Of a stretch of DNA of 64,000 bases, positions 1 to 64,000 are shown piece by piece (the first letter of the stretch is position 1; each line of letters starts with the position of its first letter). Source of the stretch: Kaistia adipata DSM 17808 (GTDB lineage: Bacteria > Pseudomonadota > Alphaproteobacteria > Rhizobiales > Kaistiaceae); the NCBI RefSeq assembly GCF_000423225.1, contig NZ_AUHO01000010.1, positions 372,001 to 436,000 on the forward strand, given 5' to 3'. A program made the position numbers and the translations under genes. The notes under the pieces are model-generated. The model was not told the DNA's origin, did no database searches, and saw nothing but the letters and a program-made list of their open reading frames with translations.

Positions 1-151
1 GCCGGCAGCGCGTCGGGTCGATGTCCTCGATGCGGATCAGTAGTCGCCCGCCACTCGCGCGCGCGCGGTCGCCGTTCAACAGCGCCGAATAGGCGTGGCC
101 GAGATGCAGGTCGCCATTCGGGCTGGGGGCAAAGCGGAAGGTCGGGATCAT
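1..151 (-). CDS. gluQ: Glutamyl-Q tRNA(Asp) synthetase, 5' part only
   Basis: The reading frame starts at the ATG at 151 and runs off the left edge, so only about 50 N-terminal residues are present. They read [20 protein letters not shown] and continue with an RIEDIDPTR segment. This is the class I glutamyl-tRNA-synthetase-type nucleotide-binding entry, with the HLGH version of the HIGH motif. The short spacing between the start and these motifs fits GluQ-RS, which glutamylates queuosine in tRNA(Asp), better than full-length GltX. Its start lies close to the divergent esterase gene. Choosing between GluQ and GltX needs the missing C-terminus. Confidence 0.75.
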
Positions 152-248
152 GGCGGGGCGGCGCGACGTCGTGCGGGATGGCGGGGCAGGGTTCACCCTT
201 GCTAGCATGCGCCAGATTCGTCCGCCTGCCTGCAATTGGGATTTTTCC

Positions 249-905
249 ATGCTCGATGGTCCGCGCCTCGCTCCGCTTTCCGGCGGCAAGCCCAAGAAAC
301 TGGTCGTCCTGCTGCATGGCGTCGGCGCCGACGGGCACGACCTGATCGATATCGGCAAGCATTGGGCCCCGGCATTTCCGGACGTCGCCTTCGTCGCCCC
401 CGACGCGCCCGATCCGTGCGACTGGGCGCCGATGGGCCGGCAGTGGTTCCCGCTGACCGTGCGCGATGCGCATGAATACTGGCAGGGCGCCTCCGCCGCG
501 GCGCCGAAGCTCGACGCCTTCCTCGACGCGGAACTGGAGCGGCAGGGTCTGACCGACGCCGACCTGGCGCTGGTCGGCTTCAGCCAGGGCACGATGATGG
601 CGCTGCAGGTCGGTCCGCGCCGGCCGCGCGAAATGGCCGGTATCGTTGCCTATTCCGGCCGCATCGCCGGACCGGAGCGGCTCGCCGCGGAGGTGAAGAG
701 CCGGCCGCCGGTGCTCCTGGTACATGGCGCGCTCGACGAGGTGATCCCGATCGCGGCGCTCCAGGAAACGGAGAAGGCGCTGCGCGACGCAGGCTTCCCC
801 GTCGCGGCGATCGAGCGGCCGGGCCTCGGCCACGGCATCGATCCGCAGGGCCTCGCCGCCGGCGCCAGCTTCCTGGCGCGCATTTTTGCCACAGCCGAGA
901 TCTGA
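249..905 (+). CDS. Alpha/beta hydrolase (carboxylesterase/phospholipase family)
   Basis: This is a serine esterase of the YpfH/carboxylesterase-2 type, probably cytosolic and acting on short acyl esters; the substrate is unknown. From the ATG at 249 (218 residues) it has the oxyanion segment LLHGVGADG at 21-29, the nucleophile elbow GFSQG with Ser112, Asp163 in HGALDEVIP and His195 in GLGHGID. These form a complete catalytic triad. In-frame starts at 150 and 207 would add residues that resemble nothing in the family, and the 150 start would overlap the divergent synthetase gene, so 249 is preferred. Confidence 0.85.
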
Positions 906-1019
906 TCGCCGCGCACGGAAACGTCAGCGTCCCATTGTCTTCACAAGGATGACACAGACCCTGTAGACTATTTCGGCAATCTCGAGGTTTCGGCGCGTCT
1001 CAACAGAGGAAGCCATGTC

Positions 1020-1577
1020 TTGACGATAGCCGTGTCGCCCGGCGCACATCCCGCCCTTGTTCTCAACGCCGACTATCGGCCGCTGAGCTACTACCCCTTG
1101 TCGCTCTGGTCCTGGCAGGACACGATCAAGGCTGTCTTCCTCGACCGGGTGAACATCGTCTCCGAATATGATGTCGACATCCGCAGCCCGTCCTTCCGCA
1201 TGCGGCTGCCCAGCGTCGTCTCGCTGAAAAGCTATGTGACGCCGACCCGCAATCCGGCCTTCACGCGCTTCAACGTCTTCCTGCGCGACCGCTTCCAGTG
1301 CCAATACTGCACGTCGCGGGAGGAACTGACCTTCGACCACGTCATCCCGCGTGCACGCGGCGGCCAGACGACGTGGGAAAATGTCGTGGCCGCCTGCTCG
1401 CCCTGCAATCTGCGCAAGGGCAGCCTCACCTCCGCCGATGCCCGCATGTGGCCGCGGCAGAAGCCCTATCAGCCGAGCGTGTCCGACCTGCACAACAACG
1501 GCCGGCAGTTTCCGCCCAACTATCTGCACGACAGCTGGCTCGATTATCTCTACTGGGATACGGAACTGGATCCCTAG
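1020..1577 (+). CDS. HNH endonuclease domain protein
   Basis: This 185-residue protein carries a C-terminal zinc-stabilised HNH domain: Cys94 and Cys97 (CQYC), Asp106-His107 (FDHVIPRARGG), Asn121 (WENVVAACSPCN) and Cys126/Cys129. Proteins of this size, with about 80 residues ahead of the HNH domain, are common chromosomal genes in alphaproteobacteria and their cellular role is not established. The apparent start is TTG at 1020, about 12 nt after an AGAGGAAG ribosome-binding site. An ATG at 1015 in another frame ends at once (ATG TCT TGA) and overlaps the TTG. No restriction partner is adjacent. Confidence 0.85.
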   Translation: MTIAVSPGAHPALVLNADYRPLSYYPLSLWSWQDTIKAVFLDRVNIVSEYDVDIRSPSFRMRLPSVVSLKSYVTPTRNPAFTRFNVFLRDRFQCQYCTSREELTFDHVIPRARGGQTTWENVVAACSPCNLRKGSLTSADARMWPRQKPYQPSVSDLHNNGRQFPPNYLHDSWLDYLYWDTELDP

Positions 1578-1624
1578 AGCGTTTTCGAGCGAAGTGGGGA
1601 CCGGATCGCGTCAAGAAAACGCGA
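1575..1624. repeat. Dispersed intergenic palindromic repeat, Hyphomicrobiales type
   Basis: The spacer after the HNH gene begins TAGAGCGTTTTCGAGCGAAG and is bounded by inverted arms GCGTTTTC (1579-1586) and GAAAACGC (1615-1622). I recognise this family as a frequent intergenic repeat in rhizobial-type genomes. It may fold into a transcript hairpin after the HNH gene. The family assignment comes from memory of the pattern, not from a search. Confidence 0.6.
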
Positions 1625-1658
1625 CCCAACAAATCATCCGTCAGCCCCCGTCGAGCTC

Positions 1659-2480
1659 TTGCCGCTTCTCCTCCCCGTCACCGATCCCGCCGATCCGCGC
1701 ATTTCCTGCTATCGCGACGTCCGCGAGCGCGACCTCGTCGGCCGCGACGACCACTTCATCGCCGAGGGCGAGGTGGTGCTGCAGACGCTGGTGCAGTCGC
1801 CGCGCCATCGCCTGGTCTCGCTGCTGATCGACGAAAAGCGCGCCGCCGGCCTCGCTCCTGTCACCGACCAACTGCCCGACGACGTGCCGGTCTATGTCGC
1901 CAGCCAGCAAGTGCTCGACGGCATCGTCGGTTTCCATATCCATCGCGGCATCCTGGCCCTCGGCCATCGCGCGCCGCCGCCGTCGGCGGATCAGCTGCTC
2001 GCCGGCATTGGCGGACGGGCGCTGGTCGTCGTGCTGATGGGGATCTCGAACCATGACAATCTCGGCGGCATCTTCCGCAACGCCGCCGCCTTCGGCGCCG
2101 ATGCCGTGCTGCTCGACGCGCATTGCTGCGATCCGTTCTATCGCAAGGCGATCCGCGTCTCGGTCGGCAACACGCTGACCCTGCCGCAGGCCCGTCTCGC
2201 GCCCGGCGAGGACGTCGTCGATCTCTTCGCGCGGCATGGCTTCACGGCCGTTTCGCTGAGCCCGCAGGGCGCGTTCCGCCTGGCCGAACTGAAGCGCCCG
2301 CGCCGCGTCGCCGTGCTGCTCGGGACGGAGGGACCCGGTCTCGACGAGGCGGTGCTTGCCCGCACGCGGACGGTGAGCATTCCGATGGCCGCCGGTGTCG
2401 ATTCGCTCAATGTCGCGACGACCAGCGGCATCGTGCTGCACCAGCTGGTCGAGGCGGCGGCCGACGAGGACGTCGGCTGA
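1659..2480 (+). CDS. TrmH/SpoU family RNA 2'-O-methyltransferase
   Basis: This 273-residue SAM-dependent RNA ribose methyltransferase has a SPOUT trefoil-knot fold. The three family motifs are visible in the C-terminal half: SNHDNLGGIFRNAAAFGAD (motif 1), LLGTEGPGL (motif 2) and IPMAAGVDSLNVATTSGIVL (motif 3). The N-terminal region resembles the SpoU substrate-binding domain. The target could be rRNA or tRNA and is not decided by sequence. The start appears to be TTG at 1659. The gene is convergent with dsbB, with only 3 bp between them. Confidence 0.88.
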   Translation: MPLLLPVTDPADPRISCYRDVRERDLVGRDDHFIAEGEVVLQTLVQSPRHRLVSLLIDEKRAAGLAPVTDQLPDDVPVYVASQQVLDGIVGFHIHRGILALGHRAPPPSADQLLAGIGGRALVVVLMGISNHDNLGGIFRNAAAFGADAVLLDAHCCDPFYRKAIRVSVGNTLTLPQARLAPGEDVVDLFARHGFTAVSLSPQGAFRLAELKRPRRVAVLLGTEGPGLDEAVLARTRTVSIPMAAGVDSLNVATTSGIVLHQLVEAAADEDVG

Positions 2481-2483
2481 GCC

Positions 2484-2984
2484 CTAGGCCTTGCGGAAGG
2501 CCGCCCAGAAGGCGGCAAGCGCGATAACGACCGAGACGAGCGCGTTCCAGCCGGCGAAGGAGAGCCCGAGCACGCGCAGCGCCGCTTCCGTGCAGCTGAC
2601 CACGCGGGTCTTGCCGATCTGCGCCAGCAGGTCGCCGGCATTGCTGGTGGTCGCGACGCCGCCGCCGCAATCGGCGGGGCCAGGCCAGAACTGCCATTCG
2701 GCGCCGGCGTGGTAGATGGCGAGGCCGAGGCCGGCCAGGAAGATCAGCCCGACGAGGACGAGAAGAAGCCGCGCGAAGGCTTCCGACTTGCGGAGGCCGA
2801 GCAGCAGGATGGCGACCAGCAGGACCGGCAGGCCGAGATAGTAGGGAATGCGCTGCTCGAGGCAGAGCTTGCAGGGGGCATAGCCGGCGAAGATCTGGAA
2901 GCCCCAGGCGCCGAGAATGGCCGCGAGGCCGATCACGAAGCTGAAGAGGGCGAGCGGCAGGCGGGAGGCGGAACGGTCGACCAT
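2484..2984 (-). CDS. dsbB: Disulfide bond formation protein DsbB
   Basis: This inner-membrane quinone-dependent oxidase reoxidises the periplasmic thiol oxidase DsbA. The 166-residue protein has four hydrophobic segments. The first periplasmic Cys pair is C38-K-L-C41 (PCKLC) and the second is Cys106 (ADCGGG) and Cys131 (VVSCTEA), the spacing expected for DsbB. No dsbA is in view. It is convergent with the TrmH-family gene. Confidence 0.9.
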   Translation of the reverse strand: MVDRSASRLPLALFSFVIGLAAILGAWGFQIFAGYAPCKLCLEQRIPYYLGLPVLLVAILLLGLRKSEAFARLLLVLVGLIFLAGLGLAIYHAGAEWQFWPGPADCGGGVATTSNAGDLLAQIGKTRVVSCTEAALRVLGLSFAGWNALVSVVIALAAFWAAFRKA

Positions 2985-3163
2985 GGAGATCTCGCTTTGA
3001 TCGGGGCGACTGCTTTTAGCGCGGCGACCTCGGCCGTGTCGATGCGGCGCCGATGCGCATGGGGTGGCGGCGTGTCGCGGCTGGGAACTTCCTGCAATCG
3101 GTCGTTGCTTCTGCCGCGAGCCTGATTATAGTCGCGCCGTCGCGGGCCTCGGACCCGCGCGTT

Positions 3164-3202
3164 GCGGGCGTGGTGGAACTGGTAGACGCGCCGGACTCAA
3201 AA
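3164..3202 (+). pseudogene. 5' half of a tRNA-Leu(CAA) gene, cut in the anticodon loop
   Basis: The acceptor strand GCGGGCG (3164-3170), the D-arm with GGTAGAC, the anticodon stem CCGGA (3191-3195) and the full loop CTCAAAA with anticodon CAA (3198-3200) are intact. The expected 3' stem TCCGG is replaced by AGTGG, and the variable arm, T-arm and acceptor 3' strand are missing. The following 156 bp (3203-3358) hold no gene that I recognise. Loss exactly at the anticodon loop is typical of integration sites in tRNA genes. The 3' half was not noticed elsewhere in the window. Confidence 0.75.
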
Positions 3203-3358
3203 AGTGGTTTGTCTACCAATCCACAGAAAATCACGACGAGTTGAAACCGTCGTATTTTCAACGGGCTGACAGAGTGGCAAAGGCGAGTAGGAAAATCGCC
3301 GAAAATAGTCTAGGAGCCGGCTAGGAGCCGAAACCTGGGGTAGGATCGGCGGTGGTGT

Positions 3359-3445
3359 GCGGGCGTGGCGGAATTGGTAGACGCAGTGGATTCAAAATCC
3401 ACCATCTTCACGGATATGTCGGTTCGAGTCCGACCGCCCGCACCA
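3359..3445 (+). tRNA. tRNA-Leu(CAA)
   Basis: This is a complete class II tRNA. Acceptor GCGGGCG pairs with CGCCCGC (3435-3441). The D-arm contains GGTAG, and the anticodon stem GTGGA/TCCAC encloses loop TTCAAAA with anticodon CAA at 3393-3395. A long variable arm and a GGTTCGAGTCC T-arm follow. The discriminator is A and CCA is encoded at 3443-3445. Its arms differ from the broken tRNA-Leu(CAA) just upstream although the anticodon is the same, so it is not a simple duplicate. It may replace the disrupted gene's function. Confidence 0.95.
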
Positions 3446-3599
3446 TCTTTGATCCCGGCTCCGATTCACAACATCCAGCAGATTGGCGCGAACGGGCCGA
3501 CCCAGCTCGACCGACGGCTTGTATCGGCTGAGACATTGGATCTCGCGCCATTGGGTCTCGGCCACTAAGCCAGCGAGGTGATTGACCGCGGCCGCGGCC

Positions 3600-3990
3600 A
3601 TCATCTGGAACGAGTGATGCTGCTCGTCAGCCGAACGGCGGCATCGCCTATGAACCAGAAGCTCTTCCCGGATGAATCGTACCGCCCGTCGGGAGCCACC
3701 GTGACCATCTGAGGCATCCGGCGTTTCCTGTTAGCCCGAAGCCGCTCGATGCCATTGCGCTCCTCGCGCCAATCCTCCGGATAGCTCTCGATCTCACCAG
3801 TGAAGGCGTAGTCGGGATCCCCGTCTCCCGTAGCGGTCAGATAACCCGCGGCGTCCCCCCTCCTGATCATCGAGGGGCGCATCGTCGATGTTTCTCGGCA
3901 GAAGCAGGATGCCGTCAGCGTCCTCAGTCTTGGTGACGACGTGGACCTCATGTCCGCATTCCCGGCAGAATCTGGTCGGATATCCGAAAA
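3600..3990 (-). pseudogene. Fragment of a large helicase-like protein, frameshifted
   Basis: Read on the minus strand from 3990, one frame gives FFGYPTRFCRECGHE and then RNIDDAPLDDQE. Near 3855-3865, at a run of six G, the likely continuation moves to another frame (AAGYLTATGDGDPDYAF, then ESYPEDWREERNG) and ends at 3601. A CRECG-containing segment ahead of an acidic, Trp-containing region resembles the part downstream of the motor in large DEAD/DEAH helicases that neighbour Eco57I-class methylases in phage-defence loci. That family assignment is inference. Both ends are missing, and it abuts the oppositely oriented methylase fragment at about 3990. The 3446-3599 stretch shows nothing recognisable. 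Confidence 0.45.
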
Positions 3991-4892
3991 AACCGGCATG
4001 GTGCCGGTGAACTGGCGCGCGATGGAAACCGAGGAGCTGGGTTCGGTCTATGAATCTCTGCTCGAACTCCAGCCGCAGCTTGGCGACGACGGCAAGACGC
4101 TCACCTTCGCCTCGGAAGCCACTGAGCAGAAGGGTAACCAGCGCAAAACCACCGGCTCCTACTACACGCCGGACAGCCTCGTGCAGGCACTCCTCGACAC
4201 AGCGCTCGATCCTATTCGCGACAAGACAGAGGCGGAAGCCGCCGACCCAGCCCAAGCCTTGTTGAAGCTCAGCGTCATCGACCCCGCCTGCGGATCGGGC
4301 CACTTCCTGCTAGCCGCTGCCCGCCGAATCGCTACTCGTCTTGCCCGCATTCGAGCGGAGGGCACACCCTCGCTTGCAGATTTCCGACATGCGCTGCGTG
4401 ATGTCACCCGCTGCTGCATCTATGGTGTCGATCGCAACCCGATGGCGGTTGAACTCACCAAGGTCGCTCTCTGGATCGAGACGGTGGACCCTGGCCTTCT
4501 GCTTGGCTTCTTCGATGCGCAGATCCGTTGCGGCGACTCTCTTTTTGGCGTGTTCGATTTAAAGGTGCTGGAGCAGGGTATTCCGGATGCTGCGTTCAAG
4601 GAGCTCGCCGGCGACAACAAAGAGGTAGCAAGATACTACGCCCGAAAGAACAACCTGGAGAAAGCAGAAAAAGATCGTATCGCCGAAGGCTCCGGTTTCA
4701 GCCGTGCAAGAGACGTCACGCGCGATTTCGAGGCGCTTCGCGCTATGCCGGAAAATACCGTCGACGAGATTGAAGCCAAGTCTGCAAGACTACGTGCGCT
4801 GACCAAGCAAGGTGCAGTCGCATGGCAACTTGAAACGGCATGCGATCTCAACGTGTCGGCGTTTCTGTTGCCGAAGACGAAAGGTGGGCCGT
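3990..4892 (+). pseudogene. Eco57I-class adenine DNA methyltransferase fragment
   Basis: The frame reads EELGSVYESLLELQPQLGDD, then KTTGSYYTPDSLVQALLDTA, the SAM-binding motif VIDPACGSGHFLLAAARR and a YGVDRNPMAVELTKVALW segment. These are hallmarks of the large N6-adenine methylase/R-M proteins of the Eco57I type, normally over 1,000 residues. Only about 300 residues are present. The start is replaced by unrelated sequence at about 3990. The catalytic NPPY/NPPF region and everything after it are absent, because the frame passes into an HNH nuclease remnant at about 4893. Methylase activity is therefore not expected. Confidence 0.7.
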
Positions 4893-5170
4893 ATGCGGGG
4901 CCTGACGGGGATCTCCGACCCGGCGCTGCTGCGAGCCTCGCACATCGTGCCGTGGAGCGCGTGCGAAAGCGACGCCGAGCGGCGCTGTGGGATGCTGCCT
5001 TCGACCGTGCGCTCGTCACATTTGACGACCAGGGCAGGCCCGAGTTCTCGGCCAGCCTCAGCGAGCAAGCGCGTGCCGAACTGCGCTGGCATTCCCCCAT
5101 TCCGCTAACAGATGGCCATCGTCGACGGTTAGCCCGACATCGCGAGTGCATGCGAGCCGAGCAAAGCTGA
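4893..5170 (+). pseudogene. HNH_2-type restriction endonuclease fragment
   Basis: One frame from 4893 gives GLTGISDPALLRASHIVPWS. After about 4975 the homology continues in another frame (ALWDAAFDRALVTFDDQGRP, then LSEQARAELRW and HRRRLARHR) and ends at 5170. In intact relatives these pieces are contiguous, with an LDVHNGLLL-type stretch between them, so a small deletion and frameshift have removed part of the metal-binding core. The N-terminal part is missing. It is joined directly to the methylase remnant, which makes an artificial fused frame. Family recognition is from memory. Confidence 0.6.
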
Positions 5171-5238
5171 TTTGCGTGTTTGATGTCTTAGCCAGCCCGA
5201 GTTCACACCAAACAGCTTTGTCGACGGTCTCCGGCTCG

Positions 5239-6435
5239 CTACATTCCAACCCTTTGTTCGCGGCCGCCATTCAGAGGACGATCATTCGATGGTGGCGCTT
5301 TCTCCCAGAACGGACCGGTTTTCGCCTTTTCATAACCGTACTCATAAAGAGACCGCATATAGCCTGTATCAAAGTCAGGCGAGGCAGGTGACGGAACATT
5401 CCCGTCGATGTAGGTCAGGTTGAACCCAAGCTTGTTGTGCCGGGCGAAGTCAAAGGTGTCGTATAGAATAGACCGAGTTTGCCTCTTTGTGAGCGAGGCA
5501 GAACTCCGCGCAGCGATATCCGCAGTGTTGTTCCGCACCACTTGAAAATCTGGGTCAACCTTGTTGTTGATCAAGATATAGATGTCTATATGTAGATTTC
5601 GGCTGAAGTTTCCATTCCGTAAGAGGAATGCATCCGGTAACGTCAGTACGGGCGTCATCACGGCCCCATCCGCATGCATCTCCTCAAAACGACGCCCATT
5701 TGCCTCAACGTCGATTAGGATAGGTGGGAATACCACCGGGATGCTTGCCGATGCGGCAATGACGTCCCGAAACAGGTTCAAAGCCTGAGTTGATCCAATC
5801 GAAGCAATTCGCCCCATGTCCCAGATCACCGTGCGTTGCGTATCGAGATTGGTGGTTACAATGAAAAGCCTTCTGCCCCTAGCGTGCTCGGCAGAAATTG
5901 CTGCGAGCATACGCTGGTCAACATAATGAGCGACGAGCTCGCGCAGACGCGTATTTCCAAACACGCCCGATCTAAAAAGGGCATTCGTAATACTTGGCGA
6001 TCCGAGAAGGCTCTCCGCTATGCCGCTGGTGTATATTTCTTTCAGCGTGGCATCGTAGGTAGACCCAAGAAATGCAAACGGCGCAATCAATGCGCCGGTA
6101 CTCACCCCCGAAACAACTGAAAACTGCGGGCGAGTGCCGGCTGCGGCCCAGCCGCTCAAGACGCCGGCACCGTAGGCACCGTCGGCACCGCCTCCGGATA
6201 GCGCAAGATAGCTATGCGAGCCAGCACGAAGGGGCATGCGCGCTTCATTGGAGAACGTCGATACTGGCTCGTCCGCATATTTCCGCAGATCGTTGAGGTC
6301 GAGCACACGCGAGGATAGCGCGTCATTGGCGGTGTACTGTGTCCGCGGAAGAGAACTGCAGGCGGCAAGGATCGTCATGGCGATGACGACGAACGATAGA
6401 CGGCCGAGCGCACGGAAAATGTTGCTCATTCCCAC
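5239..6435 (-). CDS. Patatin-like phospholipase, lipoprotein
   Basis: This 398-residue protein carries an N-terminal lipoprotein signal (hydrophobic run ending LAAC, Cys26), so it is probably anchored in the envelope. The patatin domain is complete: oxyanion loop SGGGADGAYGAG (80-91), nucleophile Ser112 in GVSTG, and the catalytic-dyad Asp256 in HADGA. It should act as a Ser-Asp acyl hydrolase on lipids; the substrate is unknown. Its start lies just downstream of the truncated fabI, and defence-gene debris follows it, so it sits in a rearranged stretch. It has no obvious operon partner. Confidence 0.85.
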   Translation of the reverse strand: MGMSNIFRALGRLSFVVIAMTILAACSSLPRTQYTANDALSSRVLDLNDLRKYADEPVSTFSNEARMPLRAGSHSYLALSGGGADGAYGAGVLSGWAAAGTRPQFSVVSGVSTGALIAPFAFLGSTYDATLKEIYTSGIAESLLGSPSITNALFRSGVFGNTRLRELVAHYVDQRMLAAISAEHARGRRLFIVTTNLDTQRTVIWDMGRIASIGSTQALNLFRDVIAASASIPVVFPPILIDVEANGRRFEEMHADGAVMTPVLTLPDAFLLRNGNFSRNLHIDIYILINNKVDPDFQVVRNNTADIAARSSASLTKRQTRSILYDTFDFARHNKLGFNLTYIDGNVPSPASPDFDTGYMRSLYEYGYEKAKTGPFWEKAPPSNDRPLNGGREQRVGM

Positions 6436-6437
6436 TC

Positions 6438-6682
6438 CTAATTGCCCGGAGCATCAAGTTGGTGTCCAGGACTGCGCACGTCGCAGGGCGCGAAGGTCGT
6501 CGCGTCCGTTGCGCGCGCGACCGGCTCCACATGAGGCAGCGCCTTGTCATTGCGATAGGTGATTGCAAGTTCCGCCCCCACCGACGAAAGACATGAGCGC
6601 AGCCGGAGGCGATGCTCTGTGCATTGGCGATGCCGATGATGAGCCCGCGTTTGCCCGAGAGGTCGACGATGGGGGACATCAC
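6438..6682 (-). pseudogene. fabI: Enoyl-ACP reductase FabI, N-terminal remnant with frameshift
   Basis: The start is clean: MMSPIVDLSGKRGLIIGIAN followed by AQSIASGCAHVFRR, the nucleotide-binding entry of FabI. After VFRR the homologous frame shifts by one base to GAELAITYRNDKALPHVEPV and TDATTFAPCDV, then stops at 6438. About 75 of the usual roughly 260 codons remain. The break lies just upstream of the patatin gene. Its start overlaps the ackA stop by 4 bp, the usual pta-ackA-fabI operon arrangement, so an intact copy once completed this operon. Confidence 0.8.
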
Positions 6683-7881
6683 AAGCGTTCTACAGCGGCG
6701 CTGTCAGGTCGCAGAACCGACAGCGCCTCGTCGGCGATGACGCTCTCTTCGTCCGTCGCGATGACCAGTATTTTGACGCGCGCGCCTGCGGCGCCAATCG
6801 ACCGGGCATTGACGGCGTTTGCGGCCTCGTCCAGCTCGAGCCCGAGCCAGCTGAGACGACGCGCGACCGCGGCGCGCACCGGCGGCTGATTTTCGCCCAC
6901 GCCCGCCGTGAAGACGACAGCGTCGAGCCCGCCGAGCGTGGCCGCGAGTCGGGCGATTTCGCCGGCGATGCGAAAGCAGAAGAGTTCAAGCGCCTCGGCG
7001 GCTTCGGGGGCAGCGCTTTCGATCAATTCGCGACTGTCGGCGCTGATCCCGGAGATGCCGAGGAGCCCGGAGCGACGATAGAGCAGATCCTCGACATCGG
7101 CCGGGCTCATGCCTTTCTGCATAATGAAATGTAGAACAGCGCCAGGATCCAGCGCGCCGCAGCGGGTCGCCATCGGAACCCCATCCAGGGCGGAGAAGCC
7201 CATACTGGTGTCGCAGCTGCGGCCGCCCGCCAATCCGCACAAACTGGCGCCACTGCCAAGATGGGCGACCACGACGCGCGCGCCGGCGAGTTCGGGCTCG
7301 CTTTTCGCAATTTCGCTTGCGATAAACTTGTAGGAAAGTCCATGGAAACCGTAGCGTTTCACACCTTCGTCATGCAGGGCGCGCGGGATCGCGAAGCGAC
7401 GAACGAGGTCCGTCTGGGTGCGATGGAAAGCTGTGTCGAAAGAGGCCGCTTGCGGCAGCCCGGGTCGCAAGCGGCTGATCGCGCGGACGAGCCGCAACCC
7501 CTGCGGCTGATGCAGCGGCGCGAGCGGCGTCAGGGCTTGTAAGGTTTCGAACGCCGTGTCGTCGAGCCGGATCGGTCCGGCGAAGGTGTCGCCGCCATGA
7601 ACGATGCGATGGCCGGCGGCGGTGATCTGATCCATATCGTAGTGCCAGGACAGCCGGCGGAAGGCCTCGCCGAGCACTTCATGCAGTTCGGCGGCAGGGT
7701 CGGATTCAAGCGCCACATCGAACCTGTCCTGTCCCTCGAGAAGACGAAACTGAAGGGGCGGCTTGTGGAAGTCGATCATTCCCTTCCCGATGCGCCGCGC
7801 CCCATCCCCTTCGAGGGCGAACAGGCCGAGCTTCACCGTGGACGATCCCGCGTTGAACGTGACAAGCATGCGCTGGCTCAT
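6679..7881 (-). CDS. ackA: Acetate kinase
   Basis: This 400-residue acetate/propionate kinase interconverts acetyl phosphate plus ADP with acetate plus ATP. Family motifs are present: FNAGSSTVKLGLF at the N-terminus, HRIVHGG, FDTAFHRT, YGFHGLSYK and the nucleotide-site segment VFTAGVGENQP. The length is normal. It overlaps the MaoC-Pta gene by 4 bp upstream and the fabI remnant by 4 bp downstream, so translational coupling is likely. With Pta it links acetyl-CoA to ATP, next to the PHB genes that draw on the same acetyl-CoA pool. Confidence 0.92.
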   Translation of the reverse strand: MSQRMLVTFNAGSSTVKLGLFALEGDGARRIGKGMIDFHKPPLQFRLLEGQDRFDVALESDPAAELHEVLGEAFRRLSWHYDMDQITAAGHRIVHGGDTFAGPIRLDDTAFETLQALTPLAPLHQPQGLRLVRAISRLRPGLPQAASFDTAFHRTQTDLVRRFAIPRALHDEGVKRYGFHGLSYKFIASEIAKSEPELAGARVVVAHLGSGASLCGLAGGRSCDTSMGFSALDGVPMATRCGALDPGAVLHFIMQKGMSPADVEDLLYRRSGLLGISGISADSRELIESAAPEAAEALELFCFRIAGEIARLAATLGGLDAVVFTAGVGENQPPVRAAVARRLSWLGLELDEAANAVNARSIGAAGARVKILVIATDEESVIADEALSVLRPDSAAVERL

Positions 7882-9305
7882 GCGGGTTTTACTTCCTGAG
7901 ACCGGCGAAATGCGACGAGCTTGGCAAGGGCAGCGGAGGCGATGCGGGTGCGCAAGGAATCGGCTCGGCTCGTCAGGATGATCGGCACGCGGGCGCCGAG
8001 CACGAGCCCGGCTGCGTCCGCGCCGCCGAAATAGATCAGTTGCTTCGCCAGCATGTTTCCGGCCTCGAGATCCGGTACGAGCAGAATATCTGCCTGACCG
8101 GCGACCGGCGAGATTATACCCTTGGTGCGCGCTGCGTCGGAGTTGATGGCGTTGTCGAAGGCGAGCGGCCCATCGACGCGTGCGCCCGTGATCTGGCCGC
8201 GAGCCGCCATGACAGTCAGCGCGGCGGCGTCGAGCGTCGATGGCATGCGGGAGTTGACGGTCTCGACGGCAGTAAGGACGGCAACGAGCGGTTCGACGAC
8301 GCCGAGCGTGTGCAGAAGGTCGACTGCATTCTGGCAGATGTCGCGCTTGTGATCGAGAGTCGGCTGAATGTTGATCGCCGCATCGGTAACGACAAGCGGC
8401 TTCGAGTAGGCGGGCACGCTCATCGCATAGACATGGCTGACGCGACGATCTGTCCGCAGTCCGGAATTCTCGGCGATAACCGCTCCGAGCAGTTCGTCGG
8501 TATGCAGACTACCCTTCATGAGCGTGGCGACGCGACCGCCGGCGGCAAGCTCGACGGCGCGGGCAGCAGCCGCGTGGCTGTGCTCGACGGCTTCGATCGG
8601 GATACCATCAAGCGAGACGCCGGCCTCCTCAGCCGCAGCCCTGATTTTGGCCTCGGGCCCGACGAGAAGCGGCTCGAGCAAACCCTCGTTACGGAGCTCC
8701 ACCGCGGCAAGTATGGCATCAGGCGAGCAAGGATGGACGATCGCTGCCTTGAGCACTGGCAGGGCGCGAGCCTCGTTGACGAAATGCTCGTATCGGTGAC
8801 GCCGTACCAGTGCAACGTCGGGGAGCTTCGCGCGCGGCCATTCGACGGTGCGGTCCGGAGCTATCACGGTCGCCGAGCCGTTCAATACCTCCTCGCCGCG
8901 CTGGTTCGCGCAGCGCGTGTCGAGTACGACGATGCGCTGCTCCGGCCACTTCTCCCGGACGATGACGGTGACAGTGATCGTATCTCCGGGGGAGACCGGT
9001 TTGCGGAAGCGTAGATCCTGCTCGAGATAGATCGTGCCCGGGCCCGGCAGCTTCGTGCCGAGCACGGCCGAGACCAGCGCGCCGGTCCACATCCCATGAG
9101 CGACGATATGTCCGAAAATATCGGTCGACGCGAAGACGGGATCGAGATGAGCGGGATTTACATCGCCGGACACGGTGGCGAAAAGATCGATGTCGTCGCG
9201 GCCAACGACGCGCACGAGGGAAGCACTCTCGCCGATCGTGAGGTCGTCGAAGGTGCGATTCCTGAGTAGAGATTGATCCAAGTCTGCCTCAGTGTTGATG
9301 AACAC
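7878..9305 (-). CDS. Bifunctional MaoC-like hydratase / phosphate acetyl(butyryl)transferase
   Basis: The 475-residue fusion has an N-terminal MaoC hot-dog domain at about 15-150, with FATVSGDVNPAHLDPVFAST and FGHIVAHGMW carrying the Asp/His hydratase signature. The phosphotransacetylase/phosphotransbutyrylase domain follows from about 165 to the end. The second half should make acyl phosphate from acyl-CoA, feeding the adjacent acetate kinase. The first half would hydrate (R)-3-hydroxyacyl/enoyl-CoA, which can supply PHA monomers. This fusion is known from alphaproteobacterial pta-ack clusters. Start ATG is at 9305, 49 bp after phaB. Confidence 0.88.
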   Translation of the reverse strand: MFINTEADLDQSLLRNRTFDDLTIGESASLVRVVGRDDIDLFATVSGDVNPAHLDPVFASTDIFGHIVAHGMWTGALVSAVLGTKLPGPGTIYLEQDLRFRKPVSPGDTITVTVIVREKWPEQRIVVLDTRCANQRGEEVLNGSATVIAPDRTVEWPRAKLPDVALVRRHRYEHFVNEARALPVLKAAIVHPCSPDAILAAVELRNEGLLEPLLVGPEAKIRAAAEEAGVSLDGIPIEAVEHSHAAAARAVELAAGGRVATLMKGSLHTDELLGAVIAENSGLRTDRRVSHVYAMSVPAYSKPLVVTDAAINIQPTLDHKRDICQNAVDLLHTLGVVEPLVAVLTAVETVNSRMPSTLDAAALTVMAARGQITGARVDGPLAFDNAINSDAARTKGIISPVAGQADILLVPDLEAGNMLAKQLIYFGGADAAGLVLGARVPIILTSRADSLRTRIASAALAKLVAFRRSQEVKPA

Positions 9306-9354
9306 AGGTTCCCGATGCGCCAGCTCTGCGGTTAAAGCGTAGCTTCCCCGCGTA

Positions 9355-10101
9355 TCAGTACATGTGCTGACCGCCGTTCATGGCGACGTTGCTGCCGGTC
9401 ATGAAGGCAGCGGCATCACTCGTGATGAATGCTACCATCGCTGCGATCTCATCCGGCTGACCAAGGCGGCCGACTGGTATCGCATCGATGATCTTCTGGC
9501 GTACGTCCTCGCGCACCGCCATCACCATCTCGGTGGCCAGGTAGCCAGGCGAGACGGTGTTGACCGTCACGCCCTTGCGCGCCACCTCTTGCGCCAACGC
9601 CTTGGTGAATCCATGCACGCCGGCCTTGGCAGCCGAGTAATTGGTCTGGCCAAACTGGCCCTTGCTGCCATTGATCGAAGAAATGTTTACGATGCGTCCC
9701 CAACCTCGCTCCACCATCGGATCAATGAATGGCTTGGTGACATTGAACAGGGAGTCCAGGTTGGTGCGCAGCACGGCATCCCAGCCGGCCTTGTCGAGCT
9801 TGCGCAGCGTGGCATCGCGGGTGATGCCGGCGTTGTTCACCAGAATGTCGATCCGATCACCATCGGCGTGGATGCGCCGCGCCAGTTGCTGCGTCGATTC
9901 GTATTCGGACACATCCACCCCGTAGGCGGCGAATGTATAACCCTGTGTTGCTTGCGCTTGCTGCCACTGGTCAATCGTGGTGTTGCCCGGCGTATGTGTC
10001 ACGATTACGCGGTGGCCGACGTCGTGCAGAGCACGGGCGATCGCGGCGCCCAATCCCCGGTTGCCTCCGGTCACCAGGGCTGTTCGCTGAGAGGTACTCA
10101 T
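9355..10101 (-). CDS. phaB: Acetoacetyl-CoA reductase
   Basis: This 248-residue short-chain dehydrogenase reduces acetoacetyl-CoA to (R)-3-hydroxybutyryl-CoA with NADPH, the second step of PHB synthesis. It has TGGNRGLGAAIA (cofactor loop, 11-22), NNAG (89-92), catalytic Ser142, and Tyr155-x3-Lys159 in NYSAAKAG. The start at 10101 has a GAGGAGG ribosome-binding site. An upstream in-frame extension to 10323 reads through the phasin region and is spurious. It lies 10 bp after the phasin gene in the same direction, so the two are cotranscribed. Confidence 0.93.
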   Translation of the reverse strand: MSTSQRTALVTGGNRGLGAAIARALHDVGHRVIVTHTPGNTTIDQWQQAQATQGYTFAAYGVDVSEYESTQQLARRIHADGDRIDILVNNAGITRDATLRKLDKAGWDAVLRTNLDSLFNVTKPFIDPMVERGWGRIVNISSINGSKGQFGQTNYSAAKAGVHGFTKALAQEVARKGVTVNTVSPGYLATEMVMAVREDVRQKIIDAIPVGRLGQPDEIAAMVAFITSDAAAFMTGSNVAMNGGQHMY

Positions 10102-10111
10102 GGCGACCTCC

Positions 10112-10555
10112 TCACTTTTCGGCCTTGCTCTTGGGCGTGGCGGCTGGTGCAGACCAGGGCTGTGTCCATGGCTGAAAAAGCTGCGCAAAAGAAGCAGCGT
10201 CACCACTAGCACCAAGTGTCTCGGAGACAGACGCCTGCCAGGTCGCGAGCGCCTGGCGCAGGCCATCGACAAAGGCGGCCTGGCCCCTGGTGGCGGTTTG
10301 AGCGATTGCTTGGGCATCGCCAACGCGGCCCTGATACAGGCACCGGAACGCCTCGGATGGCAAGGTCGCGAGCGCCTGCCAGTCTGCCGCCTGCTGAAGC
10401 CTCTGGATGCGCGCAGTGGTTTCCTCTACGCCGCCAGCGCTGAGCTGTTGCATGGCTTCTAGCCAGCGATGTCCGCTTTCTTGCAGCAAACGAGTGATCT
10501 GTAGCTGTAGCTCGGCGTTGGCTTTGTAGAGTTGGATGGGCAGTTCGCTGTTCAT
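10112..10555 (-). CDS. phaP: Phasin (PHB granule-associated protein)
   Basis: This 147-residue amphipathic, helix-rich protein is dominated by Gln, Ala and Leu heptad-like stretches (ITRLLQESGHRWLEAMQQL). It ends in the Pro/Lys/Ala-rich tail PAATPKSKAEK typical of phasins, which coat polyhydroxybutyrate granules and control their size. Its position between phaC and phaB supports the call. A hairpin at 10631-10656 separates it from phaC, so it probably has its own promoter in the 110-bp spacer. Confidence 0.82.
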   Translation of the reverse strand: MNSELPIQLYKANAELQLQITRLLQESGHRWLEAMQQLSAGGVEETTARIQRLQQAADWQALATLPSEAFRCLYQGRVGDAQAIAQTATRGQAAFVDGLRQALATWQASVSETLGASGDAASFAQLFQPWTQPWSAPAATPKSKAEK

Positions 10556-10630
10556 TGCAGTGCTCCACGGTCACGTTGTGCCCCATTGGGGGCGGCTATG
10601 GACCATTCCTTGCGAGGTGACCCGATTGAA

Positions 10631-10656
10631 CCGCGGCGGCTCTGTCTCCGCCGCGG
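10631..10656 (-). terminator. Hairpin after phaC
   Basis: Perfect 9-bp arms CCGCGGCGG (10631-10639) and CCGCCGCGG (10648-10656) enclose an 8-nt loop 10 bp past the phaC stop. There is no long T-run, so it is either a weak intrinsic terminator or an mRNA 3'-end stabiliser between phaC and phaP. Confidence 0.55.
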
Positions 10657-10665
10657 ATGGCCATG

Positions 10666-12429
10666 TCACGTCATTGCCACGTATGTCCCGGGCGCGTCGC
10701 CAAGTGGTGTGTACGTGCTGCCGCCCATGGCAGGTGGCGCTACGCGCCCGGCCGAGCGCTGCGCCAACCACTGCTGCCAGGCCGGCCACCAGGAACCCTC
10801 GTGCAAAGGCGTCTCGGCGCGCCACATCTGCGGATCGACGTAGCGCTTGCCGGCGGCACGGGTGGCAATCTGGAAGCTGCGCCGGGGATGCCCCGGCTCG
10901 CTGACCACGCCGGCGTTGTGCCCACCGCTGGTGAGCACGAAGGTCAACTCCGCATCACTGAGCAGGTGCATCTTGTACACAGAGGGCCAAGGCGCGACGT
11001 GATCGCGCACCGTGCCGACGATGAACATGGACACGTCGATGTCGGCGAGCGCCACCGGCCTCCCGTCGACCTGATAGCGTCCCTCTGCCAGATCGTTGCT
11101 CAGATACAGTTGCCGCAGGTACTCGCTGTGCATGCGATACGGCATGCGGGTCACGTCGGCATTCCAGGCCATCAGATCGTTGAAGACTTGCCGCTCACCC
11201 AACAGGTATTCGCGAACCTGTCGTGACCAGATCAGGTCACGCGAATTGAGCATCTGGAACGCGCCAGCCATCTGCCTGCCGTCAAGATAGCCCTTGTCCC
11301 ACATGCCGGCCTCGAGCCACGCCAGTTGGCTCTCGTCGATGAAAAGCGCGATCTCGCCAGATTCACGAAAGTCGGTCTCAGACGCTAGCAGCGTCAAACT
11401 TTGCAGATGTTCGTCACCATCGCGCGCCATCGCAGCAGCAGCGATCGCCAACAAGGTACCGCCCAGGCAATAGCCGACGGCTTGCACCTTGCGCTCAGGC
11501 ACGATGGCCGTGACCGCGTCCAACGCGTCCATGACCCCCAAACGCCGGTAGTCGTCCAGGCTGAGGTCGCGATCGGCTGCGGTCGGGTTCTTCCATGAAA
11601 TAATGAAAACCGTATGCCCCTGGTCGACCAGATACTTCACCATCGAGTTGTGCGGCGACAGGTCGAGGATGTAGTACTTCATGATCCAGGATGGCACGAT
11701 CAGGACCGGCTCGGCATACACATCAGGTGTCGTGGGTGTGTATTGGATCAGTTCGATCAGGTGGTTGCGGTACACGACCTTTCCTGGTGTGACCGCCACG
11801 TCCTTGCCAACCTCGAACCCTTCGACCCCTGCTGGCGCATCGTTCAGCGCGAGACGCCGCGCATCATCGAGGAAGTTCATCGCACCGCGCCACAGGTTGG
11901 CGCCACCGCTATCCGCGATGGCGCGCAGCACCTCGGGGTTGGTCCAAATGAAATTCGCAGGCGACCACATGTCCAGCCACTGCCGCCCGGCGAAAGTGAC
12001 CAATCTCTCGTGATGGCGGGACACGCCGCGCACGCCGGTGGTGGCATTGTGCCACCACTGCTGCTGCAGCAAGAAGCCCTGGTGAATCACGTTGAAGGGC
12101 CATTGCTGCCAAGCAGAATCGGCGAAGCGCCGATCCTGCTCCAGCGGCTCAATGCAAGTCGGGCAGTCGTGCGCACTTGCCGCGCGCACTGCATAACGCG
12201 CGAGTCGCTGCTGCTTGTGCAGCCCCTTTTCCAGCAGGTTGCGCTGCTTGCCCGGTGAAAGACTCAGGTGCAGCGCCCAGTCATACCACGCCAACAAGCC
12301 CGCCGCCGGCGACAACCCGCCAGTGCCACGTGCCCGCAAGGCGTTAGCAACCGCATCCAAGGCATCGGGGGGCGCGCTTTCAAGCGATGCCGACGCGGGC
12401 TTGTCAATCATGGCAGCAGTGGTCATCAC
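10666..12429 (-). CDS. phaC: Class I poly(3-hydroxybutyrate) synthase
   Basis: This 587-residue PHA synthase polymerises (R)-3-hydroxybutyryl-CoA on the granule surface. The lipase-like box is GYCLGG with nucleophile Cys321. The other catalytic residues are Asp476 (GTVRDHVAPW) and His504 (SGGHNAG). An N-terminal domain precedes the alpha/beta-hydrolase core, as in class I enzymes. Starts at M1, M2 and M7 are all possible. A TetR-type operator (12445-12458) lies 16 bp upstream of the start, and the likely regulator gene is divergent. PhaA (thiolase) is not in the window. Confidence 0.92.
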   Translation of the reverse strand: MMTTAAMIDKPASASLESAPPDALDAVANALRARGTGGLSPAAGLLAWYDWALHLSLSPGKQRNLLEKGLHKQQRLARYAVRAASAHDCPTCIEPLEQDRRFADSAWQQWPFNVIHQGFLLQQQWWHNATTGVRGVSRHHERLVTFAGRQWLDMWSPANFIWTNPEVLRAIADSGGANLWRGAMNFLDDARRLALNDAPAGVEGFEVGKDVAVTPGKVVYRNHLIELIQYTPTTPDVYAEPVLIVPSWIMKYYILDLSPHNSMVKYLVDQGHTVFIISWKNPTAADRDLSLDDYRRLGVMDALDAVTAIVPERKVQAVGYCLGGTLLAIAAAAMARDGDEHLQSLTLLASETDFRESGEIALFIDESQLAWLEAGMWDKGYLDGRQMAGAFQMLNSRDLIWSRQVREYLLGERQVFNDLMAWNADVTRMPYRMHSEYLRQLYLSNDLAEGRYQVDGRPVALADIDVSMFIVGTVRDHVAPWPSVYKMHLLSDAELTFVLTSGGHNAGVVSEPGHPRRSFQIATRAAGKRYVDPQMWRAETPLHEGSWWPAWQQWLAQRSAGRVAPPAMGGSTYTPLGDAPGTYVAMT

Positions 12430-12444
12430 CAGCCCCGTTTAGTA

Positions 12445-12458
12445 AGTGACATATTACT
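12445..12458. promoter_or_regulatory. TetR-type operator upstream of phaC
   Basis: AGTGA-CATA-TTACT, followed by ATCTAAT, matches the AGTAA-N4-TTACT pattern found before three TetR-family genes in this window, with one mismatch. Its place next to the phaC start implies repression of phaC by the divergent TetR protein. The surrounding 12430-12737 spacer holds the two promoters and no other gene. Confidence 0.6.
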
Positions 12459-12702
12459 ATCTAATCGTCTTTGCGCGAATGTGCAACCCACGTCGCCGAC
12501 GACAGTTCTTCTGGGGCATCGGCACGCGCGGGTTTCTGGCTGACGCCGCCGAGTCGCGCTCAGCGACTTTCCACGCAAGTGACGTCGCAACGCATCGAAC
12601 CAAGCCGAACCAGACCACCGTTACCTATGATCACAGCCTCGCTCGTTCTGTCCCGAATCGTCAGATTGACCTTCTTCCGGGAAGACATTTGACGATTATT
12701 GA

Positions 12703-12716
12703 AGTAATACATCACT
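12703..12716. promoter_or_regulatory. TetR-type operator upstream of the tetR gene at 12738
   Basis: AGTAA-TACA-TCACT has one mismatch to the shared motif and lies 21 bp before the regulator's start codon, the position expected for autoregulation. The motif was recognised by comparison with the sites at 12445, 13524 and 21984. Confidence 0.55.
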
Positions 12717-12737
12717 CACTATGTGGAGATCTGAACA

Positions 12738-13346
12738 GTGAACGAACGCCCTCAATACCTGCGCGCCGAAGAACGGCGAGCCGCCACCGTACAGGCCGTT
12801 GTGGATCTGGCGGCCGAGCAAAACCCGGCCGAGATTACGACCACCGCAATTGCGGATCGAATGGGCTTGACGCAGGGCGCGCTGTTTCGCCACTTCCCCA
12901 CCAAGGACGCGATCCTGGAAGCAACCATGTCCTGGGTCAGTGAACGCCTGCTGGCCCGCGTGGACAAGGCGGCCGAAGGCGCGGCGACCCCAGCGGCGGC
13001 CCTCGAAGCCATGTTCATGACGCACATCGATTTCGTGGCAAGGCACCCGGGTGTGCCAAGAATGCTGTTCGGGGAGTTGCAACGACCGGGCGAGACCCTT
13101 CCGAAGCGAATGGTCCAGACCTTGATCCGTCAGTACGAACAGCGGCTGCGTCGCCTGATGGAAGCAGGCAAGGCGCAAGGCGAACTGAATGCGGAACTGA
13201 ATGTGGATGCCGCGGCCGTGTTGTTCATCGGCACCATTCAGGGATTGGTCATGCAGTCATTGTTGGCCGGCAAGGTTAGTCGGATTCGCCGTGACGCCCC
13301 AGCCGTGTATGCCATCTATCGCCGTGGCATTGAAGCTGCGCAATGA
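12738..13346 (+). CDS. TetR/AcrR family regulator of the PHB genes (paralogue 1)
   Basis: This 202-residue repressor has a helix-turn-helix at about 33-60 (TTTAIADRMGLTQGALFRHF, then PTKDAILE) and a TetR C-terminal ligand domain. It is closely similar along its whole length to the regulator at 21355-21972, sharing for example PGVPRMLFGELQRPGETLPK. It is divergent from phaC, with an AGTAA-N4-TTACT-like site before each gene. It likely represses itself and phaC. The effector is unknown. The start at 12738 appears to be a non-ATG codon (GTG) after CTGAACA. Confidence 0.85.
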   Translation: MNERPQYLRAEERRAATVQAVVDLAAEQNPAEITTTAIADRMGLTQGALFRHFPTKDAILEATMSWVSERLLARVDKAAEGAATPAAALEAMFMTHIDFVARHPGVPRMLFGELQRPGETLPKRMVQTLIRQYEQRLRRLMEAGKAQGELNAELNVDAAAVLFIGTIQGLVMQSLLAGKVSRIRRDAPAVYAIYRRGIEAAQ

Positions 13347-13478
13347 AAGCTCTCTGCTTCCGGGGTTAAGGCGCACCAGCGTCAACCTTTACTCGGCAAC
13401 GCCCTTTGCGTCCGGTCTCGGGCTGCCGCTGATCCTCTCTTTGCTACTGCCATAGAAGGCTAGGGCAGGAGAGCTTTC
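13345..13478. repeat. Inverted 10-bp repeat after the tetR gene
   Basis: GAAAGCTCTC at 13345-13354 and GAGAGCTTTC at 13469-13478 are perfect inverted copies bounding a 134-bp non-coding stretch just past the tetR stop. CTGCTTCCGG and CTGCTCCGG also recur beside each arm. It could be a transcript hairpin or the scar of a small mobile element; nothing else in the stretch is recognisable. Confidence 0.4.
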
Positions 13479-13510
13479 CTGCTCCGGACTGGGCACACTT
13501 GACAAATCGC

Positions 13511-13550
13511 GCCGTCATTAGATAGTAATAAGTTACTTTCTAATGACGGC
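13511..13550. promoter_or_regulatory. 40-bp near-perfect palindrome containing a TetR-type operator
   Basis: The outer arms GCCGTCATTAGA (13511-13522) and TCTAATGACGGC (13539-13550) are perfect complements. Inside them lies AGTAA-TAAG-TTACT (13524-13537), the same operator core as near phaC and the other tetR genes. The palindrome overlaps the ATG at 13543 of the decayed TetR copy, so repressor binding would block both transcription and access to the start codon. Confidence 0.65.
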
Positions 13551-13782
13551 ATATATGGTCCGTCGGCAAGCTCGTCTTCGCCCGGGTGACCGACGTGAAG
13601 CGACGGTCCAAACCGTCGTTGACCTTGCCCGCAAACAAGATTCTACGGATCTCACGACCGAAGCTGTCGCCAAACGGTTGGGAGTTATCCAAGGACGCTT
13701 TGATCGACCGCCCAAGGAATCGTGGGTTGGCGTGAGTGTAGAGCGCCATGCTGACGATGGGCCTCTGCAACCTCTGGAGTAG
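13543..13782 (+). pseudogene. Decayed third TetR copy (N-terminal remnant)
   Basis: The 79-residue frame aligns with the two complete TetR paralogues only over the first 60 or so residues (REATVQTVVDLARKQDSTDL, then TTEAVAKRLGVIQG). The recognition helix is damaged: ALFRHFPTK in the relatives becomes RFDRPPKES here. The whole ligand-binding domain is absent. It keeps an intact operator overlapping its start, so the short protein might still be made, but DNA binding is doubtful. It lies 6 bp upstream of the small secreted protein gene. Confidence 0.65.
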
Positions 13783-13788
13783 ATATAA

Positions 13789-14178
13789 ATGAAGGACGCC
13801 CTGATTAATTATCGCCGAAGCGGTCAAGTAAATCGCTTCGTGCTACTAATTTCAGTGTTCACAACATTTGTGATGGGGATTTCGGTTGCCCCTGTAATGG
13901 CAGAGCAGATGTCGCCTGCCTACAATATTACGGACGGGCGTCCGTGGAAGATGACGATGGACGATGGCCGCGTTACCACCCTTGTCCTTTTTGAAAACGG
14001 CAAAGGCAAGATGACCGGCGGGCCTGTGGAATTGTCTCCGAAATGGAGAGCGACGCCAGATGGCCTATGCCTCAAACCCGGCACCCTGCTTCCCGAGCGG
14101 TGCGTGCAATTGGTGCGATCCAACAATGGATATATCGGCATGAGGGCTGGCGAGCAGCTCTTCAAGTTGGAACGATAG
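13789..14178 (+). CDS. Small secreted protein of unknown function
   Basis: The 129-residue protein has a hydrophobic segment at about 17-36 ending in VMAEQ, consistent with a cleaved signal peptide after Ala38, and a short charged lead. The mature part (TDGRPWKMTMDDGRVTTLVL, then ENGKGKMTGG) looks beta-rich and has two Cys in the C-terminal half (LCLKPG and ERCVQL) that could form a disulfide. I do not recognise the family. Base composition is lower in GC than in the flanking genes, as for the next gene, suggesting a separately acquired pair. Confidence 0.6.
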   Translation: MKDALINYRRSGQVNRFVLLISVFTTFVMGISVAPVMAEQMSPAYNITDGRPWKMTMDDGRVTTLVLFENGKGKMTGGPVELSPKWRATPDGLCLKPGTLLPERCVQLVRSNNGYIGMRAGEQLFKLER

Positions 14179-14212
14179 GCTACGCTTCACAAGAGCGAAT
14201 GGGGCGAGGTCG

Positions 14213-14701
14213 ATGTCTAAACATAGAATAAATGTGGCTATAAAAGCCTCCGGTGTAGCGGCAATTCTATTTGGAATAGCCACGGTCGTTTCGGGTGGAA
14301 ACGCTATTCTCGGTCTTCATGGGATAATCGAATCTAGCGAGAAAATTGTACCATTCGTCTTATATTTTAATTTTCTTGCTGGATTTACATACATCATCAT
14401 CGGGATTGGTTTGATGTTGCGAAGCAGATGGGCGCCTGCATCCGCGGTCTCTGTAGCTGTTGCTACTGTCATAGTCTTTGCTGGCTTTGGTGTGTGGATC
14501 TTCCAGGGTGGCGCTTACGAAATGCGAACTCTCGTTGCCATGAGCCTGCGGACCACATTTTGGTGTATCGTGAGCATTGTCGCATTGGTCGCGCGCAGTG
14601 CTTATTCAACTTCGCCAATTACGGAAACTGGTTCGAGATCAAATAATCCCGATTGTCCTGGGAAGGAGATGCCGCGTCACGGCAACGACAATATACTGTA
14701 G
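14213..14701 (+). CDS. Four-helix membrane protein of unknown function
   Basis: The 162-residue protein has four predicted transmembrane stretches, at about 10-33 (VAAILFGIATVVSG), 45-67 (IVPFVLYFNFLAGFTYIIIG), 75-98 and 105-127, then a polar tail. It resembles small integral-membrane proteins without an assigned role. It lies 34 bp after the secreted-protein gene in the same direction and shares its lower GC content. Its 3' end faces the efflux operon, with 49 bp between. Confidence 0.6.
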   Translation: MSKHRINVAIKASGVAAILFGIATVVSGGNAILGLHGIIESSEKIVPFVLYFNFLAGFTYIIIGIGLMLRSRWAPASAVSVAVATVIVFAGFGVWIFQGGAYEMRTLVAMSLRTTFWCIVSIVALVARSAYSTSPITETGSRSNNPDCPGKEMPRHGNDNIL

Positions 14702-14750
14702 AATGGTAGCCGACAATACATCGCTGCCCAAAAGTCGACCACCGAACCTG

Positions 14751-16250
14751 TTACGAAATGGGGGTGGATGAGGTTACTTCGGCCGCACTCCAGCCGCCTC
14801 CGATCGCTTTGTACAATGCTACCAACTGAACGGCAGCTGTCGTCTGCGCACGCACATTTGCAATTTCGGCCTCGTGCAGGAGACGCTGGGCCGCAAGCCA
14901 TTCAACTCGCGCGATGTCGCCGGCAGTAAAGCGCGTTTCAGCATGACGAAAGCTGCGGCGTGACGCCTCCAGCGCCGCTTGACGAAGTGCAAGCGCATCC
15001 AGTCCCGCTTCATAGTCGCCCAAAGTGCGCTCCGCATCGCCCAGCGCTGTCAGTACGGCCTGCTCATAGCCCAGCGCGGCCTGCCGCTGAGCAGCCTCCC
15101 GGGCACGGATCTCTGCGCGCACACGGCCTCCATCGAACAATCGCCACGAAATGAGTGGGAGGATGGAGAAGCGGCTGCTGGATGAGTCGAACCAGTCGCC
15201 GGGACTGAGCGCCTGGAATCCGCCCCCAGCGCCAATGGACAGCTTGGGGAACAGCTCCGCGGTAGTCACGCCGATATCGGCGGTGCTGGCGGCCAGCCGC
15301 CGTTCGGCTGCCAGAATATCGGGGCGGCGACGCAATATGTCGGCACGTTCGCCCACGGGCAGCGCCGGCAGTGTAAGGGTCGACGCGGCGGTATCGAGCA
15401 GCTTTAGTTCCCGTTCCGGCGGTGAGCCGAGCAGGGCGCCAAGACCGAGCACCGCCCCGCGCTGTCGAGCCTCGATGCCTGGTAGCATGGCACTGGCCGC
15501 GGCCCATCGCTCATAGGCTGCATCCACGTCGGCACCGGAAACGTCGCCGAGAGCGGCACGGCTGCGCATGAGGTCCAGGGTCTGTTGCAGGGTTGCGACC
15601 GTCGCCTGCTGCGTACGCAATTCCTCTCTGGCGCCGGTCGCCTCGAACCACGTGCGGGCGACTTCGGCCGCGATCCGCATGCGAACGCCCAGCGCTTCGG
15701 CTTCCGTTGCCTGCAAGCGGGCGCTTGCGCCTTCCAACGCCCGCCGATTGGCGCCGAACAGGTCGAGTTCCCAGGCCGCGTCAAAACCGGCATCGTAGAT
15801 TGTCTGCGACGCTTCGAGGCCGGGAATGACGCCAATGGGCAGCGGGCCATTTTCACTTTGCCGACGCCGGTTCACGCTAGCGCCCGCGGAAACAGCGGGC
15901 AGTTGCTGACCAGCGGCCCGATCCCGCAGCGTGCGCGCTTCGTCGATACGCGCCGCCGCCTGGCGGATATCCAGGTTTTCAGCGAGGGCGGTGTCGACCA
16001 ATCGCTCCAATTCAGGATCGCCAAGTGTTGTCCACCAGCGCGTAAGGTCCGTTGGCGCAGGCGCCTTCGGAACGGGCCGGATCCAGCCGATGCCCGTATC
16101 AATGGAAGGTGGCACGCGATAGTCGGGACCGACGACGCAGACGGTCAACGAGGTGCAGCCGAAGATCAATACTGTGAAATTCGGCCATCGAGAGGAAGGT
16201 CCGCCCGGATCCGCCAAAGATTCTGACTGGCGATAGTGGATCAAACTCAT
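14751..16250 (-). CDS. Outer-membrane efflux lipoprotein (NodT/OMF family)
   Basis: This roughly 500-residue TolC-like outer-membrane factor has a Cys-containing signal region (SLTVCVVGPDY), consistent with the NodT lipoprotein box followed by GPDY. It also shows the family's two repeated efflux domains, with LVDTALAENLDIRQAAARID at the start of the first. The ATG at 16250 overlaps the preceding permease stop by 4 bp and is preferred to an in-frame upstream extension to 16415. It forms the exit duct of the efflux system encoded upstream. Confidence 0.85.
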   Translation of the reverse strand: MSLIHYRQSESLADPGGPSSRWPNFTVLIFGCTSLTVCVVGPDYRVPPSIDTGIGWIRPVPKAPAPTDLTRWWTTLGDPELERLVDTALAENLDIRQAAARIDEARTLRDRAAGQQLPAVSAGASVNRRRQSENGPLPIGVIPGLEASQTIYDAGFDAAWELDLFGANRRALEGASARLQATEAEALGVRMRIAAEVARTWFEATGAREELRTQQATVATLQQTLDLMRSRAALGDVSGADVDAAYERWAAASAMLPGIEARQRGAVLGLGALLGSPPERELKLLDTAASTLTLPALPVGERADILRRRPDILAAERRLAASTADIGVTTAELFPKLSIGAGGGFQALSPGDWFDSSSSRFSILPLISWRLFDGGRVRAEIRAREAAQRQAALGYEQAVLTALGDAERTLGDYEAGLDALALRQAALEASRRSFRHAETRFTAGDIARVEWLAAQRLLHEAEIANVRAQTTAAVQLVALYKAIGGGWSAAEVTSSTPIS

Positions 16251-17371
16251 TGCAGACGTCCTCGAACGAAGATGATGGCCATGGTCAGCGACACCAGGGC
16301 GATCAGCGCCAATGGCCAAAGGCTGGCAAGAATATCGCCGGGCGACATTGCCTTGAGAAAGCTGCCTTCCACGATGATCAGGAAATGGGTGAGTGGAATC
16401 GCCTGCGCCAGCCATTGCAGCACTGTGGGCATGTTCTCGACCGGCGTGGCGAAGCCCGACATCAGAACGGCGGGCACGCCGATGGCGAAGGCGCCAAGGA
16501 TGGCCTGCTGCTGGGTCGCGCTGATCGCGGAAATCATCAAGCCGATGCCCACCACCGACAGGATGAACAGGACCAGGCTGACAAAAAGCAACCCAAACGA
16601 GCCGTTAAACGGAATCTGGAACGGCCCGGCCGCTGCCGCCATCATCAGAAGTCCGAGCATGGTGCCGATGACCAGCGCCGGCAGCGACTTGGACACGATG
16701 ATTTCCGGCGTGGAGGTCGGTGACACCAGCAACTGGTCGAATGTACCCAGTTCGCGTTCGCGGGCGATCGACAGCGAGGTAATAAGCAGCGCGCTGAAGA
16801 AGGCCAATATGCCGGAGAGACCGGGTACGATGAACCAGCGGTACGTCAGATTGGGATTGAACCAGTTGCGCACCGCCGCTGGCGTTGCGGGACCGGCGTC
16901 GGCGTTGGCCTCCGCTCCAACCTCGGCAGCGATGGCAGAGAGATAACCGGTGGTGATCTGCCCTGAATTGCTCCGCCGGCCATCGATCAGCACCTGGATG
17001 CGACCGTTGTCGCCGGCAGCAATGGAGCGCGAAAAGTCTGGCTGGATATCGAGCGCCGCGATCACCTTGCCCTGGTCGATAAGCTGGCGCAACGCCTGGC
17101 TGTCGGTCACGTGATGGACTTTGGCAATGAACTCGGCCCGGTCCAGCCGTGTGATCAGTTCATACGACCAGCGGCCCGCATCCTGATTGTGCACGGCGAT
17201 ATCGACATTGCGCACTTCAAGCGTGGCGGCGAAAGCAAACACCAGCAATTGCAACAGCGGCGGCACGAACACGACCATCCGGCTGCGCGGGTCGCGCAGG
17301 ATGCTCAGGACTTCCTTGATGAACTGCGCCCGCAGTCGGGTGAAAGCGAAATAGCTATTGTGTTGCGCCAC
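16247..17371 (-). CDS. ABC-2 type transporter permease (YbhR-like)
   Basis: The 374-residue permease has one N-terminal membrane segment (VVFVPPLLQLLVFAFAATL), a large periplasmic domain at about 50-175 and a C-terminal five-helix ABC-2 domain containing the SIARERELGTFDQLLVSP amphipathic motif. It pairs with the second permease as a heterodimer driven by the double ATPase. It lies 6 bp after the second permease gene and overlaps the outer-membrane factor by 4 bp. The transported compound is not indicated by sequence. Confidence 0.86.
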   Translation of the reverse strand: MAQHNSYFAFTRLRAQFIKEVLSILRDPRSRMVVFVPPLLQLLVFAFAATLEVRNVDIAVHNQDAGRWSYELITRLDRAEFIAKVHHVTDSQALRQLIDQGKVIAALDIQPDFSRSIAAGDNGRIQVLIDGRRSNSGQITTGYLSAIAAEVGAEANADAGPATPAAVRNWFNPNLTYRWFIVPGLSGILAFFSALLITSLSIARERELGTFDQLLVSPTSTPEIIVSKSLPALVIGTMLGLLMMAAAAGPFQIPFNGSFGLLFVSLVLFILSVVGIGLMISAISATQQQAILGAFAIGVPAVLMSGFATPVENMPTVLQWLAQAIPLTHFLIIVEGSFLKAMSPGDILASLWPLALIALVSLTMAIIFVRGRLQ

Positions 17372-17377
17372 GGCCGC

Positions 17378-18547
17378 TCACTCCAGATTCTTGCGCGTGG
17401 CGCGTTTCGCCAGGAGGAAAAACAGGATTCCGATTCCGGCCATCGCCAAGAGGTTCGGCACAAAGACCGCCCAGATGTCTCCGGCCAGAAAGATGGTCTT
17501 CAGCGAAGACACGAAATAACGTGCCGGGATCAGCCAGGTGATGGCCCGGATCGGCGCTGGCATGGCGTCGATCTCATAGAGAAAGCCCGACAGCATGAAT
17601 GCCGGAAGAAAGCCGGAGAACAGTGCAATCTGTGCAGCCAGAAACTGATTGCGCGTAACAGAGGAGATCAGCAACCCTTGGCCGAGCGCAGGAACCATGA
17701 ACGTGGCCGAAAGCAAAAGAAGAGCAGCCAGCGATCCGCGCAGTGGCACGTCGAACACGAAGACCGCCAGCACCGTGGCGCCAAGCGTGGACAACATACC
17801 AAGCGCAAAATAGGGCAAGAGCTTTCCAATGAGGATTTCAACGACAGAAGCGGGCGTTGAAAGCACCGCTTCCATCGTGCCCCGTTCCCATTCGCGTGCG
17901 ACCACGAGGGCGGTCAGCATGGTGCCAATGATGGTCATGACGATGGCGATGGCGCCGGGTACGAGCGAACGGCGGCTTTCCAGCTCTGCGTTGAACCAGT
18001 AGCGGGGTTCCAGTGTTACGCCTGCCGGGGATGCCTCGACACCAAGGCCGTTCCGCCAGGTCTGCACGACGCCCTGCGCATAGTTCGTGACATAGTTGGC
18101 GGTATTGGGTTGCGAGCCATCGGTGATGATCTGCACGAGAGGCTGAGCTCCACGATTGGCCAGCCGTTGCTCAAAATCCTGCGGAATCACGACAAAGCCG
18201 CGCAGGCTGCCGGAGACGACCCGGTCAGCGACCTCGCGCCGGTCATGGGCGAAGGTGACGTCCAGATAGCGTGTGCCGGCGAATGCGGCGGCCAGTGATT
18301 GAGCTGACGCGGATTCGGATTCCTGCACGACGCCAATGCGCACCGCACGCACGTCCAGCGACACGGCATAGGCAAACAGAAATAACAGTACGACCGGAAG
18401 GACGAAGGCGATCAACAGCGTGGATGGATCGCGCATCGCTTGCAGGCTTTCCTTGAGCACCAGAGCCCAAAGACGCTTTGGGTCGAAGCGGCGCATGGCC
18501 TCAAGAGGCACCCGGTGATGCGGGCGCGGTTCGTTCACGCCGTTCAT
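17378..18547 (-). CDS. ABC-2 type transporter permease (YbhS-like)
   Basis: The 389-residue permease has the same architecture as its neighbour: an N-terminal helix (LIAFVLPVVLLFLFAYAVSL), a periplasmic loop domain, and an ABC-2 membrane domain with VAREWERGTMEAVLSTPAS. It overlaps the ATPase gene by 4 bp. Two non-identical permeases with one tandem ATPase match the YbhFSR drug-exporter arrangement. Confidence 0.86.
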   Translation of the reverse strand: MNGVNEPRPHHRVPLEAMRRFDPKRLWALVLKESLQAMRDPSTLLIAFVLPVVLLFLFAYAVSLDVRAVRIGVVQESESASAQSLAAAFAGTRYLDVTFAHDRREVADRVVSGSLRGFVVIPQDFEQRLANRGAQPLVQIITDGSQPNTANYVTNYAQGVVQTWRNGLGVEASPAGVTLEPRYWFNAELESRRSLVPGAIAIVMTIIGTMLTALVVAREWERGTMEAVLSTPASVVEILIGKLLPYFALGMLSTLGATVLAVFVFDVPLRGSLAALLLLSATFMVPALGQGLLISSVTRNQFLAAQIALFSGFLPAFMLSGFLYEIDAMPAPIRAITWLIPARYFVSSLKTIFLAGDIWAVFVPNLLAMAGIGILFFLLAKRATRKNLE

Positions 18548-20376
18548 GCGGTCGTCCCGCTGCGAGGGTCGTCAGCGAGATCTTCGGCTTCGACCAGATG
18601 AATGAACGCGTCTTCCATGGTCGGGTCCGGCCGAAGATCACTGACAGCGCCGCGCTTGAGAGCGTCCGGCGTATCGAGCGCGATCAGCCGGGCGCGATAA
18701 AGCATCGCAACCCGATCGCAATATTCTGCCTCGTCCATGAAATGGGTGGTGACCATCACCGTCACGCCCTTGCGGGCAAGACCGTTGATATGGGTCCAGA
18801 ATTCGCGCCTAGTGATGGGATCGACGCCTGAAGTCGGCTCATCCAGGAACAGCACGGGCGGGCGATGCATCACCGCGCAGGCCAGTGCTAGGCGTTGCTT
18901 ATATCCGAGCGGCAGCGAATCCGGCGCCGCCGACAACCAGGTCTGCAGACCGAAGATTTCGACCATCTCCGCGATCCGCGCCTGCCGCGCGGCGCCTTCC
19001 AGGCCATATACGCCTGCGGAGAACTCCAGATTTTGCCGCACGGATAGCAAACCATAGAGCGAGAACTTCTGCGCCATATAGCCAAGCTGGCCCTTGGCCG
19101 CGCCGGTCGCCCGGCGCAGATCGAGGCCCACCACATGCGCCTCTCCGCTGGTGGGTTTGAGCAGGCCGCACAGCATTTTGAACGTCGTCGATTTGCCAGC
19201 GCCGTTCGGCCCGAGCAGACCAAAGATTTCTCCCTTGCGGACCTCGAAGCTCACAGTGTCGGTGGCTGTGAAAACACCAAAGCGCTTCGTCAGATCGCGG
19301 CAGGAAACGGCGACGTCCGAAGCAAGCTCGACAGGAGGCAACCCCTCGGCGAGCGCCGATGTGCCGCCGGGGCCGCCGCCAAGAAGGTCGATGAAGGCGT
19401 CTTCGAAGCGGGCGGGCACCGCCCTGAGATGCGCCTCGACCCGATCGGCAAGCGCGGTTATCTGTTCGGTTCCCGAATGCGCACGCAACACCATGCGTAC
19501 GCCGGCACCCTGGATTACCCCATCGCTGACGCTTTCCAGATTCAGTGCTTCGGCAAGCACGGCCCGGCGGCTATCGCCGACCTGCTCCAGGCGAAAGCTT
19601 CGGTCTGTAAGGCGCGCCGTCAACTCTCCGGGCGGTCCGTCGTAAGCGAGTTGCCCTTCGTTGAGCAGCAATACGCTGTCGCAGCGCTCGGCTTCGTCGA
19701 GGTAGGCGGTCGACCAGACCACAGCCATTCCTTCGTCGGTCAACGCCTGCACCATGCGCCACAGGTCCTGACGGCTGACCGGGTCGACGCCGACGCCGGG
19801 TTCATCAAGCAACAGTACGGCAGGCCGGGCCATCAGGGCGCAGGCGAGACCCAGCTTTTGCTTCATGCCGCCGGAGAGCTTGCCCGCCAGGCGTTCGGTA
19901 AAGGGGGCAAGGCGCGTGAAGTCGAGCAATTCCGCGAAAAGATCAGCGTTCCTGTCGGCATCCATGCCGCGCAACTGCGCATAGAGCCGCATATTCTCCA
20001 TGACCGACAAGTCTTCGTAGAGACCAAAGCGCTGCGGCATGTAGCCGGTTGCGACGTGGATGGCGTCATTGTCGCCCACCACATCGAAACCCGCCACCGT
20101 GGCGTGGCCACTGTCCGGTGTCAGCAGACCTGTCAGGATGCGCATCAAGGTGGTCTTGCCTGCGCCGTCCGGTCCAACCAGCCCGGTAAGGCAGCCGTAT
20201 CGGATATGTGCGTTCAAGCCCTGCAATGCATGCACGCTGCCAAAATGCTTGTTCACCCCGTCGATGACGACCGCGACCTCACTATTAGGGTCGCGAGGCG
20301 GGTCCGATGTTACGCTACCCGACACGTTAATGGCCTGTGGTGCGCGCGTTGGAGGCTTTCCCGTCATCGACCTCAA
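18544..20376 (-). CDS. Tandem ABC transporter ATPase (YbhF-like)
   Basis: The 610-residue protein has two nucleotide-binding domains. The first has Walker A GPDGAGKTT, signature LSGGMKQKL and Walker B LLLDEPGVGVDP. The second has Walker A GPNGAGKST, a degenerate signature (PLGYKQRL) and LFLDEPTSGVDP. Both keep an H-loop-type region (TTHFMDEAEYCD in the second). It powers the two permeases for export. The start at 20376 or 20367 overlaps the end of the membrane fusion gene by about 40-50 bp, so a later start is possible. Confidence 0.88.
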   Translation of the reverse strand: MRSMTGKPPTRAPQAINVSGSVTSDPPRDPNSEVAVVIDGVNKHFGSVHALQGLNAHIRYGCLTGLVGPDGAGKTTLMRILTGLLTPDSGHATVAGFDVVGDNDAIHVATGYMPQRFGLYEDLSVMENMRLYAQLRGMDADRNADLFAELLDFTRLAPFTERLAGKLSGGMKQKLGLACALMARPAVLLLDEPGVGVDPVSRQDLWRMVQALTDEGMAVVWSTAYLDEAERCDSVLLLNEGQLAYDGPPGELTARLTDRSFRLEQVGDSRRAVLAEALNLESVSDGVIQGAGVRMVLRAHSGTEQITALADRVEAHLRAVPARFEDAFIDLLGGGPGGTSALAEGLPPVELASDVAVSCRDLTKRFGVFTATDTVSFEVRKGEIFGLLGPNGAGKSTTFKMLCGLLKPTSGEAHVVGLDLRRATGAAKGQLGYMAQKFSLYGLLSVRQNLEFSAGVYGLEGAARQARIAEMVEIFGLQTWLSAAPDSLPLGYKQRLALACAVMHRPPVLFLDEPTSGVDPITRREFWTHINGLARKGVTVMVTTHFMDEAEYCDRVAMLYRARLIALDTPDALKRGAVSDLRPDPTMEDAFIHLVEAEDLADDPRSGTTA

Positions 20377-21358
20377 TGGTCACCGGCATGCCCTGGCGCA
20401 GCGCTGCATCTGCATTGATCACCACGATCCGCAGGCGATAGACGAGATCCGTGCGCAGATCCGCGGTCTCTACCGTTTTTGGCGTGAACTCGGCGCGCGG
20501 GGAAATGAACCCGATCTGACCTTGATAGAGTTTGTCGGAGGAGTCGCTCCGAACGCGCACTCGCATCCCGGGCGCAATGCGCCCCAGATCCGGTTCACCG
20601 ATGTAAGCGCGCACATAAACCGGTGCGTCAAGACTGACACTGTAGACCGGGCTCTGGCTGACAACCATGCTGCCGGGTTCGCGCACTCGGGCGATTATCG
20701 TGCCAGTGCTTGGCGCGAGCAGCACGGTGTCTGCAAGGGCGGTGGCAGCTTGTGCTCGTGCCGCTTGTGTGGCGGCCAGGCGGGCTTGCCCCGCTGCGAT
20801 ATCTTCTTTGCGGAAGCCCTCTGCAGCTTGCGAATGGGCTGCCCGGGCCGCATTGACGCTGGCCACGGCCTGATCGCGCGCGGTGCGAGCAGTATCGGCC
20901 GCTTTTTGACTCGTGGCCCCCGACGTGAGCAACTGGCTCTGACGATCGAAATTGCGCTCCGCCTCCCTGGCGACGGCCAATGCCTGATTGAGGACCTCTT
21001 GCGTCTGTGCGATCTCTTGCGGTCGCAGGCCGCGGCGCAATTTGTCGAGTTCCGCCTGTGAAACATCCACAGACGCGTCTGCAGCCGCGAGTGCTTCCTC
21101 GAATGGCTGTGCGTCGAGGCTTGCCAAGCGCGCGCCCGCTTCGACGTGATCTCCTTCATCGAAGTGCATCCGCACTACACGGCCCGACTGACGGAAGGCC
21201 AATTGAACTTCCCGAATGTCGACATTGCCATACAGGCGCAGTGCATTGTCGTCGCGGTCGCCGCTCTGCATCCACAGCCATCCAGCACCAATTATCGTGA
21301 TGACGGCGGCAACAATGATGCCCCGCTTTGCGACGCTGGATAGGCGGATACTCTTCAT
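20327..21358 (-). CDS. HlyD/YbhG-type membrane fusion protein
   Basis: The 343-residue periplasmic adaptor has an N-terminal membrane anchor at about 11-30 (GIIVAAVITIIGAGWLWMQS), a lipoyl half-motif (VVRMHFDEGDHVEAGARLAS), a long Ala/Gln-rich coiled-coil hairpin at about 90-195, and a beta-barrel. It would bridge the ABC transporter to the outer-membrane factor. It overlaps the tetR gene by 4 bp, so it is the second gene of the operon. Confidence 0.87.
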   Translation of the reverse strand: MKSIRLSSVAKRGIIVAAVITIIGAGWLWMQSGDRDDNALRLYGNVDIREVQLAFRQSGRVVRMHFDEGDHVEAGARLASLDAQPFEEALAAADASVDVSQAELDKLRRGLRPQEIAQTQEVLNQALAVAREAERNFDRQSQLLTSGATSQKAADTARTARDQAVASVNAARAAHSQAAEGFRKEDIAAGQARLAATQAARAQAATALADTVLLAPSTGTIIARVREPGSMVVSQSPVYSVSLDAPVYVRAYIGEPDLGRIAPGMRVRVRSDSSDKLYQGQIGFISPRAEFTPKTVETADLRTDLVYRLRIVVINADAALRQGMPVTIEVDDGKASNARTTGH

Positions 21359-21972
21359 TGCACCGTTCCGATACCGCGCAGATAAATGGCAAATACGCCG
21401 GGCGCATCGCCACGGATGCGTGTGACATCGCCCGCCAGCATAGATCGCATGACGAGTCCCTGGACCGTGCCGATGAACAGGGTAGCTGCGGCGTCTGGAT
21501 CGAGATCTGCATGCAGTTCGCTCCGTGTCTTCCCTGCTTCGAGCAAGCCACGAAGCCGCTCGCCGTTGTGGCGGATCAACGTCTGGGCCATCCGCTTCGG
21601 AAGAGTCTCCCCCGGACGTTGCAACTCCCCAAAGAGCATTCTTGGCACCCCCGGGTGTTCAGACACGAAATCGATATGCGTCACGAAGACCGCCTCAAGG
21701 GCTGCGATTGGAGACGTGGCTCCTTCTGCGGCCTCATCCACACGGGCGAGCAAGCGCTCGGCCACCCAGGACATGACTGCCTCCAGGATGGCATCCTTGG
21801 TCGGGAAGTGGCGGAACAGCGCCCCCTGGGTCAGCCCCATTCGCTGCGCGATGGCCGTCGTTGTGATGTCGCTCGGATTCTGTTCTGCAGCCAGATCGAC
21901 CACAGCCTCCACGGTTGCCGCCCGTCGCTCGTCAGCGGGAAGATGCTTGGGATGTCCACTCATGGCTTGCAC
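21355..21972 (-). CDS. TetR/AcrR family regulator of the efflux operon (paralogue 2)
   Basis: The roughly 205-residue repressor heads the efflux operon and is a close paralogue of the regulator next to phaC. The helix-turn-helix is TTTAIAQRMGLTQGALFRHF. Long shared stretches include HPGVPRMLFGELQRPGETLP. Starts at 21972 (M1) or 21963 (M4) are both possible. A perfect AGTAA-N4-TTACT operator lies 12-25 bp upstream, so the whole tetR-to-outer-membrane-factor operon is probably self-repressed and induced by an exported compound. Confidence 0.86.
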   Translation of the reverse strand: MQAMSGHPKHLPADERRAATVEAVVDLAAEQNPSDITTTAIAQRMGLTQGALFRHFPTKDAILEAVMSWVAERLLARVDEAAEGATSPIAALEAVFVTHIDFVSEHPGVPRMLFGELQRPGETLPKRMAQTLIRHNGERLRGLLEAGKTRSELHADLDPDAAATLFIGTVQGLVMRSMLAGDVTRIRGDAPGVFAIYLRGIGTVQ

Positions 21973-21983
21973 TCGCAGAAGAA

Positions 21984-21997
21984 AGTAATTTATTACT
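21984..21997. promoter_or_regulatory. TetR-type operator before the efflux operon
   Basis: AGTAA-TTTA-TTACT is a perfect inverted repeat followed by ATCTATC, the same extension as at the phaC site. It lies immediately upstream of the tetR start. The rest of the 21973-22174 spacer holds only the divergent lysR promoter region. Confidence 0.65.
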
Positions 21998-22174
21998 ATC
22001 TATCTGCTATGGGTGCATACCACAAGAGGGAACCGCGAGGGGGTAATTGTCATCGACAGCAAGGCCGTTATCCCGGTCGCCCGGTACTGGTCGATCCTAT
22101 GTGAATGGAAACGAGGGCGCCTGCTTTCTCCCTGTGGGAGGGGCCGGTTACGTCATGAACTCAGCGGGATATAA

Positions 22175-23122
22175 GTGGAGCTACGCCACCTCCGATATTT
22201 CGTTGCCGCGGCGGAACATGGCAGTTTTCGCAAGGCTGCGTCGGCGCTTGGCATCCGAGAGTCAGCGGTCAGCCGTCGAATCCGCGATCTTGAGGATGAC
22301 TTGGGCGCCTCGCTCTTTCAGCGGCACAATGGCGGTGTCATTCTGACGCTGGCCGGGCAGCGCTTCGTGCGGCACGCGCGAAAGGCACTTCGGCAGATCG
22401 AGTATGGTGCAAAGGACGTCGCGACGATCGGACGCTCCGAAGACGGTAGGATCAAGATCGGGATATTCTCCTCGCTCGCCTCGGGCTTCCTGTCGGAGTT
22501 GCTGCGTGCTTATGATAAGGGTCACGCGCAGGTTCGAATCGAGCTGATAGACGGCGATCCGGCGGATCATGTTTCGGCGATTCGTCAGTTGCGACTTGAT
22601 GTTGCGTTCATCACCGGTACGTCGCAGTGGCCCGATTGCGAAGTCGATCAGCTTTGGTGGGAGCGGGTATTTGTTGTCCTTCCCGCTAACCACTCGCTCT
22701 GCGGCAAGGCGGAACTCAACTGGCGCGACCTCGTCGGCGAGCGGTTCATTGTAAGCGACGGGGCGCCGGGGCCGGAGATTCACGACTACTTGGTGCAGCG
22801 CCTCGCTGATCTTGGACGGCATCCGGAAGTTGACACACAATATGTCGGTCGAGACAATCTTCTCTCGCTCGTAGCGGTCGGCCGAGGTCTAACGCTGACA
22901 AGCGAAGCAACTACGGTCGCACAGTTCCCAGGAATCACATATCGACCGATCGCGAACGAAGTTCTGCCCTTCAGCGCAGTGTGGTCGCCCCGGAACGATA
23001 ATCCGGCCTGCCGTCGATTGCTCAGTCTCGCGCGTACATTATCCCGATCAACAAGAGCAACAATCATTACTGCGATGCTTTTGACTTCCTCGCTTTCACA
23101 AATCCCCGATCCGTGGCTATGA
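22175..23122 (+). CDS. LysR family transcriptional regulator at the trb end of the ICE
   Basis: The 315-residue regulator has an N-terminal winged helix-turn-helix (RHLRYFVAAAEHGSFRKAAS, then ALGIRESAVSRRIRDLE) and a periplasmic-binding-protein-like effector domain from about 90. LysR genes convergent with the DUF2274-trbI end are a recurrent feature of this ICE family. Its target and inducer are unknown. The last 18 codons overlap the convergent DUF2274 gene by 56 bp, and the unusual Ser/Thr/Leu-rich tail there may be a read-through extension. Confidence 0.85.
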   Translation: MELRHLRYFVAAAEHGSFRKAASALGIRESAVSRRIRDLEDDLGASLFQRHNGGVILTLAGQRFVRHARKALRQIEYGAKDVATIGRSEDGRIKIGIFSSLASGFLSELLRAYDKGHAQVRIELIDGDPADHVSAIRQLRLDVAFITGTSQWPDCEVDQLWWERVFVVLPANHSLCGKAELNWRDLVGERFIVSDGAPGPEIHDYLVQRLADLGRHPEVDTQYVGRDNLLSLVAVGRGLTLTSEATTVAQFPGITYRPIANEVLPFSAVWSPRNDNPACRRLLSLARTLSRSTRATIITAMLLTSSLSQIPDPWL

Positions 23123-23294
23123 ATCGCTCCAGCATAGGAACAATGAGACGGACCGGATCGGCCGATGCCTGTCCCGACTCGCGGCCGAGGATCTCGGCAT
23201 AGGCCATGAGGTCGCGATGGAGCGCGGCAGGCAGCTCCAGCGCGACCTTGACGGGTTTATCGTCCGCAATGGGGCCGAGTTTCAGCTTGGTCAT
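23067..23294 (-). CDS. DUF2274 protein, last gene of the trb operon
   Basis: This 75-residue protein has a short basic start (MTKLKLGPIADDKPVKVALE) and a helical region (LPAALHRDLMAYAEILGRES) resembling a ribbon-helix-helix fold. DUF2274 proteins lie next to trbI in many proteobacterial ICEs and their role is unknown. The gene follows trbI by 2 bp and ends inside the convergent lysR gene. Confidence 0.82.
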   Translation of the reverse strand: MTKLKLGPIADDKPVKVALELPAALHRDLMAYAEILGRESGQASADPVRLIVPMLERFIATDRGFVKARKSKASQ

Positions 23295-23296
23295 GG

Positions 23297-24439
23297 TCAG
23301 CTCCTGTAAGGTTCGAGCACCAAATCCTTGGTGACGATGACGCGGATCGGGAAACCGGGCCGGATGGTCAGGGTCGGCGCGACCTGCAACTGACGCTGGA
23401 CGATCTGCTGACCGGCCTGGTTGATCGTGTCCTGCGCGCCGTCGCGGATGGCTCGGATCAGGCGGTCATTGTCATCGGTGGCGAGTTCCGCTCCGACGCC
23501 GAGCAGGGTCGAGAGCGCGGCCGCCTTGGCGAGATCCCACCAATGGTAATCGACGCCATCCTCCAGGCCGGCATAGCCCTGCGTATCCGCGCCCGGCTGG
23601 CGCTCGAGAACGATCGAGCGGCCGTTCGGCATGATGAGGCGGTTCCAGACGAGCAAAACGCGGCGCTGGCCGAACTGCACGGCGTTGTCGTACTGACCGA
23701 TAAGGCGCGTCCCCTGCGGCACGAGCAGGATGCTGCCGGTCGGGCTGTCATAGATGTTCTCCGTGACCTGCGCGGTGATCTGGCCCGGTAGATCGGAACG
23801 GATGCCGGTGATGAGCGCGGCCGAGATGACCGCGCCGGCCTGAAGCACGAAGGGCGATGCCGGTGGCGTGACGCGATCCGGCGTCACCGTGCGCCGGTCG
23901 GCCGCCGCATTGAGGAAGGCGAGCTGCTTGTCCTGCGCGGTCGGCTGTCCCGCCGCGCTGGCGGGGTCGAAGCCGGTAAAGCCGGGCATGGCACTCGGCG
24001 AAGCGGCAGTCGTCGACCCCTGCCGGGACTGGAAGAAGACGGTGCTGAGGCGGGCGGCCTCTTCCTCGGCGCGACGGCGCTGCTCGGCCTCGTCGACACC
24101 GGGTGTCGGAACAACGGGCGGCATTATGGGCTGGCCGGCATTCTGCGCGCTAAGGATCGGGCCGCCGAGATCGCCGGGCAGCGCTGGCCCGAGAACGGGG
24201 CCGGTATAGTCGCGCGGCAGACCGGCAAGACCATCGGCGGGCTGACGGTTGGCGGTGGAATAGAGTTCTTCCCCGCCATCGCCGCCGGTGCGTGTTTGGA
24301 GCGCATAGATCAGCGCGCCACCGATCCCGACCAGGGCGACAGCCGTGACTCCGGCGAGCATCTTGCGTGACAGACGCGTGACGCGGGGGGCTTCGGCGCG
24401 CAGGCGCATGGGAGCTGCATTGGATTCGGCTTCGGTCAT
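23297..24439 (-). CDS. trbI: Conjugal transfer protein TrbI (VirB10-like)
   Basis: The 380-residue protein spans the envelope and links the inner-membrane energised part of the mating pore to the outer-membrane ring. It has a cytoplasmic N-terminus, one membrane helix at about 29-47 (AGVTAVALVGIGGALIYAL), a Pro-rich periplasmic region, and the conserved C-terminal VirB10 domain at about 200-380 (LIGQYDNAVQFGQRRVLLVW). It overlaps trbG by 4 bp. Confidence 0.93.
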   Translation of the reverse strand: MTEAESNAAPMRLRAEAPRVTRLSRKMLAGVTAVALVGIGGALIYALQTRTGGDGGEELYSTANRQPADGLAGLPRDYTGPVLGPALPGDLGGPILSAQNAGQPIMPPVVPTPGVDEAEQRRRAEEEAARLSTVFFQSRQGSTTAASPSAMPGFTGFDPASAAGQPTAQDKQLAFLNAAADRRTVTPDRVTPPASPFVLQAGAVISAALITGIRSDLPGQITAQVTENIYDSPTGSILLVPQGTRLIGQYDNAVQFGQRRVLLVWNRLIMPNGRSIVLERQPGADTQGYAGLEDGVDYHWWDLAKAAALSTLLGVGAELATDDNDRLIRAIRDGAQDTINQAGQQIVQRQLQVAPTLTIRPGFPIRVIVTKDLVLEPYRS

Positions 24440-25395
24440 GATTGCGGTCTCCCGTCGGTGCGGACGATCCTGACGGTCTGCTGGCGGTCGCCGCTGCCAA
24501 GGCGTAGCTCGGCCGCGCCGAACAGGCGATCGACGATTAGGATGTGTTGATAGATGCGTGTATTAGCGATCTGCGCCTCGCCCTCGGGGCCGATGACGAA
24601 GATCGGCGGCATTTCGCCCTGCACGATGCCGCGGGGGAACTCGACATAGACGCGGCGGCCGTCGTCATAGACTGCGGCGGGCTTCCATGGCGGATTGCTG
24701 CTGCCGGTCAGGCTGTAGCGATAATTACGCGCGGCGACGGCCGGGATGACCGGCGTTGCCGGGGTGGCCTGACGGCCGCCGCCTGCCGGCTGCGGATAGG
24801 CCCAGGCGACGACCGGCATATAGGGCTTCTCGCCGGAGCGCAGCTCGACCATGTAGGTGCGCCGGTCGGTGGTGATGACGAGATTGGTGGTGATGTCGGC
24901 GCGCGTCGGCTTTACCAGCACATGGACCCGGCGGGCGACGCCGGAGCCGGATTCCGTGTCGCCGATGATCCAGCGGGCGGTGTCGCCGGCCGCGATCGGT
25001 CCGGCGCCGGTCAGGCTCTCGCCCGGTTCGAGCGCGATGTTGGTGATCTGGCCGGGCGCGGCATAGACCTGATAGAGCGCGCCTTCCGACCACGGATAGA
25101 CCTGGATGGCGTTGTAATAGCCCTCGCGACGCGGCTGCACGCGGGCTGCCGCATTGGCATTTTCCACGCGCGCCGTCGGTGTCGCCCCTGCCGTGCCGCC
25201 GCGCGCAACAGTCCAGGCCGGCGGGACATGGATCGGCTTCAGCCGCTCATCCGTCACGGCGGCAGGAATGGCCGGAAGCGGCGGGACGCTGTTGTCGTAG
25301 CTGATTTCCGGCGGGCGGTTGGTAGCGCACCCGGCGAGCATGGTCGCCGAAAGGAGAACGGCCGCCATTGCGGGCTTGCGGATAGCGCTGCTCAT
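24436..25395 (-). CDS. trbG: Conjugal transfer lipoprotein TrbG (VirB9-like)
   Basis: The 319-residue outer-membrane-complex subunit has a lipoprotein signal ending LAGC (Cys23). The VirB9 domain includes YPWSEGALYQVYAAPGQITN and a C-terminal beta region with VYVEFPRG and RLGSGDRQQ. It partners TrbI in the outer core ring. It overlaps trbF and trbI by 4 bp each. Confidence 0.93.
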   Translation of the reverse strand: MSSAIRKPAMAAVLLSATMLAGCATNRPPEISYDNSVPPLPAIPAAVTDERLKPIHVPPAWTVARGGTAGATPTARVENANAAARVQPRREGYYNAIQVYPWSEGALYQVYAAPGQITNIALEPGESLTGAGPIAAGDTARWIIGDTESGSGVARRVHVLVKPTRADITTNLVITTDRRTYMVELRSGEKPYMPVVAWAYPQPAGGGRQATPATPVIPAVAARNYRYSLTGSSNPPWKPAAVYDDGRRVYVEFPRGIVQGEMPPIFVIGPEGEAQIANTRIYQHILIVDRLFGAAELRLGSGDRQQTVRIVRTDGRPQS

Positions 25396-26081
25396 TGGCC
25401 CATCTCCCGCGACCAGTTGATGGCGTTGACATAGATGCCGAGCGGATTGGCCTTGAGGCGTTCGGCGTCGCGGGGCGGCTGAAGCGCGATGGTCAGGATG
25501 GCGGTCCAGCGCTCGGTCGTGGCGAGCTTACCGTCCTCGTAGCGCCGTTCGGTCCAGGCCACGCGGAACGAATCCGGCGAGGCACGGATGACGCTGGAGA
25601 CCTCGACGGCGATCTGCTGCCTGCCGACCTTGGCGAAGGGATCGTTGGCGCGGGCATAGTCGTTGAGCGCGCCAGCGCCGCGATCGGTCGTCCACTCGTA
25701 GGCGCGAAGCCAGTTCTGCCGCACGATAACCGGATCGGCTGGAATGGAGCGGACCTGCTCGATGAAGCGGGCCAGGTGCCATGCGATCTGCGGATCGGTC
25801 GGCCGATAGTCGGCTGTCGCCGGAGCCACCGCCTGCGAGTGGCCGAGATTGTCGACCTGCACCACCCAGGGCACCACGGTCCCGCGCGCCGACTGGATGA
25901 CCAGCGCGCCGGCGAAGCCGGCGGAGAGGAACAGCGAGCCGAAGGCCATATAGCGCCAGTTCTTCGCCTGCACGCGGGCCGAGCCGATCCGCTCGTCCCA
26001 GACCTGCGCGGCGCGCTGATAGGGCGTCCCGGGCTGCGGCGTCTTGCCGTAATGCGCGGCGGGTCGTCTGAAGAGGTTCAT
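25392..26081 (-). CDS. trbF: Conjugal transfer protein TrbF (VirB8-like)
   Basis: The 229-residue bitopic inner-membrane assembly factor has a membrane helix at about 46-64 (MAFGSLFLSAGFAGALVIQS) and a periplasmic NTF2-like VirB8 domain with ERWTAILTIALQPP and the C-terminal NPLGIYVNAINWSREMG. Length and order are normal for the trb operon. Confidence 0.93.
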   Translation of the reverse strand: MNLFRRPAAHYGKTPQPGTPYQRAAQVWDERIGSARVQAKNWRYMAFGSLFLSAGFAGALVIQSARGTVVPWVVQVDNLGHSQAVAPATADYRPTDPQIAWHLARFIEQVRSIPADPVIVRQNWLRAYEWTTDRGAGALNDYARANDPFAKVGRQQIAVEVSSVIRASPDSFRVAWTERRYEDGKLATTERWTAILTIALQPPRDAERLKANPLGIYVNAINWSREMGQ

Positions 26082-27433
26082 GAGCGGTCACTTTCTGAGA
26101 GGTTGACGGAGGAGCCGGAGGCGTGGCTCTCGCCGGAGCGGACGGCGTGGGCGGTCGCCTGAACGCCGTGGGTCACGCGCTGCGAACGCTGCATTCGCTT
26201 CGCCCAATCGGGCTGGCCCTTGGCGGTGTGGGTGGCGGAAGCGGCGGCGGCTGCTGCATCGGCGGAACCGCCGACCGTACCCATGGTCGAAGACCCGCCG
26301 GTCGCGCCGAAGCCGCTCTTCACGCCATCGGAGAAGCTGGATTTGACGCTGGCCGAGGCGCGGCGCAGCGGCGACATGGCGGCGGAGCCTGCCGCGCGTG
26401 CGATGCCGCCGATGCCGGAAGCGGCACCCGCTGCGCCGGACTGGCCGAGCGAACCAAGGCTGAAGGCGGCGGATGCCGCGCCAGCGGCCGTTGCCCCGCC
26501 GCGCACGGCGGCGGCTCCGCCCGACAGCATTGCGGCTCCACCGCGCGCAGCGAGCATCGCGCCACCGCCCGCGGCCATGGTTGCGCCGGCGGCAGCGAGA
26601 CCCGTGCCGACGGCAGCGCCAGCGCCGAGCTGCGGGCCGCCGCTGACCAGGCCGGAAGCGATACCGGGGCCGAAGATGCCGAGGCCAAGGAGAGACAGGG
26701 CAGCGAGCACGACGGCCATGGCGTCGTCGATGCTCGGGGTTACGCCTCCGAACCCCTGCGTGAACTGGCTGAACAGGGTCGAGCCGATGCCGATGATGAC
26801 GGCAAGCACCAGAACCTTGATGCCGCTGGAAATCACATTGCCGAGCACCCGTTCGGCCATGAAGGCGGTTTTTCCGAAGAGGCCAAACGGGATCAGGACA
26901 AAGCCGGCGAGCGTCGTCAGCTTGAATTCGATCAGGGTGACGAAGAGCTGGATGGCCAGAATGAAGAAGGCGAGGATCACCAGCGCCCAGGCGAAGAGCA
27001 GGCACGCGATCTGGATGAAGTTCTCGAAGAAGGCGACCCAGCCCATCAGATCGGAAATGGATTCGAGCAGCGGCCGTCCGGCATCGAGGCCGGTCTGTGC
27101 GACTTTGCCGGGGCGCATCAGGTCTGCGGCCGAAAAGCCTGTGCCGGAGCCCTTGAGGCCGAGACCCGCAAAACTCTCGAAGACGATTTTTGCGAGATTG
27201 TTCCAATTGCCGATGAGATAGGCGAAGACGCCTACGAACAGCGTCTTTTTCACGAGGCGAGCGATGATGTCGTCATCCGCGCCCCAGCTCCAGAAGAGTG
27301 CGGCTAACGTCACGTCGATCACGATCAGCGTGGTGGCGATGAACGCGACCTCGCCGGACAGGAACCCGAAACCGGAGTCGATGTAGCGGGTGAAGACCCC
27401 AAGAAACGAGTCGATGACGCTCGCGCCGCCCAT
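26078..27433 (-). CDS. trbL: Conjugal transfer protein TrbL (VirB6-like)
   Basis: This 451-residue polytopic inner-membrane component of the mating channel has about six hydrophobic segments between residues 25 and 265. They are followed by a long low-complexity Ala/Gly/Ser-rich tail, from about 265 to 445, with runs such as AAAVRGGATAAGAASAA. Such tails are common in TrbL. It overlaps trbF by 4 bp. Confidence 0.92.
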   Translation of the reverse strand: MGGASVIDSFLGVFTRYIDSGFGFLSGEVAFIATTLIVIDVTLAALFWSWGADDDIIARLVKKTLFVGVFAYLIGNWNNLAKIVFESFAGLGLKGSGTGFSAADLMRPGKVAQTGLDAGRPLLESISDLMGWVAFFENFIQIACLLFAWALVILAFFILAIQLFVTLIEFKLTTLAGFVLIPFGLFGKTAFMAERVLGNVISSGIKVLVLAVIIGIGSTLFSQFTQGFGGVTPSIDDAMAVVLAALSLLGLGIFGPGIASGLVSGGPQLGAGAAVGTGLAAAGATMAAGGGAMLAARGGAAMLSGGAAAVRGGATAAGAASAAFSLGSLGQSGAAGAASGIGGIARAAGSAAMSPLRRASASVKSSFSDGVKSGFGATGGSSTMGTVGGSADAAAAAASATHTAKGQPDWAKRMQRSQRVTHGVQATAHAVRSGESHASGSSVNLSESDRS

Positions 27434-27436
27434 GGT

Positions 27437-27715
27437 TTACCGTCCTTCCGGAGCGGCCGGAGCCGGCTGACGACCGAGGAAGCGGTCGCGTGTCTCGGCC
27501 CAGACGCGCAGGCAATCGGTGTCGTCCAATGCCTTTTGTCCGAGCTGTTGGCAGCGGCGTTGGCCTTCGCGCAGCGGGTCGGTGTCGGTTTTTAGAATCC
27601 GCACCGGCGAAGATGCTGGCGCATCCTCCTTGCGGTCCAGCTCGATCACCGTCGCCGTGATGGCGACGGCGACGAAGGCGATTGCGCCGAGGCGTGCCAG
27701 CATCTTGCCGTCCAT
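27437..27715 (-). CDS. Putative entry exclusion protein TrbK-alt
   Basis: The 92-residue protein has one N-terminal membrane helix (LGAIAFVAVAITATVIEL) and a short periplasmic domain with two Cys (RRCQQLG and TDCLRVW). Its position between trbL and trbJ is that of the TrbK-alt family, which is proposed to block redundant transfer between cells carrying the same element. That function is inferred from family and position. Confidence 0.82.
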   Translation of the reverse strand: MDGKMLARLGAIAFVAVAITATVIELDRKEDAPASSPVRILKTDTDPLREGQRRCQQLGQKALDDTDCLRVWAETRDRFLGRQPAPAAPEGR

Positions 27716-27734
27716 GACGATGCTCCCTTCCAGC

Positions 27735-28502
27735 TTAGTTGCGGTTGAACATCTGCGCGTTGCCGGGCTGGTAGCCCGAGCCTGGCGTCAGGAACCGGCG
27801 ACGCTGCTCGCGGCCCTGTTCGGCGGCGGCGGCGCGTTCCGCATCGGTCAGCGCGCTTGCCCGGCCATTGGCCGAGATGACCGCGACGAGATCGGAAAGC
27901 TGCTGCGATTGCAGAGCGAGAAGCTGGTTGCCGGCCTGCGTCGCCTGCAATGCGCCGGTCGCGGACTGGCTCTGGCCGACTAGCGCCGACATCTGGCCAC
28001 GGTTCGCGTCGATATTGCCGACGACGCCGGCCTGCACGCGCATAGCGTCCTGCAAGCCTCCGACCGTGTTCTGCCAGCGGTCGCGGGCATTGGCGACGAG
28101 CTGCTGATCGGTCGTCGACAGCGAGACATTGCCGTATTGCTGCTGGAAGCTCTGATCGATCTGCTGGACGTCGAAGGCGATGTTCTGTGCTTGGCCGAGA
28201 AGCTGTTGGGTCTTCTGGGCGTTCTGCTGCAAGGTCTGAAGCGCCGAATACGGCAGGCTGGCGAGGTTCTTCGCCTGGTTGATGAGCATCTGTGCTTCGT
28301 TCTGAAGCGAGGTGATCTGGTGATTGATCTGCTCCAGCGTGCGCGCGGCGGTCAGCACGTTTTGCGCATAGTTGGAGGGGTCATAGACGATCTTCCACGC
28401 ATGGGCGGGCGTGGTCATGATCGGCGTGAGCACGAGCGGCGCGGCGGCAAGCATGGTTGCGGCGAGCGCCACGGCGCGCGAGCGGAAACGGCGAATGGTC
28501 AT
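27735..28502 (-). CDS. trbJ: Conjugal transfer protein TrbJ (VirB5-like)
   Basis: The 255-residue secreted pilus-tip/adhesin-type subunit has a cleavable signal peptide ending AHA before WKIVYDPSNYAQN. The mature protein is mostly helical and Gln-rich (QQIDQSFQQQYGN), as in TrbJ. The start at 28502 overlaps the trbE stop by 4 bp. A longer in-frame extension upstream is antisense-free read-through of the trbE region and is rejected. Confidence 0.91.
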   Translation of the reverse strand: MTIRRFRSRAVALAATMLAAAPLVLTPIMTTPAHAWKIVYDPSNYAQNVLTAARTLEQINHQITSLQNEAQMLINQAKNLASLPYSALQTLQQNAQKTQQLLGQAQNIAFDVQQIDQSFQQQYGNVSLSTTDQQLVANARDRWQNTVGGLQDAMRVQAGVVGNIDANRGQMSALVGQSQSATGALQATQAGNQLLALQSQQLSDLVAVISANGRASALTDAERAAAAEQGREQRRRFLTPGSGYQPGNAQMFNRN

Positions 28503-30943
28503 GGTCGGGACTCCTTTTCGGCTTGGGGGAAGTTCGGGATGAGATCGACGGCCCAGGTCACGTCGCGGGCGGTGAGCCACGCGGCGAGGAAACCGTCGCG
28601 GCCGTGCTCGGCGACGAGGTTGGCGATCAGGGTCTGGTCGGATTTCGAGGAGGCGGCGCAGAGCGCGAGGCCGACTTCGGACAGGCCTAGCTCGAACAGG
28701 CGGTTGCCGCGCCGGGACTGGCAGTAGTAATCCCGCTTGGGCGTCGCCCGCGCCAGGATCTCGATCTGACGATCGTTGAGGCCGAAGCGGCGATAGATCG
28801 CTGTGATCTGCGGCTCGATCGCGCGCTCGTTCGGCAGGAGGAGCCGCGTCGGGCAGCTTTCGATGATGGCCGGCGCGATGCTCGAATTGTCGATGTCGGA
28901 CAGGCTTTGCGTGGCGAAGATGACCGATGCGTTTTTCTTGCGCAGCGTCTTCAGCCATTCGCGAAGCTGGCCGGCGAACCCTTCGTCGTCCAGCGCAAGC
29001 CAACCTTCGTCGATGATGAGCAGCGTCGGCCGCCCGTCCAACCTGTCGCCGATGCGGTGGAACAGGTAGGACAGGACGGCCGGAGCCGCGCCCGTTCCGA
29101 CAAGCCCCTCGATCTCGAACGCCTGCACGGCAGCGCGGCCGAGCTGTTCAGCTTCGGCATCGAGCAGCCGGCCATAGGCCCCACCAACGCAATACGGGCG
29201 GAGCGCCTGCTTCAAGTCGTTGGACTGGAGAAGGACACTGAGGCCGGTGATGGTCCGCTCTTCGACCGGCGCGGAAGCGAGTGAGGTCAGCGCCGTCCAG
29301 ATATGCTCCTTGGCCTCAGGCGTGATCGTGATGCCTTCGCGCATCAGGATCGCCACGATCCAGTCGGCCGCCCAGGCCCGCTCGTAGGTGTCGTGAATGC
29401 GCGCGAGCGGCTGGAGCGCGACGGAGAACTCGTCGCCCTCGGTCAACCCGCCGCCGAGATCGTGCCAGTCGCCGCCCATGGCGAGCGCGGCGGCCCGGAT
29501 CGATCCGCCAAAGTCGAAGGCGAAGACCTGGGCTTGCTCGTAGCGTTGGAACTGCAAGGCCATCAGCGCGAGCAGCACGGATTTGCCCGCGCCGGTCGGG
29601 CCGACGACCAGCGTATGGCCGACGTCGCCGACATGAAGAGACAACCGGAACGGGGTCGAGCCTTCGGTCTTGCCATACAGCAAGGGGGGCGCACCGAAAT
29701 GCTCATCCCGTTCCGGCCCCGCCCACACGGCAGAGAGGGGGATCATGTGGGCGAGATTGAGCGTCGAGACCGGCGGCTGACGGACATTGGCGTAGGCATG
29801 TCCGGGGAGCGAGCCGAGCCAGGCATCGACGGCATTGACGGTTTCGATCATGGCCGTGAAATCGCGGCCCTGAACGACCTTCTCGACGAGGCGCAGCTTC
29901 TCGTCGGCAAGACGCGGATCGGCGTCCCACACCACGATCGTGGCCGTGACATAGGCCATGCCCGCGACGTCCTGACCGAGTTCCTGCAAGGCAAGATCGG
30001 CATCGGCCGCCTTGTTGGCCGCGTCCGTATCCACGAGGGCGGACGCCTCGTTGGTCATCACCTCCTTCAAAATGGCGGCGATCGACTTGCGCTTGGCGAA
30101 CCACTGGCGGCGGATTTTGGTCAACAGCTTGGTCGCGTCGGTCTTGTCGAGCAGGATCGCGCGGGTGGACCACCGATACGGGAACGCCAAGCGGTTGAGA
30201 TCGTCGAGCAGGCCGGGCGTCGTCGCGGTCGGAAAGCCGATGATGGTGAGGACGCGCAGATGCTGGTCGCCAAGGCGCGGCTCCAGCCCGCCGGTCAGCG
30301 GCTGGCCGGCGAGCAGCGCATCGAGATAGACCGGCGTTTCCGGCACACGAACGCGATGCCGGTTGGTCGAGACGGTCGAATGCAGATAGGTCAGCGTCTC
30401 GCCGTCATCGAGCCAGTCGCATTCGGGCATGAAGCCGTCGAGCAGCGCCAGCACGCGGTCGGTGCGATCGGTGAAGGCGCGCAGGATCTCATGCGGATCG
30501 ACGCCGCTGCGCTCGCGGCCCTCGTAGAGCCAGGTCTCGGCGCGGGCGGCTTCCTCGGCCGGTGGCAGATAGAGGAAGGTCAGATAATAGCCCGACACGA
30601 AATGCGCGCCGGCTTCCTCGAAATCCGCTTTCCTCTCGGCATCGACCAGACCGGAGGCCGGATCGGGGAAGTGGTTGTCGGGATAGGTCGCGGCTTCGGA
30701 GCGCTGTGCTTCCACGAAGATCGACCAGCCTGAGCCGAGCCGGCGGAAGGCGTTGTTGATGCGGCTGGCGACGGCGACCAGCTCGGCGGCGACAGCAGAA
30801 TCGAGATCGGGACCACGAAACGATGCGGTGCGCTGGAATGAGCCATCCTTGTTGAGCACGACGCCCGGCGCGACCAGCGCGACCCAGGGCAGATAGTCGG
30901 CAAGGCGCGAAGCCGAGCGGCGATATTCGGCGAGGTTCATCAT
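28499..30943 (-). CDS. trbE: Conjugal transfer ATPase TrbE (VirB4-like)
   Basis: The roughly 814-residue ATPase energises pilus assembly and substrate transfer at the inner membrane. It has an N-terminal CagE/VirB4 domain and a C-terminal motor with Walker A GPTGAGKS near residue 450 and a Walker B-type segment LLIIDEGWLAL. Start ATGs at 30943 and 30940 follow a GGGAGG ribosome-binding site. Upstream in-frame residues to 31021 belong to trbD sequence and are excluded. Confidence 0.94.
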   Translation of the reverse strand: MMNLAEYRRSASRLADYLPWVALVAPGVVLNKDGSFQRTASFRGPDLDSAVAAELVAVASRINNAFRRLGSGWSIFVEAQRSEAATYPDNHFPDPASGLVDAERKADFEEAGAHFVSGYYLTFLYLPPAEEAARAETWLYEGRERSGVDPHEILRAFTDRTDRVLALLDGFMPECDWLDDGETLTYLHSTVSTNRHRVRVPETPVYLDALLAGQPLTGGLEPRLGDQHLRVLTIIGFPTATTPGLLDDLNRLAFPYRWSTRAILLDKTDATKLLTKIRRQWFAKRKSIAAILKEVMTNEASALVDTDAANKAADADLALQELGQDVAGMAYVTATIVVWDADPRLADEKLRLVEKVVQGRDFTAMIETVNAVDAWLGSLPGHAYANVRQPPVSTLNLAHMIPLSAVWAGPERDEHFGAPPLLYGKTEGSTPFRLSLHVGDVGHTLVVGPTGAGKSVLLALMALQFQRYEQAQVFAFDFGGSIRAAALAMGGDWHDLGGGLTEGDEFSVALQPLARIHDTYERAWAADWIVAILMREGITITPEAKEHIWTALTSLASAPVEERTITGLSVLLQSNDLKQALRPYCVGGAYGRLLDAEAEQLGRAAVQAFEIEGLVGTGAAPAVLSYLFHRIGDRLDGRPTLLIIDEGWLALDDEGFAGQLREWLKTLRKKNASVIFATQSLSDIDNSSIAPAIIESCPTRLLLPNERAIEPQITAIYRRFGLNDRQIEILARATPKRDYYCQSRRGNRLFELGLSEVGLALCAASSKSDQTLIANLVAEHGRDGFLAAWLTARDVTWAVDLIPNFPQAEKESRP

Positions 30944-30956
30944 GGTTGCGCCTCCC

Positions 30957-31235
30957 TCAGACCGCGAGGAAAGCCGGAATGCGCAGATGCCTGCGCCCGA
31001 CCTCGACGAAGAGCGGATCACGCTTGGCGGCCCAGACCGCCGCGAAATGCCCGACGGCCCAGATGAGTAGGCCGACCAGCCAGAGACGCAGGCCGAGGCC
31101 CACGGCCCCGGCCAGCGTCCCGTTGAGGATCGCGATGGAACGCGGTGCGCCGCCGAGCAGGATGTGCTCGGTCAGCGCCCGGTGGACCGGCACGGTGAAG
31201 CCCGGCACGTCCAGTTGCTCGAACGCGCCCGCCAT
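30957..31235 (-). CDS. trbD: Conjugal transfer protein TrbD (VirB3-like)
   Basis: The 92-residue small inner-membrane protein has two adjacent hydrophobic segments (SIAILNGTLAGAVGLGLRLW and LVGLLIWAVGHFAAVWAAKR) and the family start FEQLDVPGFTVPVHRALTEH. It works with TrbE in the mating pore. Its start shares one base with the trbC stop (TGATG), indicating tight coupling. Confidence 0.92.
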   Translation of the reverse strand: MAGAFEQLDVPGFTVPVHRALTEHILLGGAPRSIAILNGTLAGAVGLGLRLWLVGLLIWAVGHFAAVWAAKRDPLFVEVGRRHLRIPAFLAV

Positions 31236-31603
31236 CAGACCAGCGCCCCGCCGCCGAACGAGAAGAACGACAGGAAGAAGCTCGACGCCGCGAAGGCGAT
31301 CGACAGGCCGAACACGATCTGGATCAGGCGGCGGAAGCCGCCCGACGTGTCACCGAAGGCGAGCGCCAGGCCGGTGGCGATGATGATGATGACCGCGACG
31401 ATCTTGGCGACCGGGCCTTCGATCGACTGGAGGATTTTCTGGAGCGGTTCTTCCCACGGCATGGAGGAGCCGGAGGCATAGGCGGGCGGCGTGGCCGCCA
31501 TCACAATGATGGTGACAAGCGCGGTCGAGGCTGCGAGGCGATCATAGGCACCGCGCAGGACCGAGGGTTTCGACGGCTTGGACAAGTTGATCGGTGGCTT
31601 CAT
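31235..31603 (-). CDS. trbC: Pilin TrbC (VirB2-like)
   Basis: The 122-residue prepilin has a signal segment (STALVTIIVMAATPPAYASG), then two membrane helices (VAKIVAVIIIIATGLALAFG and IQIVFGLSIAFAASSFFLSF). It would be processed to the main subunit of the conjugative pilus. The start at 31603 overlaps trbB by 4 bp. Confidence 0.92.
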   Translation of the reverse strand: MKPPINLSKPSKPSVLRGAYDRLAASTALVTIIVMAATPPAYASGSSMPWEEPLQKILQSIEGPVAKIVAVIIIIATGLALAFGDTSGGFRRLIQIVFGLSIAFAASSFFLSFFSFGGGALV

Positions 31604-32595
31604 GCGGGGTCTCCTGTGCTGGTGGGGATGGCCAAAGGGATGGTTTGGGTGACGCGGTAGTCCCCGTCCGGGCCGAGCCCTTCGACGCGGGCGAGCTCGG
31701 CGAGCCGGCGCGCGGAGCCTCGGCCGGAGAGGACGGCAACAAGGTCGATGGTCTCGGCGATCAGGGCGCGCGGGACCGTGACGACGGCTTCCTGAATGAG
31801 CTGTTCGAGGCGGCGCAGCGCGCCGATGCTTGTTCCGGCGTGGATCGTGCCGATGCCGCCGGGATGGCCCGTGCCCCATGCTTTGAGGAGGTCGAGCGCT
31901 TCCGCGCCGCGAACCTCGCCGATGGGGATGCGGTCGGGACGCAGGCGCAGGGATGAGCGGACGAGATCGGAGAGCGTGACGACACCCTCCTTTGTCCGCA
32001 TGGAGACGAGGTTGGGCGCCGCACATTGCAGCTCGCGGGTGTCCTCGATGATGACGACGCGATCCTGCATCTTCGCCACCTCGGCCAGCAGCGCATTGGT
32101 CAGCGTGGTCTTGCCGGTGCTGGTGCCGCCCGCGACGAGGATGTTGGCGCGCGCCGCCACGGCTTCGCGCAGGGTCGCGGCCTGCTCAACGCTCATGATC
32201 CCGGCGGCCACATAGTCATCGAGGCTGAACACCGCCACGGCCGGCTTCCGGATGGCGAAGGCGGGTGCGGCGACGACAGGCGGTAGCAAACCCTCGAACC
32301 GTTCACCCGACTCGGGCAATTCGGCCGAGACGCGCGGGGATCGGGCGTGAACCTCCGCGCCGACATGGTGGGCAACCAGGCGCACGATGCGCTCGCCATC
32401 GGCAGGCGACAGGATTTCGCCCGTGTCGGACAGTCCCTCGGAAAGTCGGTCAATCCAGATGCGGCCATCCGGGTTGAGCATCACTTCGACGACGGACGGC
32501 TCCTCCAGAAACCGCGAAATCGCCGGACCCAGCGCCGTGCGCAGCATCCGCGCGCCGCGTGCGATGGCTTCCGGTTTTTGATGGCTGGCAGTCAT
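31600..32595 (-). CDS. trbB: Conjugal transfer ATPase TrbB (VirB11-like)
   Basis: The 331-residue hexameric traffic ATPase has an N-terminal domain to about 140 and a RecA-like domain with Walker A GGTSTGKT at 156-163, an Asp box ([12 protein letters not shown]) and a Walker B/His-box region ([20 protein letters not shown], then TGHPGG). It is the first gene of the trb operon. The 187-bp spacer upstream should carry the operon promoter. Confidence 0.94.
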
Positions 32596-32627
32596 ATCGG
32601 CCCCGTTTGTTCACGAGGCGCGACAGA

Positions 32628-32647
32628 CGATCCCCGGATCGGGGTCG
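32628..32647. promoter_or_regulatory. Dyad in the trbB leader region
   Basis: ATCCCCG and CGGGGT face each other across GAT within 32628-32647, about 35 bp before the trbB start. It could be an operator or leader hairpin for the trb operon, or the 3' hairpin of the copG transcript. Nothing else was recognised in 32596-32782. Confidence 0.35.
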
Positions 32648-32782
32648 ATTAAAAGAGCCTGAAATCGGGCCGGTTCAACAAGTATCGGTCGTAGTAGTAG
32701 CGTGGCGTGCAAATACAGGAGAACGGCGGTGGAGCCCTGATCTTGATGTCGTTACGGCCTCACCAGATGACGCGCGAGATCG

Positions 32783-33211
32783 TCACGCCTCGGTGTCGGA
32801 GACGTCTTCAGGGATCTCCTGTCGCAGCTTCGGCCCTTTGACGAGGCGCCGGCCGAGCGCGGTGATGAACGCCTCATACCGCTCGGCCGACTTGGCGCGC
32901 GCTGCCTGCGCAGCAGGCTCCGGCAAGGCCGGCGTGGTCGTGATCCAGAAGCGGATGAACACCGCCAGGGTCTCGACGGCGATGCCGACGTCCCGCTCCA
33001 GGCGGCTCATGCGGCGATCGATCTGGTCGAGGCGCTTGGCGACGACGGCCTCGCGCCGCTCGGCATCGTCCGGCGACAGGAAGGATGCGATGGCGGCCTC
33101 GGCGATCATGGACTGCGATTGATCCCGGCGAGCGGCGAAATCCGCCAGCGCCCGCGTCACGTCGGGGTCCAGATAGACCGTGAACTTCGACTTTTTCCGA
33201 TACCTGGCCAT
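32783..33211 (-). CDS. CopG-type ribbon-helix-helix protein
   Basis: The 142-residue protein starts with a ribbon-helix-helix DNA-binding unit (KSKFTVYLDPDVTRALADFA, then ARRDQSQSMIAEAAI). A charged helix (RLDQIDRRMSRLERDVGIAV) that could form a coiled coil follows. CopG-like proteins between traG and trbB are a fixed part of this ICE backbone and probably regulate transfer genes. It lies 5 bp after traG. Confidence 0.85.
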   Translation of the reverse strand: MARYRKKSKFTVYLDPDVTRALADFAARRDQSQSMIAEAAIASFLSPDDAERREAVVAKRLDQIDRRMSRLERDVGIAVETLAVFIRFWITTTPALPEPAAQAARAKSAERYEAFITALGRRLVKGPKLRQEIPEDVSDTEA

Positions 33212-33216
33212 GGCGC

Positions 33217-35202
33217 TTACAGTTCCATGCCGTCATCGGGGTCGAGCGACACCTGGCGCGCGACACCCTGCATCTGACTGATCATCCGCCGATTGCGCAT
33301 GGCATCTTCGTCGCTCTCGTCTGGAAGCTCGATCTCGAACTCGTTGGCGATGGGTTCCTTCTTTTCCGTCGGCTTCGCGCGGCTGAGTTCGGGTTGCAGC
33401 CGGCGTTCGGAATCGGTGGTGTCTTCCTCTTCCGATCCGTCCGCGGGCCGCGCGTCCAGCGCCTCCGGCCTCGCCGGGATCGGCAGGCTGCTCCAGTCGT
33501 CGGGCCGAGGCTTGTCGGGGCGTTTCAGTTGAGGCGGCGACAGCAGGCGCTCGCGGAAACGGGCATCCTCGTAGTAGCGCGCCTTCTTCGCGCGGATCGG
33601 CGGCGTGCCGGCGACCATGACGATTTCGTCGCTCGGCGGGAGTTGCATGATCTCGCCGGGCGTCAGCAACTGGCGGGCGGTTTCCGAGCGCGAGACCATC
33701 AGATGGCCGAGCCAGGGCGAGAGCCGATGCCCGGCATAGTTCTTCATCGCCTTCATTTCGGTGGCGGTGCCGAGCGCATCGGACACGCGCTTGGCGGTGC
33801 GCTCGTCGTTCGTGGCGAAGCTGACCCTGACATGGCAGTTGTCGAGGATGGAGTTGTTCGGGCCGTATGCCTTTTCGATCTGGTTCAGCGATTGCGCGAT
33901 CAGGAAGGCTTTGAGGCCGTAGCCCGCCATGAAGGCCAGCGCGCTCTCGAAGAAGTCGAGCCGCCCCAGCGCCGGAAACTCGTCGAGCATGAGGAGCAGC
34001 CGGTGACGATCGCCCTTCGCCTGCAGGTCTTCGGTCAGGCGGCGGCCGATCTGGTTGAGGATTAGACGGATCAGCGGCTTGGTGCGATTGATGTCGGATG
34101 GGGGCACGACGAGGTAGAGCGTGGTCGGGAGCTTGTCGCCCACTATGTCGGCGATCCGCCAGTCGCAGCGCCGCGTCACCTCGGCCACGACGGGATCGCG
34201 ATAGAGGCCGAGAAACGACATGGCGGTGGAGAGCACGCCGGAGCGTTCATTGTCGGATTTGTTGAGCAACTCGCGCGCGGCGCTGGCGATGACGGGGTGC
34301 GGTCCCGCTTCACCGAGATGGCTGGTCGTCATCATCGCGGCAAGCGTCGACTCGATCGGGCGCTTCGGATCGGAGAGGAAAGCAGCGACGCCGGCGAGTG
34401 TCTTGTCGTTCCCGGCATAGAGGACATGCAGGATCGCGCCGACAAGAAGGGAATGGCTCGTCTTCTCCCAGTGGTTTCTTTTGTCCAGGCTCCCTTCGGG
34501 GTCGACCAATATGTCGGCGATGTTCTGCACGTCGCGCACTTCCCACTCGCCGCGGCGCACCTCGAGCAAGGGATTATAGGCCGAGGATTTCGGATTGGTC
34601 GGATCGAAGAGCAGCACGCGGCCGTGGTGGGCGCGGAAGCCGGCGGTCAGCGTCCAGTTCTCGCCCTTGATGTCGTGGACGATGGCCGAGCCCGGCCAGG
34701 TCAACAATGATGGCACGACAAGGCCAACGCCCTTGCCCGATCGCGTCGGCGCGAAGCACAGCACATGCTCCGGTCCGTCATGGCGCAGATAGTCGCGGTC
34801 GTAGCGGCCAAGAACGACACCATCGGGATCGAGCAGCCCGGCGGCCTTCACCTCTTCCTTCTCGGCCCAGCGCGCCGACCCATAGGTGGCGACGTCCTTG
34901 GCTTCGCGCGCCCGCCAGACCGACATGCCGATGGCGACGGCGATGGCGATGAAACCGCCGGACGCGGCGATGAACGCGCCCTGGGTGAATATCTCCGGCG
35001 CATAGGCATCGTAGGAGAACCACCACCAGAAGAAGGCGGGCGGATGGTAGAACGGCCAGCCGAACAGGACGAACCATGGCGGCCCGAGCTGCGCCTGAAA
35101 CCCGAGCTTCCAGGCGACATACTCGGTCGCGCCCCAGGTGGTGGAGAAAACGATGAGGAAGACGATCAGAATCTGTCCCCAGAGGATTTTGGTCGCGGAC
35201 AT
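33217..35202 (-). CDS. traG: Type IV coupling protein TraG/VirD4
   Basis: The 661-residue inner-membrane ATPase recruits the relaxase-DNA complex to the mating pore. N-terminal membrane helices are at about 10-30 and 75-95. Walker A APTRSGKG is at 151-158 and Walker B is LLLMLDEFPALG. The C-terminus is acidic. It lies 24 bp after the relaxase gene, the usual order. Confidence 0.94.
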   Translation of the reverse strand: MSATKILWGQILIVFLIVFSTTWGATEYVAWKLGFQAQLGPPWFVLFGWPFYHPPAFFWWWFSYDAYAPEIFTQGAFIAASGGFIAIAVAIGMSVWRAREAKDVATYGSARWAEKEEVKAAGLLDPDGVVLGRYDRDYLRHDGPEHVLCFAPTRSGKGVGLVVPSLLTWPGSAIVHDIKGENWTLTAGFRAHHGRVLLFDPTNPKSSAYNPLLEVRRGEWEVRDVQNIADILVDPEGSLDKRNHWEKTSHSLLVGAILHVLYAGNDKTLAGVAAFLSDPKRPIESTLAAMMTTSHLGEAGPHPVIASAARELLNKSDNERSGVLSTAMSFLGLYRDPVVAEVTRRCDWRIADIVGDKLPTTLYLVVPPSDINRTKPLIRLILNQIGRRLTEDLQAKGDRHRLLLMLDEFPALGRLDFFESALAFMAGYGLKAFLIAQSLNQIEKAYGPNNSILDNCHVRVSFATNDERTAKRVSDALGTATEMKAMKNYAGHRLSPWLGHLMVSRSETARQLLTPGEIMQLPPSDEIVMVAGTPPIRAKKARYYEDARFRERLLSPPQLKRPDKPRPDDWSSLPIPARPEALDARPADGSEEEDTTDSERRLQPELSRAKPTEKKEPIANEFEIELPDESDEDAMRNRRMISQMQGVARQVSLDPDDGMEL

Positions 35203-35226
35203 TGCGATGTTCCTTGTCTGTTGGAG

Positions 35227-36966
35227 CTAGAGGCCGAGCCCGCGCTTGCGGCCGAAATCCCAATCGACGCCGCCGCCGTCGCGGGCGACGCCCGAGACAT
35301 GGCGGCCGAGCTGCTTGTCGAGGGATGGCGACCAGGGCACGAGCTGGAAGCCGAGGCCGTCGTCGATCATGGCGAAGCGGCCGGAGGCGAGCGTCAGGCG
35401 CTGGCGGTAGGTGCCGGCGACATATTCCCCGCTCTCGGCCGGTTTGAACGGCTGGCCGGTCTCCTTCGCGAGCCTTCCGGCCACGGCATCGACTTCACGG
35501 CGGCGGAGCGTGTCGATCAGGTTGCGGTTGAAGATGATGCGGCGGCCTTGCTGCTCGGCCAATCCTTCACCGACGAGATGCTCCGCGCGTTGCCGCATCG
35601 CGTCCCGCACTTCGGCGCCGAAGCCGCCGTCCGACATGGCGACGGGTTCTCGGGCGATGGATTGCCGGTCGAGCCAGGTCGCGCCGGTGGCGCTCACCTG
35701 ATGCTGGAGATCGAGATCGGAGCGGACGGCGAGCGCGACACGGCGATCGCCTTTCGCGTCCTCGTATGCGCGCAGCTCGACGATCGATCCCGGTGGGCTG
35801 TCGCCTGTGGCGTCGAGATGCGGCAGCCGGATGTGATGGGTGCGGCCGTCCACGCCGTCGACCACGGCGTAGGCCGTTCCCTTCAGCTCGTCGTCAAGGC
35901 CGCGCTCGACCAGGCGGCCGATGACGGGGACATCGAGGCTCTCGCCGGCGAGGACATAGCTGGCCGAGCCGCGCTCGATCCCGCGTTCGGTGAGCGCCCG
36001 GTGCATCCGCTTGATGATGTCGCCGCGCTCGCCGAGTTTGCGAAGCGTGGCTTCGGCCTCGGCCTTGATGAACCATTGCTGGTGTCCGACCTGTCCGGCG
36101 AGCCCACGGATTTCGAGGGTGCGCAGCCTGCCGACCTTCAGCGCATGAAACTCGTCCGGCTGCTGGCCGGGCTGCGGCGCGAGGTCGATGATGCCCGACC
36201 TGCCGGCGTCGCGGACAAGCTGCCGGTCGAGCTGCGTCCAGCGTTCGGCCTCGACCTGCCGCTCCAGATTGCGGTTGATCTCCAGATCGCTGCGCTGACC
36301 GAGCTCCTGGGTGACGAGATCCTGCGCGCGGGCGCGCATTCCCTCCTTGATGTAGTCGCGGGAGATCACGAGATCCTGGCCGTCGTCGGTACGGCCACGC
36401 AGGATGATATGGATATGGGGATTGTCGGTGTTCCAGTGATCGACGCCGACCCAATCGAGCTTCGTGCCGAGATCCTTTTCCACCTGGCCCATCAGCTCGC
36501 GGGCGTGGTCCTTGAGGTCGGCCATATCCACGGCGTCCTCCGGCGAGACGATGAAGCGGAAGTGATGCCGGTCGTCCTCGCAGCGCGCCGCGAAATCGCG
36601 GGCATCCACGTTGTCGCTTTCAGGACCGAACAGCCGCGCCTTCTCCCCGTCTCGGGTCACGCCGTCGCGGCGCAGATATGACAGGTGTGCGCCGAGCGGC
36701 GCGGCGCGCGCGCCATGGCGCACCACGCGGGTCTTGATGACCACGATGCGCGAGCGGCCGGTGAGCAGCCGATTGGCCTGAATGCTGGCGCGCTGGCCGC
36801 GCCCGAAGCGCGAGCGGTTGCCCGTCGTGATCTTGCCGGAACGGGAGACGCGGCCCCCGGCCTTCTGCGCGGCGGCGAGCGCCTGCGCAATGAAAGGCCG
36901 CGCCTGCTGTGCGCGGGTCGATCGGATACGCCCAGGCCGGACGCGAATATCGCTGTCATCGGCCAT
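35227..36966 (-). CDS. Relaxase (VirD2-like, DUF3363)
   Basis: The 579-residue protein would nick at oriT and lead the strand into the recipient. The metal-binding three-His motif is HWNTDNPHIHIIL at about 177-189. A candidate catalytic Tyr is in HLSYLRRDG (Tyr97). The C-terminal half is the DUF3363 region (SGEYVAGTYRQRLTLASGRF). It belongs to the RlxS/MOBP-like group of alphaproteobacterial ICEs. It is expressed away from the 243-bp spacer that contains the likely oriT. Confidence 0.92.
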   Translation of the reverse strand: MADDSDIRVRPGRIRSTRAQQARPFIAQALAAAQKAGGRVSRSGKITTGNRSRFGRGQRASIQANRLLTGRSRIVVIKTRVVRHGARAAPLGAHLSYLRRDGVTRDGEKARLFGPESDNVDARDFAARCEDDRHHFRFIVSPEDAVDMADLKDHARELMGQVEKDLGTKLDWVGVDHWNTDNPHIHIILRGRTDDGQDLVISRDYIKEGMRARAQDLVTQELGQRSDLEINRNLERQVEAERWTQLDRQLVRDAGRSGIIDLAPQPGQQPDEFHALKVGRLRTLEIRGLAGQVGHQQWFIKAEAEATLRKLGERGDIIKRMHRALTERGIERGSASYVLAGESLDVPVIGRLVERGLDDELKGTAYAVVDGVDGRTHHIRLPHLDATGDSPPGSIVELRAYEDAKGDRRVALAVRSDLDLQHQVSATGATWLDRQSIAREPVAMSDGGFGAEVRDAMRQRAEHLVGEGLAEQQGRRIIFNRNLIDTLRRREVDAVAGRLAKETGQPFKPAESGEYVAGTYRQRLTLASGRFAMIDDGLGFQLVPWSPSLDKQLGRHVSGVARDGGGVDWDFGRKRGLGL

Positions 36967-37021
36967 GACGCAGCCCCGCGCGGTGCAAAAGGCACAGGGA
37001 AATCAGTAAGATGGGCGCGCG

Positions 37022-37108
37022 GCGCACAGTGCGCGAAAGCGCGGCACGGTGCGGAACGCGCCGAAAACCCAAGCAAAAACAACCGACCGACCGAAGCGCA
37101 CCGTGCGC
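37022..37108. other. Candidate origin of transfer (oriT)
   Basis: The spacer upstream of the relaxase contains two copies of the palindrome GCGCAC-N-GTGCGC, at 37022-37034 and 37096-37108, and an imperfect relative (GGCACGGTGC) between them. The second copy is followed by CTTTTTA on the plus strand. Iterated palindromes next to a relaxase gene are typical of relaxase-binding or nic regions. The nick site itself cannot be placed by eye. Confidence 0.45.
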
Positions 37109-37209
37109 CTTTTTATCTCGCCATCGTCCGGTTGTTGTGCCTGCCTCTGCCCCTGACGCCCTCCATGGCACGCCGGACCACGATTGCGCGCGAATGGCGG
37201 CTCGCACGC

Positions 37210-37923
37210 TCATGGGCGCTCTCCTTGGGCGGAGCGTGCGACGACAAGGGGCGAATCCGATGTTGCGGCCGGGTCGGTCGGCCTCGCCGTGACGGAGGAT
37301 CGGCTATCGTCCGAACGCTCACTGGCCGACCGTGACGCGGCGGGGCGAGCGTCGGCGGAACGCACGACGAAGATCGCCGCATCGCGCCAGTCGGGCGGCG
37401 GATCGCCCCGCCGGACTGACGCTTCTGATGCGGCCGCACCGCCGAGAACCGGCACGAGCGCGGCGACATAGGCCCGCGTTTCGGCAGGCAACGCGCGGCC
37501 GGTGGAACGATGATCGTCATAGCGGCCGGGGCCTGCATTGTAGGCCGCGAGCATCGCGCCGACATCGCCATAGCGGTCCCACATTTCGCGCAGATAGGCC
37601 GCGCCCGCCAGGATGTTGTCGTGCGGGTCATAGGGGTCGCGGCCGAGACGGTATCGGACGCGCAAGGCGGCCCATGTGTCGGGCATGATCTGCATCAGCC
37701 CCAACGCGCCCGCCGACGAGATCGCGCGCACGTCGCCCGCGCTCTCGGCGCGCAGCACGGCGCGAATCCAGCGTTCGGGGATGCCGAACCGCTGCGCCGC
37801 CTCGGTGATGTGGGCGGCATAGGGATCGACGGCGGCCGGACGGGACACCGGGGCCGACTGTGCAAGAGCAGCGCCGGTCGCGCTCGTGGCGAGGATCAGG
37901 CCGGAAAGGAGAAAGAGAGCCAT
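37210..37923 (-). CDS. Lytic transglycosylase (SLT domain)
   Basis: The 237-residue exported muramidase locally opens peptidoglycan for the mating channel. A signal peptide (MALFLLSGLILATSATGAAL, cleavage near AQS) precedes the SLT fold. Catalytic Glu60 lies in LRAESAGD, followed by SSAGALGLMQIMP and AAYNAGPGRYDD. The C-terminal 60 or so residues are polar and disordered. An in-frame start at 37989 adds 22 basic residues; 37923 is preferred for the signal peptide. Confidence 0.88.
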   Translation of the reverse strand: MALFLLSGLILATSATGAALAQSAPVSRPAAVDPYAAHITEAAQRFGIPERWIRAVLRAESAGDVRAISSAGALGLMQIMPDTWAALRVRYRLGRDPYDPHDNILAGAAYLREMWDRYGDVGAMLAAYNAGPGRYDDHRSTGRALPAETRAYVAALVPVLGGAAASEASVRRGDPPPDWRDAAIFVVRSADARPAASRSASERSDDSRSSVTARPTDPAATSDSPLVVARSAQGERP

Positions 37924-37992
37924 GCGCCGGGCGGCGTGATGCCGCCCGTGCGCACTCCGATGGCTCGTCGATGGACGGCGAGCGGGCATCGG

Positions 37993-38340
37993 TCAGTCCT
38001 TCTCGGCGCGGTCGCGCGGACGCGACCAATGCAGTGACCAGTCATTTCCGGCATCGTCGTCGCGGAACAGGTTGGCGCGGATCGGCTGCGGAAATGTCGG
38101 ATCGTCGATCAGCAACGCGACATATTCGCCTGCCTTCTCGCCGGTGCGCTTCCAGCCCGCGCCGATCTCGGCGGTGGTCTCGTTGCTCATGGCATCGAAG
38201 ACGTGAACGCGATAATCGGGCGCGTTTTCGGTGTCGGACGGCTCGGCCGGAACGATGATGATGTCCTGGACGAGCAGCAGCGTCAGAAGATTGCCGATGA
38301 AGCCGGTCTCTTCGCGTCTGAATTCACCAATCTGAGGCAT
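37993..38340 (-). CDS. DUF736 protein
   Basis: The 115-residue protein begins MPQIGEFRREETGFIGNLLT and ends DDAGNDWSLHWSRPRD, the pattern of the small DUF736 family. That family is widespread in alphaproteobacterial plasmids and ICEs and its role is unknown. The start at 38340 is preferred because upstream in-frame codons overlap a terminator hairpin. An intrinsic terminator separates it from traF. Confidence 0.85.
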   Translation of the reverse strand: MPQIGEFRREETGFIGNLLTLLLVQDIIIVPAEPSDTENAPDYRVHVFDAMSNETTAEIGAGWKRTGEKAGEYVALLIDDPTFPQPIRANLFRDDDAGNDWSLHWSRPRDRAEKD

Positions 38341-38365
38341 GATTGCTTCCTTTGCGGTGGCGTTG

Positions 38366-38400
38366 AAAAAGCCATCGGCGAGCACCGCTCCCGCCGATGG
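38366..38400 (-). terminator. Intrinsic terminator between traF and the DUF736 gene
   Basis: Arms CCATCGGCG (38372-38380) and CGCCGATGG (38392-38400) form a 9-bp stem. On the minus strand it is followed by CTTTTT (38366-38370). This is a textbook rho-independent terminator for the parA-to-traF transcript. Confidence 0.8.
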
Positions 38401-38409
38401 GGGAAGCTG

Positions 38410-38955
38410 TCAGCGCGTCGGCGCGCGCCACTCGAACCGGCCGTTGCCGTCTTCGTCGGTCCACAGCGGGATCGCATGGCCGATGATCTGGTCGGTGGAA
38501 GTCAGGCCGAAGTAGCGACCGTCGAGGCTGTCGCGGACCTGCCAGTTCATGAGGAAGACTTCGCCGGTCTGGATGCGGCGGCAGCCGTGCCAGACCGGCA
38601 GTTCCCGTCCGATCCGGTCGCGCTCCAGCGCCGCGCCCATTTCGATCCCGTCCACGGTGATCGTGCGGCCGGTGCGGCAAACGGTCTGGCCGGAAACGCC
38701 GAGAACGCGCTTGATGAGCGGCACGCCCCTGGGCAGATAGCCGCGCTCGGCCATGAAGGCGGCGAGCGGTTCGGGGGCATCGACCGCGACAAGATCGGTG
38801 ACGTCGAACGGCCCGTCAAAGTCGATCGTGTAGAAGCCGACAGGCGCGCTGGCCGAGGCGTTCCACATCAGCTTGACCGGCATCGGCGTGAGCGCCGGAT
38901 AGGCGATGCCCATCGTGGCGAGCGCCATGACGAGGACGAGGCTGGCGCGCGTCAT
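38410..38955 (-). CDS. traF: Conjugal transfer S26 signal peptidase TraF
   Basis: The 181-residue membrane-anchored serine peptidase has an N-terminal signal anchor (SLVLVMALATMGIAYPALTP), a nucleophile Ser near 34-36 (NASASAPVGFY) and general-base Lys82 (PLIKRVLGVSG). It probably processes TrbC pilin. The start at 38955 overlaps the DUF2840 gene by 4 bp. A longer in-frame version upstream is spurious. Confidence 0.9.
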   Translation of the reverse strand: MTRASLVLVMALATMGIAYPALTPMPVKLMWNASASAPVGFYTIDFDGPFDVTDLVAVDAPEPLAAFMAERGYLPRGVPLIKRVLGVSGQTVCRTGRTITVDGIEMGAALERDRIGRELPVWHGCRRIQTGEVFLMNWQVRDSLDGRYFGLTSTDQIIGHAIPLWTDEDGNGRFEWRAPTR

Positions 38956-39473
38956 GGCTGGACCTTCCTGCGCAGGAGGAAGGCGCGATGCTGTTCGAGC
39001 GTGTAGGCGCGCGGCTGATGGGCGGCGGCCATCCGGTTGTGGACGTGCCGCCAGTGCTCCGGCGAAACGGCGTCCGCATCGATGCCGATCGCCTCGATCG
39101 CATCGACATGGCGCAGCACGTCCTCGACCTTCGGCCAGCCCTCGATCTTGAGCAGGATTTCGCCGCCCGGCCGCACGAAAGGCAGCGTCTGATACGCTTC
39201 GCCCGGCTCGACCGCCCGCACGATGTCGATGCGCGAGATGATCGTGCCGAAGTCGTTCGCCGCCCATCGCACGAAGGCGAAGACGGTGTTCGGCCGGAAA
39301 GAGAGAATGCGCTGGCGACGGTCGACGATCTGTTCGTTGGCCGCCTGGCCGAACCTGATCCAGTATTCGATCTTCTTCTCGATCCACGTCAGCTCGACGC
39401 GGGTCATGCGATCATGGGAGAGCGCGGACGGCATTGGGCCGCCGCGCGCGCGCGGGGCCGCGGTGCCGGTCAT
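38952..39473 (-). CDS. DUF2840 protein
   Basis: The 173-residue protein has the DUF2840 core (VELTWIEKKIEYWIRFG, then RRQRILSFRPNTVFAFVRWA). The family is confined to conjugative elements, next to traF and parA, and its function is unknown. Starts at 39473 or at an internal Met about 22 codons later are possible. It overlaps both neighbours by 4 bp. Confidence 0.83.
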   Translation of the reverse strand: MTGTAAPRARGGPMPSALSHDRMTRVELTWIEKKIEYWIRFGQAANEQIVDRRQRILSFRPNTVFAFVRWAANDFGTIISRIDIVRAVEPGEAYQTLPFVRPGGEILLKIEGWPKVEDVLRHVDAIEAIGIDADAVSPEHWRHVHNRMAAAHQPRAYTLEQHRAFLLRRKVQP

Positions 39474-39721
39474 TCGGGGTCTCCTGGGTTCGGGGGAAAT
39501 TCGCGCGTGAGCAGCTCGCGCAGCATGTCGGCGACGGTGACGCCGCGCCCGAAAGCCGCGATCTTGATCCGGCCGCGCAGCTCCGGCGTCACGTCGATGG
39601 TGAGCCGCGCCGTGTAGGCGGTCGCCTCGGATGCGCGCGGCGAGCTCTCGGCCGTCTTGATCCATTGCTCGGGATCGGCGGGGCGCTTGGCGAAGCCGCG
39701 CTTCTCGACGCGGGCCGTCAT
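39470..39721 (-). CDS. ParG-like ribbon-helix-helix partition protein
   Basis: The 83-residue protein has a basic, flexible N-terminus and a C-terminal ribbon-helix-helix unit (TARLTIDVTPELRGRIKIAA, then FGRGVTVADMLRELLT). It directly follows parA with a 4-bp overlap, as a centromere-binding ParG/ParB-like partner would. The assignment rests on fold-like pattern and position. Confidence 0.7.
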   Translation of the reverse strand: MTARVEKRGFAKRPADPEQWIKTAESSPRASEATAYTARLTIDVTPELRGRIKIAAFGRGVTVADMLRELLTREFPPNPGDPE

Positions 39722-40374
39722 GACGCGGCTCCGTTGCCGATGCGCAGCCGCCCGATCTCAGATGCGAGTGCAACGATCTCGCGGGCGGCGGGCGAACGGC
39801 TGTCGATTTCCGAGGCGAGCCGCCCGGACTGCGCGGCGTCGGCGAAGACGATGCGCTGACCGATGGTCGCGGCGAGCACCGGCGGATCGTGATCGGCCAG
39901 CGTCTCGGCGGTCTCGCGCGCGATGACGGTGCGCGCGGCGCAGCGATTGAGAACGAAGCGGGCGACGAGCTGCGGCCGGTAGATGCGCGCTTCCGACAGG
40001 AGCGAAAGCATTTCGGCTGAAGCCCAGCCGTCGAGCGGCGAAGGCTGCACCGGGATCAGCACGAGGTCGGCGGCGAGCAATGCCGACCGCATGAGGCCGG
40101 CGACGCGCGGCGGGCCGTCGATGACGATGTGATCGACATCGCGCGCCAGCTCGGGCGCTTCGCGGTGGAGCGTATCGCGCGCCAGGCCGACGACGCCGAA
40201 TGCGCGCGGCAGGCCCTCCCGGCTGCGCTGCTCGGACCAGTCGAGTGCCGAACCCTGTGGGTCCGCGTCGATCAGCGTGACACGGCGGCCAGGCCCGGCG
40301 AGTTCACCGGCGAGATGGAGCGCGAGCGTCGTCTTCCCGACGCCGCCTTTCTGATTGAGAAGCGCGACGATCAT
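39718..40374 (-). CDS. parA: Partition ATPase ParA
   Basis: The 218-residue Walker-type ParA/MinD ATPase has the deviant Walker A KGGVGKTTL at 9-17, a second-half Asp motif (HIVIDGPPR) and the switch region LIDADPQGSALDW. It probably stabilises the excised ICE circle with the adjacent small DNA-binding protein. It overlaps the repA 3' end by 4 bp. Confidence 0.9.
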   Translation of the reverse strand: MIVALLNQKGGVGKTTLALHLAGELAGPGRRVTLIDADPQGSALDWSEQRSREGLPRAFGVVGLARDTLHREAPELARDVDHIVIDGPPRVAGLMRSALLAADLVLIPVQPSPLDGWASAEMLSLLSEARIYRPQLVARFVLNRCAARTVIARETAETLADHDPPVLAATIGQRIVFADAAQSGRLASEIDSRSPAAREIVALASEIGRLRIGNGAAS

Positions 40375-40526
40375 CGGCGTCCCCCCGGCGGATCGAGGGG
40401 AAGCCGGGGCGCGTCGGGATCGCCGGCCTGTGCGGTCGGGAGGCGCTTTTTCGCGGCTACGCTGAGGCTTCTGGCGGCGTCGCGGATGAGGTTTTCCACA
40501 TCGCGCGCGCGCTCTTCAAAGTTAGA
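40371..40526 (-). pseudogene. 3' end of repA, separated by the IS element
   Basis: The tail SNFEERARDVENLIRDAARS continues to PRLPLDPPGGRR and stops inside the parA start overlap. It continues the RepA reading frame that breaks off at LNLESN on the far side of the IS, so the two pieces were one gene. On its own it has no start signal. Confidence 0.75.
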
Positions 40527-40655
40527 TTCTTGGTTAGCCGGGGTACTGACTGGTGCCCGCTGGTCAGCGTTTCGGCTGTGGCGATGATGCCTTCGTGAAG
40601 CGATCGTGGAAGACGGTGCGCGGTGCTCCGTCGGGATCGGCGACGGAGGTGAACC

Positions 40656-41702
40656 ATGGAGTTCTATGCGGGACTGGACGTGTCGCTGGAAGCGACGAGT
40701 GTTTGCGTGGTGAATGGCGAGGGCAAGGTCGTCCGGGAAGGAAAACTGCCGTCCGACCCGGATGCGATCGAGCTGTTCCTGGCCGAATGGGGCATCCATC
40801 TCAAGCGGGTCGGGCTGGAAGCCTTCTCGTTCAGCGCCTGGCTGTATGCCGCCCTCGATGAAAAGGGGCTGCCGATCGTCTGCATCGAGACCCGCCACAC
40901 CAAGGCGGCGCTCAACGCCATGCTGAACAAGACCGACAGGAACGATGCGCGAGGCATCGCGCAGTTGATGCGCACCGGCTGGTTCCGGCCCGTCCACGTC
41001 AAGTCGCGCGAGGCGCAGGCGCTGCGGATGCTGCTTGCCGGCCGCAAGGCGCTGCTCGGCAAGGTGCTCGACATGGAGAACATGATCCGCGGCCTGATCC
41101 GGCCGTTCGGCCTGAAGGTCGGTCCGGTCTCCATCGGCAAGTTCGACGGGCGCGTGCGCGAACTGGTCGCCGGCCTTGCCGAGCTGGAGCAGATCGTCGA
41201 GCCGCTGCTGGCCGCGCGCGCGGCGATGCGCTTGCAGTTCGCTCGCATGCACCGATTGGCGCTGGCGGCTGCGCGCCAAGACAAGGCGGTGCGCCGGATG
41301 ATGACGGTGCCCGGCGTCGGCGCCATCGTGGCGCTGACCTTTCGCGCCACCGTCGACGATCCGGCCCGGTTCAGGAAATCCGTGACCATCGGCGCCCACT
41401 TCGGGCTGACGCCTCGACGCTACCAGTCCGGCGAGACCGACTGGTCGGGGCGCATCTCCAAATGCGGGGACGCGATGACGCGGGCCATGCTCTACGAGGC
41501 GGCGATCGCGATCCTCACGCGCATCCCGAAGACCTTCAAGCTCAGGCTCTGGGGGCTGAAGCTCATGAAGAAGAAGGGGCTGAAGAAGGCTGCGACCGCC
41601 GTGGCGCGGGCGTTGGCCGTGCTCCTGCACAAGATCTGGGTCGATGGTTCGACCTTCCGATATGGCGTCGGCCTGAAGGGCGGCCGGATCGCTCGCGCAT
41701 GA
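40656..41702 (+). CDS. IS110-family transposase
   Basis: The 348-residue DEDD transposase has an N-terminal RuvC-like catalytic domain (YAGLDVSLEATSVCV, NKTDRNDARGIAQLMRTGWF) and a C-terminal Transposase_20 domain (MTVPGVGAIVALTF, GAHFGLTPRRYQSGETDWSG, CGDAMTRAMLYEAA) that carries the conserved Ser region. The start has a GGAGGTGAACC ribosome-binding site. The gene appears intact and the element may still move. Confidence 0.92.
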   Translation: MEFYAGLDVSLEATSVCVVNGEGKVVREGKLPSDPDAIELFLAEWGIHLKRVGLEAFSFSAWLYAALDEKGLPIVCIETRHTKAALNAMLNKTDRNDARGIAQLMRTGWFRPVHVKSREAQALRMLLAGRKALLGKVLDMENMIRGLIRPFGLKVGPVSIGKFDGRVRELVAGLAELEQIVEPLLAARAAMRLQFARMHRLALAAARQDKAVRRMMTVPGVGAIVALTFRATVDDPARFRKSVTIGAHFGLTPRRYQSGETDWSGRISKCGDAMTRAMLYEAAIAILTRIPKTFKLRLWGLKLMKKKGLKKAATAVARALAVLLHKIWVDGSTFRYGVGLKGGRIARA

Positions 41703-42129
41703 TGGCAGCGTAAGCGATCCGGCCGCGCCCTTCCGGCGCGTCACCAGGTTCCGCCACGGCGGAGCGGCGTCTCCCGGGGAGACGGGGACACGGGCGAGAT
41801 CGAAACTTGAGTTGCCGGCAACCTTCGGGCGAAACCGCACGGCGCTTGTTAGCCTGACCGCCTGGTCTCCAGATCCCGGAATGTGGCGGACACCATGCCG
41901 ACCACGGACGTTAGCGAGTGCTCCTCGGAGAGACATGAGCCGCACCTCAGCGTGACGATGATGGAAGGGAACGGCCGCAGCGGCGGCAGACGGCGGCGTT
42001 CGCGCGTCCTGGAGGGCGCTCGCCGATGTCGTGTTCGGTAAAAGCGGCTTTACGGATCAGTCTGTCGGTGACAGATTGAAGTGGAGAGGCGTTGTCTCCA
42101 CAGCCCACTGACTCACAACAACAAGTTAG
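41703..42129 (+). ncRNA. Candidate bridge/seek RNA region of the IS110-family element
   Basis: About 430 bp lie between the transposase stop and the right subterminal repeat without a sense gene. In IS1111-type elements the guide RNA that pairs with target and donor is encoded here. Stem-forming segments such as CTCCCGGGGAG (41770s) and GCGCCCTTCCGGCGC (41725-41740) are present. The exact RNA and its loops are not resolved by eye. Confidence 0.35.
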
Positions 42130-43110
42130 AGTCAGTACGTTAGACTCTAAGTTAAGGGCGCGAATCCGCCTGCGATTTCCAGACGTTAAGGCCGGTTTGG
42201 GTTCCTGATAGCACGAGCCTCGGGTTCCCGATGGCACGATAGTCCGGGTTCCCGATAGCACGAGCCCGTCCACAGGTTTTCCACAGGCCGGGAGCGGCTC
42301 GAAAGCGAGCAGCGTGCGCCCGCCGATCTCCACCTCCAGCGACAGGACGTAGCCGGGTAGCGGCTGGCGCCGCACGATGTCGCGCATCTCGAACGCGAAG
42401 CGTTTGAACGGCGACAGGCTGCCGGATTTGACGTGGAGATGGCGCAGATCGAAACGCCAGCCGTCGCGCTGGCGGCCGCCGTGCTTGCGCACGATGCGGT
42501 AGAGCCAGCGGTCGAGACCGCCGGTGAGATGGAAATAGGCCGGGTCGATGGTGAGGATGAGCGCGTCATCGAGGACGGCTTTGTAGAACCAGTCGGGGAC
42601 GATCAGTTCGATGCCGTCCGGCCGCCCATGGCGGTCGGTGCGCTCCTGCCATTCGTTGATCCATGAAAAGCGATGGCGGCGGCCTTCGGCCGGCTGGCGG
42701 ATCGATGTCGAGATGGTGGTCGATTGCAGCCGGTCCAGCGCCGCCTTGAGGCGCTGATAGTCGCGCAAGCTGGTGCCGCGTCCGACATAGGTGAGGATTT
42801 CATAGGGCGTCGCGGCCATCAGCCTGGACGTGCGAAGCCCGTTGTCGCGGGCTTCGACGATCTGGCTGGCGGCCCAGATCAGGATGTCGGCGTCCCAGAT
42901 CGTGGCCATGCCATGATCGGGAACGGCCTCGACGCGGATCGTGATGTCGCCGGCCGAAAAGTCGATCGGGGCCACGCGATGGGATTTGGAGAGGGAGAAG
43001 AAGGGATAGGCCATGAGATCCTGCGCATCTCGTGGCGCGAAGTCGCCGGGGAGCGCGCGAAACAGATCGAGCTGCCCACGCTCCGAAGAGTCACGACGCC
43101 GCACCACCAT
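41947..43110 (-). pseudogene. repA: Replication initiator RepA, 5' portion interrupted by the IS
   Basis: The native part (about 325 residues) is the plasmid-type initiator found in this ICE family. The core has winged-helix features: FSAGDITIRVEAVPDHGMAT, SLRDYQRLKAALDRLQSTTI and SPFKRFAFEMRDIVRRQPLP. After NLESN the frame enters the IS and adds about 60 foreign residues (VLTLTCCCESVGC and on), ending at 41947. The lost C-terminal part is at 40371-40526. The main DNA-binding region precedes the break, so residual function cannot be excluded. Confidence 0.8.
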
Positions 43111-43128
43111 GAAAGGGTCCGGCCACGA

Positions 43129-43410
43129 TCAGCGCGCGTATCGGCCGGCGCTCTGGCCGGTCGGCAGCGTCTGGCGCTTGGCGGGCAGCACGGAGCCGCG
43201 CGGATCGGAGGTCGAGGTGACGGCGCCGCGCTCGGCCCAGGTTTCGAGATCGTCGACGGCATAGACGACGCGCCCGCCGAGTTTGCGGTAGGCCGGGCCG
43301 GTGCCGTAGGTCCGATGCTTTTCGAGGGTGCGGGCGGACAGGCTGAGAAACTCAGCGGCTTCCTTGGTCCGCAGGTAGCGTGGCGGGAGCGCGGCGGTAT
43401 CGGGTCGCAT
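43129..43410 (-). CDS. AlpA/Xis-type helix-turn-helix protein (RdfS-like excisionase candidate)
   Basis: The 93-residue protein has a winged helix-turn-helix of the excisionase/AlpA type (RYLRTKEAAEFLSLSARTLE, then KHRTYGTGPAYRKLGGRVVY). In ICEMlSymR7A the excisionase RdfS is a protein of this kind and is transcriptionally activated by FseA. Here it lies directly downstream of the fseA-like gene and 18 bp upstream of repA. Excisionase function is inferred from fold and context. Confidence 0.72.
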   Translation of the reverse strand: MRPDTAALPPRYLRTKEAAEFLSLSARTLEKHRTYGTGPAYRKLGGRVVYAVDDLETWAERGAVTSTSDPRGSVLPAKRQTLPTGQSAGRYAR

Positions 43411-43438
43411 GGGGCGGGCCTCCGTGGGGTTGCTGGGG

Positions 43439-43457
43439 GCCGCTGGCGATCAGCGGC
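43439..43457. promoter_or_regulatory. Dyad upstream of the excisionase-like gene
   Basis: GCCGCTG-GCGAT-CAGCGGC is a perfect 7-bp inverted repeat, 29 bp before the AlpA-like gene's start. If FseA activates this gene as in ICEMlSymR7A, this 143-bp spacer must hold its target, and the dyad is the clearest candidate. Confidence 0.4.
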
Positions 43458-43553
43458 TGACAACGACCACGGTGGCGGAGAACCGTCGGCGGGATGGATG
43501 GGGGACTTGAGGTGGCCTAAATCTCCACCCCGGAGGCCATGGCGGCGCGGCGA

Positions 43554-44316
43554 CTAGGAGCGGCGGCGCTGGCGAAGGAGTTGCAGATAGCCCCCGTTGA
43601 TGAGGGCAAGGCCACCTTCGACGAAGGCAATGACGGCATCACGTAGCGGCGAAGTCTTCCAGGGCTCGGTGTCGACGCGCGCCGCGCCGTAGATTGCGAT
43701 GGCGATCTCGCGATAGGTGGCGCCGTTCATATGGCCGTCGGCGGCGCGCAGCTTCAGGCGAAAGCGCCGCCGCTGCTCGGCGGTCATGCGCGTGTCGCGC
43801 GGTGGCGGGCGGCCGAGCCAGATGCGCGCCATTCGCGTCAGGGCGTCGATCCGGTCGAGGACGTCGGCATCGAACGGAACCAGAGCCGCGAGCTGGTCGT
43901 CTGGAACCGTGCCGGAAAGGAGAAGCACCGGGATGTCGTGCTCGGAGACAGACGCATAGGCGCCTTCGGGAGCATTACGCCCTACGGCGAACGCGTCGGC
44001 GGATGCAGCGGAGGCAGGCGGCAGAAACTCGGGTCGGCGCGTCAGCATGAGAACGGCGCCATCGCATGAGGGCGACCACACGACATTCTGGTCCAGCGCG
44101 GACAGGCCCGGCCTGGCAGCGAAATCGCAGCCCCCAAAGCTGTTCTGCATCTTTCGGAAGCGGTACGGCCTCGGCGGCCGTATTCGCTAGACCGCTGTAG
44201 AGTTCCTGATAAGGAACGTATCGGCGAAGGCATTCCCAAGCGAGACCTTCGACCGGCAAGCTATCGAAATAGTCATATCGGCTGTCGTCCCGCCAGTCGC
44301 TTGTATCTGGCCTCAT
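43554..44316 (-). CDS. fseA: FseA excision activator, made by +1 frameshifting (DUF6499 + DUF2285)
   Basis: Two overlapping frames encode it. The first starts at 44316 (MRPDTSDWRDDSRYDYFDSL, DUF6499-like) and would stop at 43975 after 113 residues. The second carries DUF2285 (AARPGLSALDQNVVWSPSCD to the stop at 43554). They join at WGLRF: Phe65 is UUU at 44124-44122, followed by C, so slippage from UUU to UUC gives LRF-AARPG and a 253-residue fusion. This matches msi172/msi171 (FseA) of ICEMlSymR7A, where the same tRNA-Phe slip was shown. FseA activates excisionase transcription. Confidence 0.85.
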
Positions 44317-44441
44317 CGTTCAACTCCTCGCATATTACGCGCACAAGTCGAACGGCCAGTTTTCCTATTTCATCTTAGGTGGCGGAAGGTCGGGAGACGA
44401 CATTGCGCGATGTCGAAAGAGCATCGCGCGAGCATCGGCGA

Positions 44442-44702
44442 TCAGCGCTGGGACTGGCGCAGAAGGTGCCGATAACCGGTGTGCGTCATCCAGCGGGCGC
44501 GCGCGAGATGACTGTCGTGGATGCGTCGACAGCGTTCGGGCTCGTGTGCGGGATCGAGACCGAACAGGATCTGCACCGCCTCTGTCCAATCGGCGCCATC
44601 GGCATCCGCGTCAAGCAAGCGCGCGTAGAGCTTGACGTGCGCCTTGTCGTAGGCGGTCAGTTCCTGCCCTGCCGGTGCGGTATCTTCGAATGTCTCGATC
44701 AT
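44442..44702 (-). CDS. qseM: QseM-like antiactivator (DUF2285-only)
   Basis: The 86-residue protein begins MIETFEDTAPAGQELTAYDK and consists of a single small DUF2285-like domain (HVKLYARLLDADADGADWTE, HLARARWMTHTGYRHLL). In ICEMlSymR7A the equivalent protein QseM binds and blocks both TraR and FseA. Here it lies between the XRE gene and fseA on the same strand. The start at 44702 is preferred to 44735, which lacks a ribosome-binding site. Confidence 0.72.
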   Translation of the reverse strand: MIETFEDTAPAGQELTAYDKAHVKLYARLLDADADGADWTEAVQILFGLDPAHEPERCRRIHDSHLARARWMTHTGYRHLLRQSQR

Positions 44703-44795
44703 CGTGCAGGCTCGATTACTAAGCGGCTGCTGCATCTAGACCAAGTTTGATCCAAAATGGAGCGATGGCAAGCGTCGACGGGATTTGCACGCCGA

Positions 44796-45062
44796 TCAAC
44801 GCGCGCCGTTGGATGGATTGGGTTTACTTCCGCGCTCATCGACCAGCAACACTCCTTGCCCTTTATCGGTGGACAGGAGGACGATGCCGGCAGCTTCCAA
44901 GGCCCTGCGCACCTGATCGCGCGTCGTCTCGTACACATCGAGTCCGCTTTCGGATTCGAGGCGTTTGAGCGCGGTCAGCGATATGCGGGCCTTGTCAGCG
45001 AGCGTCTCCTGTGTCCAACCCAGCAACGCGCGTGCGGCCCGTGATTGTCGGGCGGTGATCAT
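44796..45062 (-). CDS. qseC: QseC-like XRE repressor
   Basis: The 88-residue protein has a Cro/CI-type helix-turn-helix (SRAARALLGWTQETLADKAR, then ISLTALKRLESESG) and a short C-terminal strand region ending near GVLLVDERG. QseC of ICEMlSymR7A is the same kind of protein and sets a bistable switch by controlling qseM and itself. A 20-bp palindrome covers its start codon, consistent with autoregulation. Confidence 0.72.
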   Translation of the reverse strand: MITARQSRAARALLGWTQETLADKARISLTALKRLESESGLDVYETTRDQVRRALEAAGIVLLSTDKGQGVLLVDERGSKPNPSNGAR

Positions 45063-45073
45063 ACATGATCACC
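45054..45073. promoter_or_regulatory. Palindrome spanning the qseC start codon
   Basis: GGTGATCAT-AC-ATGATCACC is a perfect 9-bp inverted repeat. The qseC ATG (45062-45060) lies within its left arm. A second dyad, CCAGAAC (45097-45103) and GTTCTGG (45120-45126), lies 24 bp further upstream. They are good candidates for paired QseC operators. The rest of 45127-45287 shows no gene. Confidence 0.6.
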
Positions 45074-45287
45074 TCCCATTCAGACCTACGCGTACTCCAG
45101 AACTACGGCTATTTTAGTCGTTCTGGCTTCTTTTTGCCAGCCCAAAGGCGCTGCGCGGAACCCGCGATGACTTGCTGCCGGCGCAGCGATTCGCGAGGCC
45201 GGGTGGCGTCGGGAAGCCTATGAGGCGGCCCCAGCCCCGTCCCACACCGACGACCGCATTGGGCGGGCGGCGTCTGAAATAGATGGA

Positions 45288-45306
45288 GGGGCGGATGATC
45301 CGCCCC
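45288..45306 (-). terminator. Hairpin after the small 45310-45474 gene
   Basis: Perfect 9-bp arms GGGGCGGAT and ATCCGCCCC enclose a single base and lie directly after the stop codon. No T-run follows on the minus strand, so it may be a weak terminator or mRNA end structure. Confidence 0.5.
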
Positions 45307-45309
45307 GTC

Positions 45310-45474
45310 TCATGCGAAGGGATCGATCTCGGAGACGATGGTGTCGTCGTCGCCGTCATATTCGGTGGCGGGCATCACGCTCATGGTGCCGTCGCCGGCG
45401 CGAAAGATGATGATGGCGACCATCAGGGTGGAGGCGAGGCTGGCGGCGTAGGCGTTGGCAGTTGCGAGGGTCAT
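45310..45474 (-). CDS. Small ICE-borne protein of unknown function
   Basis: The 54-residue protein starts MTLATANAYAASLASTLMVA, has one hydrophobic segment, and ends with a strongly acidic tail (EYDGDDDTIVSEIDPFA). It may be a small membrane-associated or regulatory peptide; I do not recognise the family. An in-frame ATG ten codons upstream (MVPAKIGSRT) lies in the loop of a leader hairpin and is an alternative start. Confidence 0.5.
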   Translation of the reverse strand: MTLATANAYAASLASTLMVAIIIFRAGDGTMSVMPATEYDGDDDTIVSEIDPFA

Positions 45475-45493
45475 TGTCCGGCTCCCGATTTTG

Positions 45494-45511
45494 GCGGGGA
45501 CCATTCCCCGC
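45494..45511 (-). promoter_or_regulatory. Leader hairpin with ATGG loop
   Basis: Arms GCGGGGA and TCCCCGC (7 bp) enclose CCAT, read as ATGG on the coding strand, 20 nt before the start of the small gene. The same layout precedes ssb and the DUF2493 gene. The further upstream stretch 45515-45890 holds several GC-rich dyads but no gene I can support. Confidence 0.5.
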
Positions 45512-45892
45512 TCGACGGGCACCCGAAGTGTTCTGGGCTCGGCCGGGGTCATCGCGCAGGCGAAGACGAAGCGACCGCACGCTTTGCGTAGCGGACCCCA
45601 TGAGGGTTGACCCTGGAAGGCCGGGGCCGGAACCAAGGTTAAGCCATAAGAGCGGGGTGGTTTCCGGCTGCCGGAGCCGGTTGTCCCTGCAATGCCATTG
45701 CCGGTGCTGCTCTGGCTCGCCGCCTGACGATCGCGATCCGGCCACCGCCGTTCGTGACCTGCGTGATGCCCGCCGCCGGATATGTGCCTGACGCACGCCC
45801 GGTTGTTCCGATCCCGCGCGTGAGACTGTGCGTAGCCCCGGCGTTGTGGGGCGATGCGAGTGGGGCGGCGCTCCGGCGCGAACATGAGAAAT

Positions 45893-45914
45893 CCCGGCGG
45901 CTTTCGCCGCCGGG
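45893..45914 (-). terminator. Hairpin after ssb
   Basis: CCCGGCGGC-TTTC-GCCGCCGGG forms a 9-bp GC stem with a tetraloop, 16 bp after the ssb stop. On the minus strand it is followed by ATTTCTC. A probable intrinsic terminator. Confidence 0.65.
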
Positions 45915-45929
45915 TCTGCCGCCGTCCGG

Positions 45930-46334
45930 TTAGAACGGGATGTCGTCATCCATGTCGCCCTGGTCGTCGCCGCCGTTCTCGGTCTGCTTCGCCCGGCTGA
46001 GGAAATCGACGGTCTCGGCGATGATCTCGCAGCCGTAGCGGTCGTTGCCCTGCTGATCGGTCCATTTGGTGTAGTGGATGCGGCCGCGAACCAGAACCTT
46101 CATGCCCGTATCGCAATATTGCTGGATCGTCTTGCCGAGGCCGTTGAAGGCGGTGATCCGGTGCCATTCGGTGTCCTGCACCCGGCGGCCTTCGCTGTCG
46201 CGGACGACTTTGCCGTCCGAGTAGCGGGGGCGCGAGGTCGCGAGGGTGAAGTGGGTGATCCTGGTGCCGCCCTGGGTGGTGCGGGTTTCCGGGGTCTGGC
46301 CGATGTTGCCGGCGAGGATGACGATGTTCTGCAT
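45930..46334 (-). CDS. ssb: Single-stranded DNA-binding protein
   Basis: The 134-residue SSB has an OB fold (MQNIVILAGNIGQTPETRTT, TEWHRITAFNGLGKTIQQYC, KVLVRGRIHYTKWTDQQGND) and a short acidic tip DMDDDIPF that recruits partner proteins. It would protect transferred single strands in the new host or serve replication of the excised circle. The start at 46334 follows a hairpin leader. Confidence 0.92.
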   Translation of the reverse strand: MQNIVILAGNIGQTPETRTTQGGTRITHFTLATSRPRYSDGKVVRDSEGRRVQDTEWHRITAFNGLGKTIQQYCDTGMKVLVRGRIHYTKWTDQQGNDRYGCEIIAETVDFLSRAKQTENGGDDQGDMDDDIPF

Positions 46335-46354
46335 TGTAGGTCTCCGTTGCGTCC

Positions 46355-46372
46355 GGAGGGACCATTCCCTCC
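46355..46372 (-). promoter_or_regulatory. Leader hairpin with ATGG loop before ssb
   Basis: Arms GGAGGGA and TCCCTCC enclose CCAT (ATGG on the coding strand) 21 nt before the ssb start. The flanks resemble those of the hairpin at 45494-45511. The loop ATG is out of frame with ssb. Confidence 0.5.
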
Positions 46373-47160
46373 GACGAGACCCGACCAAGGCCGTCGGGAG
46401 ACTCCTGCATCGCCGCCTTCGGCGGCGGCTTGACCCCCAAGTTCCGGGTGGAGCGGGCAGCCGCGCCCGGCGCGGCAACACGGCCGGAAACCGCGGGGGT
46501 TGCCGGAAGGAAACAGAACGGACTTAGGGGATCAGTCAGTCGGAGGGATTGGTGCTTCCGTAAGCCCGATGGAGACCGGAGCCAGAACAGCATCCTTGCT
46601 GGCGGCAGATGACGACAGGGCCAGACGCACCGCCCTGATAGCGCACCGGCCACGTTCTCCTTCGCCTGCCGACCCGCGCCGTGGCTTCGCAGGCAAGCGA
46701 GAATTTCCGCCAGAATGACGCCTGCCGGATTGCCCGCACCGATAGCCGGATCATTGTGCCGCGGGATGAAGCTCGAGCCAATTCATTGCAGGAAAGGCAT
46801 GAAGGTCTTCGCAGTGCAGTCCGTAGCGCAACGCCATGGGCTGACCGGCACCGCATCGCCCGCCGCGATCGCAGATCCCGACCGATCCCGACGCACCTGG
46901 CCGAACGGAGCGGCCGACACTGCGATGGCGGTTCAACGACGGCGATGACACTCTGTTCTGATCGGACGGCGGGAGGCCCGGCGGCGAAAGCTGCCGGGAT
47001 GGTCATGGGAGCGATGGATCGCCGCCGCCCCGTGTCAGCGATTGAAGCCGAATGGCGGAAACGCGCCGCAGGCGTGGTTCCGGCGCAGCCGAAAGCGCGG
47101 CCCGAAGGGCGACACCCTTCCTTTCAGGCCCATGCCGCCAACATCACCGCAGCAGCGATG
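46373..47160. other. 788-bp stretch without a supported gene
   Basis: Open frames exist on both strands, but none has a recognisable domain, a good ribosome-binding site or conserved-looking composition. The stretch is GC-rich with scattered short dyads. It might hold an origin of replication or an unrecognised RNA; I see no iterons. Confidence 0.5.
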
Positions 47161-47577
47161 TCAGCGTGAAAGCGCAACCGTTCCGACCGCATTGAGGTTC
47201 AGCACCGCCGCGATGCCGATGACGATGCCGCCGATCCCGCCGAGGATGTTGATGGCGATGGCCGAGTCGATCATGTGCTTGGTCACGCCATGGACCAGCG
47301 CGAAGCCGGCGATGACGGCCGGAATGGCGAAGATGGCGAGCGCGATCAGCCGTAGCGCGGGATTCCTGGCAAAGCCGAGCACGGCGATCACCAGCACGAT
47401 GGACCCGATGGCCGCACCGACGGCAACAAGGGCGGACATCATGAAGCCCGAGCCGGTCGCATAGACGTATTGGAAGGCGGTGATGCCGGTCATCACCGGC
47501 AACGCATAGATGGCGAGATGCCAAGCGATCACGCAGAAGGTGATGGTGAGCGAGATGGCGAGAAGGATCAGCGTCAT
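47161..47577 (-). CDS. Four-helix membrane protein of the ICE
   Basis: The 138-residue hydrophobic protein has about four membrane segments (LILLAISLTITFCVIAWHLA, MMSALVAVGAAIGSIVLVIA, LIALAIFAIPAVIAGFALVH, INILGGIGGIVIGIAAVLNL). Similar proteins recur next to DUF2493 genes in these ICEs; the function is unknown. It is transcribed alone or after the DUF2493 unit. Confidence 0.65.
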   Translation of the reverse strand: MTLILLAISLTITFCVIAWHLAIYALPVMTGITAFQYVYATGSGFMMSALVAVGAAIGSIVLVIAVLGFARNPALRLIALAIFAIPAVIAGFALVHGVTKHMIDSAIAINILGGIGGIVIGIAAVLNLNAVGTVALSR

Positions 47578-47710
47578 GGAAACCTCCAGATGATCGGTTG
47601 AGGATCACGACAGGCTGCCGGGAGATACGCTCCGCCTGCGACTATGCTGCTTCGCCGGTTCTGCAAGGAAGCGTCATCAAAGCCATTTGTCTGCTGTGCC
47701 GTCAAGTATT

Positions 47711-47754
47711 GGCGGTTGAAACAACCGCCTTGCGGCGGCGCTTTACGCGCCGCC
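47711..47754 (-). terminator. Two consecutive hairpins at the end of the DUF2493 gene
   Basis: GGCGGCGC-TTTAC-GCGCCGCC (47734-47754) overlaps the stop codon. GGCGGTT-GAAAC-AACCGCC (47711-47729) follows. Two stems in tandem suggest strong transcript ending or 3'-end protection. Confidence 0.55.
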
Positions 47755-48672
47755 GTGCTTCATGACCGGGATGCCAAGCTTGCGGGCCTTATCGGCGAGG
47801 TTGTCCTGAATCCCGGTTCCGGGGAAGTGGATGACCCCGATCGGCATGGTGTCGAGCATCGCGTCGTTGCGCTTGAAGGGCGCGGCCTTGGCGTGCTTCG
47901 CCCAGTCGGGCTTGAAGGCGACCTGAGTGACCTTGCGGTTGCTGGCCCATTTCGCGGCGATGAGTTCGGCGCCCTTCGGGCTTCCACCGTGCAGCAGCAC
48001 CATGTCGGGGTGCTTGGCGTGAACCTGATCGAGCTTGGCCCAGATCAAGCGATGGTCGTTGTAGTCGAGACCGCCGGTGAAGGCCACTTTCGGGCCGGGC
48101 GGAAGGAGCACCTCGTTCTCGGCGTGCTTTTTCGCGGAGAGGAAGTCGCGGCTGTCGATCATCGCGGCGGTCAGGTTGCGATGGTTGACCATGGAGCCTG
48201 TGCGCGGCCGCCAGACCGAGTGGGTGTGGCGCTCGAAGTGATCGGCGGCCTGGTCGCGCATCAACTCGAAGGCGTCGCGCCGTTCGAGAAGGGTCTGCCC
48301 CTCTGCCGTCAGGCGCTCCAGCTCGACGGACTTCACCTCGGAGCCGTCCTGTTCCCGCTGAAGGCGGCGCTGCGCGACTTCGTTGTCGTCCAGCTCGCGT
48401 TCGATCTGGTCGCCTGCGCGCTGGAAGAGGTTGACCGTGCCCCAGAGCAGTTCTTCGAGGTCAGGTTCGAGGCGGGTGTCCGAGAGCGCCACCACGAGGG
48501 CGTCGAAGATGTCGGCGATGCTGCCGGCCACGACATTGCCCTCGGGGAGCGGCCGCGGGTCGGGTTCGTCCTCGAAGGGACGGTAGCCGTAGAGCGCCAG
48601 TTCCTGAAGGACGTGATCGGTCGGGGAGGAAGCGTGGTGCGGCTCGTAGTCGGTGTCGTGGTGTTCGGTCAT
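47743..48672 (-). CDS. DUF2493 domain protein
   Basis: The 309-residue protein has a C-terminal Rossmann-like DUF2493 domain at about 195-300 (KVAFTGGLDYNDHRLIWAKL, DMVLLHGGSPKGAELIAAKW, PIGVIHFPGTGIQDNLADKA), a SLOG/DprA-like nucleotide-binding fold. The N-terminal half is acidic and helical. It is widespread in this ICE family with no assigned function. The start at 48672 follows a leader hairpin; an in-frame ATG in that hairpin loop (MGAATSRRQTT) is an alternative. Confidence 0.83.
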   Translation of the reverse strand: MTEHHDTDYEPHHASSPTDHVLQELALYGYRPFEDEPDPRPLPEGNVVAGSIADIFDALVVALSDTRLEPDLEELLWGTVNLFQRAGDQIERELDDNEVAQRRLQREQDGSEVKSVELERLTAEGQTLLERRDAFELMRDQAADHFERHTHSVWRPRTGSMVNHRNLTAAMIDSRDFLSAKKHAENEVLLPPGPKVAFTGGLDYNDHRLIWAKLDQVHAKHPDMVLLHGGSPKGAELIAAKWASNRKVTQVAFKPDWAKHAKAAPFKRNDAMLDTMPIGVIHFPGTGIQDNLADKARKLGIPVMKHGGA

Positions 48673-48693
48673 GGTGGTCTGCCTCCGGCTCGT

Positions 48694-48712
48694 GGCCGCG
48701 CCCATCGCGGCC
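48694..48712 (-). promoter_or_regulatory. Leader hairpin with ATGGG loop before the DUF2493 gene
   Basis: Arms GGCCGCG and CGCGGCC enclose CCCAT, so the loop on the coding strand is ATGGG, 22 nt before the annotated start and in frame with it. Beyond it, 48713-49000 shows no gene. Confidence 0.45.
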
Positions 48713-49000
48713 TTCGTGGCGACGAAAGGCGGCGGGCGGGACGGACCTGCACCTGACGCGAAGCGGAAGGCCGGAACGCAGAGGAGGATGACGGGGGCCG
48801 GCGATTTTGCCTCGCGATGCAAAGCGTCCGCAGGACGCGGCGGAAAATCGTCGGCAACCGGCATTGCCTGTCCGGCACGGCTGACGCCCCGATCGCCCTC
48901 TCAGAAGGCCGTGGGTGTGGCCTCTCCGCGCCGGAGGTAGATCGCCATAGCTGAACCGGCCCGCGATCGCGCGTTGCCGCCGCCACCTGACCGTGATAGA

Positions 49001-50062
49001 TCAGGCCGCCAGCAGCATGAAGCGGGCAATGTCCTGCGAGACAATCTGGTCCCGCAGCCGTGCCGCCAATGCGTCGTGGCCGAGCAGCCTGAGATCTTCG
49101 TTGAAGTCGCCGAGGCGTGGTGTGAGCACGACCGTCTCGATCCCGACCGCGCTCGCACGCTCTGTCAGGGTCGCCATCGCACCGTCGCCAGCCGGATCGT
49201 TGTCGCGGGCGATGTAGAGCCGCCGCAGCGTCGTCGGGAACAGGATGGCGCTGAGATGGGCCGCCGAGAGCGCCGCCTGTGCCGGCATCCTGGGCAGAAC
49301 CGAACGGACGGACATCACCGTTTCGATGCCTTCGCCGGCCGTCATCACGTCGCAGCCCATGCCGAACCTGACGGCGTTTCCCAGGAGATCACCCATCGCA
49401 CGCCGGGGCGTCTCGATCGGCGCACGGCCAAGACGCGCCTCGCTGAAGCCGTCGGGATCGAGCCAGGTGCGGTGCGCCCCCGTGATGACGCCGGCGAGGT
49501 CGGTGACGGCAGCGATCATCGCGGGCCATGTCTCGGTCGGTGCGTTCTCGTCGGCCCGATAATAGCAGCGGGGGTGGAAGCGCAGGCTTGCGGTTTCGTG
49601 CAAAGCCGTAATGGCGCGACCCCGCAAATAGGTTTCCACGAGCGTCCGCCCGATGGGCTTTGCCATGGCAAAGAGCCGCCGAGAGGCTTCGGGCGATCCT
49701 GTCGGCGCCGATGCCGGTCGCCAGTCACGGTTCCCCGGTCCGGGTTCAGGATGCGGCAGCGCCAGGAAGGACCGGGCCTCATCGGCAACGTCCTTGAAGT
49801 CGATCAGCCCGCAGCTCTCGCGGATGACGTCGAGAAGATCGCCATGCTCGCCGGTGGCGGAATCGGTCCATTTGCCGGCTGCGCCCTTGCCGGTTTCCGG
49901 CCCGGTCAGTCGGACGAACATGGACCGGCCCGGCGTGTTGCGCACGTCGCCGACCTGCCAGTATCGCCCGGCGCGATGGCCGGACGACAGATAGTGACTG
50001 CAAACCGCCTCGGCCTTCCGGCCGAGACGGATTGCGAGCTCGCCGGCATCGAGGCGAGCCAT
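49001..50062 (-). CDS. Toprim-domain protein (ICE primase-like)
   Basis: The 353-residue protein has an N-terminal region with Cys/His content like DnaG-type entry domains. A C-terminal Toprim domain includes VMTAGEGIETVMSVRSVLPR (catalytic Glu) and LYIARDNDPAGDGAMATLTE (DxD). It probably primes complementary-strand synthesis after transfer. The stop of the large helicase gene abuts its start, so the two genes are coupled. Confidence 0.82.
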   Translation of the reverse strand: MARLDAGELAIRLGRKAEAVCSHYLSSGHRAGRYWQVGDVRNTPGRSMFVRLTGPETGKGAAGKWTDSATGEHGDLLDVIRESCGLIDFKDVADEARSFLALPHPEPGPGNRDWRPASAPTGSPEASRRLFAMAKPIGRTLVETYLRGRAITALHETASLRFHPRCYYRADENAPTETWPAMIAAVTDLAGVITGAHRTWLDPDGFSEARLGRAPIETPRRAMGDLLGNAVRFGMGCDVMTAGEGIETVMSVRSVLPRMPAQAALSAAHLSAILFPTTLRRLYIARDNDPAGDGAMATLTERASAVGIETVVLTPRLGDFNEDLRLLGHDALAARLRDQIVSQDIARFMLLAA

Positions 50063-53000
50063 TTACGCTGCCTCCTTTTCGCCGATGCGCTCGACCGGCC
50101 AGCGTTCGAGCAGCTTTGCGAGTACGACCGGCCCGTTGGCGTCGACCGGCACGAACATCCTGAGCTTCCACGAGATGATTTCGTGGAACAGGCCATCGGC
50201 CGAGAGCCGCTCGCGCATGGTGTCGGTGAAGCCTGAGAGTTCGATCCGGTTCGCACCCATGACGCGAGCGCGGCGAAGCTGAAGGCCCTCGGCGAGATCG
50301 AGGATGGTCCGACCGTCCATCAGCGCCATGAAGGCGTCATCCGGCGTGAGCGCGGTCGCGCCGGTCGTGGTCGCATTCGCGGCCCAGGCCGGAGAGACCT
50401 TGCGGCCGATGATGCGCTCGCCGTCATCGGTCTGGAGGCGATACACCCGCGTCGACTCGTTCGGCAGGCGTTTCCAGATCGGCAGCAGCAAACCGGTGAC
50501 GACATGGATCGTGTTGTCGGCAAACTCCGGCACCTCGGCGATCTCGGCCGTCCAGGCGGCGGCGAACGCATCCTGATCCGCTTCGATCCAGTGCGTCTCG
50601 CCCATCGTCTTCAGCGGGATGTTGTGCCCCTCCATCGGGCGCAGGAGACGCACGCGGCGCTCGATCTCACCGTCGTCGAGCATGGTGCTGGTGGTCGGCA
50701 CCTGCACGGCGGCGCGGCCGGAACGCTCGTTGACGAGGAGTTTCGCGCGCCAGTCATCGAGGTGGCCGAGCGCGGCGTCCAGCGAGAGCGGACGATTGCG
50801 CTCGCGCTGGGTAATTGTAAGCAACCGCGTCTCGGCGCCTGTGCCCGGATGGACATAGATGGTCTTGCGATCGGTGACGATGAACCGCTCGGCGGTCAGC
50901 GTCTCCAGCCCGGCGTCATAGGTGCCACTGGTGATGGCCCCCTCGATGCGCGCCGTCAGCAATTGCTCGAAGGCGGTGAACAGGATGCCCTGAAGCTCGA
51001 TGGTCAGCGCCAGCAGCCGATTGAGGAAGGTGGTGATCGGCGGCAGATCGTCCTTGATGCCGGTCGAATCCATCAGCTTCAGGCCGGTGGCGGACTCGAA
51101 GCGGTCGAGCGAGCAGCCCTCGACCTTGCCGCGCACGAGCAGGAGATAGAGCTGGCGCAGTGCATCGCGCGCATAGGGGCTTTCCAGATTGTCCTCGGGC
51201 CGGAACAGGCCCTGACCGCCGGTCTGGCGCTGGCCGCGCGTGATCGCGCCCAGCGTGTCGAGACGGCGCGCGATCGTCGAGAGAAAGCGTTTTTCGGCCT
51301 TCACGTCGGTCGCGATCGGGCGGAACAGCGGCGGCTGCGCCTGATTGGTGCGATGCGTGCGGCCGAGGCCCTGGATGGCGGCATCGGCCTTCCATCCGGG
51401 TTCGAGGAGGTAATGGACGCGCAGCCGCGTATTCCGCGCCGATAGCTCGGCATGGTAGCTGCGCCCGGTGCCGCCGGCGTCCGAGAAGATCAGCACGCGC
51501 TTGACGTCATCCATGAACGCCTGCGTCTCGGCGAGATTGGCGGACGCGGCGCGGTTCTCGACCACGAGACGGTCGCCCATGGAGCCGGCACCCGGCTTGC
51601 GGACGATCCGGCGCGAGCGGCCCGTCACCTCGGCCACCATCTCGGTCCCGAAATGCTGGACGATCTGGTCGAGCGCGCCGGGGACGGCCGGCAAGCTCGC
51701 CAGCTTCTCGATCAGCGCGGTGCGGCGGGCGACGGCCTCCCGGCTCTCGACGGGCTGGCCGTCACGGAAGACGGGACGCGACGAGACCTTGCCGTCACTG
51801 TCGGTGAAGGGCTCGTAGAGCTGCACCGGAAAGCTGGTTTCGAGGTAGGACAGGACATATTCGCGCGGCGTGATGTCCGCCCGGATATCGTTCCATTCCT
51901 CGGTCGGGATGTCGGCCAGCCGCCGTTCGGTCAGCGCCTCGCCGGTCGAGACGATCTGGATCACGGCCGAATGGCCGGCTTCCAGATCGACGGTGATCGA
52001 CCGGATCAGGGTCGGGGTTTTCATGCTGGTCAACAGGTGGCCGAAGAACCGCTGCTTGGCGGACTCGAAGGCCGAGCGCGCGGCGGACTTCGCCTGCTTG
52101 TTCAGCGTGCCGGACGATCCGGTGATGTTGGCGGCCTCCATCGCCGCGTCGAGGTTGTTATGGATGATCGCGAAGGCCCCGGCATAGGCATCGTAGATGC
52201 GGGTCTGCTCCGGCGTCAGAGCGTGCTCGACCAGCTCATATTCCACGCCGTCGAAGGAGAGCGAGCGGGCGGTGTAGAGGCCGAGCGCCCGCAGGTCGCG
52301 CGCCAGCACCTCCATCGCCGCGACGCCACCGGCTTCGATGGCCTCGACAAACTCGGCCCTAGTCGCGAATGGGAAATCCTCACCGCCCCAGAAGCCGAGC
52401 CGCTGGGCATAGGCGAGATTGTGGACGGAGGTGGCGCCAGTCGCCGAGACATAGGTGACGCGGGCATTCGGGAGCGCGTGCTGGAGGCGAAGCCCGGCGC
52501 GGCCCTGCTGCGAGGCGGCGACATCGCCGCGTTCTCCCTTGCCTCCTGCCGCATTGGCCATCGCGTGCGCCTCGTCGAAAATGATCGCTCCATCGAAATC
52601 GGAGCCCAACCATTCGACGATCTGCTTGACGCGCGATAGCTTCTCGCCGCGGTCGTCGGAGCGCAGCGTGGCGTAGGTTGTAAATAGGACGCCTTCGCCG
52701 AGCGTGATCGGCCGCCCTTGCGGGAAGCGTGACAGCGGCGTGACAAGCAGGCGCTCCATGCCGAGCGCGGACCAGTCGCGTTGGGCATCCTCCAGCAGCT
52801 TGTCGGATTTGGAGATCCAGACCGCCTTGCGCCGGCCTTGAAGCCAGTTGTCGAGGATGATCGCGGCGGACTGGCGGCCCTTGCCGACGCCGGTGCCGTC
52901 GCCGATGAAGAAGCCGCGCCGGAAGCGCACGGCCTTCTCGGCATCGTCACGCGCGGCGGAGACGAGATCGAAGGTCTCGTCCACCGTCCATGCGCCGGCG

Positions 53001-54409
53001 AGATAGTCGGAGTGCGCTTCGCCCGCATAGACGAGCGTTTCGAGCTGGGCATCGGACAGAAGCTCGCGGATGTTGGTGGGGAGTTGCGGGCGGTAGCTCG
53101 GCTTCGGCGGCGCGACGCTCGCCATCGCCGCCGATTGCACGAGCTTGGTCGGGTGGGCCTGAGACCCGGAAATACGGATCGCCTGCAATCCGTATTCTTC
53201 GTAGATCGCGTCCGAGATGCGGCTGTCGTCGTCGGCCCCGACCTCGGCGTCGATAATCTCATAGTCGAGCGCGACGCCATCAGGCTCGGCCATCAGCGTG
53301 GCGGGCGCGGTCCTGGCGGCGCGGTTGAGATAGCCGCGCACGCTGCGCGCGGCGGCGGGCGCCGCGGCCTGCACGATGACGGACGGATCGACCGGCAGGC
53401 GCGGCGGAAGATGCGCGCCGATCCAGTCCATGAGCGTCGCGGCGTCCGGCGCGGTGCCCGGTGACGCCGGGAAAACCGTGGGATCGTCGGCGGGCAACTT
53501 GTCGATGACGGTGAGCCGCGTGGCGAAGGCCGTGCCGTGCTTGGCATAGACCGCGCCGTCGATTCCGGCCGAGAACACGACCCGGCCGCGCTCCTGCAGG
53601 CGGGTGAATGCGGCGGTCCAGGCCGGCGCTTCCGGGCCGAAGTTCGCTCCGGTGATCGTCACGAGACGGCCGCCGGGCGCGAGCCGCGCCAGCGCGGAGG
53701 CGACATGGCGGAACGCGGCGTCGGCCATGCGGCCATCGACATGGACCATCGCCGAGAACGGCGGGTTCATGAGCACGACGGAGGGCACGGCGGTCGCATC
53801 GAGATGATCGTCGATCTGCGCCGCGTCGAAACGGGTGACGGGAATCGCTGGAAAGAGAGAGGACAGGAGCGCGGCGCGCGTGTCGGCCAGCTCGTTGAGC
53901 ACGAGCGAGCCGCCCGCGAGCTCGGCCAGGATCGCCAAGAGCCCGGTCCCAGCCGAGGGCTCCAGCACGCGGTCGGCGGACGTGATGGCCGCCGCGGTCG
54001 CGGCGACCAAACCGAGCGGGATCGGCGTCGAGAATTGCTGGAGCGCCTGGCTCTCCTGCGAACGACGGGTATGGGTCGGCAGAAGACCGGCGATCTTGCC
54101 GAGCAGCGGAAGCGCGGCGACCGGAGAACCGGCTTTGCGGAAAAGCGCCTTTCCGTATTTGCGCAGGAAGAGGACGGTTGCGACCTCGCACGCCTCATAG
54201 GCTGTCTTCCAGTTCCAGAGGCCCGTGGCGTCGGACGCGCCGAACGCGGTCTCCATGGCGTCACGCAGGATCGCAGTATCGACGCGCTGACCGCGTTCGA
54301 GGTGAGGCAGAAGCGCCGTGGCGGCCGCACGGACGGAGGCGGCGGAATCGGAAGGCGCGGCAAGCGGTGCTGCCGACAGCGTATCGGCAAGAGGGAACGG
54401 AGCGTTCAT
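50063..54409 (-). CDS. Strawberry-notch-type helicase fused to a DNA methyltransferase
   Basis: The 1,448-residue protein has an N-terminal class I methyltransferase (SAM region VLEPSAGTGLLAILAELAGG, catalytic NPPF near residue 214). Next is an SNO/superfamily 2 motor (Walker A GDGTGVGKGRQSA near 500, DEAH near 613, motif III-like VSATGATSVHNLAYAQRLGF), then the strawberry-notch helicase C domain. Such proteins are constant in these ICEs and may protect or process the element's DNA, which is inference. The start at 54409 is preferred to 54478, which lies inside repeat sequence. Confidence 0.87.
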   Translation of the reverse strand: MNAPFPLADTLSAAPLAAPSDSAASVRAAATALLPHLERGQRVDTAILRDAMETAFGASDATGLWNWKTAYEACEVATVLFLRKYGKALFRKAGSPVAALPLLGKIAGLLPTHTRRSQESQALQQFSTPIPLGLVAATAAAITSADRVLEPSAGTGLLAILAELAGGSLVLNELADTRAALLSSLFPAIPVTRFDAAQIDDHLDATAVPSVVLMNPPFSAMVHVDGRMADAAFRHVASALARLAPGGRLVTITGANFGPEAPAWTAAFTRLQERGRVVFSAGIDGAVYAKHGTAFATRLTVIDKLPADDPTVFPASPGTAPDAATLMDWIGAHLPPRLPVDPSVIVQAAAPAAARSVRGYLNRAARTAPATLMAEPDGVALDYEIIDAEVGADDDSRISDAIYEEYGLQAIRISGSQAHPTKLVQSAAMASVAPPKPSYRPQLPTNIRELLSDAQLETLVYAGEAHSDYLAGAWTVDETFDLVSAARDDAEKAVRFRRGFFIGDGTGVGKGRQSAAIILDNWLQGRRKAVWISKSDKLLEDAQRDWSALGMERLLVTPLSRFPQGRPITLGEGVLFTTYATLRSDDRGEKLSRVKQIVEWLGSDFDGAIIFDEAHAMANAAGGKGERGDVAASQQGRAGLRLQHALPNARVTYVSATGATSVHNLAYAQRLGFWGGEDFPFATRAEFVEAIEAGGVAAMEVLARDLRALGLYTARSLSFDGVEYELVEHALTPEQTRIYDAYAGAFAIIHNNLDAAMEAANITGSSGTLNKQAKSAARSAFESAKQRFFGHLLTSMKTPTLIRSITVDLEAGHSAVIQIVSTGEALTERRLADIPTEEWNDIRADITPREYVLSYLETSFPVQLYEPFTDSDGKVSSRPVFRDGQPVESREAVARRTALIEKLASLPAVPGALDQIVQHFGTEMVAEVTGRSRRIVRKPGAGSMGDRLVVENRAASANLAETQAFMDDVKRVLIFSDAGGTGRSYHAELSARNTRLRVHYLLEPGWKADAAIQGLGRTHRTNQAQPPLFRPIATDVKAEKRFLSTIARRLDTLGAITRGQRQTGGQGLFRPEDNLESPYARDALRQLYLLLVRGKVEGCSLDRFESATGLKLMDSTGIKDDLPPITTFLNRLLALTIELQGILFTAFEQLLTARIEGAITSGTYDAGLETLTAERFIVTDRKTIYVHPGTGAETRLLTITQRERNRPLSLDAALGHLDDWRAKLLVNERSGRAAVQVPTTSTMLDDGEIERRVRLLRPMEGHNIPLKTMGETHWIEADQDAFAAAWTAEIAEVPEFADNTIHVVTGLLLPIWKRLPNESTRVYRLQTDDGERIIGRKVSPAWAANATTTGATALTPDDAFMALMDGRTILDLAEGLQLRRARVMGANRIELSGFTDTMRERLSADGLFHEIISWKLRMFVPVDANGPVVLAKLLERWPVERIGEKEAA

Positions 54410-54423
54410 CGGGGCATCCTCGG

Positions 54424-54457
54424 GAGAGCGGAAACGGGCAAGCCCGCCAGCGCTCTC
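54424..54457 (-). promoter_or_regulatory. Nested leader hairpin before the strawberry-notch gene
   Basis: Outer arms GAGAGCG (54424-54430) and CGCTCTC (54451-54457) enclose an inner CGGGC-AA-GCCCG stem, 15 nt before the start codon. It could affect translation of this very large protein. Confidence 0.45.
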
Positions 54458-54458
54458 T

Positions 54459-54487
54459 CTCGGACCGGACGGGCTCAAACCCGTCCC
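54459..54487. repeat. 29-bp direct repeat, copy 1
   Basis: Begins CTCGGACCGGACGGGCTCAA and ends CCGTCCC. It recurs at 55790-55818 with 2 differences, bracketing the cupin/tetR pair. It also contains a GGACGGG/CCCGTCC stem. Confidence 0.75.
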
Positions 54488-54593
54488 GGCCCCTCTCTAT
54501 CTCTTACGGATCAGGCGCATCCGTTTCGTCCATGCCCGCCACAATTGAACGAGCGCCCCATTCGATGGAAGGAGCGCTCGTGTCAGGCACCGG

Positions 54594-55046
54594 TCAGGAC
54601 GCCATCTGCAAAGCTTCGATACCGTGACGCTGCATGGCAGCGCCAATACGGGCGAAGTCCGGTGCGGCCTGTGGCTCCGTCGTGCCGATCTCCCGGAAGA
54701 ACGCCGTCATCGAGGGCTCGACCAGTACCAGCATGCGAGCGGATCGATCGCTCTCATTGACATAGTTGTGCGGCGCATAACCGTCGATGCGAACCGAGGT
54801 TCCGGCTCTCGCCGCAACGACCTCGGGCGGCTTGCCGGCGGCGAAGTGCCGAATGGTGATCTCGCCGTCGAGTATGTAGAACAGTTCCGGCGAGGCGTGA
54901 CTGTGTGGCGGCGTGCCGGAACCCGGCGGAATCTCGACCTCGACCAGTTCGAGGTTCGCGCCCGCAGGTCCGCCGAGAAAGCGGATGCGGTCGGCGACAA
55001 CCCAGCGGGTCTCGCCATCCTGCGCAGATGTTACCTGTATGCTCAT
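54594..55046 (-). CDS. Cupin domain protein
   Basis: The 150-residue single-cupin protein has a conserved metal-binding pattern: PHSHASPELFYILDGEITIR in the first motif and GYAPHNYVNES in the second. Its enzymatic role, if any, is unknown. It follows its tetR partner by 25 bp. Length and start (55046) are normal. Confidence 0.85.
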   Translation of the reverse strand: MSIQVTSAQDGETRWVVADRIRFLGGPAGANLELVEVEIPPGSGTPPHSHASPELFYILDGEITIRHFAAGKPPEVVAARAGTSVRIDGYAPHNYVNESDRSARMLVLVEPSMTAFFREIGTTEPQAAPDFARIGAAMQRHGIEALQMAS

Positions 55047-55071
55047 TGCCAATATCTCCTGGCTTTTGATG

Positions 55072-55689
55072 TCATGTCCGCGGTGACGAGCCCGAGGCGA
55101 CCGCGGACAGGATCGTTTCGAGCGCCCAAGAGGCGGTCTCACCGGCTTGGGCGCCGTCGAGACCGCCGTAGTCCTTGAGGACCTCCCAGGCGGAGGCCGA
55201 ATAGAGAAGGTGTGCCAGCGCCTCGACCTTTCGGGCTTCGGCCGGCGGAAGGTTTTCGAGAATGGTGGCAAGCGCCCCTGCAAAGCGCAGGCGCCGGGCC
55301 GGGATCATGCTCGCCCGCATGGCACGCCCTGTTGGCGAGTGAAGCGAGGCCCGGATCGCCGCCTCATGCGCATCGAAGCGGGGAAAGGCGTCCTGGGGAC
55401 CGGTGACGATATCCTTGGCGTTGTCCGGGGCGATGGACGTGCCGATCAGCGCGTTGAGCCAGGGCCAGAAAGCGGTCAGCAAGTCGTCCTTCGTCGGAAA
55501 ATGGCGGAAGACGGTGCGTCTCTGGATGCCAGCCTCCGCGGCGATGGCGTCCATGCTGATCTCGTCCGGAACGGCCGATGTGCTCATCAGACGATAAAGA
55601 GCATGAAGGATAGCCTCGCGCGTTTCGCGGACTTTCTCCTCTCGCAGCGGGCTGTTGTAGCTGCGCGTCTCGGCCATGGCTGCCTCCAT
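55072..55689 (-). CDS. TetR family regulator of the cupin gene
   Basis: The 205-residue regulator has a helix-turn-helix (ISMDAIAAEAGIQRRTVFRH, then FPTKDDLL) and a TetR C-terminal domain. It is not closely related to the two PHB/efflux TetR proteins. It is the first gene of a two-gene unit with the cupin and has a palindromic operator overlapping its leader. Starts at 55689 or 55677 are possible. Confidence 0.85.
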   Translation of the reverse strand: MEAAMAETRSYNSPLREEKVRETREAILHALYRLMSTSAVPDEISMDAIAAEAGIQRRTVFRHFPTKDDLLTAFWPWLNALIGTSIAPDNAKDIVTGPQDAFPRFDAHEAAIRASLHSPTGRAMRASMIPARRLRFAGALATILENLPPAEARKVEALAHLLYSASAWEVLKDYGGLDGAQAGETASWALETILSAVASGSSPRT

Positions 55690-55693
55690 TGAA

Positions 55694-55719
55694 TTAATGT
55701 CACTTCAAATGACACTAAT
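55694..55719. promoter_or_regulatory. Operator of the cupin tetR gene
   Basis: TGTCA-CTTCAAA-TGACA is a perfect inverted repeat (55698-55714), extended by ATTA and TAAT with one mismatch. A partial copy (AGTGACATCAAAT) lies at 55749-55761. A typical TetR dimer site. Confidence 0.65.
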
Positions 55720-55789
55720 ATCGCCGTGAGTCAATTGATGGCATTGATAGTGACATCAAATATGCAACATCAAGAGTGCCCGGCGCGCG

Positions 55790-55818
55790 CTCGGACCGGA
55801 AGGGCTTAAACCCGTCCC
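55790..55818. repeat. 29-bp direct repeat, copy 2
   Basis: Same orientation as 54459-54487, 27 of 29 bases identical. The stretch between the two copies is exactly the cupin/tetR unit. The remainder up to 56031 holds no gene. Confidence 0.75.
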
Positions 55819-56031
55819 AGCGATCCGTTGCGCCGCGCCAAGGGGCAGAGCCCCCAAGCAGTCGGCCCGAGGCGCCCATGCCAACCCATACCGACATGTA
55901 TCAGAGAAACGGAAGCTGCCCCGGTCGCGCTGACGAAACGCTGACGACACTTCGTGTTGTGCTTCAGTGGCCCGTCAGTTCATCGACGCGTGATCTCCTT
56001 CGTGAACAACCGCAACGCAGGAGTTGGAAAC

Positions 56032-56349
56032 ATGAGAACGACATTCGCAATGCTAGCGCTGCTCGCGGCATTGCCGGCAACGGCGGCATTTGCCGGTGAG
56101 ACATGCAATGTCCCACCCCAGCAGAGACAATCCTTCGAGGCCTTGGGGCGGCTTGCGGGCGACTTCGGATGGACCATCGACAGGATGAAGATCGACGACG
56201 GCTGCTACGAGCTACGTGTCACCGACGCCAGCGGAAACGTCCTCAAGGTGAAGATCGATCCCGCAACGCTGGAAGTGGTCGACGGCAGCGTCAAGCGGTT
56301 CGGCGATGGCAGCAATGGCACTGCAGCACAGGAAACCGAAGTGGACTAG
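56032..56349 (+). CDS. Secreted PepSY-domain protein
   Basis: The 105-residue protein has a signal peptide (MRTTFAMLALLAALPATAAF, cleavage before GETCN) and a PepSY-like domain (SFEALGRLAGDFGWTIDRMK, GCYELRVTDASGNVLKVKID). Two Cys of the mature part could pair. Related small periplasmic proteins may bind or inhibit proteases; the role here is unknown. It has its own ribosome-binding site (CAGGAG). Confidence 0.78.
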   Translation: MRTTFAMLALLAALPATAAFAGETCNVPPQQRQSFEALGRLAGDFGWTIDRMKIDDGCYELRVTDASGNVLKVKIDPATLEVVDGSVKRFGDGSNGTAAQETEVD

Positions 56350-56739
56350 CCGGGGAGACGGCGGAGATGAGCTCGGGTTCAGGGCCGCGTCTCGGTTTTT
56401 ACGTGCGTGCGGCGGCAACTATCGCCGTCGTTGATCGGGCGATCTCAATCTCTCGCGATGCCAGGTTCGATCGCACTAGCTGCACAATCGCGCCCTCCAC
56501 GCATGGCTCGCGGCTTCATCCTGATGAGCCATGCAGTGCGAGGATTTTGTGCTGCGGAGATCGGGATGATCTTGCAGCGTCGATGCCATCATACTGGCAT
56601 GTACAGAACTTCCGATGGCCTTGGGCGACGATAACTGCGCAATACCGCTGATCGACACAACCAGATTGCTTGCATGCGCCGCGTTGGAGCGAGCCCTTTC
56701 AGAGGGGTTCAGGTAGAGGGAGAAATGACCAACCTCGCG
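56350..56739. other. 390-bp stretch without a supported gene
   Basis: Open frames here lack ribosome-binding sites and family features. Composition is more mixed than in the ICE backbone, consistent with decayed sequence between the PepSY gene and the recombinase remnant. Confidence 0.5.
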
Positions 56740-56925
56740 TCAGTGGGGTAGCCCAAACGTGCCCGGAAAACCTAAATCGTTCATGAGAGCGAAGGAGTTC
56801 GCCGCGTCCCGCAAACGACCCATTGTAGAGCGTGGTCAACTCATCCTGCCGGACCTTGGCGGCGTCCCATAGCTCTTGCGGCAGGATGCGCAATTCCGGC
56901 GCGTCTTCGTGAACCCATTCGCTTT
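56740..56925 (-). pseudogene. Serine recombinase remnant
   Basis: The minus-strand frame reads EWVHEDAPELRILPQELWDA and AKVRQDELTTLYNGSFAGRG. This is the segment leading into the zinc beta-ribbon of large serine recombinases. A stop lies just before EWVH, the catalytic domain is absent, and the frame degrades after about 50 residues. Nothing is recognised in 56926-57079. Confidence 0.6.
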
Positions 56926-57079
56926 ACGGGTTCAAACGGCAGGCATCACGCCTGGTGTCGGGGGTCTTGAACTTCTTCAGCCGGTTCCAAATCAGCTTTC
57001 CGCACTCGCGACTGCGCGCTTCTGGCTGATGACCTCCTCCGAACTGGCCTTGGACCGACGCCTTATCCCTTGGGAACGG

Positions 57080-57799
57080 CTAAGTTGCGGCAATCGTGGT
57101 CTTGATCTGTGGTCCGTCGATCAGCGGATCAGGTTCTGCAACCGCGGCCAGGCGTGTCTGGTCGTTTATCGTCACGCGTGTGCCCTGGATTGCTACGCCA
57201 TGACCTTTCAGGGCCTTCATAGACCGGGAGAGATTTTCGGGCGTCATGCCCAGATGGGAGGCGAGATGACGTTTCTCTACCGGCAGAATGATCGTGTCTG
57301 TATCGCCGTTGCTCTGTGATTGGTAAAGGATATAAGCAGCGAGCCGTTCTTGTGAATTGCGCAATTTCAGGTTCTTGGCATGGCGCACGAAGGTGCGATA
57401 TCCATTGGCCAATTCCCGCATGCCGGCCATTGCGAAATCCGGATCGCGCCGCAGCGCTACCCGGACGTCAGCGACGGGGATCATGATGATCTACGATCGT
57501 TCAAGGGTGCGCGCCGACATCAGATAGGCCTCGTCGCAGACGCAAGCCGCCAGGATAAACGTCGAAACCGGAGAAACGACACCCATTACGGTGCTGCGTC
57601 CGTTCCACGTCGCGTACAACTCGACAGACCCTTCGACTATGACGTGAAGGAAGTCGGCATAGTCGCCCTGCCGGATCAATTCCAACTGTTCCGGAAATGT
57701 CTGCGCATAGGCGATCTCCATCAAGTTGTCGAAGGTCGGTGTCATCATCTCGCGAAACAGAGGCAGACGACGTAGGCGCGACTTCTCATCTTCATGCAT
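57080..57799 (-). pseudogene. Crp/Fnr-family regulator interrupted by an in-frame TAG
   Basis: Residues 1-102 form a cyclic-nucleotide-binding-type sensor domain (FPEQLELIRQGDYADFLHVI, EGSVELYATWNGR). A TAG codon at 57493-57491 follows LERS. The same frame then continues IIMIPVADVRVALRRDPDFA into the dimer helix and a Crp-type helix-turn-helix (EKRHLASHLGMTPENLSRSM). No base is lost, so one nonsense codon splits a normal roughly 239-residue gene. FNR N-terminal cysteines are absent, which suggests an NnrR/Dnr-like protein. It is divergent from narK. Confidence 0.8.
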
Positions 57800-57821
57800 G
57801 ACGTTTCCCTACACGCAGAGT

Positions 57822-57839
57822 GCTTGATATTTATCAAGC
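57822..57839. promoter_or_regulatory. FNR/NNR box near the crp/fnr gene
   Basis: GC-TTGAT-ATTT-ATCAA-GC contains a perfect FNR-type palindrome (57824-57837), 25 bp before the regulator's start. It is likely the site for autoregulation or oxygen control. Confidence 0.75.
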
Positions 57840-57959
57840 ACTAAGCTGCGGATTGTCAATCGGGGCAAGGTCCATGGCCGATTATTTGGCCGAATATGTA
57901 CGAAGATCCAAGGTGTTCCCTGCGACAAAAACGCCCTACCGAGTCCAGACCCGTCTCAG

Positions 57960-57973
57960 TTGACGAAGATCAA
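57960..57973 (+). promoter_or_regulatory. FNR/NNR box before narK
   Basis: TTGAC-GAAG-ATCAA departs from the FNR consensus by one base and lies about 84 bp before the narK ATG. A class II FNR promoter would start transcription about 41 bp downstream, near 58008, leaving a leader of about 43 nt. Confidence 0.65.
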
Positions 57974-58050
57974 AGACGCGTGCCTTCGCGCATGTTTCAT
58001 TGGCAATGAAATAGTCCATCCAGCCACCGGAACCGACCGGGAGCCAAGCC

Positions 58051-60774
58051 ATGACAGACTATATCATGCCGAGCCGTCGCGATCAGCAAAGAGCCCTCTG
58101 GCTCAGCACTATCGCCTTCACGCTATGCTTCGCGGTTTGGACAATCTTCTCCATCATCGGGTTGTCCATCAAGGGCGAGCTTGGTCTTTCCGAATTCGAA
58201 TATGGCGTTCTGATCGCCACGCCGGTGCTGACCGGCTCGATAATAAGGCTGATACTCGGAGTCTGGACGGAACGCTACGGCGGACGGCTGGTATTTTCGG
58301 CCCAGATGATCTTGACCGGTGCGGCGACCTTCGCGCTGACCTTTGCCGACAGCTACCTTACTTTCCTGCTCGCAGCGCTGGGCGTTGGCTTGGCGGGGGG
58401 CTCCTTCATCATCGGTGTCGCCTATGTCACCAAATGGTATCCGCAGGCGCGACAGGGCACCGCACTCGGCGTATTCGGCATGGGCAATATCGGCGCGGCG
58501 GTGACGACGTTCCTTGCCCCATTCGTGCTGATTGCCTGGGGCTGGCAAGGCGTAGCGGAGCTGTGGGCGACGGTCATCGCCGGTATGGGCGTCGTCTTCT
58601 ATCTACTGGCCAAGGACGATCCTGATTTTATCGCGCGGCGAGCCCAAGGCATCGCTGCGCCGAGCCTTGCTGAGCAGTTCGCGCCGCTGAAGAAGCTTCA
58701 GGTCTGGCGCTTCTCGCTCTATTACTTCTTCGTGTTCGGCGGGTTCGTCGCACTGGCGCTCTGGCTGCCGTATTATCTCGTACAGGTCTATGGCGTGGAT
58801 GTGCGCACGGCCGGTGTCGCCGCAGCCATCTTCAGCCTGGCCGCCAGTATCTTCCGCGCCTATGGTGGGGTGCTGTCCGACCGTTTCGGCGCCCGCGCTG
58901 TCATGTACTGGACGCTGGGTTTCTCGCTGCTGTTTCTGTTCATGCTGTCCTACCCGCCGACGGAGTATGTCATCCGCGGCAAGAACGGCCCGATCGCCTT
59001 TTCGACCGAGATGGGCCTGTGGCCGTTCGTGGCAACGCTGTTCGGACTGGGCTTCTTCATGAGCCTAGGCAAGGCGGCCGTCTTTCGACACATCCCGATT
59101 TATTACCCCAAGCATGTTGGCTCGGTCGGCGGCCTCGTCGGCATGATCGGTGGTCTGGGCGGCTTCGTCCTGCCCATCGTCTTCGGCGCGCTGCTCGACG
59201 TCACCGGCATCTGGACCTCGGCCTTCGTGCTGCTGCTGCTGATCGTCGCCGTATCGCTCGGCTGGATGCATCTTTCGATCCGGGCCATGGAACGGCAGGC
59301 GCAAGGCGCAGCCCTTGATCGGCTGCCGAATTTCCCGGAGTTGGCCGAGCTCCACGATCCCGAACGCACGGTCATGCCGCATGTGATCGAGGACTGGCGA
59401 CCGGAAGATCCGCAATTCTGGAATGACAAGGGAAAGCGTATCGCAAGGCGCAATCTGTGGATATCGATCCCAGCGCTGCTGTTGGCCTTCGCGGTCTGGA
59501 TGGTCTGGTCTGTCGTCGTTTCGCGGCTTCCGGCCATCGGCTTCGGCTTCACCCAGGACCAGCTGTTCTGGCTGGCGGCGTTGCCGGCGCTGTCGGGGGC
59601 TACGCTGCGCATCTTCTACAGCTTCATGGTGCCGATCTTCGGCGGAAGGCTGTGGACGACATTGTCCACCGCCTCGCTGCTGATTCCCGCCATGGGCATC
59701 GGTTATGCTGTGCAGAATCCGTCCACGCCCTATCTGATCTTTGCGGTGCTGGCGTTGCTGTGCGGGTTCGGCGGCGGCAACTTCGCTTCCTCCATGGCCA
59801 ATATCAGCTTCTTCTTCCCGCGGGCCGAGAAGGGCAACGCCATGGGGCTGAACGCGGGACTCGGCAATCTCGGCGTCTCCGTCATGCAGTTCCTGGTGCC
59901 GCTGGTCATCACCGCGGGCGTATTCGGCGCCGTTGGCGGCGCGCCGCAGCAATTGTCGCATGGCGGCCAGATCTGGATGCAGAATGCCGGCTTCGTCTGG
60001 GTGCCCTTCATCCTGGCCTCGACGGCGGCGGCCTGGCTGGGGATGAACGATCTGGCCGATGCGCGGGCGAGTTTCCGCGAACAGGCGGTGATCTTCACCC
60101 GCGCGCAGAACTGGGTGATGTGCCTGCTCTATGTCGGCACCTTCGGGTCCTTCATCGGCTATTCCGCCGGTTTCCCGCTCCTGTCCGGGCTGGCGTTTCC
60201 GCATGTGAACGCGCTGCAATTCGTGTTCCTCGGGCCGCTGATCGGCGCGCTCAGCCGCGCCGGCAGCGGCTGGCTCGCCGACCGGGTCGGCGGCGGCCGC
60301 GTCACCTTCTGGGTGTTCGTCGGCATGATCGCCTCGGTGCTGGTGGTGATCCGCGGGCTCGAAAGCGCATCCTTCGCCATGTTCTTCGCCGGCTTCATGG
60401 CGCTGTTCTTCTTCACCGGGATCGGCAATTCCTCGACCTTCCAGATGATCCCGGTCATCATGCGCAAGGAGATTGCGCGCCTCTATCCCGACGAGGGCGC
60501 GGTCGAGCAGCGGCGGCGCTCCGAGCGCGAGGCGGCCGCCATCGTCGCGTTTACCAGCGCCATCGGGGGCTATGGCGGCTTCTTCATCCCGAAAGCCTAC
60601 GGCACCTCGATAGGGCTGACGGGGACACCGTTGGCTGCGCTCTGGGCCTTCCTCGCCTTTTACGTCCTGTGCCTCGTCGTCACCTGGGCCGTCTACACCC
60701 GCCGCGGCGGCCTCCTGCACGATATTGAGCGCCGCCGCGCTATGCCAGCCGCCCTTCCAGCCGAGATAAATTGA
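58051..60774 (+). CDS. narK: Fused NarK1-NarK2 nitrate/nitrite transporter
   Basis: The 907-residue protein contains two major-facilitator halves of about 12 helices each, joined by a polar linker at about 415-460. The first half has LGVFGMGNIGAAVTTFLAPF. The second has GATLRIFYSFMVP and the nitrate signature GLNAGLGNLGVSVMQFLVPL. In fused NarK proteins such as that of Paracoccus, one half behaves as a nitrate/proton symporter and the other as a nitrate/nitrite antiporter. It lies 10 bp before narG and is probably cotranscribed. Confidence 0.93.
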   Translation: MTDYIMPSRRDQQRALWLSTIAFTLCFAVWTIFSIIGLSIKGELGLSEFEYGVLIATPVLTGSIIRLILGVWTERYGGRLVFSAQMILTGAATFALTFADSYLTFLLAALGVGLAGGSFIIGVAYVTKWYPQARQGTALGVFGMGNIGAAVTTFLAPFVLIAWGWQGVAELWATVIAGMGVVFYLLAKDDPDFIARRAQGIAAPSLAEQFAPLKKLQVWRFSLYYFFVFGGFVALALWLPYYLVQVYGVDVRTAGVAAAIFSLAASIFRAYGGVLSDRFGARAVMYWTLGFSLLFLFMLSYPPTEYVIRGKNGPIAFSTEMGLWPFVATLFGLGFFMSLGKAAVFRHIPIYYPKHVGSVGGLVGMIGGLGGFVLPIVFGALLDVTGIWTSAFVLLLLIVAVSLGWMHLSIRAMERQAQGAALDRLPNFPELAELHDPERTVMPHVIEDWRPEDPQFWNDKGKRIARRNLWISIPALLLAFAVWMVWSVVVSRLPAIGFGFTQDQLFWLAALPALSGATLRIFYSFMVPIFGGRLWTTLSTASLLIPAMGIGYAVQNPSTPYLIFAVLALLCGFGGGNFASSMANISFFFPRAEKGNAMGLNAGLGNLGVSVMQFLVPLVITAGVFGAVGGAPQQLSHGGQIWMQNAGFVWVPFILASTAAAWLGMNDLADARASFREQAVIFTRAQNWVMCLLYVGTFGSFIGYSAGFPLLSGLAFPHVNALQFVFLGPLIGALSRAGSGWLADRVGGGRVTFWVFVGMIASVLVVIRGLESASFAMFFAGFMALFFFTGIGNSSTFQMIPVIMRKEIARLYPDEGAVEQRRRSEREAAAIVAFTSAIGGYGGFFIPKAYGTSIGLTGTPLAALWAFLAFYVLCLVVTWAVYTRRGGLLHDIERRRAMPAALPAEIN

Positions 60775-60784
60775 GGAGACAGCC

Positions 60785-63700
60785 ATGAGCCAGTTGATGG
60801 ATCGATTGAACTTCCTGACCTCGCTGCGCAAGGATACCTTCGCCAACGGCCATGGCCAGACGACGATCGAGAACCGCGATTGGGAAGACGTCTATCGCCG
60901 GCGCTGGCAGCACGACAAGATCGTGCGCTCCACCCACGGCGTGAACTGCACCGGCTCCTGCTCATGGAAGATCTATGTCAAATCCGGCATCGTGACCTGG
61001 GAGACGCAGCAGACCGACTATCCGCGCACGCGGCCGGACATGCCCAACCACGAACCGCGCGGCTGCGCGCGCGGCGCCTCCTATAGCTGGTATCTCTACA
61101 GCGCCAACCGGGTGAAGACGCCGCTCGTGCGCGGCCGGCTGATGCGGCTGTGGCGCAAGATGCGCAGGACCATGAGCCCGATCGCGGCCTGGACCGCGAT
61201 CCAGGACGATCCGGTGGCGCGCGAAAGCTATACGCGCATTCGCGGCAAGGGCGGTTTCGTGCGGGCGAGCTGGGACGAGGCGGTCGAGATCGTCGCCGCC
61301 GCGAATGCCTATACGACGAAGAAATACGGCCCCGACCGGGTGTTCGGCTTCTCGCCGATCCCGGCCATGTCGATGGTGTCCTACGCGGCCGGCACCCGCT
61401 ATCTGTCGCTCTTGGGCGGCACCTGCATGTCGTTCTACGACTGGTATTGCGACCTGCCGCCCGCCAGCCCTCAGACCTGGGGCGAGCAGACCGACGTGCC
61501 GGAATCGGCCGACTGGTACAATGCCGGCTACCTGATCCTATGGGGCTCGAACGTGCCGCAGACGCGCACGCCGGACGCCCATTTCTACACCGAGGCGCGC
61601 TACAAGGGCACCAAGAGCGCCGTCGTCTGCCCGGACTATTCGGAAGCCGCCAAGTTCTCCGACATCTGGCTGAACGCCAAGCAGGGCACGGACGCCGCGC
61701 TCGGCATGGCCTTCGGTCACGTCATCCTGCGCGAGTTCCATCTCGACCGGCAGGTCGCCTATTTCGAGGATTACTGCCGCAAATATTCCGACATGCCGAT
61801 GCTGGTGCGCCTCGACCGCCAGGGCGGCCGGCTGGTTCCCGGCCGGCAGTTGCGGGCCGCCGATTTCGCCGGCGGGCTGGGCGAGACCAACAATCCTGAC
61901 TGGAAAACCGTCGGGATCGATGAAGTTTCCGGCAAGATCGTCGTTCCGAATGGCTCCATCGGCTTCCGCTGGGGCGAGACGGGGAAATGGAACCTCGAGC
62001 AGAAGGCCGGCAAGGACGACATCCGTCTCACGCTCAGCCTGATCGGCGAAGCGGATCACGACGAGGTCGCCGGCGTCGATTTCCCCTTCTTCGGCGGCGC
62101 GGCTAGCAACGGTTTCGAGGTCGACAGCCGCGGCGAGGTGCTGACCCGCAACGTGCCGGCGAAGCGCCTCAAGCTGGCCGACGGCGAGGAGGTGCTGGTC
62201 GCCACGGTCTTCGATCTCTTTTGCGCCAATTACAGCCTCGACCGGGGCCTCGGCGGCGCGCATGTCACGGCGGATTACGATGCCGACGTGCCGTTCACGC
62301 CGGCCTGGGCCGAGCGCATCACTGGCGTGCGCCGCGACAAGATCATCCAGGTGGCGCGCGAATTCGCCGCCAATGCCGAAAAGACCAATGGCCGCTCCAT
62401 GATTATCATCGGCGCCGGCATGAACCACTGGTTCAACATGGACATGAATTACCGCGCGGCCATCAACATGCTGGTGATGTGCGGCTGCGTCGGCCAGTCG
62501 GGCGGCGGCTGGTCGCATTATGTCGGCCAGGAGAAGCTGCGCCCGCAGACCGGTTGGACGGCGCTCGCCTTCGCGCTCGACTGGGCGCGCCCGCCGCGCC
62601 ACATGAACGCCACCTCGGCCTGGTACGCCCATACCGACCAGTGGCGCTACGAGACGGTCGGCGCGGCCGAAATCCTGTCGCCGACGGCCCCGGCCGGCGA
62701 TTGGCACAAGCTCAGCCTGATCGACTACAATATCCGCGCCGAGCGCATGGGCTGGCTGCCCTCGGCGCCGCAGTTGAAGACCAATCCGCTCGAGGTCGGC
62801 CGCGCGGCCAAGGCCGCCGGCGTCGAGGCGAAGGATTATGTCGCCGAGAGGCTGAAATCCGGCGCGTTGCAGATGTCCTGCGAGGACCCGGACGCGCCCG
62901 AGAACTGGCCGCGCAACCTGTTCGTCTGGCGCTCGAACCTGCTCGGCTCCTCCGGCAAGGGCCATGAATATTTCCTCAAGCACCTGCTCGGCACCGATCA
63001 CGGCGTGCAGGGCAAGGATCTGGGCGCCGAGGGCGGCGCGAAGCCGGTCGAAGCCGTCTGGCGCGACCAGGCGCCAGAAGGAAAGCTCGACCTCCTGGTG
63101 ACGATCGACTTCCGCATGTCGACCACCGCCGTCTATGCCGACATCGTGCTGCCGACGGCGAGCTGGTACGAGAAGGACGACATGAACACGTCCGACATGC
63201 ACCCGTTCATCCACCCCCTGCAGGCGGCGGTGGACCCGGCCTACGAGTCGAAGACCGACTGGGAAATCTTCAAGGCGATCGCGAAGAAATTCTCGGAAGT
63301 CGCGCCAGAGATCCTTGGGCTGGAGACGGATGTGGTGCAGTTGCCGCTGCAGCACGACAGTCCCGGCGAGCTGGCGCAAGGCCTGGTGCGCGACTGGAAA
63401 CAGGGCCAGTGCGACCTGATCCCCGGCCGCACGGCGCCGGCCTATATCGCGATCGAGCGCGATTATCCGAACATTTACAAGCGCTTCACTGCCATCGGGC
63501 CGCTGATGGAGAAGATCGGCAATGGCGGCAAGGGCATCGCCTGGGACACGAAGGAGGAGGTGCATCACCTCAAGGCGCTGAACGGCACCGTGACCGAGGA
63601 GGGCGCGACCAAGGGCATGGCAAGGCTCGACACGGCCATCGACGCCGCCGAGATGATCCTGATGCTCGCCCCCGAGACCAACGGCGAGGTGGCGGTGAAG

Positions 63701-64000
63701 GCGTGGGACGCGCTCAGCAAGGCGACCGGCCGCAGCCATCGCCATCTGGCCGAGGTCAAGGAGGACGAGAAGATCCGCTTCCGCGACATCGCCGCGCAGC
63801 CGAGGAAGATCATCTCCTCGCCGACATGGTCGGGCATCGAGAGCGAGGAGGTCTGCTACAATGCCGGCTGGACCAATGTGCACGAATTGATTCCGTGGCG
63901 CACCGTCACCGGCCGGCAGCAGCTCTATCAGGACCATGAATGGATGCGGGCCTTCGGCGAGGGCTTCGTCACCTGGCGGCCGCCCTTGGACCTGAAGACG
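60785..64000 (+). CDS. narG: Respiratory nitrate reductase alpha subunit, 5' part
   Basis: 1,072 residues are present and the frame is open at the window edge; intact NarG has about 1,250. The FS0 iron-sulfur motif is complete: His51, Cys55, Cys59 and Cys94 (HGVNCTGSC, PRGCARG). The molybdenum-ligand region is MSFYDWYCDLPPASPQTWGE (Asp219/Asp223 area). NarG reduces nitrate with bis-MGD on the cytoplasmic side of the membrane, taking electrons from NarH and NarI, which should follow. The start at 60785 has a GAGGAGAC ribosome-binding site. Confidence 0.95.
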   Translation, partial: MSQLMDRLNFLTSLRKDTFANGHGQTTIENRDWEDVYRRRWQHDKIVRSTHGVNCTGSCSWKIYVKSGIVTWETQQTDYPRTRPDMPNHEPRGCARGASYSWYLYSANRVKTPLVRGRLMRLWRKMRRTMSPIAAWTAIQDDPVARESYTRIRGKGGFVRASWDEAVEIVAAANAYTTKKYGPDRVFGFSPIPAMSMVSYAAGTRYLSLLGGTCMSFYDWYCDLPPASPQTWGEQTDVPESADWYNAGYLILWGSNVPQTRTPDAHFYTEARYKGTKSAVVCPDYSEAAKFSDIWLNAKQGTDAALGMAFGHVILREFHLDRQVAYFEDYCRKYSDMPMLVRLDRQGGRLVPGRQLRAADFAGGLGETNNPDWKTVGIDEVSGKIVVPNGSIGFRWGETGKWNLEQKAGKDDIRLTLSLIGEADHDEVAGVDFPFFGGAASNGFEVDSRGEVLTRNVPAKRLKLADGEEVLVATVFDLFCANYSLDRGLGGAHVTADYDADVPFTPAWAERITGVRRDKIIQVAREFAANAEKTNGRSMIIIGAGMNHWFNMDMNYRAAINMLVMCGCVGQSGGGWSHYVGQEKLRPQTGWTALAFALDWARPPRHMNATSAWYAHTDQWRYETVGAAEILSPTAPAGDWHKLSLIDYNIRAERMGWLPSAPQLKTNPLEVGRAAKAAGVEAKDYVAERLKSGALQMSCEDPDAPENWPRNLFVWRSNLLGSSGKGHEYFLKHLLGTDHGVQGKDLGAEGGAKPVEAVWRDQAPEGKLDLLVTIDFRMSTTAVYADIVLPTASWYEKDDMNTSDMHPFIHPLQAAVDPAYESKTDWEIFKAIAKKFSEVAPEILGLETDVVQLPLQHDSPGELAQGLVRDWKQGQCDLIPGRTAPAYIAIERDYPNIYKRFTAIGPLMEKIGNGGKGIAWDTKEEVHHLKALNGTVTEEGATKGMARLDTAIDAAEMILMLAPETNGEVAVKAWDALSKATGRSHRHLAEVKEDEKIRFRDIAAQPRKIISSPTWSGIESEEVCYNAGWTNVHELIPWRTVTGRQQLYQDHEWMRAFGEGFVTWRPPLDLKT

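Follow-up and report, generated by a model that had tools for sequence, protein, structure and literature searches.

The activator FseA of ICEMlSymR7A, in Mesorhizobium, is encoded by two overlapping frames (msi172-msi171), in which a DUF6499 part is followed by a DUF2285 part and both meet at a conserved +1 site, within an ICE that carries trb genes and a relaxase. At this site, tRNA-Phe is said, in a PNAS abstract of 2015, to move from UUU to UUC. The sharing of the slip site with other elements is already published, as ~61% of 4,709 curated FseA homologues, found across proteobacteria, are split at the same +1 site according to the available text of PMC10359603. More generally, UUU_Ynn is a shift-prone sequence in bacteria, Shine-Dalgarno (SD) stimulators are spaced by 3 nt for +1 and by 9-14 nt for -1 shifts, and, at the Ty3 site, CGA with its weak inosine pair is one of a small number of working substitutes for GCG (PMC5009743, available parts). 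Further literature cited here comprises the available parts of PMC8627217 and PMC11963761.

Here, a gene of the same kind is described in a stretch of 64,000 nucleotides from Kaistia adipata DSM 17808 (contig NZ_AUHO01000010.1, positions 372,001 to 436,000), hereafter the window. Like msi172-msi171, it presents a DUF6499 and then a DUF2285 part in two overlapping frames, a conserved +1 site, and a host ICE with trb genes and a relaxase. Taken as a whole, the locus is very probably best explained by an fseA activator gene that depends on a +1 frameshift, resides on an ICE and may make use of a slip signal wider than the slippery codon. It is a genuine frameshift-dependent fseA, which adds a Kaistia case to a published class and comes with three split fseA genes in one genome.

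Materials and Methods

Relatives were collected by searching PF20109 at the level of the family (28 genomes), the class (385) and the phylum (398), as well as in five further families (82, 96, 199, 198 and 199 genomes), all of them overlapping sets. Including further stretches and 80 named loci, the total came to 414 loci, and after dropping 33 duplicates, 380 distinct DUF6499 stretches were kept; the 73 distinct named loci overlap the wider collection and should not be taken as independent of it. The codon counts exclude nine stretches that lack DUF2285, three that have it in the -1 frame and four split loci in which the Trp was not located. An earlier-stage count covered 102 split loci, with background codon use taken from the same genes and 31 same-frame genes as a contrast, whereas codon constraint was ranked over 76 conserved columns in 75 representatives of less than 70% identity, as a control for shared ancestry. 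The tree was built with FastTree on 354 rows, and no shuffled control was seen for it. The 16S tail used for anti-SD pairing is presumed to be correct.

Results

The gene lies on the minus strand, where frame 0 extends from an ATG at 44316 to a stop at 43975 (113 codons; 43975-44316), and the +1 frame contains no stop over 44150-43554 (198 codons). Joining both ORFs through a +1 shift at CGA-UUU-C (44127-44121) gives a product of 253 aa that reads WGLRF-AARPG across the join. The preliminary description had given these coordinates, frames and join exactly as the sequence and the ORF list have them, and its reading of an fseA-type gene in need of a +1 shift at UUU-C is supported by the domains, the selection and the relatives presented below. 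The N-terminal part in frame 0 covers the complete PF20109 (DUF6499) profile (1-60 of 60, E 2.4e-17), with the AWEFLRRN-like motif of DUF6499 present as AWECLRRY, and after codon 65 this frame is an off-frame tail. The +1 frame used after the shift (43554-44121) encodes a middle domain and a C-terminal DUF2285/RovC_DNA-bd domain (PF10074; 1-107 of 107, E 2.6e-34). The codons that lead to the join are TGG (44136-44134), GGG (44133-44131), CTG (44130-44128), CGA (44127-44125) and TTT (44124-44122), followed by C (44121), and the conserved UUU-Y of FseA is found as TTT-C (44124-44121). The end of TGG and the GGG codon form an SD-like GGGGG (44131-44135), upstream of CGA by 3 nt and of UUU by 6 nt. 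The in-frame stop codon typical of prfB is absent from the shift site, the codon after UUU being CGC. A four-letter reading of TTTC as F was rejected, as it also takes two further in-frame TTTC and leads to a wrong protein.

The alignment of DUF6499/DUF2285 loci, named in the preliminary description as a check on UUU-C, yielded TTT as codon 5 of WGLRF in 297 of the 317 split loci with a located Trp, together with TGT (14), AGT (3), CGT, ACC and TGG (1 each), and not a single TTC. As TTT makes up 22 of the 187 Phe codons in 12 genes of the element (and CGA 16 of the 520 Arg codons), its occurrence at the join is more than chance. The following base was C in 297 and T in 20 of these loci, the Gly codon was GGG in 252 (GGC 31, GGT 21, GGA 8, AGG 3, CCC 1, GAC 1), and codon 4 was CGA in 186, which is thus not universal. 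Among the named loci, which are close to the window gene, CGA TTT was present in all 73 distinct split genes and GGG in 68. The earlier-stage count gave TTT for 89 of 89 Phe, CGA for 44 of 54 Arg, GGG for 78 of 100 Gly and TTG for 53 of 83 Leu codons at the site, against background uses of 25%, 8.8%, 16.5% and 11.7%, respectively, and against 1/4, 0/11, 5/29 and 8/29 at the same place of the 31 same-frame genes.

In the ranking that controls for shared ancestry, the four most constrained columns were codons 4, 5, 3 and 2 of WGLRF (2.40, 1.59, 1.15 and 1.09 bits), that is, those directly before the shift (GGG UUG CGA UUU), with CGA in 35/40, TTT in 71/71, TTG in 33/57 and GGG in 56/74 of the representatives carrying the respective residue. 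A Ser column (AGC) ranked fifth with 0.99 bits, close to the 1.09 of Gly, followed by 0.37 for the sixth and a median of 0.09. The W-G-L segment would pair with the anti-SD at a mean of -8.8 kcal/mol (-8.4 for the window's own site), compared to -6.1 for synonymous versions (50 replicate means from -6.55 to -5.68) and -5.7 for the 31 same-frame genes. No signal of a stable RNA structure downstream of the join was detected in 90 loci (mean z of -0.27 versus -0.15 in a control stretch). The codon constraint and the anti-SD pairing suggest a shift signal wider than UUU-C, in which the upstream SD-like GGGGG and the rare CGA before UUU would take part. An SD element at fseA was not found in the literature on FseA frameshifting, a search that was thin in subscription papers, so that the element is not claimed to be unpublished.

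A pair of separate proteins, with the DUF6499 and DUF2285 parts translated independently from their own starts and acting together with no frameshift, would be a different way to read such a locus, and the Azorhizobium pair RihF1b/RihF1a is indeed read in print as two separate genes without frameshifting (PMC9601964, available part). An ATG at 44150 in the +1 frame could serve as the second start, but it lies upstream of the shift and within the frame-0 gene. Moreover, two proteins would leave unexplained the codon choice before the join, which is the strongest constraint in the gene, and both domains are present in a single chain in the same-frame fused homologues and in the solved RovC, all of which makes this option very unlikely. 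Slippage of the transcript rather than of the ribosome, as could be favoured by the GGGGG homopolymer and the UUU near the join, is less likely still; five G or three U in a row is little compared with known slippage sites, and decoding accounts better for the conserved CGA and for the pattern at codon level.

Among 13 pairs of relatives, changes are enriched at third positions in both halves of the gene, counted in the frame of the respective half, except for two very close pairs with too few changes to tell; judging from this pattern, both frames are under purifying selection. The nearest named locus is that of Kaistia defluvii JCM 18034 (96% protein identity), and the near-identical element of this species carries the same fseA split, which argues against a sequencing error. 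In the K. adipata genome, all three DUF6499 loci are split and show CGA TTT C, and PF10074 has six matches, five of them above the cut-off. A lone DUF2285 gene is found close by, on the opposite strand, in each of the two further split fseA loci (L002 and L003, on contigs C4 and C3). Of the 380 distinct stretches, 321 have DUF2285 in the +1 frame relative to DUF6499, 47 have both domains in one frame, 3 have DUF2285 in -1 and 9 lack it, although these fractions are not population estimates, as the 80 loci with flanks were chosen towards diverged, mostly split matches. A pseudogene or a sequencing error, of which an out-of-frame gene is the usual sign, would be the least credible explanation for a split shared by these 321 stretches, by K. 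defluvii and by the two other loci of the genome, with a third-position excess in both frames. On the tree, at least 14 changes between split and fused states are needed. One locus, L334, has the same motif in one continuous frame beside many split relatives. Among viral contigs, 12 stretches matched a pattern, and none was confirmed as a relative.

A more delicate question is which of the two codons before the join shifts. The preliminary description considered that exactly the tRNA-Phe slip of ICEMlSymR7A takes place, of which the conservation of the UUU-C site stands, whereas the slip itself is not certain, since the product would be unchanged if the shift occurred with CGA in the P site, a reading that several comparative facts fit. 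A CGA(U)UUC shift, one codon earlier, encodes an identical protein, so that a peptide spanning the join could leave the register hidden. In this alternative, the extended signal GGGGG-3 nt-CGA-U-UUC would act through anti-SD pairing 3 nt upstream of a P-site CGA, with its weak inosine-adenine pair, a base would be skipped and UUC would enter the A site, instead of a P-site tRNA-Phe slipping from UUU to UUC. We hold this model tentatively, with slightly less than even confidence.

The earlier codon is favoured by the 3-nt SD spacing to CGA, by the CGA codon itself and by 17 relatives with (U/A)GU in place of UUU. Measured to UUU, the SD-like run lies at 6 nt instead of the 3 nt known for +1 stimulators, so that its agreement with the prfB spacing depends on which codon shifts. 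The (U/A)GU loci fall in five clades, with 5 changes in 312 labelled rows of the FastTree tree; skipping the preceding base gives GUY (Val) in the +1 frame in 17/17, GGG is kept in 16/17 (AGG in L026, a single locus), and both frames are under selection in the pairs tested. In 14 of them (four clades) there is no UUU at the site, while L085-L087 have UUU at codon 4, where an ordinary UUU-U slip is possible. These relatives suggest, short of proof, that the P site can be occupied by CGA instead of UUU when the shift happens. In a clade formed by L366, L367, L368, L370 and L374, the join reads TGG GGG TTR CGA TGT (C/T), with TGT replacing TTT. A tRNA-Pro slip at CCU, proposed from the first eight (U/A)GU relatives, was dropped, as other loci have TGT followed by TGC or CCC. 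On the other hand, UUU is favoured by its first base, which never varies among the main group of loci, even though coding would not demand it if the shift took place earlier, and by UUU_Ynn being shift-prone in bacteria. The argument from hydrophobicity at column 5 is weakened, since R, K, L or A is found there in RovC and the fused relatives, with no hydrophobic residue preserved, so that Val is no requirement, which also speaks for UUU.

The host element is an ICE of ~108.8 kb (about 109 kb) inserted in a tRNA-Leu and extending beyond the window. Its left end corresponds to the 3′ end of tRNA-Leu(CAA) (gene 3359-3445, plus strand), of which 17 bp (3429-3445) recur 108.8 kb to the right, outside the window, at contig positions 484201-484217, where the K. 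defluvii match ends, and an integrase is located 0.8 kb inside the right end. The exact ends are probable rather than proven, since the increase in identity to K. defluvii sets in ~0.3 kb ahead of the tRNA end, and the K. defluvii DNA compared offers no match of 300 bp to the right flank. Profile searches located, on the minus strand, the conjugation genes (TrbI, CagX/TrbG, VirB8/TrbF, TrbL, TrbE, a TrbB-type ATPase and a TraG-type coupling protein; 23297-35202), a relaxase (DUF3363/MobA-VirD2 nuclease; 35227-36966) and a ParA-like ATPase (39718-40374). From ORF translations rather than family searches, the cargo seems to comprise genes for polyhydroxyalkanoate and acetate metabolism and for nitrate reductase, along with an efflux system. 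The trb genes, the relaxase, the tRNA-Leu repeat with an integrase near the far end and this non-symbiosis cargo agree with the earlier proposal of an ICE with different cargo.

Identity to K. defluvii is 83-86% at positions 1-3026, 99.85% at 3103-40537 and about 95-98% from 42139 onward, and this mosaic within the window, with 99.85% to the left of an IS and about 95% to its right, suggests recombination. The IS110-type insertion (40538-42138; transposase 40656-41702, plus strand) is missing from the otherwise matching K. defluvii element, and so is a second stretch of ~1.2 kb (contig 480360-481516, or 108360-109516 from the window start). The IS110-type insertion sits in the 3′ part of a RepA-like (RPA) gene (41947-43110, minus strand; PF10134, E 1.1e-89), whose frame now ends inside the insertion.

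Directly downstream of fseA, an HTH_17 small protein (43129-43410, minus strand; PF12728, E 1.1e-10), kept beside fseA in the relatives compared, is a candidate rdfS-type excision factor. Next upstream, on the same strand, a lone DUF2285-like small protein (44442-44735; PF10074, E 2.4e-5, 25.3 bits, below the cut-off of 26.4) is a candidate QseM-type antiactivator, with 11 K+R and 11 D+E versus 14 and 7 in the DUF2285 domain of FseA, and further upstream lies a candidate QseC-type HTH_3 regulator (44796-45062, minus strand; PF01381, E 3.1e-5). No clear inverted hexamers of an FseA box were seen at the published place upstream of the rdfS-like gene, and one perfect inverted pair at -129 is not clearly conserved. 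No autoinducer synthase was found in the genome, in a search in which the control genomes were also silent, and no traR/traI were recognised on the element.

Discussion

The proposed pathway would start with ribosomes that initiate at 44316 and read the DUF6499 part in frame 0. Most of them would stop at 43975, leaving a product without a DNA-binding domain, and a minority would shift +1 within CGA-UUU-C to make the 253-aa activator with its DUF2285 DNA-binding domain. By analogy with FseA in ICEMlSymR7A, this activator would switch on the excision and transfer genes, and the neighbouring lone DUF2285 protein may restrain it, as QseM does. We infer both the occurrence of the shift and its low rate, and translation may limit excision on this ICE, as the preliminary description had put forward.

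Several hundred natural variants show constraint at the nucleotide level on the codons that precede UUU, so that comparative work can take the signal apart, and with the (U/A)GU relatives it can be tested directly which codon shifts; the evidence for the extended signal, like that for the (U/A)GU sites, is comparative. Annotators may also look for TGG GGG NTN CGA TTT Y in genes that are usually called as two. Among plasmid records, whose gene tables are incomplete, some present the two halves of fseA as distinct proteins, one DUF6499 and one DUF2285, and others show no feature.

With respect to FseA of ICEMlSymR7A, the present gene differs in its host, its tRNA-Leu site, a cargo of nitrate respiration and efflux genes and the lack of recognised traR/traI, and the order here is qseC-like, qseM-like, fseA and rdfS-like, all in one direction. 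It belongs to the class of split FseA homologues, for which neither an SD-like element nor the CGA codon nor a (U/A)GU variant is mentioned in the available text of PMC10359603. The site also resembles that of prfB (RF2) in its +1 shift and its upstream SD-like GG_GGG, and even in the occasional GG_AGG, which changes the residue and is present in prfB (PMC5009743, available parts) as well as in 3 of the 317 loci. Unlike prfB, there is no stop codon at the site, the spacing is 3 nt to CGA but 6 nt to UUU, and no release-factor feedback is involved. Finally, the yeast Ty3 site GCG_AGU_U, decoded as Ala-Val, belongs to a eukaryotic element with a 14-nt 3′ stimulator, and it is the (U/A)GU relatives (CGA_UGU_C and CGA_AGU_C), not the UUU site of the window, that share its layout.
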